Shown: one piece after another, positions 1 to 64,000 of the stretch
Numbering within the stretch: the stretch's first letter is position 1
Layout of the letters: the number at the start of each line of letters is the position of its first letter
NCBI GenBank assembly: GCA_903837785.1
Contig: CAILVY010000362.1
Coordinates: forward strand, 31,616 to 95,615
Source: Candidatus Hydrogenedentota bacterium
GTDB taxonomy: Bacteria; Hydrogenedentota; Hydrogenedentia; Hydrogenedentales; CAILVY01
Length of the DNA: 64,000 nt
Direction: 5' to 3'
Notes under the pieces: model-generated
Seen by the model: only the letters and a program-made list of their open reading frames with translations
What the model was told of the DNA's origin: nothing
Databases searched by the model: none
Made by a program: the position numbers and the translations under genes

Positions 1-1341
1 GCGGTTCAAGAATTCCTCGAGGTCCGTGTATCCGTCGTTGTCAGCGTCCGCGGCGCCGCCATTGGAAACCCGGGACGACAATCCATGTTCCTGCTCCCAG
101 GCATCCGGCATGCCGTCGGCATCGCTGTCGACATCCGGCGGCGTTGACTCCAGCACCGGCCATCCGCCGAGTTCGCTTTCCGAATCAATGATCTTGCCTG
201 TGCCGTTTCTAATGTCATCCGTGAGCTGCGAATCGAGCCTGTCGCGCTTCGGAAGCGTGGCTCCGCAGTCACTCAGAATGCGCTCCAGGGCCACATCGGC
301 TGTGTCTGTCCGCACGGGCGGGCACGGGAATGCCTCTTTTGCCAGCACCCGCGCCACGAGGTCGTCGCGCTTCCATGGCTTCGGCGCGGCAATCATCTTG
401 CGGTTGTCCTGCGTTTCCAATGGAAAGCCGTCGAGGACATTGCCCTCCCAGAACATCCTGACGGTGTCGTCGCCCGGCTCGAAAAGTCTCGTGCGCTGTT
501 TGGCGTTCGTGGAGGGGCCGGGTTTGAAGTAGTTGTTGATGTAGTTGACGAAGCACGGCGCTTCCCGGGTATATCCGCAGCGGTAACCCCAGTTGTAGAG
601 GACGTTGTTGCGGAAATCGAGCACGATTCCGTGCACCCGGGGATTGCGGGCGGCGTTGTGCGCATAAACGCAATGATGCAGGGAAATGCCGCCGTCGCCC
701 GCGAGGATCGATCCCTTGCTGTGCTCGCCTTTCGGGTGATAGGACTTCGAGAGGCCTTCGGCGATGATGGACCACTGCACCGAGATGTCATGCGCGCCGA
801 ACGAACTCATGACCTCGTCAATCGCCCAACTCATGGAACAATGATCCAGGATGCTGTTGCTTCCCCCGAAAATCCCCACCGCCATCTGTTCCTTCTGGGT
901 CGCACTTCCCGAACGAAATCGCATGTGGCGGATGATGATATCGTGCGCGGCGAGAACCACCTGATAGTCGCGGATGCAGATGCCGCCGCCGGGCGCGCTT
1001 TGGCCGGCGATCGTCACAAAAGGCTTGTCGATGTAGAGGTCTGCCTTCAACCGGATCGTTCCGCTCACGCGAAACAGGATGCACCGGGGACCTTCCGTCG
1101 TGATGGCGGCGCGCAAGCTGCCTTCGATCACCGCTTCCTTGCCGGGTACGTAATCCTCGAGCGTGGTGACGGCGAGAGTCTTGCCGCCGCGTCCGCCGGG
1201 CGTGCACGCGCCATAACCTTCCGCGCCCGGGAACGCTCTGAGCAGCGTGGCGGCCGGTTCCTGTGCGACGGCGGCCATCGCCAGGCTCAGCAGCAACCAT
1301 GACACGAGCGTTTGCAGGAGGCTTCGGTTGATGCAGTTCAC
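1..1341 (-). CDS. Pectate lyase-like (PL1-type) secreted protein with C-terminal TSP3/dockerin-like Ca-binding repeats, truncated by window start
   Basis: My reverse-strand translation from GTG at 1341 gives a signal peptide (MNCINRSLLQTLVSWLLLSLAMAAVAQ) then FPGAEGYGACTPGGRGGKTLAVTTLEDYVPGKEAVIEGSLRAAI...ILFRVSGTI, typical of PL1 proteins. The C-terminus reads DSDADGMPDAWEQEHGL...DADNDGYTDLEEFL. Not in the ORF track because it runs off the edge. GTGA overlap with the upstream gene stop. Confidence 0.85.
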   Translation of the reverse strand, partial: MNCINRSLLQTLVSWLLLSLAMAAVAQEPAATLLRAFPGAEGYGACTPGGRGGKTLAVTTLEDYVPGKEAVIEGSLRAAITTEGPRCILFRVSGTIRLKADLYIDKPFVTIAGQSAPGGGICIRDYQVVLAAHDIIIRHMRFRSGSATQKEQMAVGIFGGSNSILDHCSMSWAIDEVMSSFGAHDISVQWSIIAEGLSKSYHPKGEHSKGSILAGDGGISLHHCVYAHNAARNPRVHGIVLDFRNNVLYNWGYRCGYTREAPCFVNYINNYFKPGPSTNAKQRTRLFEPGDDTVRMFWEGNVLDGFPLETQDNRKMIAAPKPWKRDDLVARVLAKEAFPCPPVRTDTADVALERILSDCGATLPKRDRLDSQLTDDIRNGTGKIIDSESELGGWPVLESTPPDVDSDADGMPDAWEQEHGLSSRVSNGGAADADNDGYTDLEEFLNR

Positions 1342-3398
1342 TTTGCGGCCTCTTCGGACCAGCCGGGAAGCGAGACGATGGCCCGATAGTTTGAATCGTT
1401 GTAGAGTGGACTGCGCACCGGCCTGTAAAGGCGCCCGGGCTTCGGGCTGTTGTCTTGTGTGTACGCCCAGAGTTCATATGGGTCCCACACGACGATTTCA
1501 TCGCGGCAATCGCCGGTGAGGTCGAGTGCCGCGCAGCACATATCCGGATGCCCATCCGCCGGCAGCTTCACCACGCAACGGCCCCAGCCGTCAAAAAGCC
1601 CTCCGTCTTCCACGTTCGCGGACAGCAGCACATATTCGCCCGCTTCGCCGGTCCAATTCACGGGCTGGCACAGACTCCCGTGCTGAAAAGGTTCGAAGTC
1701 GTGATAGACATCGCCGTTCGCGTCATAGAAGTGGATGATGCCCTGATTCCCCCAGAAGTTGACTGTGGCAATCTCGAGGCCCGGCAGGTCCGGACGGAAG
1801 TCGGCGATGCCGGGATTCTGCACGTGGCCGAGATGGAGGTGCTTGAGGATCGCGCCCTTCATGTCCACGTACAGCATCCCCTCGTCGCTTGCCGCACAGA
1901 TGAACACCGGCGCGGCATCCAGTCCCGCTTTCAGCGGCACTATCGCCACGCCGTCATCGTGGTCCTCCAGGTCCTTGTCCAGGCTCCACAGCACCTTGCC
2001 GTCATCATCGAACAGCGAATAGCCCATCGCCAGTTCGTCCTTGCCGTCCTTGTCAATATCGGCCGCGCACGGATAGTGGCCGGTATTGCATTGCGCCTGC
2101 CATCGCAGGTTCAGGTGTTCGTCGTACACCCAGAAGCTCTGATAGCGGTCTTTCAAAACAAGATCGCCTGCCCGGCCTTGACCGCGGAAATCGCAGAAGA
2201 AGAGGCTGTCGCCGAGAATGCGGGGAGTCTGGCCGTAGGGCGTCTTTGTGTTGGCGGGCATCTCCGGCGTGGGGGCCTTCAGCAGCGTCTTGCCCGTCGC
2301 GCCTTCCGCGATTACCAGTTCCATGCCGCGGCAGTAGATCACTTCGTTGCGGCCGTCGCCGTCAATGTCATGGATCTGGAAGGCGACATCGTTCGTCAGA
2401 TGATTCTTCCACGGGTCCGGCGTGCCCACTTGCCAAAGCTGCTTGCCATCGAAAGTCATCGCAGTCAGGCAACTGACTTCGCTGGCGGCATCTTTCGGCC
2501 CGTGATGCACCGGCTGGCAGACCAGGACGTCCTTCTGGCCATCGCCGTCCAGGTCGCCGAAGCGCAGGTTGCGCCCCACGCCAAAGCCGGAGGTCCGCGC
2601 CTTCTTCCAGAGTGCCGGCCGCGGATTCGCCGCACGCAATGCGTCCAGTTCTCCCTCACGATCCCGCACCGCCTGGTCCAGTGCTGATTTCGATTCGGCG
2701 CTCATTCGCACAGCAACTTCGTGGAAGCGCGCCCGGCCGTCGGCCAGCAGTGCGATGCGGCCCCGCGGAAACGCGTCGTGAACAGCGCTGATCGTGACCT
2801 GGCCCAGCGAACCCTGCAGGCGGTTTCCTGCGGCCTCCACATGCGCCGTAAGCCGGTCGCCGGGTTTCCACGCGAAGAGGGCGTCCGCGAGAATCTCTTC
2901 ATGAGGCTTACGGAACGCATCGCCGTCCTTGACGTACTTGATGACCGCCCGCTGGCCTGTGACACCGAAGAAGTAGTAGCAGCGATCGCTTTGATAGCGG
3001 AAGAGCACGCCGGATTGGCCTTTGTCCGCCAGCGGAGTCCAGGCGGCGTCCACGGCATAGTCGCACCAGAGCGGGTCGCCCGCCTCAACGACGGGGTGCA
3101 TGTCTTTCCACTTGTTGTCGTACTCCATGGCCAGGACCCGCCGGCCATCCCATTCCTCGATGCGCCACGCCCGTTGCGATTCGGGCTCCGAGCGATACGT
3201 GGAGACCGCCCAGTTCCCGATGCGCCCGGACTGTGGGACGTAGTGATATTCCGCCTCCGCGCCGACGACCCCCATCCATATCCCGGTCGCATATGCGGTG
3301 AAATCGTCGTGTAGCACCACGGCCCCCTGCGGCGCGTCCGCATGTGGCGTGGAGACCGCCGGCAGAACGAAGAAGAGCAACCATCCGAGCCTTTTCAT
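1338..3398 (-). CDS. Secreted FG-GAP/VCBS beta-propeller protein, rhamnogalacturonan lyase (PL11)-like, with N-terminal LamG/DUF1080-like domain
   Basis: Signal peptide MKRLGWLLFFVLPAVSTPHA at the internal ATG. Repeated Ca-binding motifs (DLDGDGQKD, DIDGDGRNE, DIDKDGKDE, DLTGDCRDE). C-terminus LYRPVRSPLYNDSNYRAIVSLPGW resembles PL11 ends. Confidence 0.75.
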   Translation of the reverse strand: MKRLGWLLFFVLPAVSTPHADAPQGAVVLHDDFTAYATGIWMGVVGAEAEYHYVPQSGRIGNWAVSTYRSEPESQRAWRIEEWDGRRVLAMEYDNKWKDMHPVVEAGDPLWCDYAVDAAWTPLADKGQSGVLFRYQSDRCYYFFGVTGQRAVIKYVKDGDAFRKPHEEILADALFAWKPGDRLTAHVEAAGNRLQGSLGQVTISAVHDAFPRGRIALLADGRARFHEVAVRMSAESKSALDQAVRDREGELDALRAANPRPALWKKARTSGFGVGRNLRFGDLDGDGQKDVLVCQPVHHGPKDAASEVSCLTAMTFDGKQLWQVGTPDPWKNHLTNDVAFQIHDIDGDGRNEVIYCRGMELVIAEGATGKTLLKAPTPEMPANTKTPYGQTPRILGDSLFFCDFRGQGRAGDLVLKDRYQSFWVYDEHLNLRWQAQCNTGHYPCAADIDKDGKDELAMGYSLFDDDGKVLWSLDKDLEDHDDGVAIVPLKAGLDAAPVFICAASDEGMLYVDMKGAILKHLHLGHVQNPGIADFRPDLPGLEIATVNFWGNQGIIHFYDANGDVYHDFEPFQHGSLCQPVNWTGEAGEYVLLSANVEDGGLFDGWGRCVVKLPADGHPDMCCAALDLTGDCRDEIVVWDPYELWAYTQDNSPKPGRLYRPVRSPLYNDSNYRAIVSLPGWSEEAAK

Positions 3399-3466
3399 CC
3401 GACAGCACCTTTCCGTTGGGCTGATCGTATCGCCGACATCCTCTTGCATCTGCTGAACCACGTGCC

Positions 3467-5839
3467 TCACGGGGCAATCGAGTTCAGGTACTCCTCGAGA
3501 TTCGTGTAGCCGTCGCCGTCGGCGTCCTGCGCGCCGTCTTCCGGTTTGCCGGGATCCAGCCCATGCTTGCGTTCCCAGGCGTCCGGCATCCCATCGTGAT
3601 CGGAATCCTCCGGTGCGGGAAGGGAACGGAGTTCCGGCCAGCCGCCGACGGCGGACTGCGAATTGATCAGGCCCTTGCCGCCGCCTCCGTAAGTCTCCCC
3701 GTACTGCGCGGTTCCCGTACGGATTTCGCGCAGCACGCGGGAATCCACGGCGTCCCGATGCAGCGAAGCGCCCGCCTGGCGCAGCACGCGTTTGAAAGCA
3801 CGTTTTGCGGACTGGGTCTTGACCGGCGCCACGACATAGGGCGTGTTCACCCGCAGCGTCTGTTCCGTAGCCTCTCCATCTGGGGCAAAGTCAACGCCGC
3901 CCCGCCAATTGTCCTTGGAGACGGCAGGAAACCCCCACACGAAATTGCCCGCACAATACATCTTCCCGCGCGGGTCCTTCTGGAGGAAGATGCGGTCCAG
4001 GACCTCTTCCGAGGTCGCCGGGCCGTACTTGTAGTAGTTGTTGATCCAGTTGCGCGGCCACAGCTCGCCGCCGTAGGCGCTGTTGAATCCCCAGTTGTAG
4101 ATTACGTTGTTCCGCAGGTCGAGCAAGCCGGAATCCGGATTGCCCGAAGCGCGCGGGTTCCGGCTGGAGTGGTGCGCCAGGATGTTGTGGTGAAACGAAC
4201 CGCCGGGTCCGCCCCAGAGTCCGCCGTAGCCGTGTGCCCCCTTCTTGTGCAGGGACTTCGTGAGGCTCTCGCTGACGAGACACCACTGAACCGTGACATT
4301 GGACGCCTTGTTGATGGAGAGCGTCTCATCGATGCCCCAGCTTACAGAGCAGTGATCGACGAGAATGTGGTCACCGCCGCCGCCGAACGCGTCCTGTTCC
4401 TTCTGCTTTTCATCGCCGGGCCGAAAGCGCATGTGACGGACAATCAGGTGCTGCGTGTCGAAGTTGAACTGATAATTCTTGATGCAGATGCCGTCGCCCG
4501 GCGCCGTCTGGCCGGCGATCGTCAGATACGGATTCCGGACCTTCAATTCGGACTCCAGTGCTATCGTCCCGGAGACGCGGAAGACAATCGTTCGCGGCCC
4601 CCGGGCTTCGCAGGCCTCCCGGAGACTCCCCGGCCCCTTGTCGTTCAGATTCGTGACCTCGATGACCCGGCCGCCGCGCCCGCCAATTGTGTACTTGCCG
4701 AAGCCTTCTGCGCTCGGAAACGCCGGCGCGCGCTCCGGGCGGAAATTGCGCAAGATGAGGCCGGGTTTCTTTCGGCCATAGACGACGTCGCACTGCCATC
4801 CATCAGGGAGCAGAACCTGATCGAAGCGCCCGTCGAGGGCTTCCACGCCTTCGCCAAACACGGAACAGACGGAGTTCTCATGAGGTTCAATTCGCCCCGT
4901 GAAATGCACCTCAAGCACGCCGGACAAGCGCCAGCGGCCCGACGTAACCGGCGCGCATTGATCCGCGTCCCGAATGGCAAAGATCGTTCTCGGTCCCGTC
5001 GTGCTCCAGGAGGATGCCGGGGCCGCGGCTTTCGCGGGCAGGGTTTGCAGGCATGCCCGCAGGGGAAGCTCCTGATCTTCGATGGCATCTACGACCAACC
5101 GGCAAATCGCCCGTGCTCCCGTCTCTTGAAGATGCGTATTGTCCACGGAACCGTCGGGGAAGTTGGGCGAAATCCCCTTTCCGAGGTTCATGAACAATGA
5201 CGCGGTCTTCTCCGAGCCGAGACGCTGAAACAGCCTGTCCGTCCGTGCATGCAGATCGATCAAGGGAACATTCAGTTCCTTGGAGAGTGCCCGCATGGCA
5301 GGAGGATATCCCCCGTGCGTGTCCTTCAGGCTCTTGTCCGGTTCCCAGGCGTTGCGCTGAATGGAAGTCAGCAGGATTGGACAGGCTCCCTTGGAACGCG
5401 TCTCCTCAATGTAGCGCTTCAAGTATTGGCGGTACGATGTGGCAGGATCCGTGAAGCGGTTCGGATCCGACTTCTTCGAATCGTTGTGTCCAAACTGAAT
5501 GAACACGTAGTCGCCCGCCTTCAGGGCATCATATAGGGGCTTCCATGACCCTTCTTCGTAGAAGCTCTTGGCGCTGCGCCCGCCCTTGGCCTTGTCCAGC
5601 ACGCATAGGCGGCTTGCGTCGACGTAGTCCCGGAGGACCTGCGCCCATCCCATCCGGGGATATCGATCCGGCGGATTCTCCGCAGCCGTGGAATCGCCAA
5701 TTACGTACAGACAAGGAACGGCAGCCGCCTCGCTTCCCTCGTGAGCACGAGCGGGCATTCCGGCCGCCACGAAAAGAATCGAGAACAGGAGGCAGGCCTC
5801 GACCGGCGGGAACCATGTCCTGGAATGTGCGAAAAGCAT
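3467..5839 (-). CDS. Fusion of SGNH/GDSL rhamnogalacturonan acetylesterase-like (CE12) and PL1-type pectate lyase, with C-terminal TSP3-like repeat
   Basis: N-terminal LYVIGDSTAAENPPDRYPRMGWAQVL...FIQFGHNDSKKSDP...DNTHLQETGAR (SGNH blocks). Second half FPSAEGFGKYTIGGRGGRVIEVTNLNDKGPGSLREACEARGPRTIVFRVSGTI (PL1). DSDHDGMPDAWERKHGLDP at the C-terminus. Confidence 0.88.
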   Translation of the reverse strand: MLFAHSRTWFPPVEACLLFSILFVAAGMPARAHEGSEAAAVPCLYVIGDSTAAENPPDRYPRMGWAQVLRDYVDASRLCVLDKAKGGRSAKSFYEEGSWKPLYDALKAGDYVFIQFGHNDSKKSDPNRFTDPATSYRQYLKRYIEETRSKGACPILLTSIQRNAWEPDKSLKDTHGGYPPAMRALSKELNVPLIDLHARTDRLFQRLGSEKTASLFMNLGKGISPNFPDGSVDNTHLQETGARAICRLVVDAIEDQELPLRACLQTLPAKAAAPASSWSTTGPRTIFAIRDADQCAPVTSGRWRLSGVLEVHFTGRIEPHENSVCSVFGEGVEALDGRFDQVLLPDGWQCDVVYGRKKPGLILRNFRPERAPAFPSAEGFGKYTIGGRGGRVIEVTNLNDKGPGSLREACEARGPRTIVFRVSGTIALESELKVRNPYLTIAGQTAPGDGICIKNYQFNFDTQHLIVRHMRFRPGDEKQKEQDAFGGGGDHILVDHCSVSWGIDETLSINKASNVTVQWCLVSESLTKSLHKKGAHGYGGLWGGPGGSFHHNILAHHSSRNPRASGNPDSGLLDLRNNVIYNWGFNSAYGGELWPRNWINNYYKYGPATSEEVLDRIFLQKDPRGKMYCAGNFVWGFPAVSKDNWRGGVDFAPDGEATEQTLRVNTPYVVAPVKTQSAKRAFKRVLRQAGASLHRDAVDSRVLREIRTGTAQYGETYGGGGKGLINSQSAVGGWPELRSLPAPEDSDHDGMPDAWERKHGLDPGKPEDGAQDADGDGYTNLEEYLNSIAP

Positions 5840-5849
5840 GCCGAATTCC

Positions 5850-8558
5850 TTACCGCGAGAACCGCGGCCGTTTTTGGAGCAAGATCACCCAATCCTGATC
5901 GTCCACCTGCGGCGGCTTGCTCAACGTGCGCCAGGCGGCGCCCCGGACTTCCATGCCCTTGATGAGTGCACCGCCAACCCGCGGATTGTACCACTGCACA
6001 CGGAATCGGCCTCGGGGCAGATCGATCGTCACCCCCGCGGGCCTGGGCGCGTAGACAACGTAAACCTTCCCGGGCTTGGCCAGACACCACGCGCCCTCGC
6101 CGCGCACGAGTTCGTCGTGCGCCTGCATCTCGGCAAAAGGCACCAGCCTGAAGAAGGACAAGGCATGGCGCGTCAAATCCCACATTCCGTCGCGGGAGCG
6201 CCAGTCCTCGCAGTGATTGTCACTCTGAAAGAACCACTCGCACCCGGCCCCGCCCGCCATCAAGTTGCCCCACAGCGCGTGGCGGCGCACGTTGTCGTGG
6301 CCGGGATCTTCCGTGTCGGCTTTGACGCCGATATCCGGCGGGCCGATCTCGTCCAGGCACACGAACCAAGGCCGGTTGGCGCCGCGCGATCGCGCGGTCC
6401 ACTGAAGCGTTTCCCCGTGCGTTTCTTTCATGTCGCTTAATTGGAGCGACGGGCCTTCGAGACAGCCGCAACCCAGCAGCGGGGCATAGACCTTTTCCCG
6501 CTGCTTTGGGAACGTGTGCACGACCCGGGGATGATTGTACGGGTCAAGCGCGTGAAGGCACTCCGCAAACGCCCTTTGCTGCGCTTCCGAATTCCGGTTC
6601 TCTTCGCCCAGGTTCCAGACCAGTGCCAGATGATGCGCAAACCGCGCGGCCAGTTCGCGATAATAGAGCCGGCGTTCAGGGCCGAGTTCGCCCCCGTCCA
6701 GCAAATGATCGTTTTCCTGTTCCTGCAAGACGACATGCAGGAGCAGGCCCAGGCGATCCATGTGTGAAAACACGATCCCCCACTGATCCAATTTGCTGCA
6801 ATCAAACCGGACACGTTCCGAATCACTGATCCACGGCCACACGTCTTTCCCGTCACCGTTCACGTTCATTGTCAGAAAATACACGGAATTCATTTCCTTG
6901 CCGGAAAGATAGTTCAACGCGCCGATGATGCCCTTGCCCTTGGCGTCGCCCCACAGCGGATCGCCCGGGCGCCAGTCGCCGGCATGGGGTTCAAAGTGGT
7001 GCGTGGGCGGCGTCTGATCGAAGTCGGCAAAGGCCAGGAAGTTCTCCGGACTGTCCGCGCCGCCTTTCAGGAAGTATTCGCCTGTTTCCGCGAATTGGAG
7101 ATAGCGCTTTCCGGCATAGCGCAACAGGCCTCTTGCGCGGAAATCGGGCGCAAGCTTGTCCGACGGCTGAATCCTGAGCGTGCCCGATGCGCCATCAAAC
7201 GCCTCGGGGGTTCCGGCGTTTGGATCGCTGCTGATCGCAACACCCGGCCCGGATCTGAAGGAAGCCTTATAGCGCCAGGTTCCCGTGGCGTCCGGCACAA
7301 AATGCGTCCGCCAGACCTTGCCCTTTTCCGCACCGGTGTTCGCTGCATTGCCGTCCGCGGCAAAGTAGCCGGGCATGACGATATGCTTTCGTCCGCGCGT
7401 AAAGGTTACGTCAAGACGATAGTCCATGAACGGATTGGGCGTGCCCTCTTCACAGGCATCCGGGCCAGTAAAAGAGAGGGTCACGTCATGCCATTTCCGC
7501 AACTCGCCGGTGATGCGCACCACAGGGACCCGAAAGCCCGCGGCGCCGGCCGCCAGACCGAGAATGCGATTCATCTTTGACGCGGGATCTCCCGGCTGCT
7601 CTTTTCCCCAGTCGCCATTGGCGCAAACGACCATTAGCCGGAGACTCGGGAAGATCGCCGAGCAGTTGCCCGCGTGCCCCAGCGACATGATCGTGTCGGG
7701 CGGCGCATCGGGCCAGGTCAGGTTGTCCGGGTTCAAGCGGCTCGTGGCGTTGTGCCACCAGTTGAAGCCATAGATGCCCGGCCCCGCGGACGTTTGATCC
7801 GAAGCGCCTCCGTAGGAAGCGATCTTGAGATAATCCTCCTCGTGATCCGTGGAGCGGGTTCGGGGCAAGTTCTCGGGAACAACCGGCTTCATGTACTCGT
7901 CGAAATAGCGACGCGGGAGGATTTGCTTGCCGTCCCATTCGCCCTTGTTCAGCCAGAACCACGCGATCCGCGAGAAATCGCGAACCGACGCCTTGAGCCG
8001 GCTTTTTTGCGTGAACGTGAGCCCGTCCTGGAATCCGAGCGCGCCCAAACGTTCCGGAGCTTCTGCCACGGCCTTTGCCCTGGCATGAAAGACCTTCTCA
8101 AACAGGGTCTTTTGATAGAGTTGGATGGCGAAATCGTTGTAGGCCCAGGCCTCTCCCGGACCCTCCGGCCGGGCATAGCCGCTGGTCATCGCGCCGAGAT
8201 GGCGAAACGTGATCCCCTGGTCTTTTGCCTGAAGCGGCCATCCGAAATCCGCGATCGGCTGATCCACGCTTGTGACCCGCCCCTCCTGCAGCGCAAAGAA
8301 CAGCAGCGTGCTCAGCACCGGCTTGGCCGAAGAGTACCAGTCGCCCACCTCCGCCTGATCGCCCCAGGTCTTGGCCAGATAGCCGTCCTTGACGATGCAC
8401 CCGCGTCCGCCGAGTTCTTCCGCGATGCGATCAAGCGCGGCGGCATCAAGCCCCAGCTTCTCCGCATCCCTCCGTTCCCATGCGCTGCCGGGGAAGGTCG
8501 CTTGTGCTTGGCCGGAGGCAACAACACTTGATGCCAGGAGCAGACCGAGCGTAAACAT
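5850..8558 (-). CDS. Fusion: class C beta-lactamase-like serine hydrolase + DUF5060 + GH-A/apiosidase-like (DUF4038/GH140-type) glycosidase
   Basis: SSAKPVLSTLLFFALQEGRV (SxxK) in a serine-hydrolase N-terminus. Middle LRKWHDVTLSFTGPDACEEGTPNPFMDYRLDVTFTRG...YFAADG (DUF5060). TIM-barrel part with LVWNLGEENRN and FVCLDEIGPPD as likely acid/base and nucleophile. CAGGAG RBS before ATG 8558. Confidence 0.8.
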   Translation of the reverse strand: MFTLGLLLASSVVASGQAQATFPGSAWERRDAEKLGLDAAALDRIAEELGGRGCIVKDGYLAKTWGDQAEVGDWYSSAKPVLSTLLFFALQEGRVTSVDQPIADFGWPLQAKDQGITFRHLGAMTSGYARPEGPGEAWAYNDFAIQLYQKTLFEKVFHARAKAVAEAPERLGALGFQDGLTFTQKSRLKASVRDFSRIAWFWLNKGEWDGKQILPRRYFDEYMKPVVPENLPRTRSTDHEEDYLKIASYGGASDQTSAGPGIYGFNWWHNATSRLNPDNLTWPDAPPDTIMSLGHAGNCSAIFPSLRLMVVCANGDWGKEQPGDPASKMNRILGLAAGAAGFRVPVVRITGELRKWHDVTLSFTGPDACEEGTPNPFMDYRLDVTFTRGRKHIVMPGYFAADGNAANTGAEKGKVWRTHFVPDATGTWRYKASFRSGPGVAISSDPNAGTPEAFDGASGTLRIQPSDKLAPDFRARGLLRYAGKRYLQFAETGEYFLKGGADSPENFLAFADFDQTPPTHHFEPHAGDWRPGDPLWGDAKGKGIIGALNYLSGKEMNSVYFLTMNVNGDGKDVWPWISDSERVRFDCSKLDQWGIVFSHMDRLGLLLHVVLQEQENDHLLDGGELGPERRLYYRELAARFAHHLALVWNLGEENRNSEAQQRAFAECLHALDPYNHPRVVHTFPKQREKVYAPLLGCGCLEGPSLQLSDMKETHGETLQWTARSRGANRPWFVCLDEIGPPDIGVKADTEDPGHDNVRRHALWGNLMAGGAGCEWFFQSDNHCEDWRSRDGMWDLTRHALSFFRLVPFAEMQAHDELVRGEGAWCLAKPGKVYVVYAPRPAGVTIDLPRGRFRVQWYNPRVGGALIKGMEVRGAAWRTLSKPPQVDDQDWVILLQKRPRFSR

Positions 8559-8775
8559 GGACAACATCTCCTGAATTGTGGTGGGGTCCCATCGACTGGC
8601 GATTATCGCCCATACCCGTCCGGGACTCAATCACGCCCGCGCCTGCGGGATGGAGCGCGCTTCGGGACCTCCTCCCCGTGAGGCTCTTGTGTTCCGCGCA
8701 ATACTCCCGTATCGTTGTCGCAAGCGTCCGGGCCTCGGTTCCAGGGACACTCCATTTCAACCGGGAGAACAGGAA

Positions 8776-10800
8776 ATGAACGGAAGAATCTCCTTGAGAG
8801 TGGTCGCCGCGGGAGTGCTCAGCCTTGCCGCGTGGCATGCCGGCGCTGAATCGGGCCCTTGGCCGGTGGATAAGGCCTGGGCGTGGTACGGCAAGCAGGC
8901 GTGGGTCTGCGGTTTCAATTACGTCCCGAGCACGGCCTGTAACACGACGGAATTCTGGAGCGCGGAGACCTTTGATGAAGCAGTCATCGGACGGGAACTC
9001 GCCTGGGCCCGCGACCTGGGTTTCAACTCCTGCCGTGTCTTCGTGCAGTATCTCGTCTGGAAGAACGATCCGAACGGACTGAAGACGCGCTTTGACCGCT
9101 TCCTTTCCCTCGCGAACAAGAACGGCATCACAGTGGTTCCCGTGCTCTTCGATGATTGCACGTTTGGCGATCCGCCTGTGACCGAGCCTTATCTCGGGAA
9201 ACAGCGGGAACCGATTCCCGGCATGATCCTGCCCAGTTGGACGCCCAGTCCCGGCCTGAGCGCGGTCACAAATCACGACACATGGCCGGACCTGCGGGCG
9301 TATGTCGAGGACCTTGCCGGCGCCTTCGGAAGAGACGCGCGGGTGCTCTTCTGGGACCTCTACAACGAGCCGGGCAATTCGGGGATGGGCGACCAGTCGC
9401 TGCCCCTGGCCGAAGCCGCCTTCGCGTGGGCACGCAACGCGCACCCCGAACAGCCGCTCACGATCGCACTCTGGGCGAAGATGGATGCCATGAACGAGAA
9501 GCTCCGGGCGCTTTCCGATGTGATCACGTATCACGCCTATACGGACCTCGCAGGCATGAAGGCCGCCATCGCCGGCCACAAGGCGCAGGGCCGGCCGCTG
9601 ATTTGTTCGGAATGGATGTCTCGCCATCTCGGCAGCCGTTGGGACACGGACCTGCCGCTGTTCAAGCAGGAACGAATCGGCTGCTATTGCTGGGGGCTCG
9701 TCAATGGCCGAACGCAAGCCCAATTCGCCTGGAATTCGAAGAAAGGCGACCCGGAGCCCAAGATTTGGTTCCATGATCTCTTTCACGCAGACGGCACGCC
9801 CTACGACGCGAAGGAAGTGGAACTGATAAAGAGTGTGTGCGTAGGGTCCATGGGAAGCAACGGAGCGGCGCCGGCCCCCTTGTTTGTCGACCCCGTCTAC
9901 GACGGCGCCGCGGACCCCACCCTAATCTGGAACCGGCAGGAGAAGACGTGGTGGATCTTCTACACGAGCCGCCGCGCCAATCAGAGCAACGAGCCCGGCG
10001 TGCGCTGGTGCCATCAGACCGATATCGGCATTGCCGTGTCGCCGGACGGCGGCCATAGCTGGCAATATCACGGCACGGCCCGCGGTCTCGCGTTTGAAGA
10101 AGGGCCAAACACGTGGTGGGCCCCCGAACTCATTTGGCACGCCGATGTGTACCACATGTTCGTCAGCTACGTGCCCGGGGTCCACGATGACTGGTCCGGA
10201 GACCGCTTCATCCTCCATTACACGAGCGGCAATCTCCTTGACTGGAAATTCGAGGGGAAGCTCCCGCTGTCCAGCAACCGCGTAATTGACCCGTGTGTAT
10301 TTCGCCTTCCCGACGGCACCTGGCGAATGTGGTACAAGGACGAGGCGGACGATTCACACATATACGCCGCCGAAAGCCCCGATCTCTCCGCGTGGAAAGT
10401 GACCGGTCCCGCGGAGACAAGCCGCGGACAAGAGGCGCCGAATGTTTTTCGCCTTGGCGGGTGTTTCTGGCTCGTGACGGACAGCGGCGGCCTCAATTTC
10501 TATCGCTCGGGGGACTTGAAACATTGGGAGGACCAGGGAGCATTCATGCGGGAGCCGGGCGCGCGCAAGGACGACCACTATGTCGCGCAGCATCCCGACA
10601 TCGTCGTGCTCGATGATGCTGCCTATGCCATCTACTTCGTGCATCCCTTCGGAAAGAAACACGTGAAGCCGGGCAAGCATCGTTCCGTTCTTCAGATGGC
10701 CAAGCTGGAATGCCGTGATGGCAGACTGACGGCTGTTCGGGACGAGCCGTTCGCAATCGATTTGAAACCGCCCAAGGAGGGGCGCTACCACGGCGAATAG
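8776..10800 (+). CDS. Secreted GH5-like (GH-A clan) glycosidase fused to GH43/GH32-like five-bladed beta-propeller domain
   Basis: ATG 8776 with upstream GGGAG; signal peptide MNGRISLRVVAAGVLSLAAWHAGA. LFWDLYNEPGN and LICSEWMSRHLG in the TIM barrel. FVDPVYDGAADPTLIWNRQEKTWWIFYTSRR in the propeller. Confidence 0.8.
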   Translation: MNGRISLRVVAAGVLSLAAWHAGAESGPWPVDKAWAWYGKQAWVCGFNYVPSTACNTTEFWSAETFDEAVIGRELAWARDLGFNSCRVFVQYLVWKNDPNGLKTRFDRFLSLANKNGITVVPVLFDDCTFGDPPVTEPYLGKQREPIPGMILPSWTPSPGLSAVTNHDTWPDLRAYVEDLAGAFGRDARVLFWDLYNEPGNSGMGDQSLPLAEAAFAWARNAHPEQPLTIALWAKMDAMNEKLRALSDVITYHAYTDLAGMKAAIAGHKAQGRPLICSEWMSRHLGSRWDTDLPLFKQERIGCYCWGLVNGRTQAQFAWNSKKGDPEPKIWFHDLFHADGTPYDAKEVELIKSVCVGSMGSNGAAPAPLFVDPVYDGAADPTLIWNRQEKTWWIFYTSRRANQSNEPGVRWCHQTDIGIAVSPDGGHSWQYHGTARGLAFEEGPNTWWAPELIWHADVYHMFVSYVPGVHDDWSGDRFILHYTSGNLLDWKFEGKLPLSSNRVIDPCVFRLPDGTWRMWYKDEADDSHIYAAESPDLSAWKVTGPAETSRGQEAPNVFRLGGCFWLVTDSGGLNFYRSGDLKHWEDQGAFMREPGARKDDHYVAQHPDIVVLDDAAYAIYFVHPFGKKHVKPGKHRSVLQMAKLECRDGRLTAVRDEPFAIDLKPPKEGRYHGE

Positions 10801-10857
10801 TGAATCACCCGGAAGTGCAGCGGACGAAAACATGAGGCGAGCCAACGCGGGGCGGCT

Positions 10858-12765
10858 TCATTCCAGCAGCTTGACGGCATCGGCCTCGCGTCTGCGCGGC
10901 GCGGCGAGTGCAAGCGGCGAAGCCCGGCGACTTCCACCGTCGCCATTCCGGGAACTCGTACCGCGATCAACCACCGAGATGAGCTCATGGACAAGCGTGT
11001 CCAATTCCTTCGCCTGCGCGGAGAGTTCCTCGCTGGCTGATGCCGTCTCTTCCGAGGTGGCCGAGTTGCCGTGAGTGACCTCCTCCAGGGCGGACATTGC
11101 CGTGCTGACCTGCGATATGCCCAGGGACTGCTCCTTAGTGGCGGTCGCAATCTCCGCGAGCAATGCTCCAACCTTGTCGGCGCTCTGCTGAATCGAAGCG
11201 AGGAACTTTGCCACCTCGCCGGTTACGCGGACGCCCCGGTCGGCATTGCGCTGGGATTCCTCTATCAATGTCGATGTGTCCTTCGCTGAATGGGCGCAAC
11301 GCTGGGCCAGGCTGCGCACCTCCTCCGCGACGACCGCGAAGCCTTTCCCGACTTCCCCGGCACGCGCCGCCTCGACCGCCGCGTTCAAGGCCAGGAGATT
11401 TGTCTGGAAGGCCACTTCGTCTATCGTCTTGACAATCCGCGCCGTCTGATCGGACGAACGCTTGATCTCTCCGATCGTGTCCGACATTTGCTGCATCGCG
11501 GTGCTCCCCTCTGACAACATGGATTTGACCTCCGCCATGAGTTGATCCGCCGCACCCGCGTTGTCCGCGTTCCGAGTCGTCATCGAAGACAATTCCTCAA
11601 TCGACGACGCCGTCGTTTCGAGTGACGAGGCCGATTGGCAAGCGCCGTTAGCCATGTGCTGGCTCGACTGTGCGACCTCGTCTGACGCCGCCGCGAGTTG
11701 GACCGAGCCTTCGCGCAACGATGCAATGACCCCTTGGATGGGCCTAACAATGCTGCGTGTGATGAGCCAGCCCAGGACCGTTCCCAGCAGCACGCCGGCG
11801 ATGGCCAATCCAAGCACCACCTGGGTCACCACCCGCTGCATCGCGTCTGCGCGAGTTACCGCCGCGGTCTTTGCCGGATCGATCACCTCCGTCATGGCCT
11901 TCTCGAGCTTTGCCAGCAGATCGTGCGTGGCTGAAGTCACACGCGTTTCCGCCGCCAGCATGGCGACCACGCTATCGTGGAAGTCGCCGCTCAGATCAGC
12001 GTATTCCTTCAGGCGCCCCTCGATGCGGTCCGCTGCGGCCTTCATTTCGCTTTCGCCATCCAATGTCTGGCGCCATTCGGACAACCCATCGGACGCCTTC
12101 TGCTGCGCATCCTGAAATGCCGCCCACTTCTCCTCCGTCCGGGTTTCGGCGTAGTCATGCGCGGAAGTCTGAAGCCGGAGCGCGTTCGCGATGACAGACT
12201 CGTTCATGATCATGTCAATGTCGCCCCATTTCTTCATCTCCGGCACGTCTTTCCGCTCGCTCGAAGTCAGTTTGGCCGGGTCAATCACCTTCTTCATCGT
12301 AGCGTCCAGATCCGCGAGGCAGTCGGTGATTATGGCGTCCCATTTCTCACGAATCCCGCTCTGTTCTTCCTGGCGCGCACGATACTCATCCGCCAGTTTC
12401 CGATAGCCAGATACGAGCCCGGCGATGTCTGAAGAACCCGTGGCGAGTTCCGCATGGGAGCTGGCCAGCGCCGTCCAGTCGTTTGCGCCGCCCTCCGCCG
12501 CGTCGATGGCTTCATGGAGCCGGGCCAGCGTCGTCGTGCCTGGCGAGGCCTTGTACCCCGCCAGAGCGACCTGCAATTGAAATGCCGGCTGAATCACCCG
12601 TTCGTTCATGACCGCGTCGATATGCCCCCACTCGGCGTATAGAAGCAGATTGCCGCGCGCTTGCGTCACGCCAAACCATCCTACGAGCCCCAAGACGGCC
12701 GCGATCGCGACCAGCAGGCCAAAGCCCAACGCCATTTTTGCTGACATCCTCAAGTGCTTGAACAC
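10858..12765 (-). CDS. Methyl-accepting chemotaxis protein
   Basis: Signature IDEVAFQTNLLALNAAVEAARAGEVGKGFAVVAEEVRSLAQR. N-terminal TM, helical periplasmic domain, second TM plus HAMP. Likely GTG start at 12765 with GGGAGGGG upstream; the ORF track extends to 13005. Confidence 0.93.
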   Translation of the reverse strand: MFKHLRMSAKMALGFGLLVAIAAVLGLVGWFGVTQARGNLLLYAEWGHIDAVMNERVIQPAFQLQVALAGYKASPGTTTLARLHEAIDAAEGGANDWTALASSHAELATGSSDIAGLVSGYRKLADEYRARQEEQSGIREKWDAIITDCLADLDATMKKVIDPAKLTSSERKDVPEMKKWGDIDMIMNESVIANALRLQTSAHDYAETRTEEKWAAFQDAQQKASDGLSEWRQTLDGESEMKAAADRIEGRLKEYADLSGDFHDSVVAMLAAETRVTSATHDLLAKLEKAMTEVIDPAKTAAVTRADAMQRVVTQVVLGLAIAGVLLGTVLGWLITRSIVRPIQGVIASLREGSVQLAAASDEVAQSSQHMANGACQSASSLETTASSIEELSSMTTRNADNAGAADQLMAEVKSMLSEGSTAMQQMSDTIGEIKRSSDQTARIVKTIDEVAFQTNLLALNAAVEAARAGEVGKGFAVVAEEVRSLAQRCAHSAKDTSTLIEESQRNADRGVRVTGEVAKFLASIQQSADKVGALLAEIATATKEQSLGISQVSTAMSALEEVTHGNSATSEETASASEELSAQAKELDTLVHELISVVDRGTSSRNGDGGSRRASPLALAAPRRREADAVKLLE

Positions 12766-12990
12766 GCCTGACCCCTCCCATGCCATCACGCACACTCGGT
12801 CAACCTTTGCCCATGGATGCCGAGGCATACACTGAATGCGCGTGTTTGCCCTCTGTTGCTTGTCCATGACGCGGCCTTGACGCCTGCCCTTAACTACCCA
12901 TTCTTTGAACATCCCTTGATGTTCTATTGTTCCCGCACACCCGAGGTTTCGTGTGGCTACTCCGGGCCGGGAGCGGAAAGGAGACATGGA

Positions 12991-13027
12991 AGGCCCCATC
13001 TTCATCCACGCGATAAAGATGGGGCCT
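12991..13027 (-). terminator. Stem-loop downstream of the multicopper oxidase/LRR gene
   Basis: Perfect 12-bp inverted repeat AGGCCCCATCTT (12991-13002) / AAGATGGGGCCT (13016-13027) with a 13-nt loop, 20 bp after the stop at 13047. No clear U-tract. Confidence 0.6.
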
Positions 13028-13046
13028 GTCGTGTCTTACACAGAGG

Positions 13047-16000
13047 CTAGGCGTGCAGCTTCCGTCTGCGCGCCAGCATCAGCATGCTGGCCACCGAGGC
13101 AATGAGCAGGACGTCGCCCCAGGGCTGGCCGCCAGTCACACTGGCTGCCGCCGCCTTTTGAGCAACGTAGGTGCCCGTCGCCGTGGTGGTTTGATCCGCA
13201 GTGATCGTGACCGTCTGGTTGACCGGCGTGGTCCAAGGCTTGCCTTGTCCTCCGAAGCATCCGAAGAACGGCGCTTCCTGAGAAATGGCCTTGAATTCGA
13301 GCGTGTGCTGGCCAACCGCGAGACCCGAGAGCGTCATCCCGCTGCTCATCCAGGCGCCGCCATCGACCCGCCACTTCGCGCCATCTTCCCGGGCATCCGC
13401 GGGTTCGATGGTCACCATCAGCGATCCGGATTGCTCGCCTTCACCCTCGCCTTCGCCTTCGCCTTCGCCTTCCGCCGCGACCGCCGCGCCACCGCAGGAA
13501 CCGTCCGTAATGACAGTCACCTCGTTTGCCTCGATCTCGGGGACGTCCGTCGACGCTGCTTCGGCGTCCAACGGATCATCCGTGAGGTTCAGCAACGGGC
13601 TCAAGCCGACACAGTCGCTGTGCATGTCGAGCAAGTTCTCCGCCACACTGTCTTCGGCCACCTGCAAGGCGCCGAACTTTGTGGCCGCTGCCAGCCCGGC
13701 AATGCTGCTGACCTGGTTCTGCGCCAGGTTCAGCCAGAACATCTCGCCGGAGGGCAGGTTCGCCGGAACCGCGGACATGCCATTTCCAGAGAGGTCCAGT
13801 TGGCGCAGCCGGGATTCGGCCGACAACACCGGCAGATCGCTGATGTTATTGCCCGCCAAGCCAACGTATTCGAGGCTCGGAAGGTCCGCGAGCACCGACG
13901 CGTCAGATACGCCCGCGCTCTCCGCGCGCAACTGGATCAGGCCCGGCAACCCGGCCACCGAGCTGAGAACGCTGAACTTGCCGCCGCGCAGGATGAGATA
14001 CAGAAGACTCTGCGCACGGCCCGCCAGGAAGCTCATGTCGCTCACCTGGTTCGAAGAAACGCCCAACGCCTGCAGCGCCGGCCACGTGTCGAGCATGCTC
14101 TGGATGTTGCCCGACGGATTCCCGTCCACCCGGAGCATGGTGAGTGAATCGATGGCCGCCAGCGGGCTCAGGTCGCTGATCTGGTTGTCCGCGATGAACA
14201 AGGCTTCCAGCGGCAGTGCACCGATGCCTGCGACCGAGGTCAACTGGTTCCGGTTCAGCGCCAGGGCTTTCAGGCTCGTCAGCCCCACAATGTCCGACAG
14301 GGTCGCCAGGTTCACATTGTGCGCTTCGAGCTCTTCCAGCTTGTTCAGCGCCCCGACTCCGGGAAGCCCCGGAAGCGGATTGTCCGACACGTCCAGATGC
14401 TCGAGCGTGATCATGCCCGCGATTTCCGTGAACGACGTGATCGCATTGCCTTCCACTTCGAGTTCGGCCAGGGCCGGCAGGTTCGCCGCGCCGCCGATCG
14501 ATGTCAGCAAGTTGCTGCGAACTTCCAGTGTCGTCAGCTTGGTCAACGCGCTCATATCCGGCAGGGTGGTCAGCGCATTGTAGCTGGCTTCCAGGTACTC
14601 GAGGTTCACGAAGTTCTCAATCCCCGACAGATCGCTGATCCCGCTGTGGGACAGGTCAAGCGACGTGATGGGTTCCACGTCCGTATCGAGGATATCCCCG
14701 TCCAGGATGTTCAGGGCGATCCGCACGGACGCCTCGAAATTCCAGTCCGCGAACGTGATGGGCTGGCCGGTCGCCGCCGAGGCGCTGACCGCGTCCGCTC
14801 GCGCCGACTTGACCGGCAGGGTAGTGGCAATCAGCACGTTCGTGGGTGCGCTTGTGCCGTCGAGGTTGTACGCAACGATTCGGTACATGTACGTCGTGTT
14901 CAATTTCAACGGCGTGTTCGTGAACGTGACGGTGTTTGCCGGCAGGCGGGCAATCGTCGCCCACACGCCCAGCAGGCTCACCCGCTGCACATAGAACGCC
15001 GTCTCATTCAGCGAGTTGTCCTTCCACGACATCGTGATCGACGTGCCGAGAACCGCCGTCTGCACCAGGTTCGACGGAGCCGCCGCCAGTTGGCCGCGCG
15101 TTGTGACTTTGGCCGCGGGCGAGGCCAGGGAGGGGCCGGCGCCGTTGCTCGCCGTTACGTGGTAGTAATAGAGGGTCTTCGGAAGCGGCGTCGTATCCGT
15201 GAACGTGGTCGTGTTCGCAGGCACCACAAACGGCGTCAGGCCCAGGGTGAACAGGGCGTCGGTGGCCCGCGTCACGGTGAAGCCCGTCTCGTTGTCGGAG
15301 CGATCAAGCCAGGTGATCGTCACCGAGGGCGGAGTCGGACTGAGGGGCGCCGCCGTGGCCGTCAGGTTCGAAGGCGGCGCCGGCACGGCATCCGTGATGG
15401 CAATGGCCGGGGAGGGGGCAGCACTGCCCACCCCGTTAATCGACACGACGCGATAACTGTACGTTGTGCCCGCCACCGCAGTCAGATCGCTGTACGTCGT
15501 CACGTTCGAGGCGACCGTCGCCAAGGCGGTGTACGCTCCGGCCACGCCGGCCACGACCGTCGCCCGTTCGATCCGGAAGCTCGTCTGGGTGCCGGCCGGC
15601 ACCGTCCACGCCAGATTGATCTGTGTCGCGCTGAACAACGTGGCGGTCACACTGGTCACGGCGGGAGGCAGCACCATCAGCACCAGCGGGCGCATCATGT
15701 CTGCTTCTTCGTGACCGAGGATGTGGCAGTGGTAAACATACTCCCACTCGAAATTGTACAGTGGGTTGGGATTGAGCACCGGGTCAATCACGCTGCCCAA
15801 AGGGCCGGTCGTTGGCATCATCGGGTCCAGCGGCCGGATACTGTCGGGAACGGCGAAGGGCAGGATGGGCACCATCGGACGGAACGCAACGACGACGTTC
15901 TCCATCGGGTTCATCCGGAGGGTTTCCTTCCAGCCTTGGTCCCGTGGGTCGACCGGAAGCACGTTGCCGGCCCAGTCAATCCGGTTGATCACCTGCACTT

Positions 16001-18158
16001 CAAACAGGTGGAAGTGCAACGGATGATTGTCCACACAATTGTTCACAACCATCCAGACTTGGGGTTGGCCGGGAATGAGGAATTCTTGCGGCGCTTCTGT
16101 GTACGCATGCGGCGTGATCGTCCAACCCATGACCGGATCGTACACCCCATTCCCAAGCAGGACCGTGCCGCGTCCATAGGCGTCGGTCCCCATCTCAATG
16201 GTCTTCACCTCGATCGGCAGGGTGAGCGCGCCCACGGGCAACGAAACGGTCGTGCCGTTGGCGGTGATGCCCGGGGCGACCAGCGGCGCCGGTTGCCCGG
16301 CCGTAAAGGCCGCAGGCAACTGCGTCTGCAAGGCCGCCAGCGTCGTCGCGTGGTCCGGATATAGCGCCGAATCTGCGGGCAGAGTCCCCGTCGGGGCGAT
16401 GACGCGGAACTGCATCAGGGTGCGCATGTTCGGCCCCATACCTGGCAAGGTCGAGGGCGCGCCGCCTGCCGGCGTCTGATCGAGATTGCCCGTATAGTAG
16501 TCATAGCGCGGGTCGCCCGCCGGCGTCGGGGCCGGGCAATCGTTGTACAGGATCAGGTTCTCGCCGGGCACGCATGCCGAAAAATCGACGATGATGTCGG
16601 CGCGTTCCGCCGGCATCAGGATCATGTTGCTCTGATTGACCAGGCCCATCGTGGGACTACCCACGGCCGTGTCCCAGCCAATCTGCACCGGCGGGTTGTT
16701 CAGTTCCACCGGCGCCGGCAGGAAGCCCGCCTCGTTGGCGATCTGAATGAACGCCGGGGGGATCGGCGCCACTAAGTCGGCTTCACCCGCCAGTGGGTCT
16801 GCAATCACGTGTGTGACGGGGTCCGGCGCCGCCATGGATTGCGCCCAATACAACTGCAGGTTGAACACGCGATCATTGCAGGCATTGAGCAGCCGGAACC
16901 GGTAGCGGCGCGGCTCCACATTCAGGAAGGGATAGGCCGTGCCATTGATGACCGGCGTGTCCATGAACGCTTCGGGTACGAAGGAAATGGCTGGCAGTGG
17001 GAGGGCGGCCGGCATCGGAGGCCACATACCGGGAGCGTAGTCCCAGCGGCCCATCGGATTGAGCAGGCCGGTGGCAAACTGGTTCGGCTGGAAGACGTGC
17101 GGGAACCACAGGTTGCCCATTCCGCCCCAATTGACCGTGTCCCACAGGGGATCGTTCGCGGCCACCGACACGGGATCGGGCACGAAAGTCTTGTCTTGGA
17201 GAATGAGAGGAATTTGAACGGAAGGAATCAAGCCTGCGGTGACCAGGCCTTGCTCGGTCGGGTCTTGGACCAGATACCCGGCGGCCACGCCGGCATATAC
17301 GTTCAGCCGGGTGATGCCCCACGCATGATCGTGATAGAACATCAATCGCGCACTCTGCTGGTTCGTCCAGTAGTACGTGCTCGCGCCGGGACCCGGATCA
17401 TTCGTCGCGCCAACCGTGCCGGCCGGCACTATCGCATGCGTCACGGGATCAAACCACATGTCCGGAACATTCTGACAGGCCACGCCCTTCGGATACGAGG
17501 TCACCTCCCCAGCGGGGGTGACCCACTGATGCGGTGTGCCGTCGCTGATCCACGGCGAGAACCCGCCGTGCAGGTGGACATCCGAACGGTTCTGCGTGAA
17601 CATCTCCATCATGCCGGGCATGCCCGGCATCGGGACGGGCCCCATGCCGGCGCCCATGAGCGTCGTGTCCACCGGGATGAACAAGTTGCCTGCCGCGCCC
17701 GTCGGAAGCATGTTCACGAACTTGACGCGCACCGCACGGTCCTTCTGGGCGATGATGAGCGGGCCTAGGTAATGCGCCGGGGCGGGCGCAACCGTGTTCG
17801 CGCCCAAGGCGTCCGTACCCAGGTTCAACTGCACGTAGCCGCGCAGCTTCGTCCCGGTCACCGGCAGGTCCGAGTGCATCCTTTCGGTGTACTGGACCAG
17901 GCCGATCTCGTAGTAGTCCGATCCCGGAAACGTAATCGTATCCGGGGTCGCGACCGGGATGAACTGCCCCAGGTTGTTCGCACCCGCAGCCCCAAGGCCC
18001 GGCAGTGAATCCACGAACTTCCGCAGGGGCGGACTGTTCAGATAATTGGGCAACGCCAGATTCGGCGCCGGAGGCACCTGGCCTGCCGCTTCAAAGAGTC
18101 CCCAGGAAAAGACAATCACCATTAAACACAACATCACACCACACTTTTTCGGAAACAT
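13047..18158 (-). CDS. Secreted multicopper oxidase with three fibronectin type III domains, an internalin-like LRR domain, an EGEGEGE linker and a C-terminal TM/Arg anchor
   Basis: Copper-site motifs HLHGGFSPWISDG, YHDHAWG, HPLHFHLFEV, HCHILGHEEADMM. FnIII repeats (PSNLTATA..., PSNLVQTA...). Many LRRs (LTSLKALALNRNQLTSVAGIGALP). C-terminus VLLIASVASMLMLARRRKLHA. Signal peptide at the N-terminus. Confidence 0.9.
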   Translation of the reverse strand: MFPKKCGVMLCLMVIVFSWGLFEAAGQVPPAPNLALPNYLNSPPLRKFVDSLPGLGAAGANNLGQFIPVATPDTITFPGSDYYEIGLVQYTERMHSDLPVTGTKLRGYVQLNLGTDALGANTVAPAPAHYLGPLIIAQKDRAVRVKFVNMLPTGAAGNLFIPVDTTLMGAGMGPVPMPGMPGMMEMFTQNRSDVHLHGGFSPWISDGTPHQWVTPAGEVTSYPKGVACQNVPDMWFDPVTHAIVPAGTVGATNDPGPGASTYYWTNQQSARLMFYHDHAWGITRLNVYAGVAAGYLVQDPTEQGLVTAGLIPSVQIPLILQDKTFVPDPVSVAANDPLWDTVNWGGMGNLWFPHVFQPNQFATGLLNPMGRWDYAPGMWPPMPAALPLPAISFVPEAFMDTPVINGTAYPFLNVEPRRYRFRLLNACNDRVFNLQLYWAQSMAAPDPVTHVIADPLAGEADLVAPIPPAFIQIANEAGFLPAPVELNNPPVQIGWDTAVGSPTMGLVNQSNMILMPAERADIIVDFSACVPGENLILYNDCPAPTPAGDPRYDYYTGNLDQTPAGGAPSTLPGMGPNMRTLMQFRVIAPTGTLPADSALYPDHATTLAALQTQLPAAFTAGQPAPLVAPGITANGTTVSLPVGALTLPIEVKTIEMGTDAYGRGTVLLGNGVYDPVMGWTITPHAYTEAPQEFLIPGQPQVWMVVNNCVDNHPLHFHLFEVQVINRIDWAGNVLPVDPRDQGWKETLRMNPMENVVVAFRPMVPILPFAVPDSIRPLDPMMPTTGPLGSVIDPVLNPNPLYNFEWEYVYHCHILGHEEADMMRPLVLMVLPPAVTSVTATLFSATQINLAWTVPAGTQTSFRIERATVVAGVAGAYTALATVASNVTTYSDLTAVAGTTYSYRVVSINGVGSAAPSPAIAITDAVPAPPSNLTATAAPLSPTPPSVTITWLDRSDNETGFTVTRATDALFTLGLTPFVVPANTTTFTDTTPLPKTLYYYHVTASNGAGPSLASPAAKVTTRGQLAAAPSNLVQTAVLGTSITMSWKDNSLNETAFYVQRVSLLGVWATIARLPANTVTFTNTPLKLNTTYMYRIVAYNLDGTSAPTNVLIATTLPVKSARADAVSASAATGQPITFADWNFEASVRIALNILDGDILDTDVEPITSLDLSHSGISDLSGIENFVNLEYLEASYNALTTLPDMSALTKLTTLEVRSNLLTSIGGAANLPALAELEVEGNAITSFTEIAGMITLEHLDVSDNPLPGLPGVGALNKLEELEAHNVNLATLSDIVGLTSLKALALNRNQLTSVAGIGALPLEALFIADNQISDLSPLAAIDSLTMLRVDGNPSGNIQSMLDTWPALQALGVSSNQVSDMSFLAGRAQSLLYLILRGGKFSVLSSVAGLPGLIQLRAESAGVSDASVLADLPSLEYVGLAGNNISDLPVLSAESRLRQLDLSGNGMSAVPANLPSGEMFWLNLAQNQVSSIAGLAAATKFGALQVAEDSVAENLLDMHSDCVGLSPLLNLTDDPLDAEAASTDVPEIEANEVTVITDGSCGGAAVAAEGEGEGEGEGEGEQSGSLMVTIEPADAREDGAKWRVDGGAWMSSGMTLSGLAVGQHTLEFKAISQEAPFFGCFGGQGKPWTTPVNQTVTITADQTTTATGTYVAQKAAAASVTGGQPWGDVLLIASVASMLMLARRRKLHA
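13436..13472. repeat. Hexanucleotide (CTTCGC)n-like tandem repeat encoding the EGEGEGEGE linker
   Basis: GCCTTCACCCTCGCCTTCGCCTTCGCCTTCGCCTTCC read directly; on the minus strand it encodes EGEGEGEGEGE. Confidence 0.9.
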
Positions 18159-19553
18159 GTTCTGGCCTCCCAGTCAAATGTCTTGACGCCTCTTCACTTA
18201 CGCTCTGCGCTGCCCCTGCATGCTCAAGGGCACCGCCTCATTCCGTGTTGGATTGCGCGATGCGCACGAACAGACGGACGCTCTGCGAGACAACACCCTC
18301 CTCGTTAGTCTTCTCCGAATGACAGCGCGCCGCATTCCAGCTTCACCTGGGCGAGGAGCGGGCTTGCCCTGCCCCTTCATTGGGCGCTTCGCATCCGCAG
18401 CGAAAACCTGGCTACGCTTCACACCCTCGCGATGCGCGAAAAGACACCTGACACCTCTTGCTCTGTTTTCCGCGCTGACCTTGACATGCCCAAACACTTC
18501 GGCCTCTGCAACAACACTTCTCGGCCCGCAGATTCCTGCGGCAGCAACAAAGTCTGCAGTTGAACCCGTGCTTCAAGTTTGTCTTTGAGCAATGCATCTA
18601 CGCTCTGCTAAGCAATCCGCATACCATTTGCAGCTAGCCCTGCAAGTGCCGCTGTAATGGAGGGTTGCGCGGTAGCGACACATAGAACACTAAGATAAAA
18701 GGGGTGCGCGTTTTGTGACGCCTCTTCGCAGCGCACTTCCACAAGTAATGTGTGTGAAGGCAGTTACAGTCTGCCTCTCCTCGACTGGATGTGAAAATTC
18801 TCACGCCGGTTGACTGCCAGAGACTCGGAAGCACGGCACCACAAGCCAAATTCAAGATTCGGGAAGATATTACGCGGCCGGAAAGCCCCTGAAGATGTGC
18901 ATCGCCGCGCTGCAAACGCGCAGAGAAAAGAGAGTAAGAATCCACGTCCTTCAGCGTGCAGTGCAGCAACGATGCTGCCGGCGTGTTTGAGAGAACACGC
19001 TCTCCGATAGCTCTTCTTCGACTTGCATAATGGAGCGAAGAAGGGCAGCTGTCCGCAAGAGAGGGAGAGCAGGAGCGCGCGCGTCTGGCGATGTGTGCGG
19101 CGGCGACATCTTGTCGTTGGACTGGCCAGGCCTGCTCGCGATAGTACTGATTCATGTTGCTGATAATTGGACCGGCTCCACGGCGGCTTCAGTCAAGAAG
19201 GCAGGCGAATGAGCCGTAGCTTGCCCAAGCGGGAATCCGTGCGAGTGGCGGCCGAAATTCTCTAAGCGGCGTGAGTGGCCCGCGCCGGATAGTGGATATT
19301 CGTAATCAAGAAGCGTTCTGTCCCCTGGCGCAGCCGCAATACCCCGCCCGGAGCGTTTCGGAAGGTCTGCATCGAGTTTCTTGTGCCCGTGTTGAAATCG
19401 CGATGACGACAAGAAGTTCGAGCCAGGAAACCTATGGCGATTGAGGCCGCCTGAAGAACGCAAAGGAATCCCTTCTCCTCTGCGGGGGGACGTCTCCTGT
19501 GCGGTGAATGATTCAGGCCGCTATGCGGAGCGGCGCGGCAACGTGGCGGCCGG

Positions 19554-20621
19554 CTACTCCTGAACGGGCGGTGGATTGCCTTCCAACGTCCCGAGAAACG
19601 CAACAAGATCGGCTGTGTCGCCCGGATGGAGTTCCAGGCCGAGCTGGAGTTGGCCCATGAGGTGCACAGCACCCGAAAGCGTGGGAATCTTGCCGTCATG
19701 GAAGTAGGGGCCGGTCCGCGTGATGTTCCGAAGCATCGGAACCTTGAAAACGAACCGGTCTTCTTCATTCTTTGTGACTTCGTAACGGCCCACGTCCTCG
19801 TTCCCCGCGAGCGCATGGCGAACCCCGATCTTGCGATAGAGTTGGCCGCCGACGGTCACGCCCGTATGACAATCCACGCAGCCATGATCCATGAAGGCCA
19901 TGAGTCCCATCTTCTCTTGTTCAGTGATGGCGTCTTCCTCGCCTGCGAGGTACTTATCGAAACGTCCTGGCGCTATCAGCGTGCGTTCGAAGGCCGCAAT
20001 CGCCACGGCCATGTTGTCATACGTCATGGGTTGCGGATCGTTGGGAAACGCGCGCTGAAACGCTTCTGCATATCCCTCGATCCCCCGGAGCCGGTCCATC
20101 ACCTCCATCGGTGTCTTCATGCCCATCTCAATCGGATTCAGGACCGGGCCTTTCGCCTGGTCAACCAAATCCGGAGAACGGCCGTCCCAGAATTGCGCAA
20201 ACTGAAAGCCCGCGTTGATCACGGTGGGAGAGTTGCGCTTGCCGAATTCCCCGATCGTACCCTTTGACGTAGGCGTGTGATCCGTGCCCGCACGGCCTTC
20301 CGTGAGCAGATGGCAGTCGTGGCAGGCCTGATTCTTGTGGGTCGAAATGCCTCGCTCGAAATAGAGGCGCTTCCCCAAGGCGATTCTCTCCGGAGTATCG
20401 TTTTGGCTTCCCGGCATCGCCGCGGGAAGCCGCCCGAGAAACACCCTCGATGATAAGAGCAACTGATCCGGATCCATCATGGAACTCATGGCCGGGTCGG
20501 AGGTGCTGTGTTCTTCCGGCCCGGTGGCCGCAGCCGCCATTCCCGGGGCGAGGACCATGAATGAAACGACTGTGCCTCGCAGCACGAAGGCGCTTATGTA
20601 TCGGATGACTAGGGACTTCAT
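19554..20621 (-). CDS. Di-heme cytochrome c peroxidase family protein
   Basis: Two CxxCH motifs (ACHDCHLL, CVDCHTG). Typical blocks RIALGKRLYFE, NSPTVINAGFQFAQFWDGRSPDLVDQAKGPVLNPIEMG, FKVPMLRNITRTGPYFHDG, VAFLGTLEG. N-terminal signal region. Confidence 0.93.
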   Translation of the reverse strand: MKSLVIRYISAFVLRGTVVSFMVLAPGMAAAATGPEEHSTSDPAMSSMMDPDQLLLSSRVFLGRLPAAMPGSQNDTPERIALGKRLYFERGISTHKNQACHDCHLLTEGRAGTDHTPTSKGTIGEFGKRNSPTVINAGFQFAQFWDGRSPDLVDQAKGPVLNPIEMGMKTPMEVMDRLRGIEGYAEAFQRAFPNDPQPMTYDNMAVAIAAFERTLIAPGRFDKYLAGEEDAITEQEKMGLMAFMDHGCVDCHTGVTVGGQLYRKIGVRHALAGNEDVGRYEVTKNEEDRFVFKVPMLRNITRTGPYFHDGKIPTLSGAVHLMGQLQLGLELHPGDTADLVAFLGTLEGNPPPVQE

Positions 20622-20668
20622 GGGGGTGCCTCCCGTTGTTCGCGTGTGAATCTGCCGGTGATCCTTGC

Positions 20669-20708
20669 CGCCCTCTTTCCCGGGGCATCGGCCGCAGGAA
20701 AGAGGGCG
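20669..20708 (-). terminator. Stem-loop between the Cys-rich gene and the cytochrome peroxidase gene
   Basis: Perfect 12-bp inverted repeat CGCCCTCTTTCC (20669-20680) / GGAAAGAGGGCG (20697-20708) with a 16-nt loop. No U-tract. Confidence 0.5.
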
Positions 20709-20767
20709 TTCAAGACGTTATCGTGCAAGACAAATGCCGGGCTGTGTGTGGCAACCCGCACCCGGAC

Positions 20768-21163
20768 CTACTTCTTCTCCGCGGCCTTGGTCTCCGCCGC
20801 CTTCTCGATGTTCTCAACGTAGATCGCCTGCAGGCCGTTGGCCTTCACCATGATCCCTTTGACATTGACCTTCTCGCCCATCAGCGCAAGACGCTCGGGA
20901 TTAATGACCGGCTTCTCCTTGTCCTTGCTCACCAGCATGAACAGCCCACCCTTGTCGTCTTGCAGAAGGGCCGTGTCCCCGCCCTTCAGGCAGGCTTGGC
21001 AGCACTCCTTTGAGCACTTGTGGTCCGGACCGCCGGCCAGCTTGCAGAACGAGCAGCTCAGGGTGCCGGTCATGGTCATTTCCTCACCCTTCTTGGCCTC
21101 TACGGCCCACACGGCCGCGCTCAACACCGCTACGACGACACACAGAACCAATGTCTTCTTCAT
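20768..21163 (-). CDS. Small secreted Cys-rich protein of unknown function
   Basis: MKKTLVLCVVVAVLSAAVWAVEA signal peptide. GTLSCSFCKLAGGPDHKCSKECCQACLKGG cysteine cluster. AAAGGAGAGG RBS before ATG 21163. Confidence 0.8.
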   Translation of the reverse strand: MKKTLVLCVVVAVLSAAVWAVEAKKGEEMTMTGTLSCSFCKLAGGPDHKCSKECCQACLKGGDTALLQDDKGGLFMLVSKDKEKPVINPERLALMGEKVNVKGIMVKANGLQAIYVENIEKAAETKAAEKK

Positions 21164-21837
21164 GATCCTCTCCTTTCCGATTTCCTCTTGCTGCATGTAC
21201 ACTAATCACCCCGCCACCCAGACGAGGCGCAAACGGCCTTGACTCATGCGTTTTTCAGGCCTCACCGACTCCCAACAGAACGGGACTTCCGCGGATGCTC
21301 TCGCCGTTAGGAGCATCGATAACCTGTAAGCAAACCCTGTATACCCGACTTGAAAAACAGTGATGCGGGCGAGGTCTATTCCCAGCCCGCCAAGTCCAAG
21401 ATCCGCGCGTGCCTCAAGGAAGGCGTAAGCACAACATACACGGCTGAGATGAACGTTAAGCACACTTCAGGGCTTGACTGGCGCTCCGCCTGTCCGAGTA
21501 CAGAGGCGACCGTGGGCCCCGGCAAGCGCAAATTTCGGGGACCTGCGGCAACCGGCTCAAGTGTTGATGCGCTGGAAGACCCGCCCGGATTTCTCTTGCG
21601 TGCCTCTTGGCGGCAATAGGTTCATGACAACGAAACCAGGATGGGAAGGGAGCGCTGCGGGGTGCTCGTATTCATTTGCTACAACGGTCATGTTTCCGTC
21701 ATCATGCGTTGAAGAAGCGTGGCCTGTGGGATTCGATGCTGCGCAAAACGAAGCCGGCGCGATGAACGGCATCGTCCGTCTATCACCGGCGGAGGCAACA
21801 CCGACGCTTTCTCTGAACTTGGAACGGAGGTTCGGCC

Positions 21838-22914
21838 ATGAGACTCTGCTGCTTGACGGGTTTGCTGCTTACGAGCATAGCGGCGAGTGTCTTTGCCGCG
21901 GAAGACATCATGATGGAGCGCGTCATCGGAACCGAGGTTCCTGGCGCGTATAAGCACCCATGTACTATTACTGCCTTGAACAACGGCGATCTCTATCTCG
22001 CGTACTACGGCGGGACCGGCGAATACGAGGATGACTCGAAAGTGTGGGGAATGCGCAAGGCAAAGGGCTCGGATGTCTGGACCGCCCCGGTGTGTATCGC
22101 CGACACGCCCTTCCTCGGAGAGGGCAATCCCGTCGTGTGGCAGGCCCCGGACGGACGCGTCTGGCTCTTCTACGTCCAACGATACGGAAACACCTGGTCC
22201 GACTCGCGCGTCCAGGCCAAAATCTCCAAGGATGGCGCAGCGACGTGGTCCGATTCCTTCATGATCACTTTCCAGCAGGGCATGATGGTTCAGGGGCTCC
22301 CCATCGCGCTCAAGAACGGCGACTATCTGCTCCCCGCCTATTTCGAGACCGGACATGATCAGGAGAAGACCGATCCCGACACCGCCTCGTTCTTCTTCCG
22401 CATCAACCCGCGCACGAACACCTGGACCGAAACCGGACGGATCGTCTCCGACAAGGGGAATCTACAGCCCCAGGCAGTCCAACTCACGGATGAACACCTC
22501 ATCGCCTACTGCCGCCGCGGCGGTTCCTTCGATCCTTTGCCCGACGGCCGTATCATCCGCGCCGAATCGCATGACGGCGGCGCCACCTGGAGCCGGGGCA
22601 CGCCCTCGCAATTCAAGAACCCCAACGCGGGCATCGCGTTCATCAAGCTGCAAAACGGGCATCTCCTGCTCGTGTTCAACGACAGCATCTCCGACCGCAC
22701 GCCGCTCACCGTGTCCATTTCAACGGATACGGACAAGACGTGGCCCTTCAAGCGCGACATCGCCGTGGGAGATGAAACCCGGGACTTTGCCTATCCCGTG
22801 GCCATCCAAACTGAGGATGGCCTGATTCACGTGGCATGCACCACCGACAATCGAAAGGCCATCCTCCACTTCACGTTCAAAGAGGAGGCGATTCTGAGCC
22901 ATCCCGTCAAGTGA
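21838..22914 (+). CDS. Sialidase/BNR-repeat (exo-alpha-sialidase-like) secreted protein
   Basis: Signal peptide MRLCCLTGLLLTSIAASVFA. Asp-box-like SKDGAATW and SHDGGATW. GGAGG upstream of ATG. Confidence 0.85.
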   Translation: MRLCCLTGLLLTSIAASVFAAEDIMMERVIGTEVPGAYKHPCTITALNNGDLYLAYYGGTGEYEDDSKVWGMRKAKGSDVWTAPVCIADTPFLGEGNPVVWQAPDGRVWLFYVQRYGNTWSDSRVQAKISKDGAATWSDSFMITFQQGMMVQGLPIALKNGDYLLPAYFETGHDQEKTDPDTASFFFRINPRTNTWTETGRIVSDKGNLQPQAVQLTDEHLIAYCRRGGSFDPLPDGRIIRAESHDGGATWSRGTPSQFKNPNAGIAFIKLQNGHLLLVFNDSISDRTPLTVSISTDTDKTWPFKRDIAVGDETRDFAYPVAIQTEDGLIHVACTTDNRKAILHFTFKEEAILSHPVK

Positions 22915-22953
22915 GCTGCGCCCCGGCCCGCGCTGGGTCCGCCGGAAGGCGGT

Positions 22954-24945
22954 TCACTTTTCCAGCGTAACGCCGGCTTCCTCGCCCGGATCAAAGTAGT
23001 TCTCCTTGGGCAGATGCCGGAACCAGAACACGTACACGCCGCCCAAGCCGATGAAGAAGAGAACAAGCGTTGGCCAGAATGGTTTCCACGCGCCGATGAC
23101 CGCCTGCATGGGCAGGAGGAACATCGTGACTTGCCACAGCAACGCGAAGGGCACGCAGAGAATATCGCGCCGGTGCTCCAGTTGCATGGCAACGCGATCC
23201 GCTTCCGGAAGGGCTTTCCGGAAAGGCCCCCACAATCCGAAGGGCCGCGTGATGCGATAGAAGCGCGCCACGACCTCGTGGTCTTCCGGGGCGCTGAGAT
23301 AGGTGCCTATAATCGAGGCGGCGGCGCCGATCGCCCCGATGTAGAGGAACTGCAGGCGCGAATCCAGCTCGGGCCAGATCATGCGCTGCACAATGGCCGC
23401 CGTCATGCCGACGAAGGTGCCCATGGCGAAGCCCCCGCCGTTAAAACGCCACCACAACAACCGCAGGAACCCGGGAATCATGAGTCCGGCGCCCAGGCCC
23501 ATGATGATCCAATCCCAGACATCGTTGATGCTCTTCACGTAGTAGGCGAACATGAACGACAAGACGACAATGACGGCGACGGCCGCCCAATTGGCATAAA
23601 TGAGTTCCCGCGTGGATGCGCCGCGCCGGAAGTACTTCTGGTAAATGTCCCGCGTCACGAATCCCGTTGTGCCGTTGACCTGTGCGTTGAACGTGGACAT
23701 GGCGGCGGCCAGCAGCACGATGAGCAGGAGTCCGCGCAACCCCGGCGGGATGTTGAACAGCAGGACCGCGGGCAGGATCCGCTCCGGATCGATCCCGCCC
23801 TCATAACCGACCAGCATGAGCTTCCTCGTCCACGTATCCGCGCCCAGCAATTGCTTCAAACCGCTGATGAGGCCCTCCGAATACTTCTCGGGATGGTTCG
23901 CAATGCCCGACACAACGCTGTCCCATTGCGCCTTGTCGGCAACCGTCACATGCTGCTTGATCAGATCCGAGGTCTGCGCCAGCACAGACTGATCCGGGAA
24001 GAGATCATGCACGAGGAGGATGCCGAGCGCCGCGAAACCCATCATCATGGGCCAGCGGAACGTCATCAGTGTGGTCCAGAAGGCCGTCAGCAACCCGCAT
24101 TCCCTATCGTTGCGCGCGCCGAAATAGCGGGGATCGGCGCCCGAACCGATGCCGAGGAACACGTTCTTCATCAGATAGAAGAAGGCGAACATGGCAAGCG
24201 ACTGATACATCTCGTAGCCCGGCGGCATCGTCGTGTTCCACTGCGGCGTGGTGCTCATCCACTGCGCGTTGTGCGTGACCTGGCTGGCCAGCGCGCCGAA
24301 ATCCGGCACGCTGCCCACCTTGATCACCGCCATCGCGGAGATGATGAAGACGCCCGCCAGGATGATCGTGGACTGAAACAAGTCCGTGAACACCACGCCA
24401 TAGAAGCCCGAAACCATCGTGTAGACCGTCGTGATGCCGATCATGACGACATTGCACCAGAAGGGCGAGAAGGGGAAGAACATCGTCAAGAAGAGGCCGG
24501 CCCCCTTGATGAGGTAGGCCAGCATGCCGATCGATGAGACGATGCCCGCCAGGGCCATGACGAACTGGGCAAAGCGGCCGCCGGGACCGTCGCCAAAGCG
24601 GAACACCATCCACTCCGCGGCGGTCAGGCATTTCGAGCGCCGGTGCCACTTGCCGCCCCAGAGCATCATGAACGCGAGGCAAAGCACCGCCCCCCCGCGA
24701 AACTCGATGAACAACCCCCGCGGGCCAAGCAGGAACAGGAAGGACGTAATGATCATCGTTCCCGTCATGTCGAGGAAATAGGCCGTCCCCGACACGCCCA
24801 GCGCCCACCACGGCAGTTGCCGTCCGCCAATCAGGTAATCCTCGAGGCTCTTGGACGCCATCCGTTCAAGCGCCAGGCCGAGCACCACCAGAGCCAAGAA
24901 GTACGCGCCTATCACCGAGTAATCGATCGCATTAAGAGACCACAT
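22954..24945 (-). CDS. Sodium:solute symporter (SSS) family transporter
   Basis: Multi-TM protein starting MWSLNAIDYSVIGAYFLALVVLGLAL; LEDYLIGGRQLPWWALGVSGTAYFLDMTGTM is typical of the SSS family. Confidence 0.9.
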   Translation of the reverse strand: MWSLNAIDYSVIGAYFLALVVLGLALERMASKSLEDYLIGGRQLPWWALGVSGTAYFLDMTGTMIITSFLFLLGPRGLFIEFRGGAVLCLAFMMLWGGKWHRRSKCLTAAEWMVFRFGDGPGGRFAQFVMALAGIVSSIGMLAYLIKGAGLFLTMFFPFSPFWCNVVMIGITTVYTMVSGFYGVVFTDLFQSTIILAGVFIISAMAVIKVGSVPDFGALASQVTHNAQWMSTTPQWNTTMPPGYEMYQSLAMFAFFYLMKNVFLGIGSGADPRYFGARNDRECGLLTAFWTTLMTFRWPMMMGFAALGILLVHDLFPDQSVLAQTSDLIKQHVTVADKAQWDSVVSGIANHPEKYSEGLISGLKQLLGADTWTRKLMLVGYEGGIDPERILPAVLLFNIPPGLRGLLLIVLLAAAMSTFNAQVNGTTGFVTRDIYQKYFRRGASTRELIYANWAAVAVIVVLSFMFAYYVKSINDVWDWIIMGLGAGLMIPGFLRLLWWRFNGGGFAMGTFVGMTAAIVQRMIWPELDSRLQFLYIGAIGAAASIIGTYLSAPEDHEVVARFYRITRPFGLWGPFRKALPEADRVAMQLEHRRDILCVPFALLWQVTMFLLPMQAVIGAWKPFWPTLVLFFIGLGGVYVFWFRHLPKENYFDPGEEAGVTLEK

Positions 24946-25201
24946 AGAAACACCTTTCCCAAAAAGTGTCGCATTTTAGCACGTTGGACCGCGCGGATCA
25001 GCCCTCTTCTGGCCCGACGCCAAGACCGTCGTCCTGGGCACGACTTTTCCGGTGATCAAGGAGAAGAACGATCATGCGGCTGATTCCTGCCGTTCCGAGC
25101 ATCCAACCATGCATCTTGCAGAATGCCGGCGAAGGATTTCGCGATACCCGGCGGCTGCGCCGTTTGACCTTTCGTCGCCGAATTTTGCCTACACACGGAG
25201 T

Positions 25202-25213
25202 TGTGACTTCACA
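25202..25213. promoter_or_regulatory. Inverted repeat TGTGA-CT-TCACA upstream of the sensor kinase gene
   Basis: Sequence TGTGACTTCACA about 55 bp before ATG 25268. Operator role is inferred from symmetry and position only. Confidence 0.25.
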
Positions 25214-25267
25214 GAAGGTGCGTTATTATGTAAAAGGTGAAAAACTGGGCAAGGGGTGAAGTGTGCC

Positions 25268-28200
25268 ATGACAAGGCGGTACAAGCAGTCCAAGAAGGCC
25301 CGTCCGCACAATGAATCGGCCACTTCTCAGTGTTCAGAGGCGTCAGCCGATGGCCCGAGGCCGCACGTGCCCCGCCTGGCCCGCCTCCGGCAGCACACGC
25401 CTTTGGGATGGATGACGCGTTACGGCCTGGCAATCCTGGCGGTGGCGCTTGCCTTCGGAATGCGGCTCCTCTTGACCGCCTGGGTCGGCCCAGGCTTGCC
25501 TCCCTACATCACCTTCTATCCCGCGGTGATGACCGCGGCCTTGTTGGCCGGTTTCGGGCCGGGATTAGCGGCCACGGCCTTGACGGGCGTTGTTGTGGGG
25601 TGTTGGATTCTGCCGCCATTTGGGCAATTCGGTTTCGAGTCGCCGGTGGATCGCCTGGGGATGCTGATCTTCGTGCTGATGGGCGTGTTCATGAGCGTCG
25701 TCGCCGGTCTCTACCGGCGCAACCGCGACAAGGCCGCGGACTTTGACCGCGAAGCGGCGCTCCGCGAAACGCAGGAGGCGTTGCGCACGCAAGCGGAACA
25801 GATTGACCCCGTTCGCGCGGATATCATTGCGCGTGAGATGCTGCGCGTCATGAGCGGCCGTGGCGGCGTGGCCGCGGCGCCCGCCGAAACCTCGGACAAG
25901 ACCCTGCGCCACGTTCCGTCCGTAGCGGGCGCGGCCGTGGCGGCGGTGGGCTTTCTAGTTCTGACCGGTTGGCTCTTTGGCGTGGAATCGTTCAAGAGCA
26001 TCCTTCCGGGCCTGGCCACGATGAAGGCCAATACCGCCCTGTGCTTCCTGCTCTTGGGAGCAGCATTGGCGCTCCGGGAATTCAGCGCCGTGCGGCTGGC
26101 CTGCACGGGATTCGTGCTGGCTATCGCCGGACTCACGATGTTTGAATATCTCTCCGGGATGGACCTTCTCCTGGATCAGCTCCTCTTCCGCGACACAAGA
26201 GATGTGCACACCATCTTTCCGGGCCGGATGGTTGAGGCCACCGCTCTGGGATTCCTGTTGAGCGGCACCTCGCTGCTCTTGCTGAGAGTGCGCGGCAACG
26301 CCGCGCTGCGCGTGCAACAGGCGCTGGCCGTGGGCGCCGCCATGATCGGCCTGGTCGCGGTCCTGGGCTACGTCTATGACGCCAGGCAGTTGTATCGTTT
26401 CGCCGGCTATTCGAGCATGGCCCTGCACACCGCGGTTTCACTGATTCTCTTCGCAGCCGGACTGCTCTTCGCACGGGATGGCGGGTTGCGGACGGCGTTG
26501 AGCATGCCCAAGGCCGGCGCTCAACTCCTGCGCCGGCTGCTGCCTGCGGTGCTCCTGGCGCCGGCGGCATTGGGCTGGCTCTTCCTCATGGGAGTCCGTC
26601 TGGGCATCTATGGCCATGGCATGGATGCCGTTCTCTTCGCCCTCGGGATGATGGTGTCGCTCACCGCATTCGTGTTCTGGGCGGCGCATGCGCTCAATCT
26701 TACGGACAAAGTGCGCCGCGACGCCGAAGTGCAACTGCGCAATCTGGCCGAGCTGATAAACCACGCCCAGGAGCCGCTGATTGTTCGCGAACCGGGCGGC
26801 CTCATCCGCGCATGGAACCACGGCGCCGAGGCGCTCTATGGCTGGCCGGCCGCCGAGGTGCTGGGACAGAGCATGCACCGCCTGCTCCGCACGGAAGGCC
26901 TGCCGCCCGACGAACTGGATTCGCACCTGGAAATGACGGGGCATTGGGAAGGCGAACTCGTCCACACCACTCGCGACAGCCGTCGTGTAATCGTGGAGAG
27001 CCGTCAGACCGCTCACCGCATCGATGACGGCCAGGTGTTTATCCTGGAAAGCAACCGGGACATCACCGAGCGTAAGCGCGCCGGGGACGCATTGCGCGAG
27101 AGTGAGATCTTCAAGGCGGCCATTCTGAACTCCCTGTCGGCGCATATCGCCGTGCTCGACCGCGAGGGCCAGGTCATCAGCGTCAATGAACCGTGGACGC
27201 GCTTCGCCCTCGAAAACACGCCCGCAGGCGTGTCTGCTCCGGCCGTGGGCGCCGGCTATCTGGAGGTTTGCCGCCGTGCCGCAGAAGCCCGGGATCCGCT
27301 GGCTCGTGAAGCGCTCGAAGGCATCCTCAGCGTATTGCGCGGAGAATCCCCCCACTTTGCGATGGAGTACCCCTGTCATGCGCCCGCCGAACAGCGCTGG
27401 TTCCTCATGACGGTGACGCCGATCGCGGCGCCGGGAGGCGCCGTTGTCACCCATCTCGACATCACCCGCCGGAAACAGGCCGAGGCAGCGCTGCTGGCAA
27501 GCGAGAACCGCCTGCGGCGGCTCTACGATGCCGGGCTCATCGGGGTCATTTACTGGAACATGAATGGCGAAATCACCGACGCCAATGACAAGTTCCTCGA
27601 TATGGTTGGCTACGACCGCGCGGACTTGGCCGCAGGCCGAATCCGGTGGAGCCAGATGACACCCCCGGAGTACCGGCACCTCGACGAGCACTCCGTCGTC
27701 GAAATGAAGACTACCGGCGCCAACCAGAAGCCCTTCGAGAAGGAATACTTACGCAAAGACGGTTCGCGCATTCCGGTCCTCGTTGCCGGCGTCATGCTGG
27801 ACGAAGAACGTTACAATGGAGCGGCCTTCGTGCTGGATATCACCGCGCGCAAACTGGCCGAAAAGGCCCTCAATCAGAGCGAAGAGCGATTCCGGCTCTT
27901 CATGGACAACAGTCCGGCCATCGCGTGGATCAAAGACGAAAACGGCCGCTACACGTATCTGAACAAAACCCATCAGGAGCGATTTGGTATCCGGCCCGAA
28001 GACTGGCTCGGGAAGACAGACGCCGAACTCTGGCCGCCCGAGATTGCCGCCGAGATGCGCAAGAACGATTTGGCCGTCCTGGCCGCCGGCCATGCCATCG
28101 AGGTGTCCGAAAAGACCCTGGACGCAACCGGGGCTTCCGTCCACTGGCTGAATTCGAAATTCCCCTTCGCAGACCTCGCCGGCAACCGCTTCGTGGCGGG

Positions 28201-31200
28201 TATTGGCCTGGACATGACTATGCGTTTGCACGCCGAAAAACAACTCTCGGAGACGATGCAACGGCTCCAAGCCTTGATGCAGGCCGTTCCGGTGGGAATC
28301 AGTTTCTCCAACGATACCACGTGCCGTGAGATCACGGGAAACCCGGCCGTGCTCGCCCAATTCGAAGTGTCGGCCCGGGACAACCTGTCTGCCTCTGCGC
28401 CTGACCTCGCCGCGTCCGGCCGGCAAGTGCGGTTCTTTGCCGACGGACGCCGCATCCCGGATGCCGAACTGCCCCTCCAACGCGCGGTGGCGGAAAACCG
28501 CGAAATCGCCGCTATGGAACTGGAGATCGTGCTGCCCAACGGCCGGCGCTGGTTTGCCGACGCTTCTGGCGCGCCCGTGCGCGACGCGCAAGGGAACGTT
28601 GTCGGGGGACTTGCCGTGACAGTGGACATCACCCGACGCAAGTTGACGGAGGACACCCTGCGTTTCCTGCTGGCGCAGGACAGGAGTTCCGGCGAAGATT
28701 TCTTCCGGGCCCTGGCGCAGTTTCTGTCGCACAAACTCGACATGGATGTCGTGTGTATTGACCGCCTGCAATCCGACCTCCTGGCCGCCGAAACCTTGGC
28801 GGTCTATCACGACGGAAACTTCGCGGATAATGTGGCCTATACACTCAAGGACACCCCCTGCGGCGATGTCGTGGAGAACTCCGTCTGCTGCATCGCGCGC
28901 GAGGTACGCCAACTCTTTCCCAAAGACGCCGTGCTCCAGGAGATGCTCGCCGAGAGTTATGTCGGAACCGTCCTCTGGAGTTCGCAGGGCGAGCCCATCG
29001 GCCTGATCGCCGTCATCGGGCGCAAACCGCTTTCAAACCCCGAGCTCGCGACGTCGATTCTGCAACTCGTCGCCGTGCGCGCCGCCGGTGAATTGGAGCG
29101 ACGCCAGGCCGAAGCCGCCCTGCGGGAGAGCGAAGAACGCCTGCGTCTGCTCGGGGACAATCTCCCGAAGAGCGCCGTATATCAGTACGTCCATGAGTTG
29201 GACGGCAGCGTCCGGTTCCTCTACTTCAGTGCGGGCATCGAGCGCCTCAACGGCGTCACCGCGGCCGACGTCTTGCGCGACCCCGGCACGCTGCACCGGC
29301 AGATCCCGCAGGACTACCTTGCGCGCCTCGTTGAAGCGGAAGCCCGCAGCAAGCGCGAGTTGTCCGATTTCGACATGGAATTGCCGATGAAACGCCCCGA
29401 TGGCGAATGGCGTTGGATGCACCTGCACTCACGGCCCCGCCGCCTGCCCGATGGCCGCACCGTCTGGGACGGGGTGCAAATCGACATTACCCAGCGGAAA
29501 CACATGGACAGCGAACTGGAGCGCATGAAGACCATCCTTGAAGAAGGCCAACGGCTCGCGCACTTCGGAAGTTGGGAATATGTGGCCGAGACAAGGGAAA
29601 CGATTTGGTCCGAGGAAGAACTCCGCATCTATGGATTCGACCCGGCCGGGCCATCGCCCGATTATCAGAACATGCTCAGGAACTGCATCCACCCGGAGGA
29701 CGCCGAACGGCTCGACCAGGTCTTTGGAGAGGCCCTTCGAAATGGCTCCGTCTACGAAATGGAGCACCGCATCGTGCGCCCCGACGGCACCGTCCGCCTC
29801 GTCTACGATCTCGCACAACCCCACTTCGATGAACAGGGGAAACTGCTCAAGTATGTGGGCGCGACGCTCGACATCACCGAGCGCAGGCAAGCCGAACGGG
29901 CATTGCGTGAGAGCGAACAGCGCGTACGACGGAAACTGGAGAGCGTGCTCTCGCCCGAAGGCGACCTGAGCGTGCTGGAATTGCCCGACCTCGTGGACGC
30001 CGAGGCGCTTCAGCGCCTCATGGAAGACTTCTATGCGGTGGCATGCATTCCAATGAGCCTGATGGATGCCCAGGGACGCATCCTCGTCGGCGTCGGCTGG
30101 CAGGACATCTGCACCCGTTTCCACCGCGTCCATCCGGAAACATGCCGCCATTGCCTGGAAAGCGACCTGCAGCTGGCGGGCGGCCTGGCCCCGGGCGAGC
30201 ACCGCCTGTACAGGTGCAAGAACAACATGTGGGACATGGCCACCCCCATCGTCGTGGCCGGCCAGCATCTGGGAAACATATTCAGCGGACAGTTCTTCTT
30301 CGATGACGAGACGCCGGACCGCGGGCTCTTCCGGGCCCAGGCCCGACAGTACGGCTTTGACGAGAACGACTACCTGGCGGCCCTGGACCGCGTGCCCAAA
30401 CTCAGCCGCGATACTGTCGAGCGCGGCGTGAAATTCCTCCTCACACTGGCCGGTATGATTTCCCAACTCGGCTACAGCAACGTCAAGCTTGCCCGCTTGC
30501 TGGCCGAACGCGACCGGCTTATGGCGTCCCTGCGCGAGACCGAACAGCGCTTCCGGCTGGCATTGCGCAATGCGCCGGTCTCGGTCGCAGTACAGGATCG
30601 CGAGCTCCGCTACTTGTGGGCCTATAACCAGCGCACGGCGCGGCCCGAGGACATCGTCGGGCACGTCGACGGCGATATCTTCACGCCGGAGGAGGCGGCG
30701 CGGGTCACGGCGATTAAGCAGCGTGTGCTTGAGGAAGGTGTCGAAATGCGCGAACAGATGTGGTTCCAGCGTCCCGGCGGCCCGATCTTCCTGGACCTCT
30801 GCTGGGAACCTGTTCGCGACGATGCCGGCCATGTGATCGGCGTGGCCTCCGCGACGGTTGATCTGACGCCCATCAAGAAGGCCGAGGAGGCGTTGCGCGC
30901 GAGCCAGCGGGCGCTGCAGGAGTCCCACGATCAACTGGAGCAACGGGTCCAGGAACGCACGCAGGAACTTGTGCGCGTCAACGAACTGCTCCTCAGCCAG
31001 ATAGAACAGCACGGAAGGACGCTCGATGCGCTGCGCGAGAGCGCGGCACGCCTGGCCGAAGCCCAGCGCAGGGCCCACCTCGGCGATTGGGATTGGGATT
31101 ATGCCGCAAACGCGGCCACGTGGTCCGACGAGACGTTCCGAATCCTCGGCTTTGAAGCGCAGGCCGTGGCGCCCTCGTACGAACTCTTCCTCCAGCGCGT

Positions 31201-32209
31201 CTATCCGGACGATCGCCAACACGTTGACGCGTGCCTGAACCCGTCGCGGGCCGCCATCGAGGCCAACGCCGTCGAGTGCCGCATCGTCTTGCCCGGCAGC
31301 GAGGTGCGGCACGTGTCCGTCCAAAGCGAAGTCATCCTGGACACCAGGGGCCAGCCCGGGCGCATGGCCGGCACGATCATGGATATCACTGAACAAGTCC
31401 GCGCCCGGGAAGAGGCGAAGATCCGCCAACAGCAACTTGTCCAGGCCGACAAGATGGTTTCACTCGGCATTCTCGTGGCCGGTGTCGCCCACGAAATCAA
31501 CAACCCGAACCACGCCATCATGTCCAACGCGACCCTGCTCAACGATGCCTGGACGAGCATCCGTCCGCTGTTGGAACGCACGTACAAGGACTTCGGCGAT
31601 TTTGTAGTGGGCGGCTTCGACTACTCAGACGCCCGCGACGAACTCCCCAAGATGTTCAGGGACATCGTGGCCGCCGCGCGGCGCATCGAGGCGATTGTCA
31701 CCGAACTGCGTGATTTCGCCCGCTACACCCCGGAAGAGACCATGGCCCCCGTGGAAGTGCCCCCGGTCATCGAGTCCGCCACAGTGCTCTTGTCCAACAT
31801 GATCAAGAAATCCACGGACCACTTCTCCGTCATAACCGACGGGGAGCTGCCGCCGGTCTTTGCCAACCGCCAGCGCATCGAGCAGGTCCTGATCAACCTC
31901 ATCCAGAACGCGTGCCAGTCCCTCGCCGATCGCGAGAAAAGCGTGGCGGTGAAGGCTTCCTACTCGCCCGTAACCGACGCCGTCATCATCGAAGTTGCGG
32001 ACCAGGGCGGCGGGATCTCCGAGGAGAACCTCAAGCATCTCGGGGACCCCTTCTTCACAACCAAACGCGGCTTTGGCGGGACCGGCCTCGGGCTCTGGGT
32101 TTCCTTCAACATCGTCCACGAGCACGGGGGCACGCTCGAATTCCACTCCCAACCCGGAGAAGGCACCCGCGCCGTCTTGACCCTGCCTGCCAGCCGGCGG
32201 CACGATTGA
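25268..32209 (+). CDS. Membrane-bound multi-sensor histidine kinase (two TM blocks, about 9 PAS-like domains, GAF, PocR domain, HATPase)
   Basis: N-terminal DUF4118-like TM block and a second multi-TM block. Repeated ESEERFRL...DITERK PAS units. PocR-like segment (DAEALQRLMEDFYAVACIPMSLMDAQGRILVGVGWQDICTRFHRVHPETCRHCLESD...YRCKNNMWDMATPIVVAGQHLGNIFSGQFFF). H-box VAGVAHEINNPNHAI. HATPase GTGLGLWVSFNIVHEHGG. Confidence 0.92.
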   Translation: MTRRYKQSKKARPHNESATSQCSEASADGPRPHVPRLARLRQHTPLGWMTRYGLAILAVALAFGMRLLLTAWVGPGLPPYITFYPAVMTAALLAGFGPGLAATALTGVVVGCWILPPFGQFGFESPVDRLGMLIFVLMGVFMSVVAGLYRRNRDKAADFDREAALRETQEALRTQAEQIDPVRADIIAREMLRVMSGRGGVAAAPAETSDKTLRHVPSVAGAAVAAVGFLVLTGWLFGVESFKSILPGLATMKANTALCFLLLGAALALREFSAVRLACTGFVLAIAGLTMFEYLSGMDLLLDQLLFRDTRDVHTIFPGRMVEATALGFLLSGTSLLLLRVRGNAALRVQQALAVGAAMIGLVAVLGYVYDARQLYRFAGYSSMALHTAVSLILFAAGLLFARDGGLRTALSMPKAGAQLLRRLLPAVLLAPAALGWLFLMGVRLGIYGHGMDAVLFALGMMVSLTAFVFWAAHALNLTDKVRRDAEVQLRNLAELINHAQEPLIVREPGGLIRAWNHGAEALYGWPAAEVLGQSMHRLLRTEGLPPDELDSHLEMTGHWEGELVHTTRDSRRVIVESRQTAHRIDDGQVFILESNRDITERKRAGDALRESEIFKAAILNSLSAHIAVLDREGQVISVNEPWTRFALENTPAGVSAPAVGAGYLEVCRRAAEARDPLAREALEGILSVLRGESPHFAMEYPCHAPAEQRWFLMTVTPIAAPGGAVVTHLDITRRKQAEAALLASENRLRRLYDAGLIGVIYWNMNGEITDANDKFLDMVGYDRADLAAGRIRWSQMTPPEYRHLDEHSVVEMKTTGANQKPFEKEYLRKDGSRIPVLVAGVMLDEERYNGAAFVLDITARKLAEKALNQSEERFRLFMDNSPAIAWIKDENGRYTYLNKTHQERFGIRPEDWLGKTDAELWPPEIAAEMRKNDLAVLAAGHAIEVSEKTLDATGASVHWLNSKFPFADLAGNRFVAGIGLDMTMRLHAEKQLSETMQRLQALMQAVPVGISFSNDTTCREITGNPAVLAQFEVSARDNLSASAPDLAASGRQVRFFADGRRIPDAELPLQRAVAENREIAAMELEIVLPNGRRWFADASGAPVRDAQGNVVGGLAVTVDITRRKLTEDTLRFLLAQDRSSGEDFFRALAQFLSHKLDMDVVCIDRLQSDLLAAETLAVYHDGNFADNVAYTLKDTPCGDVVENSVCCIAREVRQLFPKDAVLQEMLAESYVGTVLWSSQGEPIGLIAVIGRKPLSNPELATSILQLVAVRAAGELERRQAEAALRESEERLRLLGDNLPKSAVYQYVHELDGSVRFLYFSAGIERLNGVTAADVLRDPGTLHRQIPQDYLARLVEAEARSKRELSDFDMELPMKRPDGEWRWMHLHSRPRRLPDGRTVWDGVQIDITQRKHMDSELERMKTILEEGQRLAHFGSWEYVAETRETIWSEEELRIYGFDPAGPSPDYQNMLRNCIHPEDAERLDQVFGEALRNGSVYEMEHRIVRPDGTVRLVYDLAQPHFDEQGKLLKYVGATLDITERRQAERALRESEQRVRRKLESVLSPEGDLSVLELPDLVDAEALQRLMEDFYAVACIPMSLMDAQGRILVGVGWQDICTRFHRVHPETCRHCLESDLQLAGGLAPGEHRLYRCKNNMWDMATPIVVAGQHLGNIFSGQFFFDDETPDRGLFRAQARQYGFDENDYLAALDRVPKLSRDTVERGVKFLLTLAGMISQLGYSNVKLARLLAERDRLMASLRETEQRFRLALRNAPVSVAVQDRELRYLWAYNQRTARPEDIVGHVDGDIFTPEEAARVTAIKQRVLEEGVEMREQMWFQRPGGPIFLDLCWEPVRDDAGHVIGVASATVDLTPIKKAEEALRASQRALQESHDQLEQRVQERTQELVRVNELLLSQIEQHGRTLDALRESAARLAEAQRRAHLGDWDWDYAANAATWSDETFRILGFEAQAVAPSYELFLQRVYPDDRQHVDACLNPSRAAIEANAVECRIVLPGSEVRHVSVQSEVILDTRGQPGRMAGTIMDITEQVRAREEAKIRQQQLVQADKMVSLGILVAGVAHEINNPNHAIMSNATLLNDAWTSIRPLLERTYKDFGDFVVGGFDYSDARDELPKMFRDIVAAARRIEAIVTELRDFARYTPEETMAPVEVPPVIESATVLLSNMIKKSTDHFSVITDGELPPVFANRQRIEQVLINLIQNACQSLADREKSVAVKASYSPVTDAVIIEVADQGGGISEENLKHLGDPFFTTKRGFGGTGLGLWVSFNIVHEHGGTLEFHSQPGEGTRAVLTLPASRRHD

Positions 32210-32281
32210 AACTGTGGCGGGGGCAGACCCGCCACCTTATCGGGAGGCAAGAAAGTTCCGGTCGCCCCAATCGGGAAGGGG

Positions 32282-33424
32282 CTACTCCGTGATGATGAGC
32301 TTCTCCTTCGCGGGCAAGGCAGGAAACGCCTTGTGCGGCTCCACTTGATACCAGTAGGCCACCGACGCAAGGTCGTCCTGGAGCGGCAGGTAGCGTCCTT
32401 CGCTCTGCCAGCCGAGACTCTGGATCGTGACGCGCAGCTCCTTTTCGAAGCGGATGGGGTCCGTGATGTGCCAGCGGTATTGGCCAAAGCGGCGCTGGTC
32501 GCCCGCATCGGGCACGCGATAGAAGCCCGTGTACGGGCTGCTGAAATTCTCGTAGACGTCCTTCCCGCCCTTCTTGCGTTCCGCATAGCCATACGACCCG
32601 CAGAAGTAGTCCTCCTCGCCCGTGCCGCAGATTGTGGGGAACTCCTTGTCGTCGTCCAGGTAGAACTTGATTTCGCCCTCGCCCCACCACCCGGGACTGT
32701 TCGCGCCATGGGCCAGATAGGTTCCGACGTAGTTGCCGCGGCCCTGGATGCCGTCCACGATCGTGTAAACATCCTTCGATGGCAACGGATTCACCCGGCG
32801 GAACTGGGCGTGAAAGCAGGGCGTCGCTTCCGGAACTGCCTCGAGCGAATAGCTGATCTGATAATACACAGTCGCCCGCTCCGCCCCCAGATTCTCCATC
32901 GTCACCCGGCATCCCTTCTGGAAGGGCATCTGCCAATAGGAATTGAGGCCGCTCCTCGGGTTCACGCACATCGCCAGCGACGAAATCCGCGGTTCCTTGC
33001 CCATGCCCCAGCCTGACGCGAAGAAATCGCCCACGGGGACTTCCACCGACGGCGCTTCTTCGCCGTTCCAGTAGAAGCGCAGGATCATGAGGCGATAGTC
33101 GCCCACCGGCGTCATCCAGATGTGCGTGATAATGCCCGCCCCGTCAATCTGGCCCAGCGTGAAGGTCGCACCCGGCTCAATGTGGACATACGGGTTCACT
33201 TTCCAACCCTGCCCCAACTCGCGCGCCGCCTTCGCCGCGCTCCCCGTCTCCAGCGTCGCCATGCCGCCCTTGCCCTTCTCCCCCGTGAAGTTCTCCGGGC
33301 TGATGGATCGCGTCTGGGCATCCTTCAACTGAAACAGGGAGTCCATGCCGGCCGGCTGCGCCTGCACAAGCGGGACACAGCAAGTCAGGAGGATCATCGA
33401 TAGAAACAAATGGCATGCTTTCAT
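32282..33424 (-). CDS. DUF2961 (GH172-type) protein
   Basis: LFQLKDAQTRSISPENFTGEKGKGGMAT...GAGIITHIWMTP...LRFYWNGEEAPSVEVPVGDFFASG...GEGEIKFYLDDDKEFPTICGTGEEDYFCGSYGY is characteristic of DUF2961. N-terminal signal peptide. Confidence 0.88.
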   Translation of the reverse strand: MKACHLFLSMILLTCCVPLVQAQPAGMDSLFQLKDAQTRSISPENFTGEKGKGGMATLETGSAAKAARELGQGWKVNPYVHIEPGATFTLGQIDGAGIITHIWMTPVGDYRLMILRFYWNGEEAPSVEVPVGDFFASGWGMGKEPRISSLAMCVNPRSGLNSYWQMPFQKGCRVTMENLGAERATVYYQISYSLEAVPEATPCFHAQFRRVNPLPSKDVYTIVDGIQGRGNYVGTYLAHGANSPGWWGEGEIKFYLDDDKEFPTICGTGEEDYFCGSYGYAERKKGGKDVYENFSSPYTGFYRVPDAGDQRRFGQYRWHITDPIRFEKELRVTIQSLGWQSEGRYLPLQDDLASVAYWYQVEPHKAFPALPAKEKLIITE

Positions 33425-33610
33425 GTTGTGCTGCGCTCCTCATCTTGGGGTTGTCGTGTCGGCCTTGAGAACCGGCCTGGCGCAACGACGGCCTCTCCGC
33501 TGCCCGCTTGCGCCCACCGCTTCCCTTCAACTTACCGCTTTGCCCCGCCGAAGATCAACGGCCGCCCATGCGGCTTCTCCCTTCGCGGAACGCGCCCCGC
33601 GGTTCCCGGT

Positions 33611-35938
33611 TCAGCGCCGGCTCTCGATGCCGTCAATATACCCCAAGGCTCCCGTGGGGATGTTGGCGGCATTCCCTTCGTCCGTATCGAGGTGCATCGC
33701 GAGCTTGTAGTCCGGACTGACGCGCACCAGCACGTCGCCGAAAAGGAGATCGCGGTCACTCTCCACACGGACCCGGACAACGTCTTTGTTTCTGAGTCCG
33801 AAATGCAGCGCGTCCTCCGGCATCATGTGGATATGCCGCAACGCGCAGATCACCCCGTGACTCAGTGTTATCGAACCGCTGGGTCCTTCCATTGTAATCC
33901 CGGGCGTCCCTTCAAGTGCCCCGGACTCTCGGATGGGCGGCTGCACGCCCAGCTTGAACTGCTCCGTCATGGCGATCTCCACCTGGGACTCGTTCCGGAC
34001 CGGTCCCAGGATGCGGACATTGTCGATCCGGCCGCGCGGGCCAATCAGGTTCACTTTCTCCTTGCACGCGAACTGGCCCGGCTGAGAAAGCATCTGATGA
34101 ACCGTCAGCGCGTAACCCCGGCCGAAGAGCGCCTCAACATGCTCCTGGGTCAAATGCACGTGATGCGCCGAGATCTCGATCGGGACCGGCATCGGCGCCT
34201 GGGTCCGCAGGATATCCGCGACATACTGCCGTTCGATCGCACGCAGGGTTTCCCGCGCGATCATGCGCTCCTCGTCCGTCGGCACCACGAGCACGCGCAC
34301 CGCGGACCCGTCCGCGCTGATGTCCCAGATCTCCTCGAAGCCGCGCGCTTCGCGGTTCTTCGCCTCGTCGATCCGGATGCCCATGAACCCCAGGCCCTGG
34401 CACGCAAGGCTGCGCGCCCACACGCTCCCCTGGCCGATGCCGCCCGTGAAGACCAGCGCGTCCAGGCCGCCCATGGCCGCCCCGTACGCGCCCACATATT
34501 TGCGAATCCGATAGCAGAACGTCTTGATCGCCTGCAGCGCCCGCGCATTCCCGGCGTCGGCCGCCGATTCGATCTCGCGCATGTCGTTCGAAACGCCCGA
34601 AAGCCCCTTCAGCCCTCCGTCCTTGTTGATGAGCCGATTCAGTTGCTCCGCGTCCAGATGCTCCGTGCGCATGAGGTGAACCAGGATGGCGGGGTCTATG
34701 TCGCCGCAGCGGCTGCCCATGATGAGCCCCTCTGTCGGTGTCAGCCCCATTGATGTGTCGACAGATCGCCCATGATCAATCGCGCAGACAGACGCGCCGT
34801 TGCCCAGATGGCAGACGATCGTCTCCAGCTCGTTGTAGGGACGCTTCAGAAACTCGGCCGCCTTCAGCGAAACGTACTTGTGCGAAATGCCGTGAAACCC
34901 GTAGCGGCGTATCCCCTTCTGCTCGAAGTACTCATAGGGCAGCCCGTACAAATACGCGTACGGAGGCATGACCTGATGGAATGCCGTGTCGAACACCGCC
35001 ACGTGCGGCACCTCAGGCAGGAGTCGTTGGGCCTCGCGGATGCCGCACAAATTCGCGGGATTGTGCAGCGGCGCCAAGGCCGCGGCCTTCTCGATCTCCT
35101 GGACAACCTCGTCCGTGAGGATCGCCTGATGGCTGTACATGCTGCCGCCGTGCACCACCCGGTGGCCCACCGCCGAAACCTCGGACAGCGACCGCAGAAC
35201 ACCGCTGCCCGGCGCGGTAAGCGCGGCAATCATGGCCGCAAATGCTTCCGCGAAACCCGCGTTCGGCAAGGGCTGCGCCGATCTTCCTTTGCCGGATTCA
35301 TGCGTGTGCGTGGTCCCCTCCGCGCCTATCCGTTCCACGGCGCCGTGCGCATTGCCGCCCTCATTCCATGTGTCGAAGAGGTCGTACTTGAGCGAGGACG
35401 ACCCGCAGTTGATCACGAGCAGCTTCATGGGCTTGTCGGTTCTCAATTTGAACCCGTACGGATCGTCGCTGCGCTTGATCGCCGACGCGGCCACATCCGG
35501 CATCGTGCCGGCCGAGGCGGTCTTCTGAAGGCGTTCCACGATAGTCTTGGAGAGGCACGAAATGGCCGGGAGATTCGTGGCGATCATCGTCGCGAACAAC
35601 GGCCCCTGAATCTGAAGCACTTGACACGGCGTGAGCGCCACCACATCCGCCACCGTCTTGTTCCCCGTCATCATCTCCATCTCGCCGAAGATCATGCCGG
35701 GCTCCAGGATGATCAGTTGATGCTTGTCGCCGCCGTCGTCTGTCACAGACGCTTCCGCCGTCCCATCCAGCAGCACCCCCAGGAACCGGCCCTCCTCGCC
35801 GAACTCGATGATGGACTCGTTTGACTCATATGTGACGACGCTCGACGCTCCGGCCAGCGAAACAAGCGCGGCATCCGTGAACGCATGGAAGAGCGCAACT
35901 TGTGTCTTGAGGTAGTGTGGAATGGCAGTCTGGTCCAT
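33611..35938 (-). CDS. Tri-domain fusion: cyclic nucleotide-binding-like domain + acetate/propionate kinase (AckA/TdcD-like) + PduL-type phosphate propanoyltransferase
   Basis: CNB: SIIEFGEEGRFLGVLLDGTAEASV...LEPGMIFGEMEMMTGNKTVADVVAL. Kinase from 35428: MKLLVINCGSSSLKYDLF, GHRVVHGG, AVFDTAFH, YGFHGISHKYV, CHLGNGAS, MGLTPTEGLIMGSRCGDIDP. PduL: ISAHHVHLTQEHVEALFG, LSQPGQFACKEKV, ILGPVRNESQVEIA, LRHIHMMPEDA, MHLDTDEGNAA. GGAGAG RBS before ATG 35938. One uninterrupted frame. Confidence 0.93.
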   Translation of the reverse strand: MDQTAIPHYLKTQVALFHAFTDAALVSLAGASSVVTYESNESIIEFGEEGRFLGVLLDGTAEASVTDDGGDKHQLIILEPGMIFGEMEMMTGNKTVADVVALTPCQVLQIQGPLFATMIATNLPAISCLSKTIVERLQKTASAGTMPDVAASAIKRSDDPYGFKLRTDKPMKLLVINCGSSSLKYDLFDTWNEGGNAHGAVERIGAEGTTHTHESGKGRSAQPLPNAGFAEAFAAMIAALTAPGSGVLRSLSEVSAVGHRVVHGGSMYSHQAILTDEVVQEIEKAAALAPLHNPANLCGIREAQRLLPEVPHVAVFDTAFHQVMPPYAYLYGLPYEYFEQKGIRRYGFHGISHKYVSLKAAEFLKRPYNELETIVCHLGNGASVCAIDHGRSVDTSMGLTPTEGLIMGSRCGDIDPAILVHLMRTEHLDAEQLNRLINKDGGLKGLSGVSNDMREIESAADAGNARALQAIKTFCYRIRKYVGAYGAAMGGLDALVFTGGIGQGSVWARSLACQGLGFMGIRIDEAKNREARGFEEIWDISADGSAVRVLVVPTDEERMIARETLRAIERQYVADILRTQAPMPVPIEISAHHVHLTQEHVEALFGRGYALTVHQMLSQPGQFACKEKVNLIGPRGRIDNVRILGPVRNESQVEIAMTEQFKLGVQPPIRESGALEGTPGITMEGPSGSITLSHGVICALRHIHMMPEDALHFGLRNKDVVRVRVESDRDLLFGDVLVRVSPDYKLAMHLDTDEGNAANIPTGALGYIDGIESRR

Positions 35939-35990
35939 GCAAGGCTCTCCCATCGTAACGGCATTCTGGCGCTTCTGGTGGCGCATCATG

Positions 35991-37748
35991 CTACAGGGTT
36001 GGGCGCGCCACGGCAAGCCTGCATGCGGCGCGGCGCAAGCCTTCAAAGAACAACACACTCAGAGCGAACTGCACCGCAAACGTGATACCCGCTGATATGG
36101 CGGGATTGAACCCCCACGGAGCAAGGCCCGCCTTGCTTGCCAATTGGATGTTCACGGAACCGATCGCCAAGAGCAGAAACAAGGCCGCAAAGAGAGGGAC
36201 AGCGGAGGCCAGCACAGCGCCCAACACTCTTCCCTGCCACGATCTTGACGAGAAGTTGACGAGGGCGCCGCATGACGCGAGGTGAAACGTGGAAAGCACC
36301 GAGAGAGGATAGAACCTCACGGGATTCGCGGTCACAGTCACTGCGTCAAGACGGAACAGCACATAGGCGCCATGGAACGAGGCAAGCGCCATTCCAGCGA
36401 TTACCGCGAGCACGATGGACTGCACCTTGGCCCCGCTCTTGCCCATCCTGACGAGTGCGATGGCCAACCCGAGACCGGCGAGCGCGGCAAGGATGAAATG
36501 CGTCCCTGAATCGGGCGCGTACAGCGTCAACAGGGCAGCATCCAGAGAATCCAGGATTGTGTCACTGCATTTCCAGAGTGCCGGCGCACGTTCCGCAAGG
36601 CTGCACACGAAATCCCGGCCGTCACTGCCGTAGAGCACGCACTTGTCCTCGCCGAAGTTGGCAATCTGAAGGCGCGAATTGCTGAACACGTCATCCTGCG
36701 AAACCGAGGTGACGCCGATCACGCTGACGAAACCGTAGCCGGCAGCGCCGGCAATGCGCAACGGGACGATTCCCGAGGATGTGGGATGAACGGAGATGAT
36801 GCGCGACTTGCCTTCGATGCGGTCGCCAGTGATCGTGTAGGGCGGCTCTGGGCGAAAGGCAATGCGCGGATCGCCCAGGAGGCAATACCCCGCGACTTGC
36901 GCGTTTCCGCGGAGGCCTTCCCTCAATACGGATACGGCCGTGCCCACGGGAAATCCCGGCCACGTGAGCGAAAACGGCGCCTCTCCCTTCATTCCCCAGC
37001 CCGACATCGGACTGATGAAGTACCCCGCATAGGCGGCCGCGCCCCGCTCAATGAACTCAAGGGCAATGCTGCGCCCTTCCCAGATGCGCAGGGTCTGGCA
37101 GCCCCGCGAGTCTGCTATCAAGGGCCGCAGCGGGGGCACGTCCCGGCTCTCAATAGCGCTACCCGCTTCATCAAGTGTGAACTGCACAGCGCTGCCGTGC
37201 CCGTTGAAGACAAAGTAGTCCGTGGATTGCAGACGGGCGAGAACTGCCCCCTTGTTGAGCGTGCTTTCTTCGCGACTGTCGTCCCTCAGATGAATAATCC
37301 CGGCGCGTCTATGGCTCGGCCGATTCTGCGTATTGACGATAAGGACATCCTGTCCTTTGACGCCTTGGGCGCGGCGATACAGTTCCCGGCTCGTTTCCAG
37401 CGACCGGCCCGTGATGAGCCCCACCGCAATCGAACGGCCGCCTTCACGGAGTTGGGCGCCAAACTCGGCCAGACGCTTGTCGGACAGGCGTTCCGGCGCC
37501 ACCACCCAGAGCAGAAAGAGTGGCGATGGCGCCAAGGCATCCTCCAAGGTTTCCGCCAGAAGGAGCCGCTCCTCTTGGGCGATCTCCCGCGCCAATGCAG
37601 TGTAGGGATCATCGGGATACGCCAGAACCACGGTCCGAAGAACGGGAAATGCCTGTGGAGCGGCTGAGGAAGGACCCTGGCCTCTGGTAGCATCTGCCGC
37701 GCTTGCCGCGACGGCTGCGATGATGAACCCCGACAAGAAGCTGCACAT
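35991..37748 (-). CDS. C25 (gingipain)-like cysteine peptidase domain fused to a C-terminal multi-TM region
   Basis: YFVFNGHGSAVQF (His) and LIADSRGCQTLRIWEGRSIALEFIERGAAAYAGYF (Cys), C25-like. C-terminal hydrophobic segments (HFILAALAGLGLAIALV, SIVLAVIAGMALASF, VLASAVPLFAALFLLLAIG). GGAAGAGG RBS before ATG 37748. Confidence 0.6.
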   Translation of the reverse strand: MCSFLSGFIIAAVAASAADATRGQGPSSAAPQAFPVLRTVVLAYPDDPYTALAREIAQEERLLLAETLEDALAPSPLFLLWVVAPERLSDKRLAEFGAQLREGGRSIAVGLITGRSLETSRELYRRAQGVKGQDVLIVNTQNRPSHRRAGIIHLRDDSREESTLNKGAVLARLQSTDYFVFNGHGSAVQFTLDEAGSAIESRDVPPLRPLIADSRGCQTLRIWEGRSIALEFIERGAAAYAGYFISPMSGWGMKGEAPFSLTWPGFPVGTAVSVLREGLRGNAQVAGYCLLGDPRIAFRPEPPYTITGDRIEGKSRIISVHPTSSGIVPLRIAGAAGYGFVSVIGVTSVSQDDVFSNSRLQIANFGEDKCVLYGSDGRDFVCSLAERAPALWKCSDTILDSLDAALLTLYAPDSGTHFILAALAGLGLAIALVRMGKSGAKVQSIVLAVIAGMALASFHGAYVLFRLDAVTVTANPVRFYPLSVLSTFHLASCGALVNFSSRSWQGRVLGAVLASAVPLFAALFLLLAIGSVNIQLASKAGLAPWGFNPAISAGITFAVQFALSVLFFEGLRRAACRLAVARPTL

Positions 37749-38001
37749 CCGTCCTCTTCCTTGTCCGGCTTGCCCGCCGGCCATCTTCCGGCCCGGCGTC
37801 ATGCTAATAGAATGAGCGGCGCACGCACAACAGGCAACAAGAGAACAAGGAATCGGCTATGTTTCCGTTCCGCCCGACTGCCCTGCCCCTGTTGCGCTTG
37901 GAGTTTGAATCCAGGCGCCCTCCTGACGCAACGGCCTCGTTGTCGCTTCGTTGCCGCAATGCTATACTCCAAGTGACATCCGCCATGCGGAACGGGGTGG
38001 C

Positions 38002-39615
38002 ATGAAGCCAAAGGAACGAACAGCGGCGGGGGGGAGGCGGTCAAGCGCCGGGCTCATATTCGTCTTGCTCCACGCCGCGGCCGTGTTGAATCTCGCGGTC
38101 TTTTCACTTGTCCTCTGGCTCCTCAGACCGTTCTGGTCGCCAATCGACGATTCCCTGGCCGCCTTGCTGGGGAGGAGTCTCCCCTGGACCTCCATGGTCT
38201 TCGCCTTTGCGGCAGTCCTGTCTTGCCTGTTGGCTGCCCTCTTGAGGCGATACGCAGGCGCGCTGGTTGCCGGTGAGCGCCGCCTCACGATCTTTGTCTT
38301 GGCTCCCGCCGCCGCGGTTGTCGCACTCATCGGCGATGTCTTGCTGTTCAAGCTGTTTGAAGAGCTCGAAAAAGACAGCTTGCTCCTCCCACTTCGCGCG
38401 CTCGAATTCGGTCCACATCTCCTCATCTTCGCGGGGCTCGCGCTGCTCATGCTCATTCTGCCGGATCTCGCCTGCTGGAAGTCGCGGCGTGTACGCGGCG
38501 CTGCCTTGGGCATCCTGACAGGCCTGCTCATCATTGCATTGTCCAGGCCATGGCCGCCCCGTATTGTCGCGGGCCCTTGGCTGGAATTCTCGGGAAACGG
38601 AGGCATAACTGTTTCCTGGATGACCGACCGGCCCACCCTGGGCTGGGTCGAGTATGGGCCCGGCTTGTGCCAACGTGCCCAGTCATTCCAGTCCGGCCTC
38701 AACGACGCTGACCGCCGGGTGCATCGCGTCTCCCTGACGGATCTTCCGGCGGGAACCAGGATTCCGTATCGCGTCGTTTCTCGGGACGTCCGTGCCATCG
38801 AACCCATGGGGGTCCGGCTGGGGACGACGACCGCCAGTGCTCAGCATGCGCTCGGCATTCCCGGCAATGATTCGGAGGAAGTCTCCTTCGTGCTCTTCAG
38901 CGACCTTCACGAGAGTTTCCATTTACTGCCGGATTTGCTGAACTCTGTTGATTTGACCCACTGCGACTTTGTTGTATTCAACGGCGATACGCTTTTTCAG
39001 GTCCACAACGAGTATCAGGTGCGCCGCTTCCTGAAGACCGTCTCCAGACAGTTCGCGGCCGACCTGCCCTTCATTTTCGTCCGGGGCAATCATGACGCCA
39101 CCGGCGCGTTTGCCCGGCGCCTGCCGGACTATATCGGCTTCGCCGGGAGCCCCTTCATGGGATGTCTGCGGGTCGGGCCAGTCGCACTCCTCGTCCTGGA
39201 CACAGGCAGCGATCAGTACAGGGTTGATGCAGAGACGCCTGCCATGATGGATTTCCCCGGTTGGCTGGAGGAACAGAAGCGAACGCTGAACCCCCTCCTA
39301 CTGAGCAACGAGTGGACCGAGGCCCCCTTTCGAGTTCTCAGTTGTCACATTCCTGTCGAAGCCGGGGATCCCAATTGGCAGCCCCTGATGACGGAAGGGG
39401 GGCTCGACCTGGAATTGGCGGCGCATATTCACACAACAAGGTTAACCCCGGGAAACGGCCGTCCAGCGGTCTTGACTGCCAGCGGAGAATCCTGGTTCAA
39501 CCCCGGGTCATATCCCGCCTACCTGGTGACGGCGACCCGCCGGAAGATTGTCGTGGAGAAACTGTTGCCCGGTGGAAAGAGAGAGGGGTTGTGCGAAATC
39601 GCTCCCGCGAAGTGA
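38002..39615 (+). CDS. Membrane-anchored calcineurin-like metallophosphoesterase with purple-acid-phosphatase-like N-terminal domain
   Basis: N-terminal TM helices, FnIII-like GGITVSWMTDRPTLGWVEYG, then metal-site motifs SDLH, VFNGDT, VRGNHDATG, SCHIP, AHIHTT. Confidence 0.85.
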   Translation: MKPKERTAAGGRRSSAGLIFVLLHAAAVLNLAVFSLVLWLLRPFWSPIDDSLAALLGRSLPWTSMVFAFAAVLSCLLAALLRRYAGALVAGERRLTIFVLAPAAAVVALIGDVLLFKLFEELEKDSLLLPLRALEFGPHLLIFAGLALLMLILPDLACWKSRRVRGAALGILTGLLIIALSRPWPPRIVAGPWLEFSGNGGITVSWMTDRPTLGWVEYGPGLCQRAQSFQSGLNDADRRVHRVSLTDLPAGTRIPYRVVSRDVRAIEPMGVRLGTTTASAQHALGIPGNDSEEVSFVLFSDLHESFHLLPDLLNSVDLTHCDFVVFNGDTLFQVHNEYQVRRFLKTVSRQFAADLPFIFVRGNHDATGAFARRLPDYIGFAGSPFMGCLRVGPVALLVLDTGSDQYRVDAETPAMMDFPGWLEEQKRTLNPLLLSNEWTEAPFRVLSCHIPVEAGDPNWQPLMTEGGLDLELAAHIHTTRLTPGNGRPAVLTASGESWFNPGSYPAYLVTATRRKIVVEKLLPGGKREGLCEIAPAK

Positions 39616-39771
39616 CACTCTGACCCGGACACCCGTTCGCACGGCCCGTTTTGAAGTCAAGTGCCGGAACGGCGTAAAAGGGAGCGTCTCGGAAGACAGA
39701 TGGGGGTTCAACCTTTCCGGAGCATGTGAAGGAGCGTGTGGAATGCAGGACGGCCAGGGAGACTCGCAAGC

Positions 39772-42195
39772 ATGAATAAGAATGCCGCATGGATAACGAT
39801 CACGATCTCCGCGCTTCTGTTGGCCCAGTCGTCGACAGCAGACAATTCGGAGAAGAAGCTGCGTATCGTCGTATTCGGCGCGCATTGTGATGATCCAGAG
39901 ACGGGCGCGGGCGGACTCGTGGCGCAGTTGACCCAGGCAGGCCATGAAGTGATCCTGGCCTATGCCGCCACGTTCCGCGGCGACCGCAAGATTGACGGCG
40001 AACCCGAGGACACAGTGCGCCGCCGGGAATCCACCGCGGCCTGCAATGTCCTTGGCGCCAAACCCTACTTCTTCCCCTACGACATGGCCACGCTCACGGC
40101 CGATCCGGCCACTGCCAGGCAATTCTACGACTGGATCAACGGGGTCAATCCGGACATCGTTTTGGCCCATTGGCCCCTGGATACACACCCCAACCACCAG
40201 GTGGTCGGCGCGCTGGCCTGGCAGGCCTACCGCCACGAGGGCGGCTGGTCGTTGTACTACTTTGAAGTGCTCACGGATACGCAGTCCATGAGCTTCCGGC
40301 CTGACGTGTACGTGGACATCGCGCCGGTCATTGACCGCAAGAAGGAGGCGGTTGACTGCGTTGTGAGCCAGGACCCGAAGGAACTGTGGGACCTGCACGA
40401 CACCATGCATCTCGCGCGCGGAAGGGAATGCGGCTGCGAACGCGCCGAGGCCTACTTCCTCGTCGAAGCCAAGCCGGGCTCGGCCTTGCTCCCGTTGCCC
40501 GTCAGGACCCGTTCCGACTGTCCTGAAGCCCGCGGTCGTCAGCAAGAGAATCTCGACCGGGGATTGGCCGCAATGCCCCTGGACAAAGGAGTCTATTTGT
40601 GTTGGCGCCTCTTCAAGAAGGACTTCCCGGGACTGGCCTTCAATGTCTATCGCGCTCTCGACTCCGGCGTTGGCGAGAAACTGAATGAGACGCCGATCGA
40701 GAAGACGACAGACTTTACGGACGTCTCTGCGCCCCCCGACAAAGACAAGACGTACTGGATTGAGCCGCTCCTCTACAAGATGCCGCAGGGAATATCGAAG
40801 AAAGTGAACGTAAACGCCGGCGCAGCGGCGACGCCCTTCCGTTCCATCAAGCTCAACGGCGACTATGACGTGCAGAAAGTCGGCATCGGCGATCTCGACG
40901 GCGACGGCCGTTATGACTTCGTTCTCAAGCAGCCCGATGCAAACGTGGATCCCGGCAATTCCTACTGGAATCCCAGCCCGGGCACATACAAGCTCGAAGC
41001 CTATCTGCAGGACGGCGCCTTCCTCTGGCAGAAGGACCTGGGCTGGTCCATCGAACAAGGCATCTGGTACTCCCCCTACGTCGTCTATGATTTTGACGGC
41101 GACGGAAAGGCCGAGGTGGCTGTCAAGACCGGCGAGGGCGACCCGCGCCAGGACGAGGGCCGTGTCAAGGCCGGCCCCGAGTACGTGTCCCTACTGAATG
41201 GCATGACGGGCGAAGAACTCACCCGTGCGCCGTGGCTGCCCCGCCTGGACGTCTACAAGCTCTCCAGCCGGAATCAATTGGGCGTGGCCTTTCTGGACGG
41301 CAAGACGCCGCATCTCATGATGGCCAGAGGTACTTACGAAGACATGCGCCTGGCCGCGTTTCGCTTCCGCAACGGCGCTTTGGAATGCGTTTGGGAGTGG
41401 TCCAACGCCGGAGAACCCAAGACGTTTTGGGGGCAGGGGGCCCATTTCATGCATTGCGCGGACATCGACGGCGACGGCCGCGACGAAGTGGTCCTGGGCT
41501 CCTGCGCCGTCGATGATAACGGCAAAAGCCTCTGGGCCACCGGCCTCGGCCATCCCGACCACTGCTATCTGGGCGAAATCGATCCCGCCCATCCGGGCCT
41601 GGAGATTTACTACGGCATCGAAGGCGAACGCGCGGAACGGGACAAGAACGGCCTCTGCCTCGTGGACGCCAAGACCGGCGCTTTGCTCTGGGGGCTCGAT
41701 GAACACACATGGCACGTGCATGCCTCAGGACTGTGTGCCGACATCGACGCCCGTTATCCCGGCCTCGAATGCTACAGCGGCGAGACGGATATGCCCAAGG
41801 AGAAGCCCCACCGCTGGCTGCGCGCCGCATACGGCCAGATGCTGGCCAGGGAAGACACTTGTGACATGGGCCTTTCGCCTCGAACCGCATTCTGGGACGC
41901 CGATCTCCAGCGGGAACTCATCAACGATTCCCGCATCTACAAGTTCGAATCCGGCGCCGTCTGTCTCGAACCCATCGCCGGCCGCCAACTGGCCTGGGCC
42001 GACCTGTTTGGCGATTGGCGCGAGGAAGTCATCACGGGCCTCCCCGGCGAGCTGCGCATCTACTCGACCTCGATCCCGGCCGCAGACCGGCGCCCCTGCC
42101 TCATGCAGGACCCGCTGTACCGCCAGGACGTGGCGCATCTCGCCATGGGCTATGCACAACCGCCCATGCTGTCCTACGGGCTTGCCGGATACTGA
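39772..42195 (+). CDS. Fusion of PIG-L family deacetylase and rhamnogalacturonan lyase (PL11-like)
   Basis: PIG-L: VFGAHCDDPETGAGGLVAQLTQAGHEVILAYA, HWPLDTHPNHQVVG. PL11: GVYLCWRLFKKDFPGLAFNVYRALDSG, VGIGDLDGDGRYDFVLKQPD, YDFDGDGKAEVAVKTGEGDP, DWREEVITGLPGELRIYST. GGGAGA RBS and signal peptide at ATG 39772. Confidence 0.88.
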   Translation: MNKNAAWITITISALLLAQSSTADNSEKKLRIVVFGAHCDDPETGAGGLVAQLTQAGHEVILAYAATFRGDRKIDGEPEDTVRRRESTAACNVLGAKPYFFPYDMATLTADPATARQFYDWINGVNPDIVLAHWPLDTHPNHQVVGALAWQAYRHEGGWSLYYFEVLTDTQSMSFRPDVYVDIAPVIDRKKEAVDCVVSQDPKELWDLHDTMHLARGRECGCERAEAYFLVEAKPGSALLPLPVRTRSDCPEARGRQQENLDRGLAAMPLDKGVYLCWRLFKKDFPGLAFNVYRALDSGVGEKLNETPIEKTTDFTDVSAPPDKDKTYWIEPLLYKMPQGISKKVNVNAGAAATPFRSIKLNGDYDVQKVGIGDLDGDGRYDFVLKQPDANVDPGNSYWNPSPGTYKLEAYLQDGAFLWQKDLGWSIEQGIWYSPYVVYDFDGDGKAEVAVKTGEGDPRQDEGRVKAGPEYVSLLNGMTGEELTRAPWLPRLDVYKLSSRNQLGVAFLDGKTPHLMMARGTYEDMRLAAFRFRNGALECVWEWSNAGEPKTFWGQGAHFMHCADIDGDGRDEVVLGSCAVDDNGKSLWATGLGHPDHCYLGEIDPAHPGLEIYYGIEGERAERDKNGLCLVDAKTGALLWGLDEHTWHVHASGLCADIDARYPGLECYSGETDMPKEKPHRWLRAAYGQMLAREDTCDMGLSPRTAFWDADLQRELINDSRIYKFESGAVCLEPIAGRQLAWADLFGDWREEVITGLPGELRIYSTSIPAADRRPCLMQDPLYRQDVAHLAMGYAQPPMLSYGLAGY

Positions 42196-42249
42196 AGATC
42201 GAACGGGAACATTGGCCTGCGGGCCGGGATCGAAGGAAGGAGGACGTCC

Positions 42250-44439
42250 GTGACACGCTTACGTGCATTTCGAGCCCCCGCGGCAGTGCTCGGAGGTGCG
42301 GCGGTCATGATGATCTGCTGCGCGGCCGCGGCGTCAGACCCGCCGGCGAGCTTTGCGCCCTCACCCGGCATGCCCATATGCATGCCGGGCGCTTCCCGCG
42401 TCCACAGCACGGCGCTGCGGGAGATCGCGGCGGCATTTCACAATGTTCGTCCGGAAGAGCTGCGTCGCGTCGCCGATGACGCCCCGCAGGCGGGCAGCCT
42501 CTTCGTGGGCCTGCTGGGCGAATCAAGAACCGTGCAGGATCTGGCGCGCCGCGGCAGCATCAATCTTCATAATCTCCCTCTGGATTCGGACGCCTTTGAA
42601 TTGCTCGTGCAGGACGGCGTCCTCTATCTGATCGGCAATACCCCGCGCGGCATGCTGCACGCCGTCTATGAGTTTCAGGAACTCGTGCGCGAAGGAGCGG
42701 TGCTCACTGCGGAGACGCGCCGGCAGGGCGTCTTCCAAATCAGACAGCGCTACTTCCATCAACGATTCGACGGATGGCCGGGAGAGCCCGCCGACATTCG
42801 TTACATCAGCCATCTCGGCGCGAGCCACTGCCTGCTGACCCACGACTGGAGCGGCGACCTCCGCCATCTGCAGGCCTACGTGACAAGCACCGTCTTCCCC
42901 AACGCCATTGATCCCGGCGCGGTCGACTCAAACCGGGCCGGGTTGCGGGGCATGATCGAGGCCTGCCTCGACTACGGGCTCGAACCGGCCCTCTGGATCA
43001 CCGAATTCCCTTGTCAGGGCGGCCCCTGGGTGCCCGAGCCGGCGCGGCAGCAATTCCTCACGCGCTTTCCCGGGGACGTACTCAGCGAGTGCGGCACGTA
43101 TCAAGGCAAGGTCCTGTGCTTCGGACACCCGATGGTTCAGGAGTTCTATCGCGACCTCATCTCCCGGTTCTTCAAAGAATTCCCCGAGATATCCACGCTG
43201 TTTCTCTTCGGCCTCGACTCCGGGGGCGAGTTCTGCGATCCGCAGCAATGCGAACGATGCCGCGGCATGAGCAAGTTTGAGCAGCGCGACCGCCTCATCC
43301 GCTTCCTGCTCGACGAAGGGCACAACGTCCGCCCCGGCCTCCGCGTTCTCACCACCGGATGGGGATGGGCAGGCGATACGGAACAGTTCCTCGCCCGGCA
43401 ACGGCAACTGCCGTCGGACAGCGGCCTGTATCTCGCCGCGGAAACTGACGGATGGCAACCGGAACGCCAACGGCACGACTTGCTCTTCAGCGCGCGCGCC
43501 GTGTGCCGCGAACGGGGACAGGCTTTTGTCGGCTACGATGATCTGCACTGGGGCGACGACTCCGTCCACGACTTGAACGATATTCAGGACTATCCGATGG
43601 GCATTGGCGCGAAGATTCGCCGCTGGCACGAATTGGACGTGGACGGCGTCTTTGATCACTGGGGCGGATTCAACAAGGATATCTCCTGCAACTCAATCGC
43701 CTGCCGCGCCTTCTTCCTGAATCCGCTGCAGGACCCGGAAATCGTCTGCCGGAGCATCGCCCTGCATCAATTCGGCGAAGCGGCCGGTCCGTCCGTCCTG
43801 CAAGCCTGGAAATCGCTCGAACGCGCCCACGCCACGCTCTCGAATGCCTGTTCGTGGGCCCCCACCCAATGGCCCGGGTGGTATCCCGGGCGCGAGTGCG
43901 CGCCTGTGCCCGAAGACTTCGAGAAATGCGGCGTAAAGGGCGGGGAACCGCCGAGAATGGCCGCATCAATCCTGTACAACCCCCCCGAGCTCGCAGAGCG
44001 CCTCCAACGCGTCGGCGATGCGTGGCGGATGGCCTTCCCCCACTACGAACAGGCCATCAAGCACATGCACGAGGCGGCGGAAAAGGCGGACGACGTTCCC
44101 GTATTCTACAGCTACTGGTGGTCCGGCGATGCAAAGAGCCCCTCGCGGCGCGAACATCTCCGGAGACAGGGCATCTATCTGGAATCCATGGCTTTTGTGG
44201 GCCGCGAAATCGGCATTCATTTCAGCCTCAATGCCCTCTATGAGCGCGTGCAGCACGATCCGGACGCGTATCGGGAACAGGCGAAGCCCCTGCTTGCCGA
44301 GGACGTTCAAGCCTGCCGCGAAACGGCCGATCTGTTTGACAGGCTGAAGCGGCAATGCGATGACAAACGGGCCGGCCGCGATTGGGCAACGCTGTATCGC
44401 GCGAAAGCAGAACGCATCAAGACGTACTTGGAGCCGTGA
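42250..44439 (+). CDS. Putative secreted glycoside hydrolase-like protein (GH20/GH67-type accessory fold plus TIM barrel)
   Basis: GTG start with GGAAGGAGG. LYLIGNTPRGMLHAVYEFQELV resembles the fold preceding GH20/GH67 catalytic domains, then TIM-barrel-like FFKEFPEISTLFLFGLDSGGEFCDPQQCERCRGM. Confidence 0.6.
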   Translation: MTRLRAFRAPAAVLGGAAVMMICCAAAASDPPASFAPSPGMPICMPGASRVHSTALREIAAAFHNVRPEELRRVADDAPQAGSLFVGLLGESRTVQDLARRGSINLHNLPLDSDAFELLVQDGVLYLIGNTPRGMLHAVYEFQELVREGAVLTAETRRQGVFQIRQRYFHQRFDGWPGEPADIRYISHLGASHCLLTHDWSGDLRHLQAYVTSTVFPNAIDPGAVDSNRAGLRGMIEACLDYGLEPALWITEFPCQGGPWVPEPARQQFLTRFPGDVLSECGTYQGKVLCFGHPMVQEFYRDLISRFFKEFPEISTLFLFGLDSGGEFCDPQQCERCRGMSKFEQRDRLIRFLLDEGHNVRPGLRVLTTGWGWAGDTEQFLARQRQLPSDSGLYLAAETDGWQPERQRHDLLFSARAVCRERGQAFVGYDDLHWGDDSVHDLNDIQDYPMGIGAKIRRWHELDVDGVFDHWGGFNKDISCNSIACRAFFLNPLQDPEIVCRSIALHQFGEAAGPSVLQAWKSLERAHATLSNACSWAPTQWPGWYPGRECAPVPEDFEKCGVKGGEPPRMAASILYNPPELAERLQRVGDAWRMAFPHYEQAIKHMHEAAEKADDVPVFYSYWWSGDAKSPSRREHLRRQGIYLESMAFVGREIGIHFSLNALYERVQHDPDAYREQAKPLLAEDVQACRETADLFDRLKRQCDDKRAGRDWATLYRAKAERIKTYLEP

Positions 44440-44502
44440 GGCGCGCTCGAGCGCCGGAACGACCTCGGAGACTTGGCACTGACTCGATGGAGGAGCACTG
44501 GC

Positions 44503-46917
44503 ATGTATTACATCGCTGTATTGACTTCATTGCTCGCCGCCAGCCTGTCCGCAGCGGCCGAGACGCCGCGCGAGTTGTTCTGGGCATGGGGCAATCCGGA
44601 AATGGCCCAGCCCGGTCCGCACACTTCGTCCTCGTTTGCACAGGCCAGCCCGATGGAGCGTGCGCGGATCCTCGGCGCGCCCAACGTGATCATGGCTGGG
44701 CAGGGACTGCCGGACTCGGATGAAGCGGCCGAGACTGGAATGGCGGCGCTCCAAGATGCGCACAGCATCGTCTGGGAAATCAGTTCTCCCAAAGTGAACG
44801 GGCAGGCCACCTTCGACTACAGCGCCTTGATCGCCCGCGTCAAGCGGCTCGCCGCGCGCCACGCGAAGATTGAGGGCGTGTTGCTTGACGATATGAGCAC
44901 TGTCTCCGTCAGCGCGGGACTCAAACCGGAACACATCCGCGGCATCCGCGATCAACTCGGCGCGGACCACAGCCGCATTCGCATCTGGGGGGTGGTCTAC
45001 ACGATGAATCTGCGGGACGCCGGGTTGGCGGCGTATATCCAGGAATTGGATGTCATCAATCTGTGGACATGGCACGCGCGCGACCTGCCCAAACTCGAAG
45101 AGAACGTCGCCTATTGCTCGGCGCAGTGGCCCGACAAGCCCATCGTCCTCGGACTCTATCTCCATGACTACGGCGAGGGCAGAAGCATGCCCGCCGATTT
45201 GCTGCGGCAGGAGAACGCCACCGCGCTCGCGCTCGCGCGCGATAAGCGCATCCAGGGAATCGTCTATCTCACGATCGACAACGAGCCGGAGGCAGTCGCG
45301 CAAACCGCGCAATGGCTCCGCGGACAGACCGGCGAGGCCCCGGCCGAACGCCCCCTGCAACTCACCGCTCCGCAGGAATGGAGCTTCTCCGGCGACCCCT
45401 GGACCCAGGATCAGGACGGCGTCATGCGCCCGCCCGATGCGCGAAACCTGCATAGCCGCGCATTCTGGACGGCCTCTCAGTTCGCCGACGCCACGATCGA
45501 GTTCGAATACAATGCGAGCTACCGCGAGACGGGCACAGGCAACGCGGGACTCATCATGCGCGCGTCAGGCCCGAACCACTTCTACTACGTCCACTTCCCT
45601 TGGGGCGGCCAACAACTGCGGGCCAAGCATTTCTGGGCCGGCGTAGCCAAAGTCGAGGGGGATGCGTATCAGCGCAATCTTGCCTTCGAGTATGTGCCCG
45701 GCGTGCCGAGCGAAACCGATCGCTGGTATCATGTGCGGGTCGAGGCGAAAGGGCCGCGGCTTCGCGTTTGGGTGGACGGCCGCGCTGCCCTGGACCTCAC
45801 GGATGATACGTACGCCCAAGGCTGCGTGGGCTTCGCCGGATACGGGTGGTACGCCTTCCGAAACGTGCGCGTATCCGGCGCGGCGCTCTCCGCGCAGGAA
45901 TGGAAACCGGCCCCGCTCCCCGCCCATCATTTCAACGTCGGACTCGACAGCCAGGTGATGCCCAGCGGATGCATCGCGCCAAACGGCGACATCCTTCTCG
46001 CCCAGGCCAGCAAACTCGTCCGCTCGAAGGACAAAGGCCGTACTTGGAATGCCCTCGAATCGCTTCCGGCAGCGCTTGGCGAGGTCGGCGATTACGGATG
46101 TTCCCTCTTCCGTGCCGGCGACTCCCTCCGCGTAATGATATATCGATCCCAGGATGCGGTGAAGAAACCCGTCCCGGAGATTGCGATCGCCGCCTCCGAT
46201 GACGACGGTGCCACTTGGACGGAGCCCGTCGCCTCGCAGGTCGCCCCGGAATGGCCCGCGCTCCCGAAGAACCTCGTGCCGTACGGCCCCGTGCATGTCA
46301 CACAGGACGGCGCATGGCTCCGCTTTCTGCTCGGAAGCGCGAAGGAAGACACGGCCGCGTTCACCGACGTGCGCACCTGGAGCGCGACGCACGCGAAGGC
46401 CTACGTCATACGCAGCACGGATCAGGGCGCGAGTTGGACGGCCCCCATCGATATCGACTGGCCCTCCTGGACCGATGCGAAACGCGGCACGCTCCCCGGC
46501 TCGCTCGATCTGACCGAACCCTCGGCCGTCGTCATGGGCAACACGGTCATGGTCCTCGTCCGGCCCGTGTACAGCCAGACGATGTGGCAATGCTGGTCAA
46601 ACGACGCCGGTGCCACGTGGGACGCCGCGTCCCGGGTCACGTTCCCGGGCTACGCGCAATCCATCGCGCGCACCCAGTCCGGAGCGCTCGTGTGCGCGCA
46701 CCGCTATCCGCAGTATGCGCTCAACGTGAGCCGGGACGGCGGATTGAACTGGGACGCCGGGACCATCATCGACTATCCCGTGTGGGGGATGGGATGCGCC
46801 CTCGAAGTCGAAGCGGAGCTGCTCCTCTGCACGTACATGAACGCTGAACGCAGTCAGCCGCTGCTCGCACAGCTTGTCCGCGTCACGCAGGACCGAATCG
46901 AGCCCGTGATGCCGTAG
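44503..46917 (+). CDS. Three-module secreted protein: TIM-barrel-like domain, LamG/DUF1080-like domain, BNR/sialidase-like propeller
   Basis: Signal peptide MYYIAVLTSLLAASLSAAA. Middle RNLHSRAFWTASQFADATIEFEY...GLIMRASGPNHFYYVHF. Asp-boxes SKDKGRTW, SDDDGATW, STDQGASW, SNDAGATW, SRDGGLNW. Confidence 0.75.
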   Translation: MYYIAVLTSLLAASLSAAAETPRELFWAWGNPEMAQPGPHTSSSFAQASPMERARILGAPNVIMAGQGLPDSDEAAETGMAALQDAHSIVWEISSPKVNGQATFDYSALIARVKRLAARHAKIEGVLLDDMSTVSVSAGLKPEHIRGIRDQLGADHSRIRIWGVVYTMNLRDAGLAAYIQELDVINLWTWHARDLPKLEENVAYCSAQWPDKPIVLGLYLHDYGEGRSMPADLLRQENATALALARDKRIQGIVYLTIDNEPEAVAQTAQWLRGQTGEAPAERPLQLTAPQEWSFSGDPWTQDQDGVMRPPDARNLHSRAFWTASQFADATIEFEYNASYRETGTGNAGLIMRASGPNHFYYVHFPWGGQQLRAKHFWAGVAKVEGDAYQRNLAFEYVPGVPSETDRWYHVRVEAKGPRLRVWVDGRAALDLTDDTYAQGCVGFAGYGWYAFRNVRVSGAALSAQEWKPAPLPAHHFNVGLDSQVMPSGCIAPNGDILLAQASKLVRSKDKGRTWNALESLPAALGEVGDYGCSLFRAGDSLRVMIYRSQDAVKKPVPEIAIAASDDDGATWTEPVASQVAPEWPALPKNLVPYGPVHVTQDGAWLRFLLGSAKEDTAAFTDVRTWSATHAKAYVIRSTDQGASWTAPIDIDWPSWTDAKRGTLPGSLDLTEPSAVVMGNTVMVLVRPVYSQTMWQCWSNDAGATWDAASRVTFPGYAQSIARTQSGALVCAHRYPQYALNVSRDGGLNWDAGTIIDYPVWGMGCALEVEAELLLCTYMNAERSQPLLAQLVRVTQDRIEPVMP

Positions 46918-46944
46918 CCCGCAACGCCATTGCTTTTCCTGGGT

Positions 46945-48807
46945 CTATCTAGGCCAGACTTTAAGCTTCTGGGTTCCGCCTTCGGGCAGCTCGAACGGGC
47001 CGGGATACGGATTGGCCGCATTCCGTTTCGCGCCGAGATAATCCGTATCCAGGCTCAGCGGCGTGTCGTCCGGACGCACATAGGGAAGCCCCGGGATCTT
47101 CGCCTTGCCGAGGGACTCCGTCGTGACCAGCGCGTGCACCTGTTCCGCGCCCCAGGCCTTGTCCAGCGTGATGTGCAGATACACGCCGTCCTGTTCCTCG
47201 ACAAGCTTGATGCCGGGGTCAACGTTCTTCTGCACGAACGGGTGCTCTTCCTGTTTCGAAGGTTTGGCTCCGTGCAGAAACACGTTGCCCGACATCCAGA
47301 CCGGCAGGACCGCTTTGTCGTAGTCTCCCAGCCCGTTGCCGCTCACGAAAAGGTTGTTGTAGAAGCGATCATCGCCGCCTTCGATATTCCGGAGACCGGC
47401 CACCTCAGTGGAATGCGCCTTGTGAAACGGCGTCTCCCGGCTCAGTTCCGGCCGGGGATTGAGCCGGCCCGCCATCAGGTTGTGCGCATACGCCCCGCCT
47501 TCCGACATGTCGAGCAGCGCGTTCTTCGAAAGGAACACGTTGTTGTCCACCACAAACGGGCCATGATCCACCTCGACAAACAGGTCCTCACTCGCGTTCT
47601 CGTGAAGCAGGTTGCCGGTCACCCGCGTGCCCTGCGCCATCCAGTCCAGCCAGATGCCCCGCGTCGTGCGGAAAATGTGGTTGCGGCTGATCTCCGTGTC
47701 GATGGCCGCGTGAATCTTGATGCCCGCCATTTCGGCCCCGGTGAACAGGCATCGAACATGAATGTCATGAATCGTGTTCCCCGTGATGACACTGAACGCC
47801 GCCCCCAGGCTCCCCACGATTCCCGATTGTTCGCAGTGCGATATCGTGTTGTTGCGCACGACGTGATGGCCGATCGTCTCCCGGTGCCAGCCATTCGCCA
47901 GGGCGCGCTCGATGGTTTTCACGTAGCCTTCGGCAGTGTCGGCCGACGTGTTGTCCCACTGATCGCCGTACTTCCCAAGCGTTATGCCCGTGCACTTCGA
48001 ATGGCTGATCACGTTGTTCTCGATGACCCAGCCCATGCTCCAGTGCGTGCCCAACAGCCCGATTTGCTCCGCCGTCGGCGGCGCCCACTGCGTGGCCGCA
48101 TGCCGCATGATGAAACCGCGCACGGTTAGATAGTTCACGCCCGGCTTCTCCGGATAGAAAACAGCCCAGCGGACATTGATCTCCACGAGTTCCTCGTTGG
48201 GATTCTTCTTGCCGAACTGTCCCCAGAGCGTCGTGGACGTCTCGTTCACCTGGCCGAACCACAGCGGCGTGGCGCCGGCCGGCTTGAGCACTTCCTCCAG
48301 CGAAGCCCCTTCCATGAGCCAGTCCCCGTTCAGATACACCGCGCCCGTGTGATGCGCCTGCTTCAGGGGATTGAACCAGTCCCCGTGAATGAGATCCTGA
48401 TAGGGATTGTAGGCCCCGAAGAACGTGTTCGGGATCGTCACTTTCCACGTCTCGTTCTCAGCTTTCTCCCAGCCTTTGACGGCTTCGGATCCCCTGATCT
48501 CGACTGTCTCGCCCGGGGCGGCTTGATAGACAATGCGCTTTGCATCGGATTCCCCGCCGCGCGGCGGGCTCACGCGCTCGCGATACAGCCCCGCGTGAAC
48601 CGTCACAGCATCGCCCGGCTGCGCCAGCGCGGCCGCCGCCGAGATCGTCCGCAGCGGATGCGCCGCGGAACCGTCATTGGCATCGTCCCCGTTCACGGAG
48701 ACATGCAGTTCCCTCGGCGCGGGCGTGGACGGCGCTGCGAATGCGGTGGCCGCGCTCATGCCCGCGGCAACGAGAACAAGAATGGAAAACGCAGTGAGGC
48801 TTCTCAT
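46945..48807 (-). CDS. Secreted right-handed parallel beta-helix protein (possible polysaccharide lyase)
   Basis: Signal peptide MRSLTAFSILVLVAAGMSAATAFA. ELHVSVNGDDANDGSAAHPLRTISAAAALAQPGDAVTVHAGLYRERV (DUF1565-like) and beta-helix repeats (NTISHCEQSGIVGSLGAAFSVITGNTIHDI). Confidence 0.82.
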   Translation of the reverse strand: MRSLTAFSILVLVAAGMSAATAFAAPSTPAPRELHVSVNGDDANDGSAAHPLRTISAAAALAQPGDAVTVHAGLYRERVSPPRGGESDAKRIVYQAAPGETVEIRGSEAVKGWEKAENETWKVTIPNTFFGAYNPYQDLIHGDWFNPLKQAHHTGAVYLNGDWLMEGASLEEVLKPAGATPLWFGQVNETSTTLWGQFGKKNPNEELVEINVRWAVFYPEKPGVNYLTVRGFIMRHAATQWAPPTAEQIGLLGTHWSMGWVIENNVISHSKCTGITLGKYGDQWDNTSADTAEGYVKTIERALANGWHRETIGHHVVRNNTISHCEQSGIVGSLGAAFSVITGNTIHDIHVRCLFTGAEMAGIKIHAAIDTEISRNHIFRTTRGIWLDWMAQGTRVTGNLLHENASEDLFVEVDHGPFVVDNNVFLSKNALLDMSEGGAYAHNLMAGRLNPRPELSRETPFHKAHSTEVAGLRNIEGGDDRFYNNLFVSGNGLGDYDKAVLPVWMSGNVFLHGAKPSKQEEHPFVQKNVDPGIKLVEEQDGVYLHITLDKAWGAEQVHALVTTESLGKAKIPGLPYVRPDDTPLSLDTDYLGAKRNAANPYPGPFELPEGGTQKLKVWPR

Positions 48808-49084
48808 GGCTCCGCGACTCCTTGCTTTGTGTCCCTGGCGATGTCGTCCTGAAGTATCTTCCGTGCGGCCATGAAACCAGAAAACCCGTTCCAGGTGCAA
48901 TACGCTGGCGCCCGCTCGCCCCGTTCCCGTCCGATAGACTGCTCATCTTTGCACGGCGAAAACTGCCCGGGCGCTCTGATAGACTTCCGGAGTTCGGGTG
49001 CAGGCGCCTCGAAGGCCGGCGGTCTGTGCGGCCGATCTGTCAGGAACAAGGCGATTGAACACGGCCAAACCTGGGAAGCAATCC

Positions 49085-52000
49085 ATGATGAATATGCACG
49101 TTGCACGCACACTCGTTGCACGACTCTCCGCACGGCTTAGGAACGGGCTCCCTCTGAGCTTCGGCATGCTCGCCGCCTGTGTCTTCTGCGCGTCTTTGGC
49201 AAGTGCCGAAGCGGACAGCCTGAAGGAGGAATTCGTCTCGCCGCCCGACGCCGCGCGCCCGTGGGTCTACTGGTTCTTCATGGACGGCAACCTCACGCGC
49301 GATGGCATCACGGCCGATCTCGAAGCCATGAACAAGGCCGGCATCGGCGGCGCCATCTGCATGGAAGTGGGCATCGGCATTGAACGCGGACCCGTGGAAT
49401 TCATGAGTCCAGCCTGGCAGGAACTGATCGGGCATGCCTTCTCCGAGGCCAATCGCCTCGGCCTGCAACTGGCCATGGCGGCGGGTCCCGGGTGGTGCGG
49501 CACCGGCGGGCCGTGGGTGAAGCCCGACCAATCCATGCAGCACCTCGTTGCGAGCGAAACCGCTGCGCGGGGCCCCGCCAGGTTCGACGCGGTCCTGCCG
49601 CGGCCCCAACCGCGCAAGCCCTTCTTTGGCGAGGACACACTCACGCCCGAACTGCACAAGGCCTGGCAGGACTTCTATCAGGACGTGGCCCTGCTCGCCT
49701 TTCCCACGCCCGCAGGGAATGCCCGGCTGGCCGATGCCGACGAGAAGGCGCTCTACTTTCGCGCCCCCTACTCCTCGCAGCCCGGCGTGAAACCCTTCCT
49801 TCCGGCCCCGGCCGAACATCCCGAAACACCGGGGGATCACTGCATCGACGCCGGCAAGACTATCGAGTTAACCGGGAAACTCGACCCGGACGGGCGTCTC
49901 CTGTGGGACGTTCCGCCGGGCGATTGGACGATCATGCGTTTCGGACGCACGATCACCGGCCAGACGTCGCGGCCCGCTCCCGCGCCGGGACTGGGACTCG
50001 AATCGGACAAGTTCGACCCCGCCGCAATGGACGCCCATTTCGCGGCCTTCATCGAAACCCTCCTGAGGAAGGTGGGCGAACCCGTGGCGCCGGGACGCGG
50101 ATTGACCACGCTGCACTTTGACAGTTGGGAAATGAGTTCGCAGAACTGGTCGCCGAAATTCCGCGACGAGTTCAAGGCGAGGCGAGGCTATGATCCGGCG
50201 CCCTTCCTGCCGGCCATGAGCGGACGCATCGTGGACTCCGTCGAAGTCTCCGAGCGCTTTCTCTGGGACCTGCGCCAAACGGCCCAGGAACTCGTGATCG
50301 AGAATCATGTGCTGCGCCTCAAGACCCTGGGGCAAAAGCATGGACTTGAACTCTCCATTGAGCCGTACGACCTGAATCCCTGTTCCGATCTCCTGCTGGG
50401 CAGTGCGGCGGACGTGCCCATGTGCGAGTTCTGGTCCAAAGGTTGGGACTTCCCCACGGAGTATGGCTGCGTCGAGGCCTCCTCAATCGCGCATGTCACG
50501 GGAAAGTCCATCGTCGGTGCCGAGGCGTTCACCGGAAAACCGGGCGAAGACTGGCAACAGTATCCCGCTTCCATGAAAGAACAGGGCGACTGGGCGCTGT
50601 GCGCCGGCATCAACCGCTTCGTCTTTCACCGCTATCAGGCGCAGCCCTGGCTCGACCGCTATCCCGGCATGACTATGGGCCCATACGGCGTCCACTGGGA
50701 ACGCACGCAGACGTGGTGGGATTTCGCGGGTGCCTATCACCGCTATCTGAGCCGGTGCCAGCAGATGCTTCGCCGAGGCCTCTTCGTCGCAGACATCCTC
50801 TATCTCGCGCCCGAAGGCGCGCCGAGCGTCTTCTGCCCGCCGCCTTCCGCCTTCCAGGACGGATTCCAGGACCGGCGTGGTTATACGTTTGATGGATGCG
50901 CGCCCGATATCCTGATCGATCACGCTTCCGTACAGGATGGGCGAATTGTCTTCCCCGACGGCATGAGCTATCGGATGCTCGTATTGCCGCGCTTCGACAC
51001 CATGACACCCCGCCTGCTCCAGAAGATCACCGAACTCGTTGAAGACGGCGCTGTTGTCCTGGGCGCGCCGCCCCGCAAGTCGCCCAGCCTTTCGGGCTAC
51101 CCCGCGTGTGACGGGCACGTGCGCGAACTTGCCGCGAAACTCTGGGGCGCAGGCGAAGCGGTGCCCCGGCGCGATATGGGCACGGGACAGATCATCCTCG
51201 ACACCGCAGCGCCGGCCGGCGGACAGGCAAAGGCTTCAGAACTCTATCCCGACTACGCCACGACCGCAAAATTGCTCTCGGATATGGGGCTGCCCCCCGA
51301 TTTCGATACGGACGGCAACCTCCGCCACATCCATCGCCGCGACGGGGGGGCGGACTTCTATTTCATCGCCAACCGTAACGGCGAAACGCAGGCCGCAACC
51401 TGCCGTTTCCGTGTCTCCGGCCGTCAGCCCGAGTGGTGGAATCCCATGACCGGCGCCTGCCGCGACTTGCCGGATTTCATCACGAAAGAGGGCGTCACGG
51501 CCCTTCCCGTGCGCCTGGATGCGTATGAAAGCGGATTCGTCATATTCCGAAAACCGATTGCAACGGACGCGCGAAGGGGAGCGAACTTCCCGGAGCGCAG
51601 CACCGTCCTCACGCTTGCGGCGCCGTGGAACGTCTCTTTCGATCCCAAATGGGGCGGCCCGGAACGGGTTGTGTTCGCCCATCTTGAAGACTGGAGCAAG
51701 CGCCCCGAACCAGGCATCAGGCACTACTCCGGAAAGGCCGTGTACCGCACCACGTTTGACTGTCCCGCGGATGCGGCAAAGGGCCGCTGTTATCTCTCCC
51801 TGGGGGCGGTGAAGAATCTTGCCGCGATAGCCCTCAACGGCACGGACCTCGGCGTCGTGTGGTGCGACCCGTGGCGGGCGGAGATTCCGGGCGGAGTACT
51901 CAAAGAGCACGGCAACGCGCTCGAAATCACGGTCGCGAATCTCTGGATCAACCGGCTCATTGGCGATGCCGCCTTGCCCCAGGAGAAACGGCTGACGTGG

Positions 52001-52099
52001 ACCACCTATAACCCGTTCCATCCGGATTCCCCCCTGCAGGAATCAGGCCTGCTCGGGCCGGTCACCATTCAGTGTGAAGACCCGGCAAGGGCCAACTGA
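49085..52099 (+). CDS. GH106-like alpha-L-rhamnosidase family protein
   Basis: FVSPPDAARPWVYWFFMDGNLTRDGITADLEAMNKAGIGGAICMEVGIGIERGPVEFMSPAWQELIGHAFSEANRLGLQLAMAAGPGWCGTGGPWV is the typical GH106-like N-terminus. C-terminal jelly-roll GDVLKEHGNALEITVANLWINRLIGD-like block. Confidence 0.87.
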   Translation: MMNMHVARTLVARLSARLRNGLPLSFGMLAACVFCASLASAEADSLKEEFVSPPDAARPWVYWFFMDGNLTRDGITADLEAMNKAGIGGAICMEVGIGIERGPVEFMSPAWQELIGHAFSEANRLGLQLAMAAGPGWCGTGGPWVKPDQSMQHLVASETAARGPARFDAVLPRPQPRKPFFGEDTLTPELHKAWQDFYQDVALLAFPTPAGNARLADADEKALYFRAPYSSQPGVKPFLPAPAEHPETPGDHCIDAGKTIELTGKLDPDGRLLWDVPPGDWTIMRFGRTITGQTSRPAPAPGLGLESDKFDPAAMDAHFAAFIETLLRKVGEPVAPGRGLTTLHFDSWEMSSQNWSPKFRDEFKARRGYDPAPFLPAMSGRIVDSVEVSERFLWDLRQTAQELVIENHVLRLKTLGQKHGLELSIEPYDLNPCSDLLLGSAADVPMCEFWSKGWDFPTEYGCVEASSIAHVTGKSIVGAEAFTGKPGEDWQQYPASMKEQGDWALCAGINRFVFHRYQAQPWLDRYPGMTMGPYGVHWERTQTWWDFAGAYHRYLSRCQQMLRRGLFVADILYLAPEGAPSVFCPPPSAFQDGFQDRRGYTFDGCAPDILIDHASVQDGRIVFPDGMSYRMLVLPRFDTMTPRLLQKITELVEDGAVVLGAPPRKSPSLSGYPACDGHVRELAAKLWGAGEAVPRRDMGTGQIILDTAAPAGGQAKASELYPDYATTAKLLSDMGLPPDFDTDGNLRHIHRRDGGADFYFIANRNGETQAATCRFRVSGRQPEWWNPMTGACRDLPDFITKEGVTALPVRLDAYESGFVIFRKPIATDARRGANFPERSTVLTLAAPWNVSFDPKWGGPERVVFAHLEDWSKRPEPGIRHYSGKAVYRTTFDCPADAAKGRCYLSLGAVKNLAAIALNGTDLGVVWCDPWRAEIPGGVLKEHGNALEITVANLWINRLIGDAALPQEKRLTWTTYNPFHPDSPLQESGLLGPVTIQCEDPARAN

Positions 52100-52126
52100 C
52101 CGCCGGAAATAAGAGAGGAGCTTGTC

Positions 52127-53224
52127 ATGCGAAAACAAATGCTGTTGCTGGGCCTGCTTGCAGGCGCGTCTCTTCTGGCTCCTTCCGCAGGCGCTGCGGG
52201 AACAACGATTGTCCCGACGGCGAAGAAGACGGTGTACCCCGACGGCCGCCCTTCCGCCGCCCTCCGCCTCGACGCGGTCGATCAGGGCGTCGTGCTCAAG
52301 CACGGCGACGGGCCGGGACAATGCGATTATCTCGGCGCTCGCGATATCTGGGTCTTCGAAGCGGATGGCACCTACTACATGCATTATGACGGCGCCGGGC
52401 CCAAAGGCTGGCTGGCCTGCCTCGCCACAAGCAAGGACTTGCTGCATTGGGAGAAGAAAGGTCCCGTGCTCGATTTCGGCAAGCCGGGCCAGGACGACTC
52501 CGCCTCCGCCTCCTACGGTGTGACCCATTTCGACGGCAAGACGTGGCACATGTTCTACCTCGGCACGCCGCACACGTCTCCGGCCCCCGACCTCATTCCC
52601 GCATTCCCTTATCTCACGATGAAGGCACGCGCTGACTCGCCGGCCGGGCCGTGGACGAAACAGCGCGACGTCATCCCGTTCCGATGCACCCCCAATACGT
52701 ACTACGATGTGACCGCCAGCCCCGGACACATCATCCAGCAGGGCGGGGAATACCGGATGTTCTTCAGTGCCGCGTCCGAGGACAGCAAAGGCACGCACCG
52801 CACGATCAGCATCGCGCGAAGCAACAACTTGAACGGCCCGTGGCGAATCGATCCCCAGCCCATCGTGCCCCCGGCCGAACAAATCGAGAATACGTCCCTC
52901 TACTTCGAACCGGCCAATCAAACGTGGTTCCTGTTCACGAACCACATTGGATTGGATGGCGGCGAATTCACCGATGCCGTCTGGGTCTACTGGACGAAAG
53001 ACCTCAACACGTGGGACGTGAAGAACAAAGCCGTCGTGCTCGACGGCGCGAATTGCGCCTGGAGCCGGAAGTGCATCGGCCTGCCCTCCGTCGTCAAATC
53101 CGGCAATCGCCTGGCCGTCTTCTACGACGCCCCCGGCGGCGACAGCACAAGCCACATGAAGCGCGACGTTGGCTTGGCCTGGCTGGACCTGCCTTTGCTG
53201 CTGCCAGCGAAAACGGAACAATGA
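52127..53224 (+). CDS. Secreted GH43/GH32-like beta-propeller glycosidase
   Basis: MRKQMLLLGLLAGASLLAPSAGA signal peptide. ARDIWVFEADGTYYMHYDGAGPKGWLACLATSKDLLHWEKKGPVLDFG is typical of five-bladed propeller glycosidases. Confidence 0.8.
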   Translation: MRKQMLLLGLLAGASLLAPSAGAAGTTIVPTAKKTVYPDGRPSAALRLDAVDQGVVLKHGDGPGQCDYLGARDIWVFEADGTYYMHYDGAGPKGWLACLATSKDLLHWEKKGPVLDFGKPGQDDSASASYGVTHFDGKTWHMFYLGTPHTSPAPDLIPAFPYLTMKARADSPAGPWTKQRDVIPFRCTPNTYYDVTASPGHIIQQGGEYRMFFSAASEDSKGTHRTISIARSNNLNGPWRIDPQPIVPPAEQIENTSLYFEPANQTWFLFTNHIGLDGGEFTDAVWVYWTKDLNTWDVKNKAVVLDGANCAWSRKCIGLPSVVKSGNRLAVFYDAPGGDSTSHMKRDVGLAWLDLPLLLPAKTEQ

Positions 53225-53274
53225 CGCAGTACGCGTGTGATACGACCGCGCACGGAGCAACGGAGAGAATGAGC

Positions 53275-55098
53275 ATGCGATCAGGGATTCTGTGCCTGTT
53301 TGTGGCCTTGTGCGCCGCGTCCGTCGGCGGCCAGGACGTGAATTCCGAAATTCACCCGGAGAGACTGCGGCCGCAAGGCGAACGTTACGAAGCGGACGTG
53401 CCCGATACGCTCGACCTCGCCGACCGCGCACGCCTCGCCGTGCATGGCCTCAGCAGCTTTCTGAATCCTGATGCCCAATTCGCGCCCTACGGCCACACGT
53501 ACTTCAATGCGAATCCGCCGTACATGTCGGACATGCCCGGCGGCCCGCCAAACTGGGGGAAGATCGCCGAAAGCCTGCTCATGGCGCGTGTGATGTCCGG
53601 CAGCGAAGAGAACCTTGAAGTGGATGCCAAAATGCTGGCGGGCATGCTCGCCTCGCCCTGGATGACGCTCAATCCCGTCGCGCCCACGCCCGTCTCTCGC
53701 GCCATGCTCGCGCTGATGGCCCTGTATCAGCTTGATCCAAATCCGGCCCTGAAGAACCGGATCGACGACATGGCGCTCGCCCATATCCGCGCCGCGCGCC
53801 CGGCCGGCGACGGAATGTTCTTTAATAATGAGATGCCCGACCGGCGGGAAACCGCCCTGGGCGTCAACGGCACCTGGATGCCCGTCTTCATTCAGGGCAG
53901 TGCGATCCGGCCATTGACCCGCTGGTCGCTACTGGCAGGAAACGCGCCCTGCATGGATCTCGCCTCGAAGCTCGCGCAGCACCTCCTGAATCCCGAACTG
54001 TGGGTGCCCGAAGCGGAACCCAAGGCCGTTGTGGGCGCCGAGCACGGCCATTTCGCCGGACATCATCATTCGTATACGCAAGGACTCCTCGGACTCCTCT
54101 ACTATGCCGAGGCTGCCCGCGATGCCCGGCTCAAGCAGTTCGTGCGCGACAGCTACGAGTACATGCGCAATTTCGGCATCGGCCGCATCGGACTCTTCGG
54201 CGAAGGCTGCACGACGGGCGACATGACCCTGCTTGCCCTGAAGCTCAGCCGGGCGGGCGTCGGCGACTACTGGGACGACGCCGATCAGTACGTGCGTAAT
54301 CATCTCGCCGAACTACAGATAACCGGCGCCGAGAAACTCCGGCAAGCCTGTACCGCCATGCCGTCCGGACGCGGCAAGAACGACACGACCCAAGGCGCTT
54401 TTGACCCGGCGAACGAAACACGCGACGAGGTTATCGAGCGTAATGTCGGCGTTTTCCTCTCGGACGGAACGCATCCCACCCGCATCCCCGAACTCTGCTT
54501 CCTGTACACGATCTGCTGCACGGGCAATTGCACGCCGGCGCTCTACGCGGCCTGGGAATCCATCGTGACTTGCGAAGACGGACTCTCAGAAGTCAATCTC
54601 CTGCTGAACCGCGCCTCGCCATGGCTCGATGTGGACAGCTGCCTCCCGTTTGAGGGCAAAGTGCTGATTCGAAACAAGACCGCCGGGAAGATCGCCGTGC
54701 GGTTGCCAGGATGGGTGGATCGCGCGGCCGTCGATGTGCAAGTGAACGGTCAGGCAGTGACGCCCGTCTGGCTCGGAAAACGAATGCTGCTGCAAACATT
54801 GACGCCCGGCGACGCTATTCACATCTCCTTTCCCGTGGCCGAAACTGTGGAAAAGTACACGCTCAAATGGAAGCAATCGGAATTCTGGAAGGAATCCACG
54901 AATCCCGGCAACGCCTGGGAACCCTTGAAGGAGCCCGCCCAATACACCTGCCGATTCCGCGGCAATACGCTCATCGAGATCACCCCGCGCGACGAAGGAA
55001 ACGGCTTCCCCCTGTACGAACGAGACAATCTCAAACAGCCCGGCGCTCCCATGAAGAAGACAACACGTTTCGTTCCGCAGGTTCTTCTGAAGTGGTGA
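53275..55098 (+). CDS. GH127-like (beta-L-arabinofuranosidase-type) protein
   Basis: Signal MRSGILCLFVALCAASVGG. (alpha/alpha)6-type sequence with GEGC and CCTGNC positions matching the Glu/Cys3 zinc site of GH127. The ORF track extends to 52651; an ATGA overlap start at 53221 is an alternative. Confidence 0.68.
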   Translation: MRSGILCLFVALCAASVGGQDVNSEIHPERLRPQGERYEADVPDTLDLADRARLAVHGLSSFLNPDAQFAPYGHTYFNANPPYMSDMPGGPPNWGKIAESLLMARVMSGSEENLEVDAKMLAGMLASPWMTLNPVAPTPVSRAMLALMALYQLDPNPALKNRIDDMALAHIRAARPAGDGMFFNNEMPDRRETALGVNGTWMPVFIQGSAIRPLTRWSLLAGNAPCMDLASKLAQHLLNPELWVPEAEPKAVVGAEHGHFAGHHHSYTQGLLGLLYYAEAARDARLKQFVRDSYEYMRNFGIGRIGLFGEGCTTGDMTLLALKLSRAGVGDYWDDADQYVRNHLAELQITGAEKLRQACTAMPSGRGKNDTTQGAFDPANETRDEVIERNVGVFLSDGTHPTRIPELCFLYTICCTGNCTPALYAAWESIVTCEDGLSEVNLLLNRASPWLDVDSCLPFEGKVLIRNKTAGKIAVRLPGWVDRAAVDVQVNGQAVTPVWLGKRMLLQTLTPGDAIHISFPVAETVEKYTLKWKQSEFWKESTNPGNAWEPLKEPAQYTCRFRGNTLIEITPRDEGNGFPLYERDNLKQPGAPMKKTTRFVPQVLLKW

Positions 55099-55198
55099 TG
55101 GCTGCGCATTCTTGCGGCGGTCCTGCCCCCGGAAGCGTGCCGCCAGGCCGAACACCGGCGAGCAGCGAAAGCGCTATTGTCATCGGGAGGACGTGATC

Positions 55199-57979
55199 AT
55201 GCCCATCCTTGCACTGATACTCTGTATGCAGTTCACACAATCACCGGCGCCGCCGCCCGGCGAGGGAAGCTCCGCCTGGTTCGGCAAGCAGCCGCCGCTG
55301 GGCGCCCAGGACGAACGCAGGCACCTGTTCCGGCCGTATTCCGCGGTGGAGCTGGACTATCTCGCGGCCAACTACTGCGAGAACCTGCTCGACAAGCGCC
55401 TCAACATCACCAGCTACACCCATCAGGGTTTCGACAGCAACCGATGGGACGCCTGGCATCTTCAGTTCCCGGACGATGCCGCACGCCTGGTCGAATCGCT
55501 TGTCTGGGAAGACGAATACTCGGGGATTGCCCGCCTGGAAACCGTGCGCAGGATCGCACTCGGCCTGCTCGCGGCCCACATTCCCGGCACGCAGGGTTAT
55601 CACTTCTTCCGGCATCGAACGGGCGGAAAAACCTATCTCATCTTTGATCATCCCGGCGGCGAAGGGCGCCTGCTGCTGTCCACCTGGGGCGATGAGATCC
55701 AGGGCTTGGCCAGCATAGGATTTCGTGCGCGATTCGGCGGCGCGTGGTTCGAGCAAAAGGACTTCGCGAGAAACGATGTACCAGCGGATGCCGCCACGCC
55801 CGCGGTTGCGCGCGCTCCGGAATACTGGAACGAGTCGCCGTTCATATTCACCCGCGACTTTCAGGCCCCCGATCGCGCAGTGCGCTTCACCGGCCGCTAT
55901 TGGCTGAGCGATGAGGACAAACCCATCGAATGCGCCTATGAGTCGGCCGACGCGGAAGAACTGGCCATAGAGATCGGCGAACCGGGCAAGTCCATTCCGC
56001 TGCTCTGGGATGCCGCCGCGCCCGGCATCATTGAGTTTGGCGACCGCAAGACCCTGTGGCGCTCGGACAAGGACGGCGCCCAAGTCATGCACACGCCCGA
56101 ATGCCGCTACCTCGTGCTGCGCAAGGACGCGACCTGGGCCTGCCCCGGCTATGGCTCGTGCCTCCTGGTCCTCTGGGAAGGACAACCGGCGGCCATCGAA
56201 GCCGTGCCGGGAAACGGATTCGGCCAAATTCGGATTCTCTATGCGAAACAGAATGCCGCCGTCAAAGGCCGTGTTTGGCTCTATCCCTTCCATTGGATCA
56301 ATCCGGACGACTTCGACTACGTGTTCCGAAACGCGGAATCCTTCCTTGCGCAGGGCCGCCTGTTACACAATGGATTCCCGTCGCAACAAATGATAAACGC
56401 CATTCCTTCGGGACTGGCTGCCGCGGCCTTCCTCCTGTCCAAGTACCGCGACCCCTCGGCGCAAACCGTCCGGATCGAGGCGCTCAACACCGTCGATGCC
56501 TTCCTCGAACCGGAACATAAGAACCGCCGCTTCGCCCGCCTCTTCCTCGAGGTGAAAGCCGCCGCCTGGATGACGCAACTCGGAAAACTCACGAACGATG
56601 CCGCCATCGCGGACGAGTACGCGGCCTGGGTGAAGCTCACGATGGAACGCCTGCTCTCGCCCGAGGCAGGCTATGACGGAACAGCGTGGCCGGACGGATG
56701 GACTCACTTCAACAACATGAAGGCCACGTGGCTGGCGCACGAGGCCACCGGCATCCCCGCGTATCGGGACGCCTATGAACGCGCCATGGCCGTTTACTCC
56801 ATTGATGCAAAGGGCGTCTATCGCCATGGCGAAGCCCTCAAAGCCCCGGGTGGCTTCGAAGTCTACGCCGGCGCCCTGCCCATGGCCGTGTGGGGGCACT
56901 GGGGGTTGAAGGACCGCGTCGATCAACTCATCACGCTTCAGGTCCCGAACGGATGGCATCATCCCGAGATTCCCGTGGCCGATCTCTGGAACGACGCGGG
57001 CGCGGGGCCGTGGTCACAGGACGATGCGCAGCCCGACATGATCGGCTACATGCTTCGGGGATACGACCTGCCGCGCTCGCCCAAGCGGCTCTTGCCCACC
57101 GGCGCGTTTCCGACTTCCTCCGAGGCAGGCGCCTTCGAGGCGACCTACGCGCCGATCGTGGACAACCCCTTCTTCCTCGCAGGGCCACGGGTCGACAAGG
57201 AGCTCAAGGAAGGCGAACTCCCGCCGGTTCCACAAGTCAAGACAGTTGAAATCGATCTCTCGGGCCAAAACGCCACGCCGCCCTGCATCACCCAGCGCAT
57301 CGATGTCACTGGCGCGGCTGGCGCCGCCCTCGACATGGGCATGGCGCGCGGAGCGTATCTTGTCGAGGCGTCGCCCGACGGCGAACACTGGTTCCCGCGG
57401 CTGGACACGTGGTGCGACAAACCCACCGCCCGTTCCGTCGATTTGTCCTTTCTTGTTGGGGCGCGCGATGAACTCGTCCGCACCCTGACGCTCGCGCCGC
57501 CGGACGATACCCCCTTCCTGCAATCCGCCGTCAACGACGCCATCGTTCGAACCCATTGCCGCTGCGTCACGCCGGAAGGAAGCCTCGTCTACCGCTTCGA
57601 CTTGCCCGGCGTGGAACAATGTCACATCGAATTCCTGCTGGGCAACAACTATCGGATCGACCTCTCCCGTGACGGCCAGTCCTGGGACGAAGCACTGTCC
57701 CCCGGCCAAATCACCCCCTCCAAAGCCGACAACCAGAAGAACGCCGGCTGGATTCGGATGGTCGATGCGAGCGCGTATGCCCGCTCGGAGGCCAAAGTCT
57801 TCGTGCGCTTTCGCAACGCAGGAAACGACCCCGCTTACGGCGGCGAACCCGCCTTTCTCCGCCGCGTGACGATCTACTCTGCGTACAAAGCCGCGACGAT
57901 CCATGTGCGGGTGAGGACCGCTCCCTACGCAAGGCAGCAGGGCTTTGTGGCGGAGTGGCTGCGCCTGCGCACGTGGTAA
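55199..57979 (+). CDS. Secreted protein of unknown function, possibly glycan-active
   Basis: ATG 55199 after GGGAGG. Helical middle part (FARLFLEVKAAAWMTQLGKLTNDAAIADEYAAWVKLTMERLLSP) and beta-sandwich-like C-terminal part. Family not recognised. Confidence 0.7.
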   Translation: MPILALILCMQFTQSPAPPPGEGSSAWFGKQPPLGAQDERRHLFRPYSAVELDYLAANYCENLLDKRLNITSYTHQGFDSNRWDAWHLQFPDDAARLVESLVWEDEYSGIARLETVRRIALGLLAAHIPGTQGYHFFRHRTGGKTYLIFDHPGGEGRLLLSTWGDEIQGLASIGFRARFGGAWFEQKDFARNDVPADAATPAVARAPEYWNESPFIFTRDFQAPDRAVRFTGRYWLSDEDKPIECAYESADAEELAIEIGEPGKSIPLLWDAAAPGIIEFGDRKTLWRSDKDGAQVMHTPECRYLVLRKDATWACPGYGSCLLVLWEGQPAAIEAVPGNGFGQIRILYAKQNAAVKGRVWLYPFHWINPDDFDYVFRNAESFLAQGRLLHNGFPSQQMINAIPSGLAAAAFLLSKYRDPSAQTVRIEALNTVDAFLEPEHKNRRFARLFLEVKAAAWMTQLGKLTNDAAIADEYAAWVKLTMERLLSPEAGYDGTAWPDGWTHFNNMKATWLAHEATGIPAYRDAYERAMAVYSIDAKGVYRHGEALKAPGGFEVYAGALPMAVWGHWGLKDRVDQLITLQVPNGWHHPEIPVADLWNDAGAGPWSQDDAQPDMIGYMLRGYDLPRSPKRLLPTGAFPTSSEAGAFEATYAPIVDNPFFLAGPRVDKELKEGELPPVPQVKTVEIDLSGQNATPPCITQRIDVTGAAGAALDMGMARGAYLVEASPDGEHWFPRLDTWCDKPTARSVDLSFLVGARDELVRTLTLAPPDDTPFLQSAVNDAIVRTHCRCVTPEGSLVYRFDLPGVEQCHIEFLLGNNYRIDLSRDGQSWDEALSPGQITPSKADNQKNAGWIRMVDASAYARSEAKVFVRFRNAGNDPAYGGEPAFLRRVTIYSAYKAATIHVRVRTAPYARQQGFVAEWLRLRTW

Positions 57980-57997
57980 AGTCGGCTGCGGCCCCGC

Positions 57998-60040
57998 CTA
58001 CCGGTGGCGCACTGTGGCGAACACGGCCATGGACTTCGGCGCGAGCGTAAAGAAGTCACCGGACACGAACGGCGCGGTTTCCGCCGGCAGGATGTCGTTC
58101 GGCGCGGCGTTCGCTGTGTTGATGCGCACCTGCCAGTGTCCCGGCGGAACAGCAAAAGGAACCTCTTTATCCGTGCTGTTGAACATGAGGTAGAGGCCGA
58201 TGTCCGCATTCTCCTTGGGATGGATGCGGCAGGCGAGATGCGAGTCCTGCGCATGCCATTCCACCGGCGAGCCGTCGGGTGAAAACCAGAGCAGATCGGC
58301 GGCTTCCTCGGGGATGCCCTCTACCACCCCCTCGAAGTACTTGCAGCGCGAGAAGACCCGATTCTCCTTGCGGAAGGCGATGACCTCGCGCGTGAACCGA
58401 AGTATCTCGCGGTTTCTTTCGACGAGGCTCCAATTCAGCCAGGAAATCTCGTTATCCTGGCAATATGCGTTGTTGTTGCCCCGTTGCGTACGGCCGAATT
58501 CGTCGCCCCCAAGCAGCATCGGAACCCCGAGCGAGAGAAACAGCGTCGCGATGTAGTTCTTGCGCATGCGCAGCCGCAGCGCGTTGATCGCCGGATCGTC
58601 CGTCTCGCCTTCGGCCCCGCAGTTCCAGCTGAAATTCTCGTCCTGGCCATCCCGGTTGTTCTCGCCGTTGGCCTCGTTGTGCTTCTCGTTGTAGGAAACG
58701 AGATCGTACAGCGTAAAGCCGTCGTGGCACGTGATGAAATTGATGCTGTTCTCTGGCGTGCGGCTCGTGACCCGATATAGATCGCTGCTGCCCGTGATCC
58801 GCGAGGCAAACACCCCGCGCATCCCCGCATCGCCCCGCCAGTAGCGCCGAACGTCGTCCCGATACAGGCCGTTCCATTCGGCCCAGCGCACGCCGCCGAA
58901 GGATCCGACCTGATACGCGCCCCCGGCGTCCCACGCCTCGGCTATCAGCTTCACATCACGAAGCACCGGATCCTCGGAGATTCGGCGCACGAGCGGCGGG
59001 TCCGGGAGCACATGCCCGTACTGATCCCGCCCCAAAATCGAGGCAAGGTCGAACCGGAACCCGTCGATATGCATGACCGCCACCCAGTAGCGTAGGCAGT
59101 CGAGAATGAAATCGTGGACAAGCGGATGATTGCAGTTGACTGTGTTGCCGCACCCCGAATAATTGAGGTAGGCCCCGTCATTCAACAGATAGTAGATTGC
59201 ATTGTCGATGCCGCGAAAACAGAGCGTCGGCCCGCGTTCGTCGCCTTCCGACGTGTGGTTGAACACCACATCCAGGATGACTTCGATGCCTGCGAAGTGC
59301 AGCGCATGAATCATGTCCCGGAATTCTTCGAGGTGCTCGAGGCTGATGGCCGAACACGCGTAACGGCCGGCCGGGGCGAAGAAGCCGATGTTGCTGTAGC
59401 CCCAGTAGTTATTCAGCTCCGTGCCCGTGAGCAGGCTGCACCGGCCCAGGAGATTCTCGCCAAATTCCTGGATCGGCAGCAGTTCAACCGCCGTCACGCC
59501 CAGGTCCAGGAGATGCGGGATTTTCTCGATGAGCCCCCGGTACGTTCCGCCGTGGACAACACCTGACGACGCGTGCTTCGTGAAACCGCGCACGTGCGTC
59601 TCGTAAATGATCGTATTCTTCACCGCGATGCGCGGGTGCATGTCGTCGGTCCAGTCCATGGCATCGTGCGCGGTGACGCATTTCATCGAACCATCGTGAA
59701 CGTCGCCGACCATCGCTTTCGCGTAGGGATCCAGGAGATATCCGTCCGGATTGAAGCGATGGCCGTGCTTGGGATCAAAAGGACCGTCCATCCGGTACTT
59801 GTAGTAGACCCCGGGCCGGAGTCCCTTGACGTAAATCGACCACACATCGCCCACGCGATGGTTCTCCGGGTCGAATTCATATTCCCAGGCCGGTTCCCGG
59901 TCTTCGATACGGTTGAACAGCCCCAGCCAGACCCGCGTCGCGTTGCGTGAAAAGATCGTGAACCGCACGCCCTCTTCATAGACTGCCGTGCCCATTGGAT
60001 AGGGACGTCCTGGAATCACCTGTAAATTGGAATAGTCCAT
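57998..60040 (-). CDS. glgX: Glycogen debranching enzyme GlgX-type (GH13)
   Basis: PGRPYPMGTAVYEEGVRFTIFSRNATRVWLGLF, GIEVILDVVFNHTSEGDERGP, DGFRFDLASILGRD, LIAEAWDAGGAYQVG, NFITCHDGFTLYDLVSYNEKHNEANGENNRDGQDEN. Confidence 0.95.
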   Translation of the reverse strand: MDYSNLQVIPGRPYPMGTAVYEEGVRFTIFSRNATRVWLGLFNRIEDREPAWEYEFDPENHRVGDVWSIYVKGLRPGVYYKYRMDGPFDPKHGHRFNPDGYLLDPYAKAMVGDVHDGSMKCVTAHDAMDWTDDMHPRIAVKNTIIYETHVRGFTKHASSGVVHGGTYRGLIEKIPHLLDLGVTAVELLPIQEFGENLLGRCSLLTGTELNNYWGYSNIGFFAPAGRYACSAISLEHLEEFRDMIHALHFAGIEVILDVVFNHTSEGDERGPTLCFRGIDNAIYYLLNDGAYLNYSGCGNTVNCNHPLVHDFILDCLRYWVAVMHIDGFRFDLASILGRDQYGHVLPDPPLVRRISEDPVLRDVKLIAEAWDAGGAYQVGSFGGVRWAEWNGLYRDDVRRYWRGDAGMRGVFASRITGSSDLYRVTSRTPENSINFITCHDGFTLYDLVSYNEKHNEANGENNRDGQDENFSWNCGAEGETDDPAINALRLRMRKNYIATLFLSLGVPMLLGGDEFGRTQRGNNNAYCQDNEISWLNWSLVERNREILRFTREVIAFRKENRVFSRCKYFEGVVEGIPEEAADLLWFSPDGSPVEWHAQDSHLACRIHPKENADIGLYLMFNSTDKEVPFAVPPGHWQVRINTANAAPNDILPAETAPFVSGDFFTLAPKSMAVFATVRHR

Positions 60041-60134
60041 TTGCCGCGCCCTTCAACGTGTCTATTGTGCCTGAGCAGAAGGAAGAAGGCAATCCCAGCC
60101 TCTCGGGTGACGCCCAGGCCCGCACTATCCGGGC

Positions 60135-61082
60135 TCAGCCGCGCCGCCCCTCGAGAATCCGGAACATCCACTCCAGATTCTTCAGAAGGCTCTCGCCGCG
60201 CACTGTCGGAACACCCTTGAGACTGTCACGGATCAGCAGGCGCATGAAATCATCCACCAGAACCGTGCTCCGCGCTGTGACAATCCGTGCGCAGAAAACG
60301 CCCTCGCTGTCGCGGCCCGCTTCCACCGTGAAGAGTGAGTCGTTGAACGTGAATTCGCGGATATTCGTGGGTGCCTCGTTTCGATTCCGCGTCTGGAATT
60401 CACAGGCGATGTCCGGCTGTCCCGGAATATGGATCGTCATGGACGCCGTGGCGGCATGTCCGTCAAAACGGTGTTCCAGCGAATCCCACCAGGGTTCCGC
60501 GTCGGGATACCACGCAAGAATGACGCTCAGCACATGCGGCGAAAGATCCGTCCAGATCCGGATTGGATCGGCCGGCCGGCCTTTTGCCGGCGCTTCGAGG
60601 CGCCCGCAGTACCGCGTAATCACGCCGCCGCCGCGCTCGTCCCACAGCCGGCGAAACACCCGGGCAGCCGCGGCATACTGTGCACACACGCCCAACTGCC
60701 GCTGCTGCCGCTCCGCCAGATTCACGAGTTCCAGGGCCTGCGCCTGCAAGGCGGCCACGGTGGCGGACGCATCGTATACAAAGGGCTTCTCGCAGAGCAC
60801 GTGGCATCCCGCCTCCAGGCTCAGCCGCACCTGTTCCGCGTGGCAGGGATGCGGAGAACAGATGTCCACGAAATCCGGCTGCTCCTTCAGCAGTAGTCGT
60901 CGCAGGTCCGTGTAGCCTCGCCCGCGAAAACCGACGGTTTCCTGAAGAATGGCTTGCGTGCGCGCCACGGATTCGTTGGACGTCCCGACAAACGCGCAAA
61001 CTTCGGCTCCTTCCAGAGTCCACCAGTTCGCGTGATGCTTCCCGATTCCGCTTGCGCCGATGATTGCTATCCGTGCCGCCAT
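60135..61082 (-). CDS. Gfo/Idh/MocA family oxidoreductase
   Basis: MAARIAIIGASGIGKHHANWWTLEGAEVCAFVG, DFVDICSPHPCHAEQVRLSLEAGCHVLCEKPF. Start at ATG 61082; the ORF track extends upstream. Confidence 0.9.
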   Translation of the reverse strand: MAARIAIIGASGIGKHHANWWTLEGAEVCAFVGTSNESVARTQAILQETVGFRGRGYTDLRRLLLKEQPDFVDICSPHPCHAEQVRLSLEAGCHVLCEKPFVYDASATVAALQAQALELVNLAERQQRQLGVCAQYAAAARVFRRLWDERGGGVITRYCGRLEAPAKGRPADPIRIWTDLSPHVLSVILAWYPDAEPWWDSLEHRFDGHAATASMTIHIPGQPDIACEFQTRNRNEAPTNIREFTFNDSLFTVEAGRDSEGVFCARIVTARSTVLVDDFMRLLIRDSLKGVPTVRGESLLKNLEWMFRILEGRRG

Positions 61083-62053
61083 GAATCGTGCTCCTCGTCG
61101 TGTGTCCCCCCCTTCCAGGCATCCGGATCCTCCACCACCTCTTCCCAGGAAAACGGGTGAATGCCAAGGGCCGACTCTTCCGCTTCTTCCGCCGCCATCC
61201 GCGCGATGATGCGCCGCGATGCAAAATGCTTGCGGATATACGCGATCACCAGGAGCACGGCGACCGGCGCGAAGAAGGAGCCCGACGCGAGCGACGCGAG
61301 CAGCGCGATGAACCACAGTGAGTGAACGTAAGCGTCCCAGAACTCGGTCAACGACTTGCCCGCGAATCGCTGCAGGGCATCGGCAAAGGACATCTCCTTC
61401 GTGCCGAACACGATCTTCCAGAAGTTCTCTTCGCCAACCCAGCGCCGCAGGAAACGTGTCATCGAGAGCCCCTGCGCGTAGGCCTCGCCAAACTCCATCT
61501 CGTCGCCCGGCGCCAGAAACGCAAACTCGAGCTTGCGGTAATCGATCAGGCGGCCCGTCATGAAGAGCCGCGCCATCGTGAAAAGGCTGTCCCAGTGGTG
61601 TTCATTCGCCAGGCTCATGGCGATCCCTTCGTTGAGCCACGGCGGTATCGCGTCCGGATTGGCGTTGCGATAGAGCAGAATGTGAACCAGCTCGTGGCGC
61701 AATGTGCCCGGATAGTCGCCGGTGATCGGCTGAAGCCGAGGCCCCTTCACGACAATGAAGCCCTCGCGGGGTTTCGCGATGCCCGTGACGGAAAGCTGAG
61801 AGAAGCGGCTGGCATAACCCAGGAACTCGTCGTAGCTGTGGGCAATGATCACCCGGATCGGCGCTTCCCCCATGGGCAGCCGCTTGGAGAACTCGTTCAC
61901 CGCCTGGTTCAGCACCTCCATGCTCTGCTGCGCCACTTCAAGATCGTCGGCATGATATTCGACGCGAATGTTCTTCTGCGCCAACACGCCGGACTGCGCC
62001 GCCGCCGAAATCAGGATCAGGACCGCGCAGCCTATGAGAACCCGGCATTTCAT
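61067..62053 (-). CDS. Peptidase_MA-like (gluzincin) membrane protein
   Basis: RHELVHILLYRN (HExxH) followed by WLNEGIAMSL. N-terminal signal/TM and C-terminal TM (FIALLASLASGSFFAPVAVLLVIAYI). Confidence 0.82.
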   Translation of the reverse strand: MKCRVLIGCAVLILISAAAQSGVLAQKNIRVEYHADDLEVAQQSMEVLNQAVNEFSKRLPMGEAPIRVIIAHSYDEFLGYASRFSQLSVTGIAKPREGFIVVKGPRLQPITGDYPGTLRHELVHILLYRNANPDAIPPWLNEGIAMSLANEHHWDSLFTMARLFMTGRLIDYRKLEFAFLAPGDEMEFGEAYAQGLSMTRFLRRWVGEENFWKIVFGTKEMSFADALQRFAGKSLTEFWDAYVHSLWFIALLASLASGSFFAPVAVLLVIAYIRKHFASRRIIARMAAEEAEESALGIHPFSWEEVVEDPDAWKGGTHDEEHDSWRHG

Positions 62054-62060
62054 AACTCGA

Positions 62061-63542
62061 TCATACATCATGGGCGAGGAATGCGCGAATTCCGGCCGCG
62101 AGACGGCTCAGCAACAGGCCCAGCAGGGCGATGTAGAACGCGTCCGTGACAAAGCGGTAACGTGCGGCGTCCAGAAAGTCCAGCGAGCATCCCAGCGCGG
62201 CAACCATCGCGATATGGAAACAGAAGAAGGCCAGCACGGCACGCCGTGGAAAATCCAGCGCATCCATCCCCTGTGGACGCCGTACCGCCGCCTGGAGGCC
62301 GAAGAGAAACAGCACGGGCAGGCCCAGAAGGAAAAACAGGAACGGGCGGTGCCCGACACGTTCCCAGAAGCTCTCCAGCGGCCCCAACGAGAACGGAACC
62401 TTGCCGTGCAGCGCGTCATAAAACGCAATGATTCCCCGGATCTGCTGCTGGTTTCCCGGCGAGACCGGCAAATCGCTGCTTGGGACAAAATAGCGAAATG
62501 TGGCAAAGACGACCGACGTCAGGAATGCCTGGGGGCGATGAAAAAGGCCATAACGCGCGTCTTTGGCGTAGACCCGGCAGATCGCGATATTGCCATAGTG
62601 GTTGTAGTTCACCGCCCCCGTCGACTTGTACGGCCGGGCAAGCGCAGGGATTTCCCGAAATCGTTCGGGCACGGCCGCGTACTCCGGCGGATACGCGCCG
62701 AGATGCGCCCAACGATTAATCAACGACAGCGGCGACAACTTCCCTTCCTTCACTAAACGGGCCCGGTCGTCCCGGTTCAGGTTCCCAACGGTCATGATCC
62801 AGAGGTTCTTCCCGGAGAAGGAGCAGACATTGAACTCGCCGAACAGCGCCCAGTTCTTGGCGTACACCGCGGTCAGCAGGAGCACGGGAATCAGCCCAAT
62901 CAGCATAACGCGCCGGCGCTTCTCCCGCATCGCCACCGCCAAGGCCAGCCAGACAAGCACGAGATACGAGAGATGGAACATGCTCCACGTCGCGCACAGC
63001 AGGAAGATCGCCGTGAAGAACGCCGCCACAGCCCACGCGCGCCCGTGCGCGGCAATTTCGAAGAGCAACACCGCCGCCAGCGCAAGCAAGGCTGCGCACG
63101 GCATCATATAGAGAAGATAGTGTTCCCACAGGATGAACGGCGGACTCGCCATGAACACAGTGCTCAATGCCAGGGCGAGCATCCTATGAACGCGGAGCCG
63201 CACCTGCAGCACAAAGAGCGAGGCGTACAGCGAAAAACCGAAGAGCAGAAAGACGGCCTGGAACAACCAGGCGCTGGACGGCGTGAGTTTCAGGATCAGC
63301 CCGGTGAGGAGGTTCAGCAGCGGCGGTTGAATGTGCAAGTGCCAGAGGCTTTCCGCCAGCCGGGTTCGCAGCAATTCCGGATCGAGATAGTGCATCACCT
63401 CGATCAACGTGCTGCGGTCGAAACGAACGCCCAGGACGTAGTAGAGGGCGTGAACCAGCGCGAAGATCGCGGCCAGCGCCGCGGCCCAGCGCCACGGGCG
63501 ATTTGCACCCCGATCGCAGCTGCTGTTCATCGGCGGATTCAT
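62061..63542 (-). CDS. Multi-TM protein, possible GT39/ArnT-like glycosyltransferase
   Basis: About 10 hydrophobic segments; early loop VHALYYVLGVRFDRSTLIEVMHYLDPELLRTRLAESLWHLHIQPPLLNLLTGL resembles the first loop of ArnT/PMT-type enzymes. Confidence 0.6.
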   Translation of the reverse strand: MNPPMNSSCDRGANRPWRWAAALAAIFALVHALYYVLGVRFDRSTLIEVMHYLDPELLRTRLAESLWHLHIQPPLLNLLTGLILKLTPSSAWLFQAVFLLFGFSLYASLFVLQVRLRVHRMLALALSTVFMASPPFILWEHYLLYMMPCAALLALAAVLLFEIAAHGRAWAVAAFFTAIFLLCATWSMFHLSYLVLVWLALAVAMREKRRRVMLIGLIPVLLLTAVYAKNWALFGEFNVCSFSGKNLWIMTVGNLNRDDRARLVKEGKLSPLSLINRWAHLGAYPPEYAAVPERFREIPALARPYKSTGAVNYNHYGNIAICRVYAKDARYGLFHRPQAFLTSVVFATFRYFVPSSDLPVSPGNQQQIRGIIAFYDALHGKVPFSLGPLESFWERVGHRPFLFFLLGLPVLFLFGLQAAVRRPQGMDALDFPRRAVLAFFCFHIAMVAALGCSLDFLDAARYRFVTDAFYIALLGLLLSRLAAGIRAFLAHDV

Positions 63543-63543
63543 G

Positions 63544-64000
63544 TCACTGTCCCGCGCGCATGGCTTGTGTTTGGAGCTTCGCTTCGCGCACCGCGGCGTC
63601 AATCTGTTCGTTCGTGATCTCGACCTCGTGAAGCGCGTCCTCATCAACGTAATAGAGCAAGCCGCGCGGCGGCGTTACGCCCTGAAGGGCGCGCACCGCC
63701 GCAGCGTACAGGAGCAACTGCCACTCATAGCGCGCATGACGTTCTTCGGTCAGCGCGCCTGTTTTGTAGTCCAGGATGGACGCGTCGTCCAGGATCGCGT
63801 CGATCGTGCCGCTGATCAGCGTCTCGCCCAGATTGAGCACAAACGGCGCCTCGCGCTGAAGTTTCTGCTGCGCCGCAAGTTGCGAATACAGCACGGAGCC
63901 GCGGAAGCGGGTCACAATCGCGGATAAGTCATCAAGCAGCGCATGGCGCCGCGAAAGCCCGGTCCGCGCTTCCGCTACAAGCTGATCGAGCGCAGGCGCG
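63544..64000 (-). CDS. PD-(D/E)XK nuclease domain, C-terminal end of a RecB/AddA/UvrD-type helicase-nuclease, truncated by window end
   Basis: GTIDAILDDASILDYKTGALTEERHARYEWQLLLYAAAVRALQG is the typical RecB-family nuclease motif. Frame remains open to the window end. Confidence 0.82.
   Translation of the reverse strand, partial: APALDQLVAEARTGLSRRHALLDDLSAIVTRFRGSVLYSQLAAQQKLQREAPFVLNLGETLISGTIDAILDDASILDYKTGALTEERHARYEWQLLLYAAAVRALQGVTPPRGLLYYVDEDALHEVEITNEQIDAAVREAKLQTQAMRAGQ

Follow-up and report, generated by a model that had tools for sequence, protein, structure and literature searches.

The analysed window, a stretch of 64,000 nucleotides from the metagenome-assembled genome (MAG) of a Candidatus Hydrogenedentota bacterium, carries on its minus strand a gene that encodes a CNB-like domain, an acetate/propionate kinase (AckA) and a PduL (PTAC) domain in a single polypeptide (Table 1). 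The reading frame is open from position 36058 down to the stop codon, and alignment with relatives sets the start at the ATG at 35938; a scan for promoters and terminators gave no signal clearly above chance. Directly upstream on the same strand lies a 603-residue open reading frame without Pfam match (35991-37802), and two genes from the fusion gene the plus strand encodes a sensor histidine kinase of 2317 residues that contains numerous PAS domains along with a PocR sensory domain (25256-32209). Elsewhere in the window, one plus-strand open reading frame combines a PIG-L deacetylase-like domain with a family 11 rhamnogalacturonan lyase (39736-42195), a GH106 alpha-L-rhamnosidase is encoded in the same region (48998-52099), and a minus-strand open reading frame of 1703 residues carries multicopper-oxidase, fibronectin III and leucine-rich repeats (13047-18158).

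Table 1. Features of the fusion gene and its product, in coordinates of the window
Feature	Position	Strand	Details
CNB-AckA-PduL fusion gene	33611..35938	(-)	775 aa; ATG 35938, stop 33611-33613
CNB-like domain	35504..35938	(-)	residues 1-145; Pfam cNMP_binding core 35-122
Phosphate-binding-cassette equivalent	35645..35689	(-)	residues 84-98, FGEMEMMTGNKTVAD; canonical Ala/Arg/Ala = E88/T95/V96
CNB-kinase linker	35429..35503	(-)	residues 146-170; conserved DPYG motif directly before kinase
Acetate/propionate kinase domain	34253..35425	(-)	residues 172-562; profile, alignment and fold matches
Kinase-PduL junction	34187..34228	(-)	residues 571-584
PduL (PTAC) domain	33659..34183	(-)	residues 586-760; profile, alignment and fold matches
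HVHL motif	34151..34162	(-)	residues 593-596; H593/H595 = rPduL Zn1 ligands H48/H50 (PMC4784909)
RHIHM motif	33824..33838	(-)	residues 701-705; H702/H704 = rPduL Zn2 ligands H157/H159 (PMC4784909)

A preliminary description of this DNA had placed the three domains in one uninterrupted frame; the Pfam search recovers all of them, with both enzymes complete, and the boundaries proposed at that stage are correct to within a few codons, with Met171 at 35428 and the two metal-binding motifs where the table lists them. The cNMP_binding match (E 1.8e-15) exceeds its curated cut-off, Acetate_kinase (PF00871) is covered over profile positions 1-392 of 392 (E 2e-144, 481.5 bits against a cut-off of 22), and PTAC (PF06130) over 1-175 of 176 (E 6.5e-77, likewise above the curated cut-off); the PTA_PTB domain of Pta (PF01515) is absent from the protein by the same search. 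Among NCBIfam models, the general AckA subfamily TIGR00016 scored 473.8 bits against a cut-off of 293.4 and the phosphate propanoyltransferase model PRK15070 lay above its cut-off, and no narrow equivalog was found.

Both enzyme domains appear to be equipped for catalysis. Residues were mapped by aligning the protein with M. thermophila AckA and R. palustris PduL. On the kinase side, the equivalents of N7, S10, S12, K14, R91, H123, D148, H180, N211, G239, R241, D283, R285, G331 and E384 are present, so that in the alignment the PHOSPHATE1, PHOSPHATE2 and ADENOSINE motifs and the catalytic residues are all matched. The AckA residues checked are known active-site residues of acetate kinases. For Asn211, Gly239, Gly331, Arg285 and PHOSPHATE1 the roles have been described (PMC4390882), as have those of the rPduL zinc ligands, Arg103 and Ser127 (PMC4784909). 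In the PduL domain, H48, H50, E109, H157, H159, H204, R103, S127 and Q107 are all retained; the metal ligands and R103, which correspond to H593, H595, E654, H702, H704, H749 and R648 of the fusion, are invariant in 22 sequences, and the sole checked contact not matched is the CoA contact K70, replaced by Q615. An AlphaFold2 model built from the 22-sequence alignment (mean pLDDT 84.9, pTM 0.78) matches AckA 1g99 (TM 0.93 by target) and PduL 5cuo (TM 0.97) in Foldseek, with kinetoplastid PKA-R structures leading the fold matches of the CNB; judged by descriptions and lengths, none of the best 50 Foldseek matches combines two of the three domains. The model is of low confidence for the CNB-kinase linker and for residues 404-412, a segment that contains R410. 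In most of the close pairs that were compared, the linker is the part under the least constraint; the kinase-PduL junction starts, in the model, as an extension of the predicted C-terminal AckA helix (residues 556-579).

The fusion is the only Acetate_kinase match and the only PTAC match in the source genome. No Pta was found there; the one weak PTA_PTB match was rejected as a Pta, being PlsX-like by sequence and adjoining a FabD-like gene (read by eye). As the MAG is 93% complete, these absences are not certain. Genes of the POR_N (pyruvate-ferredoxin-oxidoreductase) type are present. A bacterial microcompartment is the usual, if not required, setting of PduL; such a setting was rejected for the source organism, in whose genome no BMC shell protein (PF00936) was matched. 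No gene neighbours are shared across the four genomes of the phylum that carry the fusion, so that context does not fix the substrate or the pathway, and the unannotated open reading frame lists of the named GTDB loci revealed no obvious shared neighbour either.

With its catalytic residues intact and no other AckA or PTAC found in the genome, the protein is best read as a one-chain enzyme of substrate-level phosphorylation, and we consider it probable that it is a bifunctional enzyme interconverting acyl-CoA, acyl-phosphate and ATP with a built-in ligand sensor. The PduL domain is predicted to convert acyl-CoA and Pi reversibly into acyl-phosphate and CoA at its dimetal site, and the AckA domain would then use acyl-phosphate and ADP to yield acid and ATP, the acid most likely being acetate or propionate. 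Judging from genome content (POR-type genes, no Pta detected), the pathway probably runs towards acetate (or propionate) with formation of ATP. The N-terminal CNB-like domain probably has a small-molecule ligand that is not cAMP and that alters the activity or the assembly of the enzyme. We infer the activities, their direction and their regulation; the proposed coupling of the two reactions is read from the intact sites and the gene inventory.

An assembly or frameshift artefact merging separate genes, which had been named as one outcome that would undo the proposal, is ruled out by independent full-length homologues, one of them from a cultured isolate. Searches for the same domain order, as the preliminary description had advised, recovered the architecture in other genomes of the phylum and in several further phyla. 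Within the phylum sample (68 genomes, all of one order), four genomes from three families encode the full-length, uninterrupted fusion, namely the source genome, G060 (69% identity), G001 of the same genus (65%) and G055 (58%); PF06130 occurs in exactly these four, each time solely within the fusion, and the lack of a stand-alone PduL in the sample argues against a local fusion within Hydrogenedentota. The three-domain protein is also found in at least 12 named GTDB genome records, ten of the twelve copies being fully readable because those of L061 and L050 are cut short or damaged close to the end of a contig. Carriers among the matches listed are Zoogloea, Dechloromonas hankyongensis (the isolate), Azonexaceae, one Rhodocyclales MAG with three further MAGs of that type from Proteobacteria, two Syntrophaceae, Brocadiia, Elusimicrobia and Spirochaetes, the last with a copy cut by the contig end. 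Among the same matches, AckA-PduL proteins without a CNB span Myxococcota, Bacteroidota and Proteobacteria; they come from Myxococcota with related Deltaproteobacteria, from Gammaproteobacteria, Rhizobiaceae, Burkholderiales and Cytophagales, and there is a partial match in Microscillaceae.

An unrooted tree of 58 AckA domains, computed by a quick method, separates all 22 fused kinases from the 36 stand-alone AckAs by one branch (SH-aLRT 99) and divides the fused ones into a CNB-bearing group (SH-aLRT 96) and a CNB-free group (91). A tree restricted to the PduL domains of these 22 fused proteins shows the same split (support 100 and 99). The topology fits an AckA-PduL fusion event that apparently happened once, a CNB gained or lost a single time, and spread across phyla. 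All three domains are under purifying selection, the CNB being less constrained than the enzyme domains. The carriers vary in their other AckA and Pta genes: the Brocadiia genome and both Syntrophaceae genomes have the fused AckA only, with no Pta found, and none was found in G055; G060 shows two matches of PTA_PTB type, both partial; in the Spirochaetes genome the fused AckA is the only one but a Pta is encoded, and the Elusimicrobia genome holds a separate AckA and a Pta besides the fusion.

In seven Rhodocyclales-type genomes (L042-L046 and L059, whose proteins are in the alignment, and L050) the kinase domain is without most of its nucleotide-binding residues. In the six aligned proteins S10, S12, K14, N211, G331 and E384 (the last to D) are replaced, R285 is replaced in five of the six, and G239 is a proline (alignment by inspection). 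In total, seven to eight catalytic or nucleotide-binding residues are lost and the PduL residues are intact. The stem branch of the group is longer in the AckA tree (0.84) than in the PduL tree (0.26), yet pairwise dN/dS within the group, by a simple counting method, is still low in both domains (kinase 0.08-0.18, PduL 0.04-0.13), which implies that the gene is maintained. Six of the seven genomes hold a separate full-length AckA, the exception being the Zoogloea MAG, in which no second one was found; these separate AckAs are intact at the checked sites, except that one genome has three paralogues with R285K. Pta-type genes occur in all seven genomes and adjoin the separate AckA in at least five. 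This pattern suggests that the Rhodocyclales members are a candidate pseudokinase branch, and with their kinase degenerate the fusion family as a whole does not share the coupled activity. One could extend this reading to the source protein and regard it as a regulated PduL with an inactive kinase, in line with the Rhodocyclales losses and with the other intact AckA and Pta that those genomes mostly carry. We hold this to be very improbable, however, since the same residues are present in the source protein and its relatives in the phylum, and no AckA besides the fusion was found in the source genome. In the Brocadiia and Syntrophaceae fusions (L041, L047, L048) N211 is a serine: this exchange strongly reduced the activity of M. 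thermophila AckA (PMC4390882), so their kinases may be slow.

In PKA-RIa, a reference for the sensor domain, A202, R209 and A210 form part of the cAMP-binding consensus, and in trypanosome PKA-R these positions are E, T/N and V and the protein binds inosine, guanosine and adenosine instead (PMC10959531). The preliminary description had envisaged a one-protein, possibly ligand-gated machine for substrate-level phosphorylation with acyl-phosphate channelling. Its one-protein part is supported by the single chain, the catalytic residues and the sole AckA and PTAC found in the genome, and channelling would be a hypothetical further property of such a chain; gating by cAMP or cGMP, in contrast, is unlikely. 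The position of the phosphate-binding Arg (T95 in the source protein) is T, S, A, I, V or L in 14 of 14 aligned CNB members and never Arg, and the conserved cassette Glu is a Val in the Rhodocyclales members. Loss of the phosphate clamp, as read from the alignment, is thus a feature of the whole CNB-AckA-PduL family. It is specific to the fusion CNB, because three other CNB domains of the source genome keep the Arg in a PR-x-A(T/D) form. That the domain is nevertheless a true cyclic-nucleotide receptor, gating the enzyme as in mycobacterial Pat, would be consistent with its fold, with the Pfam match above cut-off and with weak matches to CNB-enzyme fusions such as Pat itself; the source genome moreover encodes class III cyclase-like domains, so that cAMP is not dismissible on grounds of supply. 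Set against the missing Arg, we nonetheless judge such a receptor improbable.

Slightly less improbable is a domain that binds purine nucleosides as kinetoplastid PKA-R does, through which the enzyme would sense purine turnover or energy state. E88, T95 and V96 align with E311, T318 and V319 of TbPKAR, which set nucleoside specificity, trypanosome PKA-R 6flo is the best PDB sequence match of the CNB, and PKA-R structures also lead by fold. The decisive E311, however, is matched in the source protein only, position 88 being S or A in the other 13 aligned members, and the fold matches do not distinguish wild-type PKA-R from its cAMP-converted mutant (6h4g). The triad, complete in the source protein alone, may therefore be coincidental, and a purine nucleoside as ligand is a specific guess that concerns this one protein. 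A purely structural, ligand-free CNB that serves oligomerisation, with the fusion keeping the two enzymes in fixed proportion, has a somewhat better though still minor chance: cassette residues vary over the family, AckA-PduL proteins without a CNB exist, and CNB folds lacking cyclic-nucleotide ligands are known. Retention of the domain by all clade members over several phyla, under purifying selection, speaks against it. The composite scenario in which a non-cyclic purine nucleoside switches the coupled enzyme through the CNB and a sister branch in Rhodocyclales uses a pseudokinase to regulate PduL is, taken as a whole, a long shot.

With the kinases AckA, TdcD and PduW (PF00871, TIGR00016; 1g99, 2iir, 7fj7) the fusion shares the full domain, the fold and the catalytic residues, but its kinase sits within a three-domain chain and in a clade apart from the stand-alone AckAs compared. 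Its PduL domain, for all its likeness to the Rhodopseudomonas palustris enzyme (PF06130; 5cuo) in fold, metal ligands and phosphate/CoA contacts, differs in being joined C-terminally to AckA, in a genome with no shell protein found. The separate Pta-AckA pathway catalyses the same two consecutive reactions; here they would be united in one chain, with PduL replacing Pta. The cAMP-regulated mycobacterial Pat, in which a CNB is joined with an acetyltransferase, and the CNB-containing encapsulins of family 2B are further cases of a CNB module outside kinases and transcription factors, yet these weak matches involve different enzymes, and the fusion CNB is without the cAMP Arg. Unlike the kinetoplastid PKA-R CNBs (6flo, 6hyi; PMC10959531), its closest relatives in the PDB, the fusion CNB is single, bacterial and attached to metabolic enzymes, with a triad that is unconserved in its family. 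In the searchable literature, which omits most subscription journals, we found no description or enzymology of the fusion, so that the earlier view of the domain order as uncharacterised holds to that extent. The fusion is confirmed as a real and widespread gene.

In a great many bacteria AckA acts with Pta or PduL to set the acetyl-phosphate pool and to produce ATP, the enzymes normally being separate polypeptides. A naturally occurring AckA-PduL chain with a sensor would make it possible to test directly for acyl-phosphate channelling and for allosteric control at this node. The family also offers a natural experiment, setting a branch with an intact kinase, mostly the sole AckA of its genomes, against one with a degenerate kinase in genomes that hold other Pta-AckA genes. 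Its CNB, devoid of the cAMP-binding Arg, is a candidate for revealing non-cyclic ligands of the CNB fold in bacteria.
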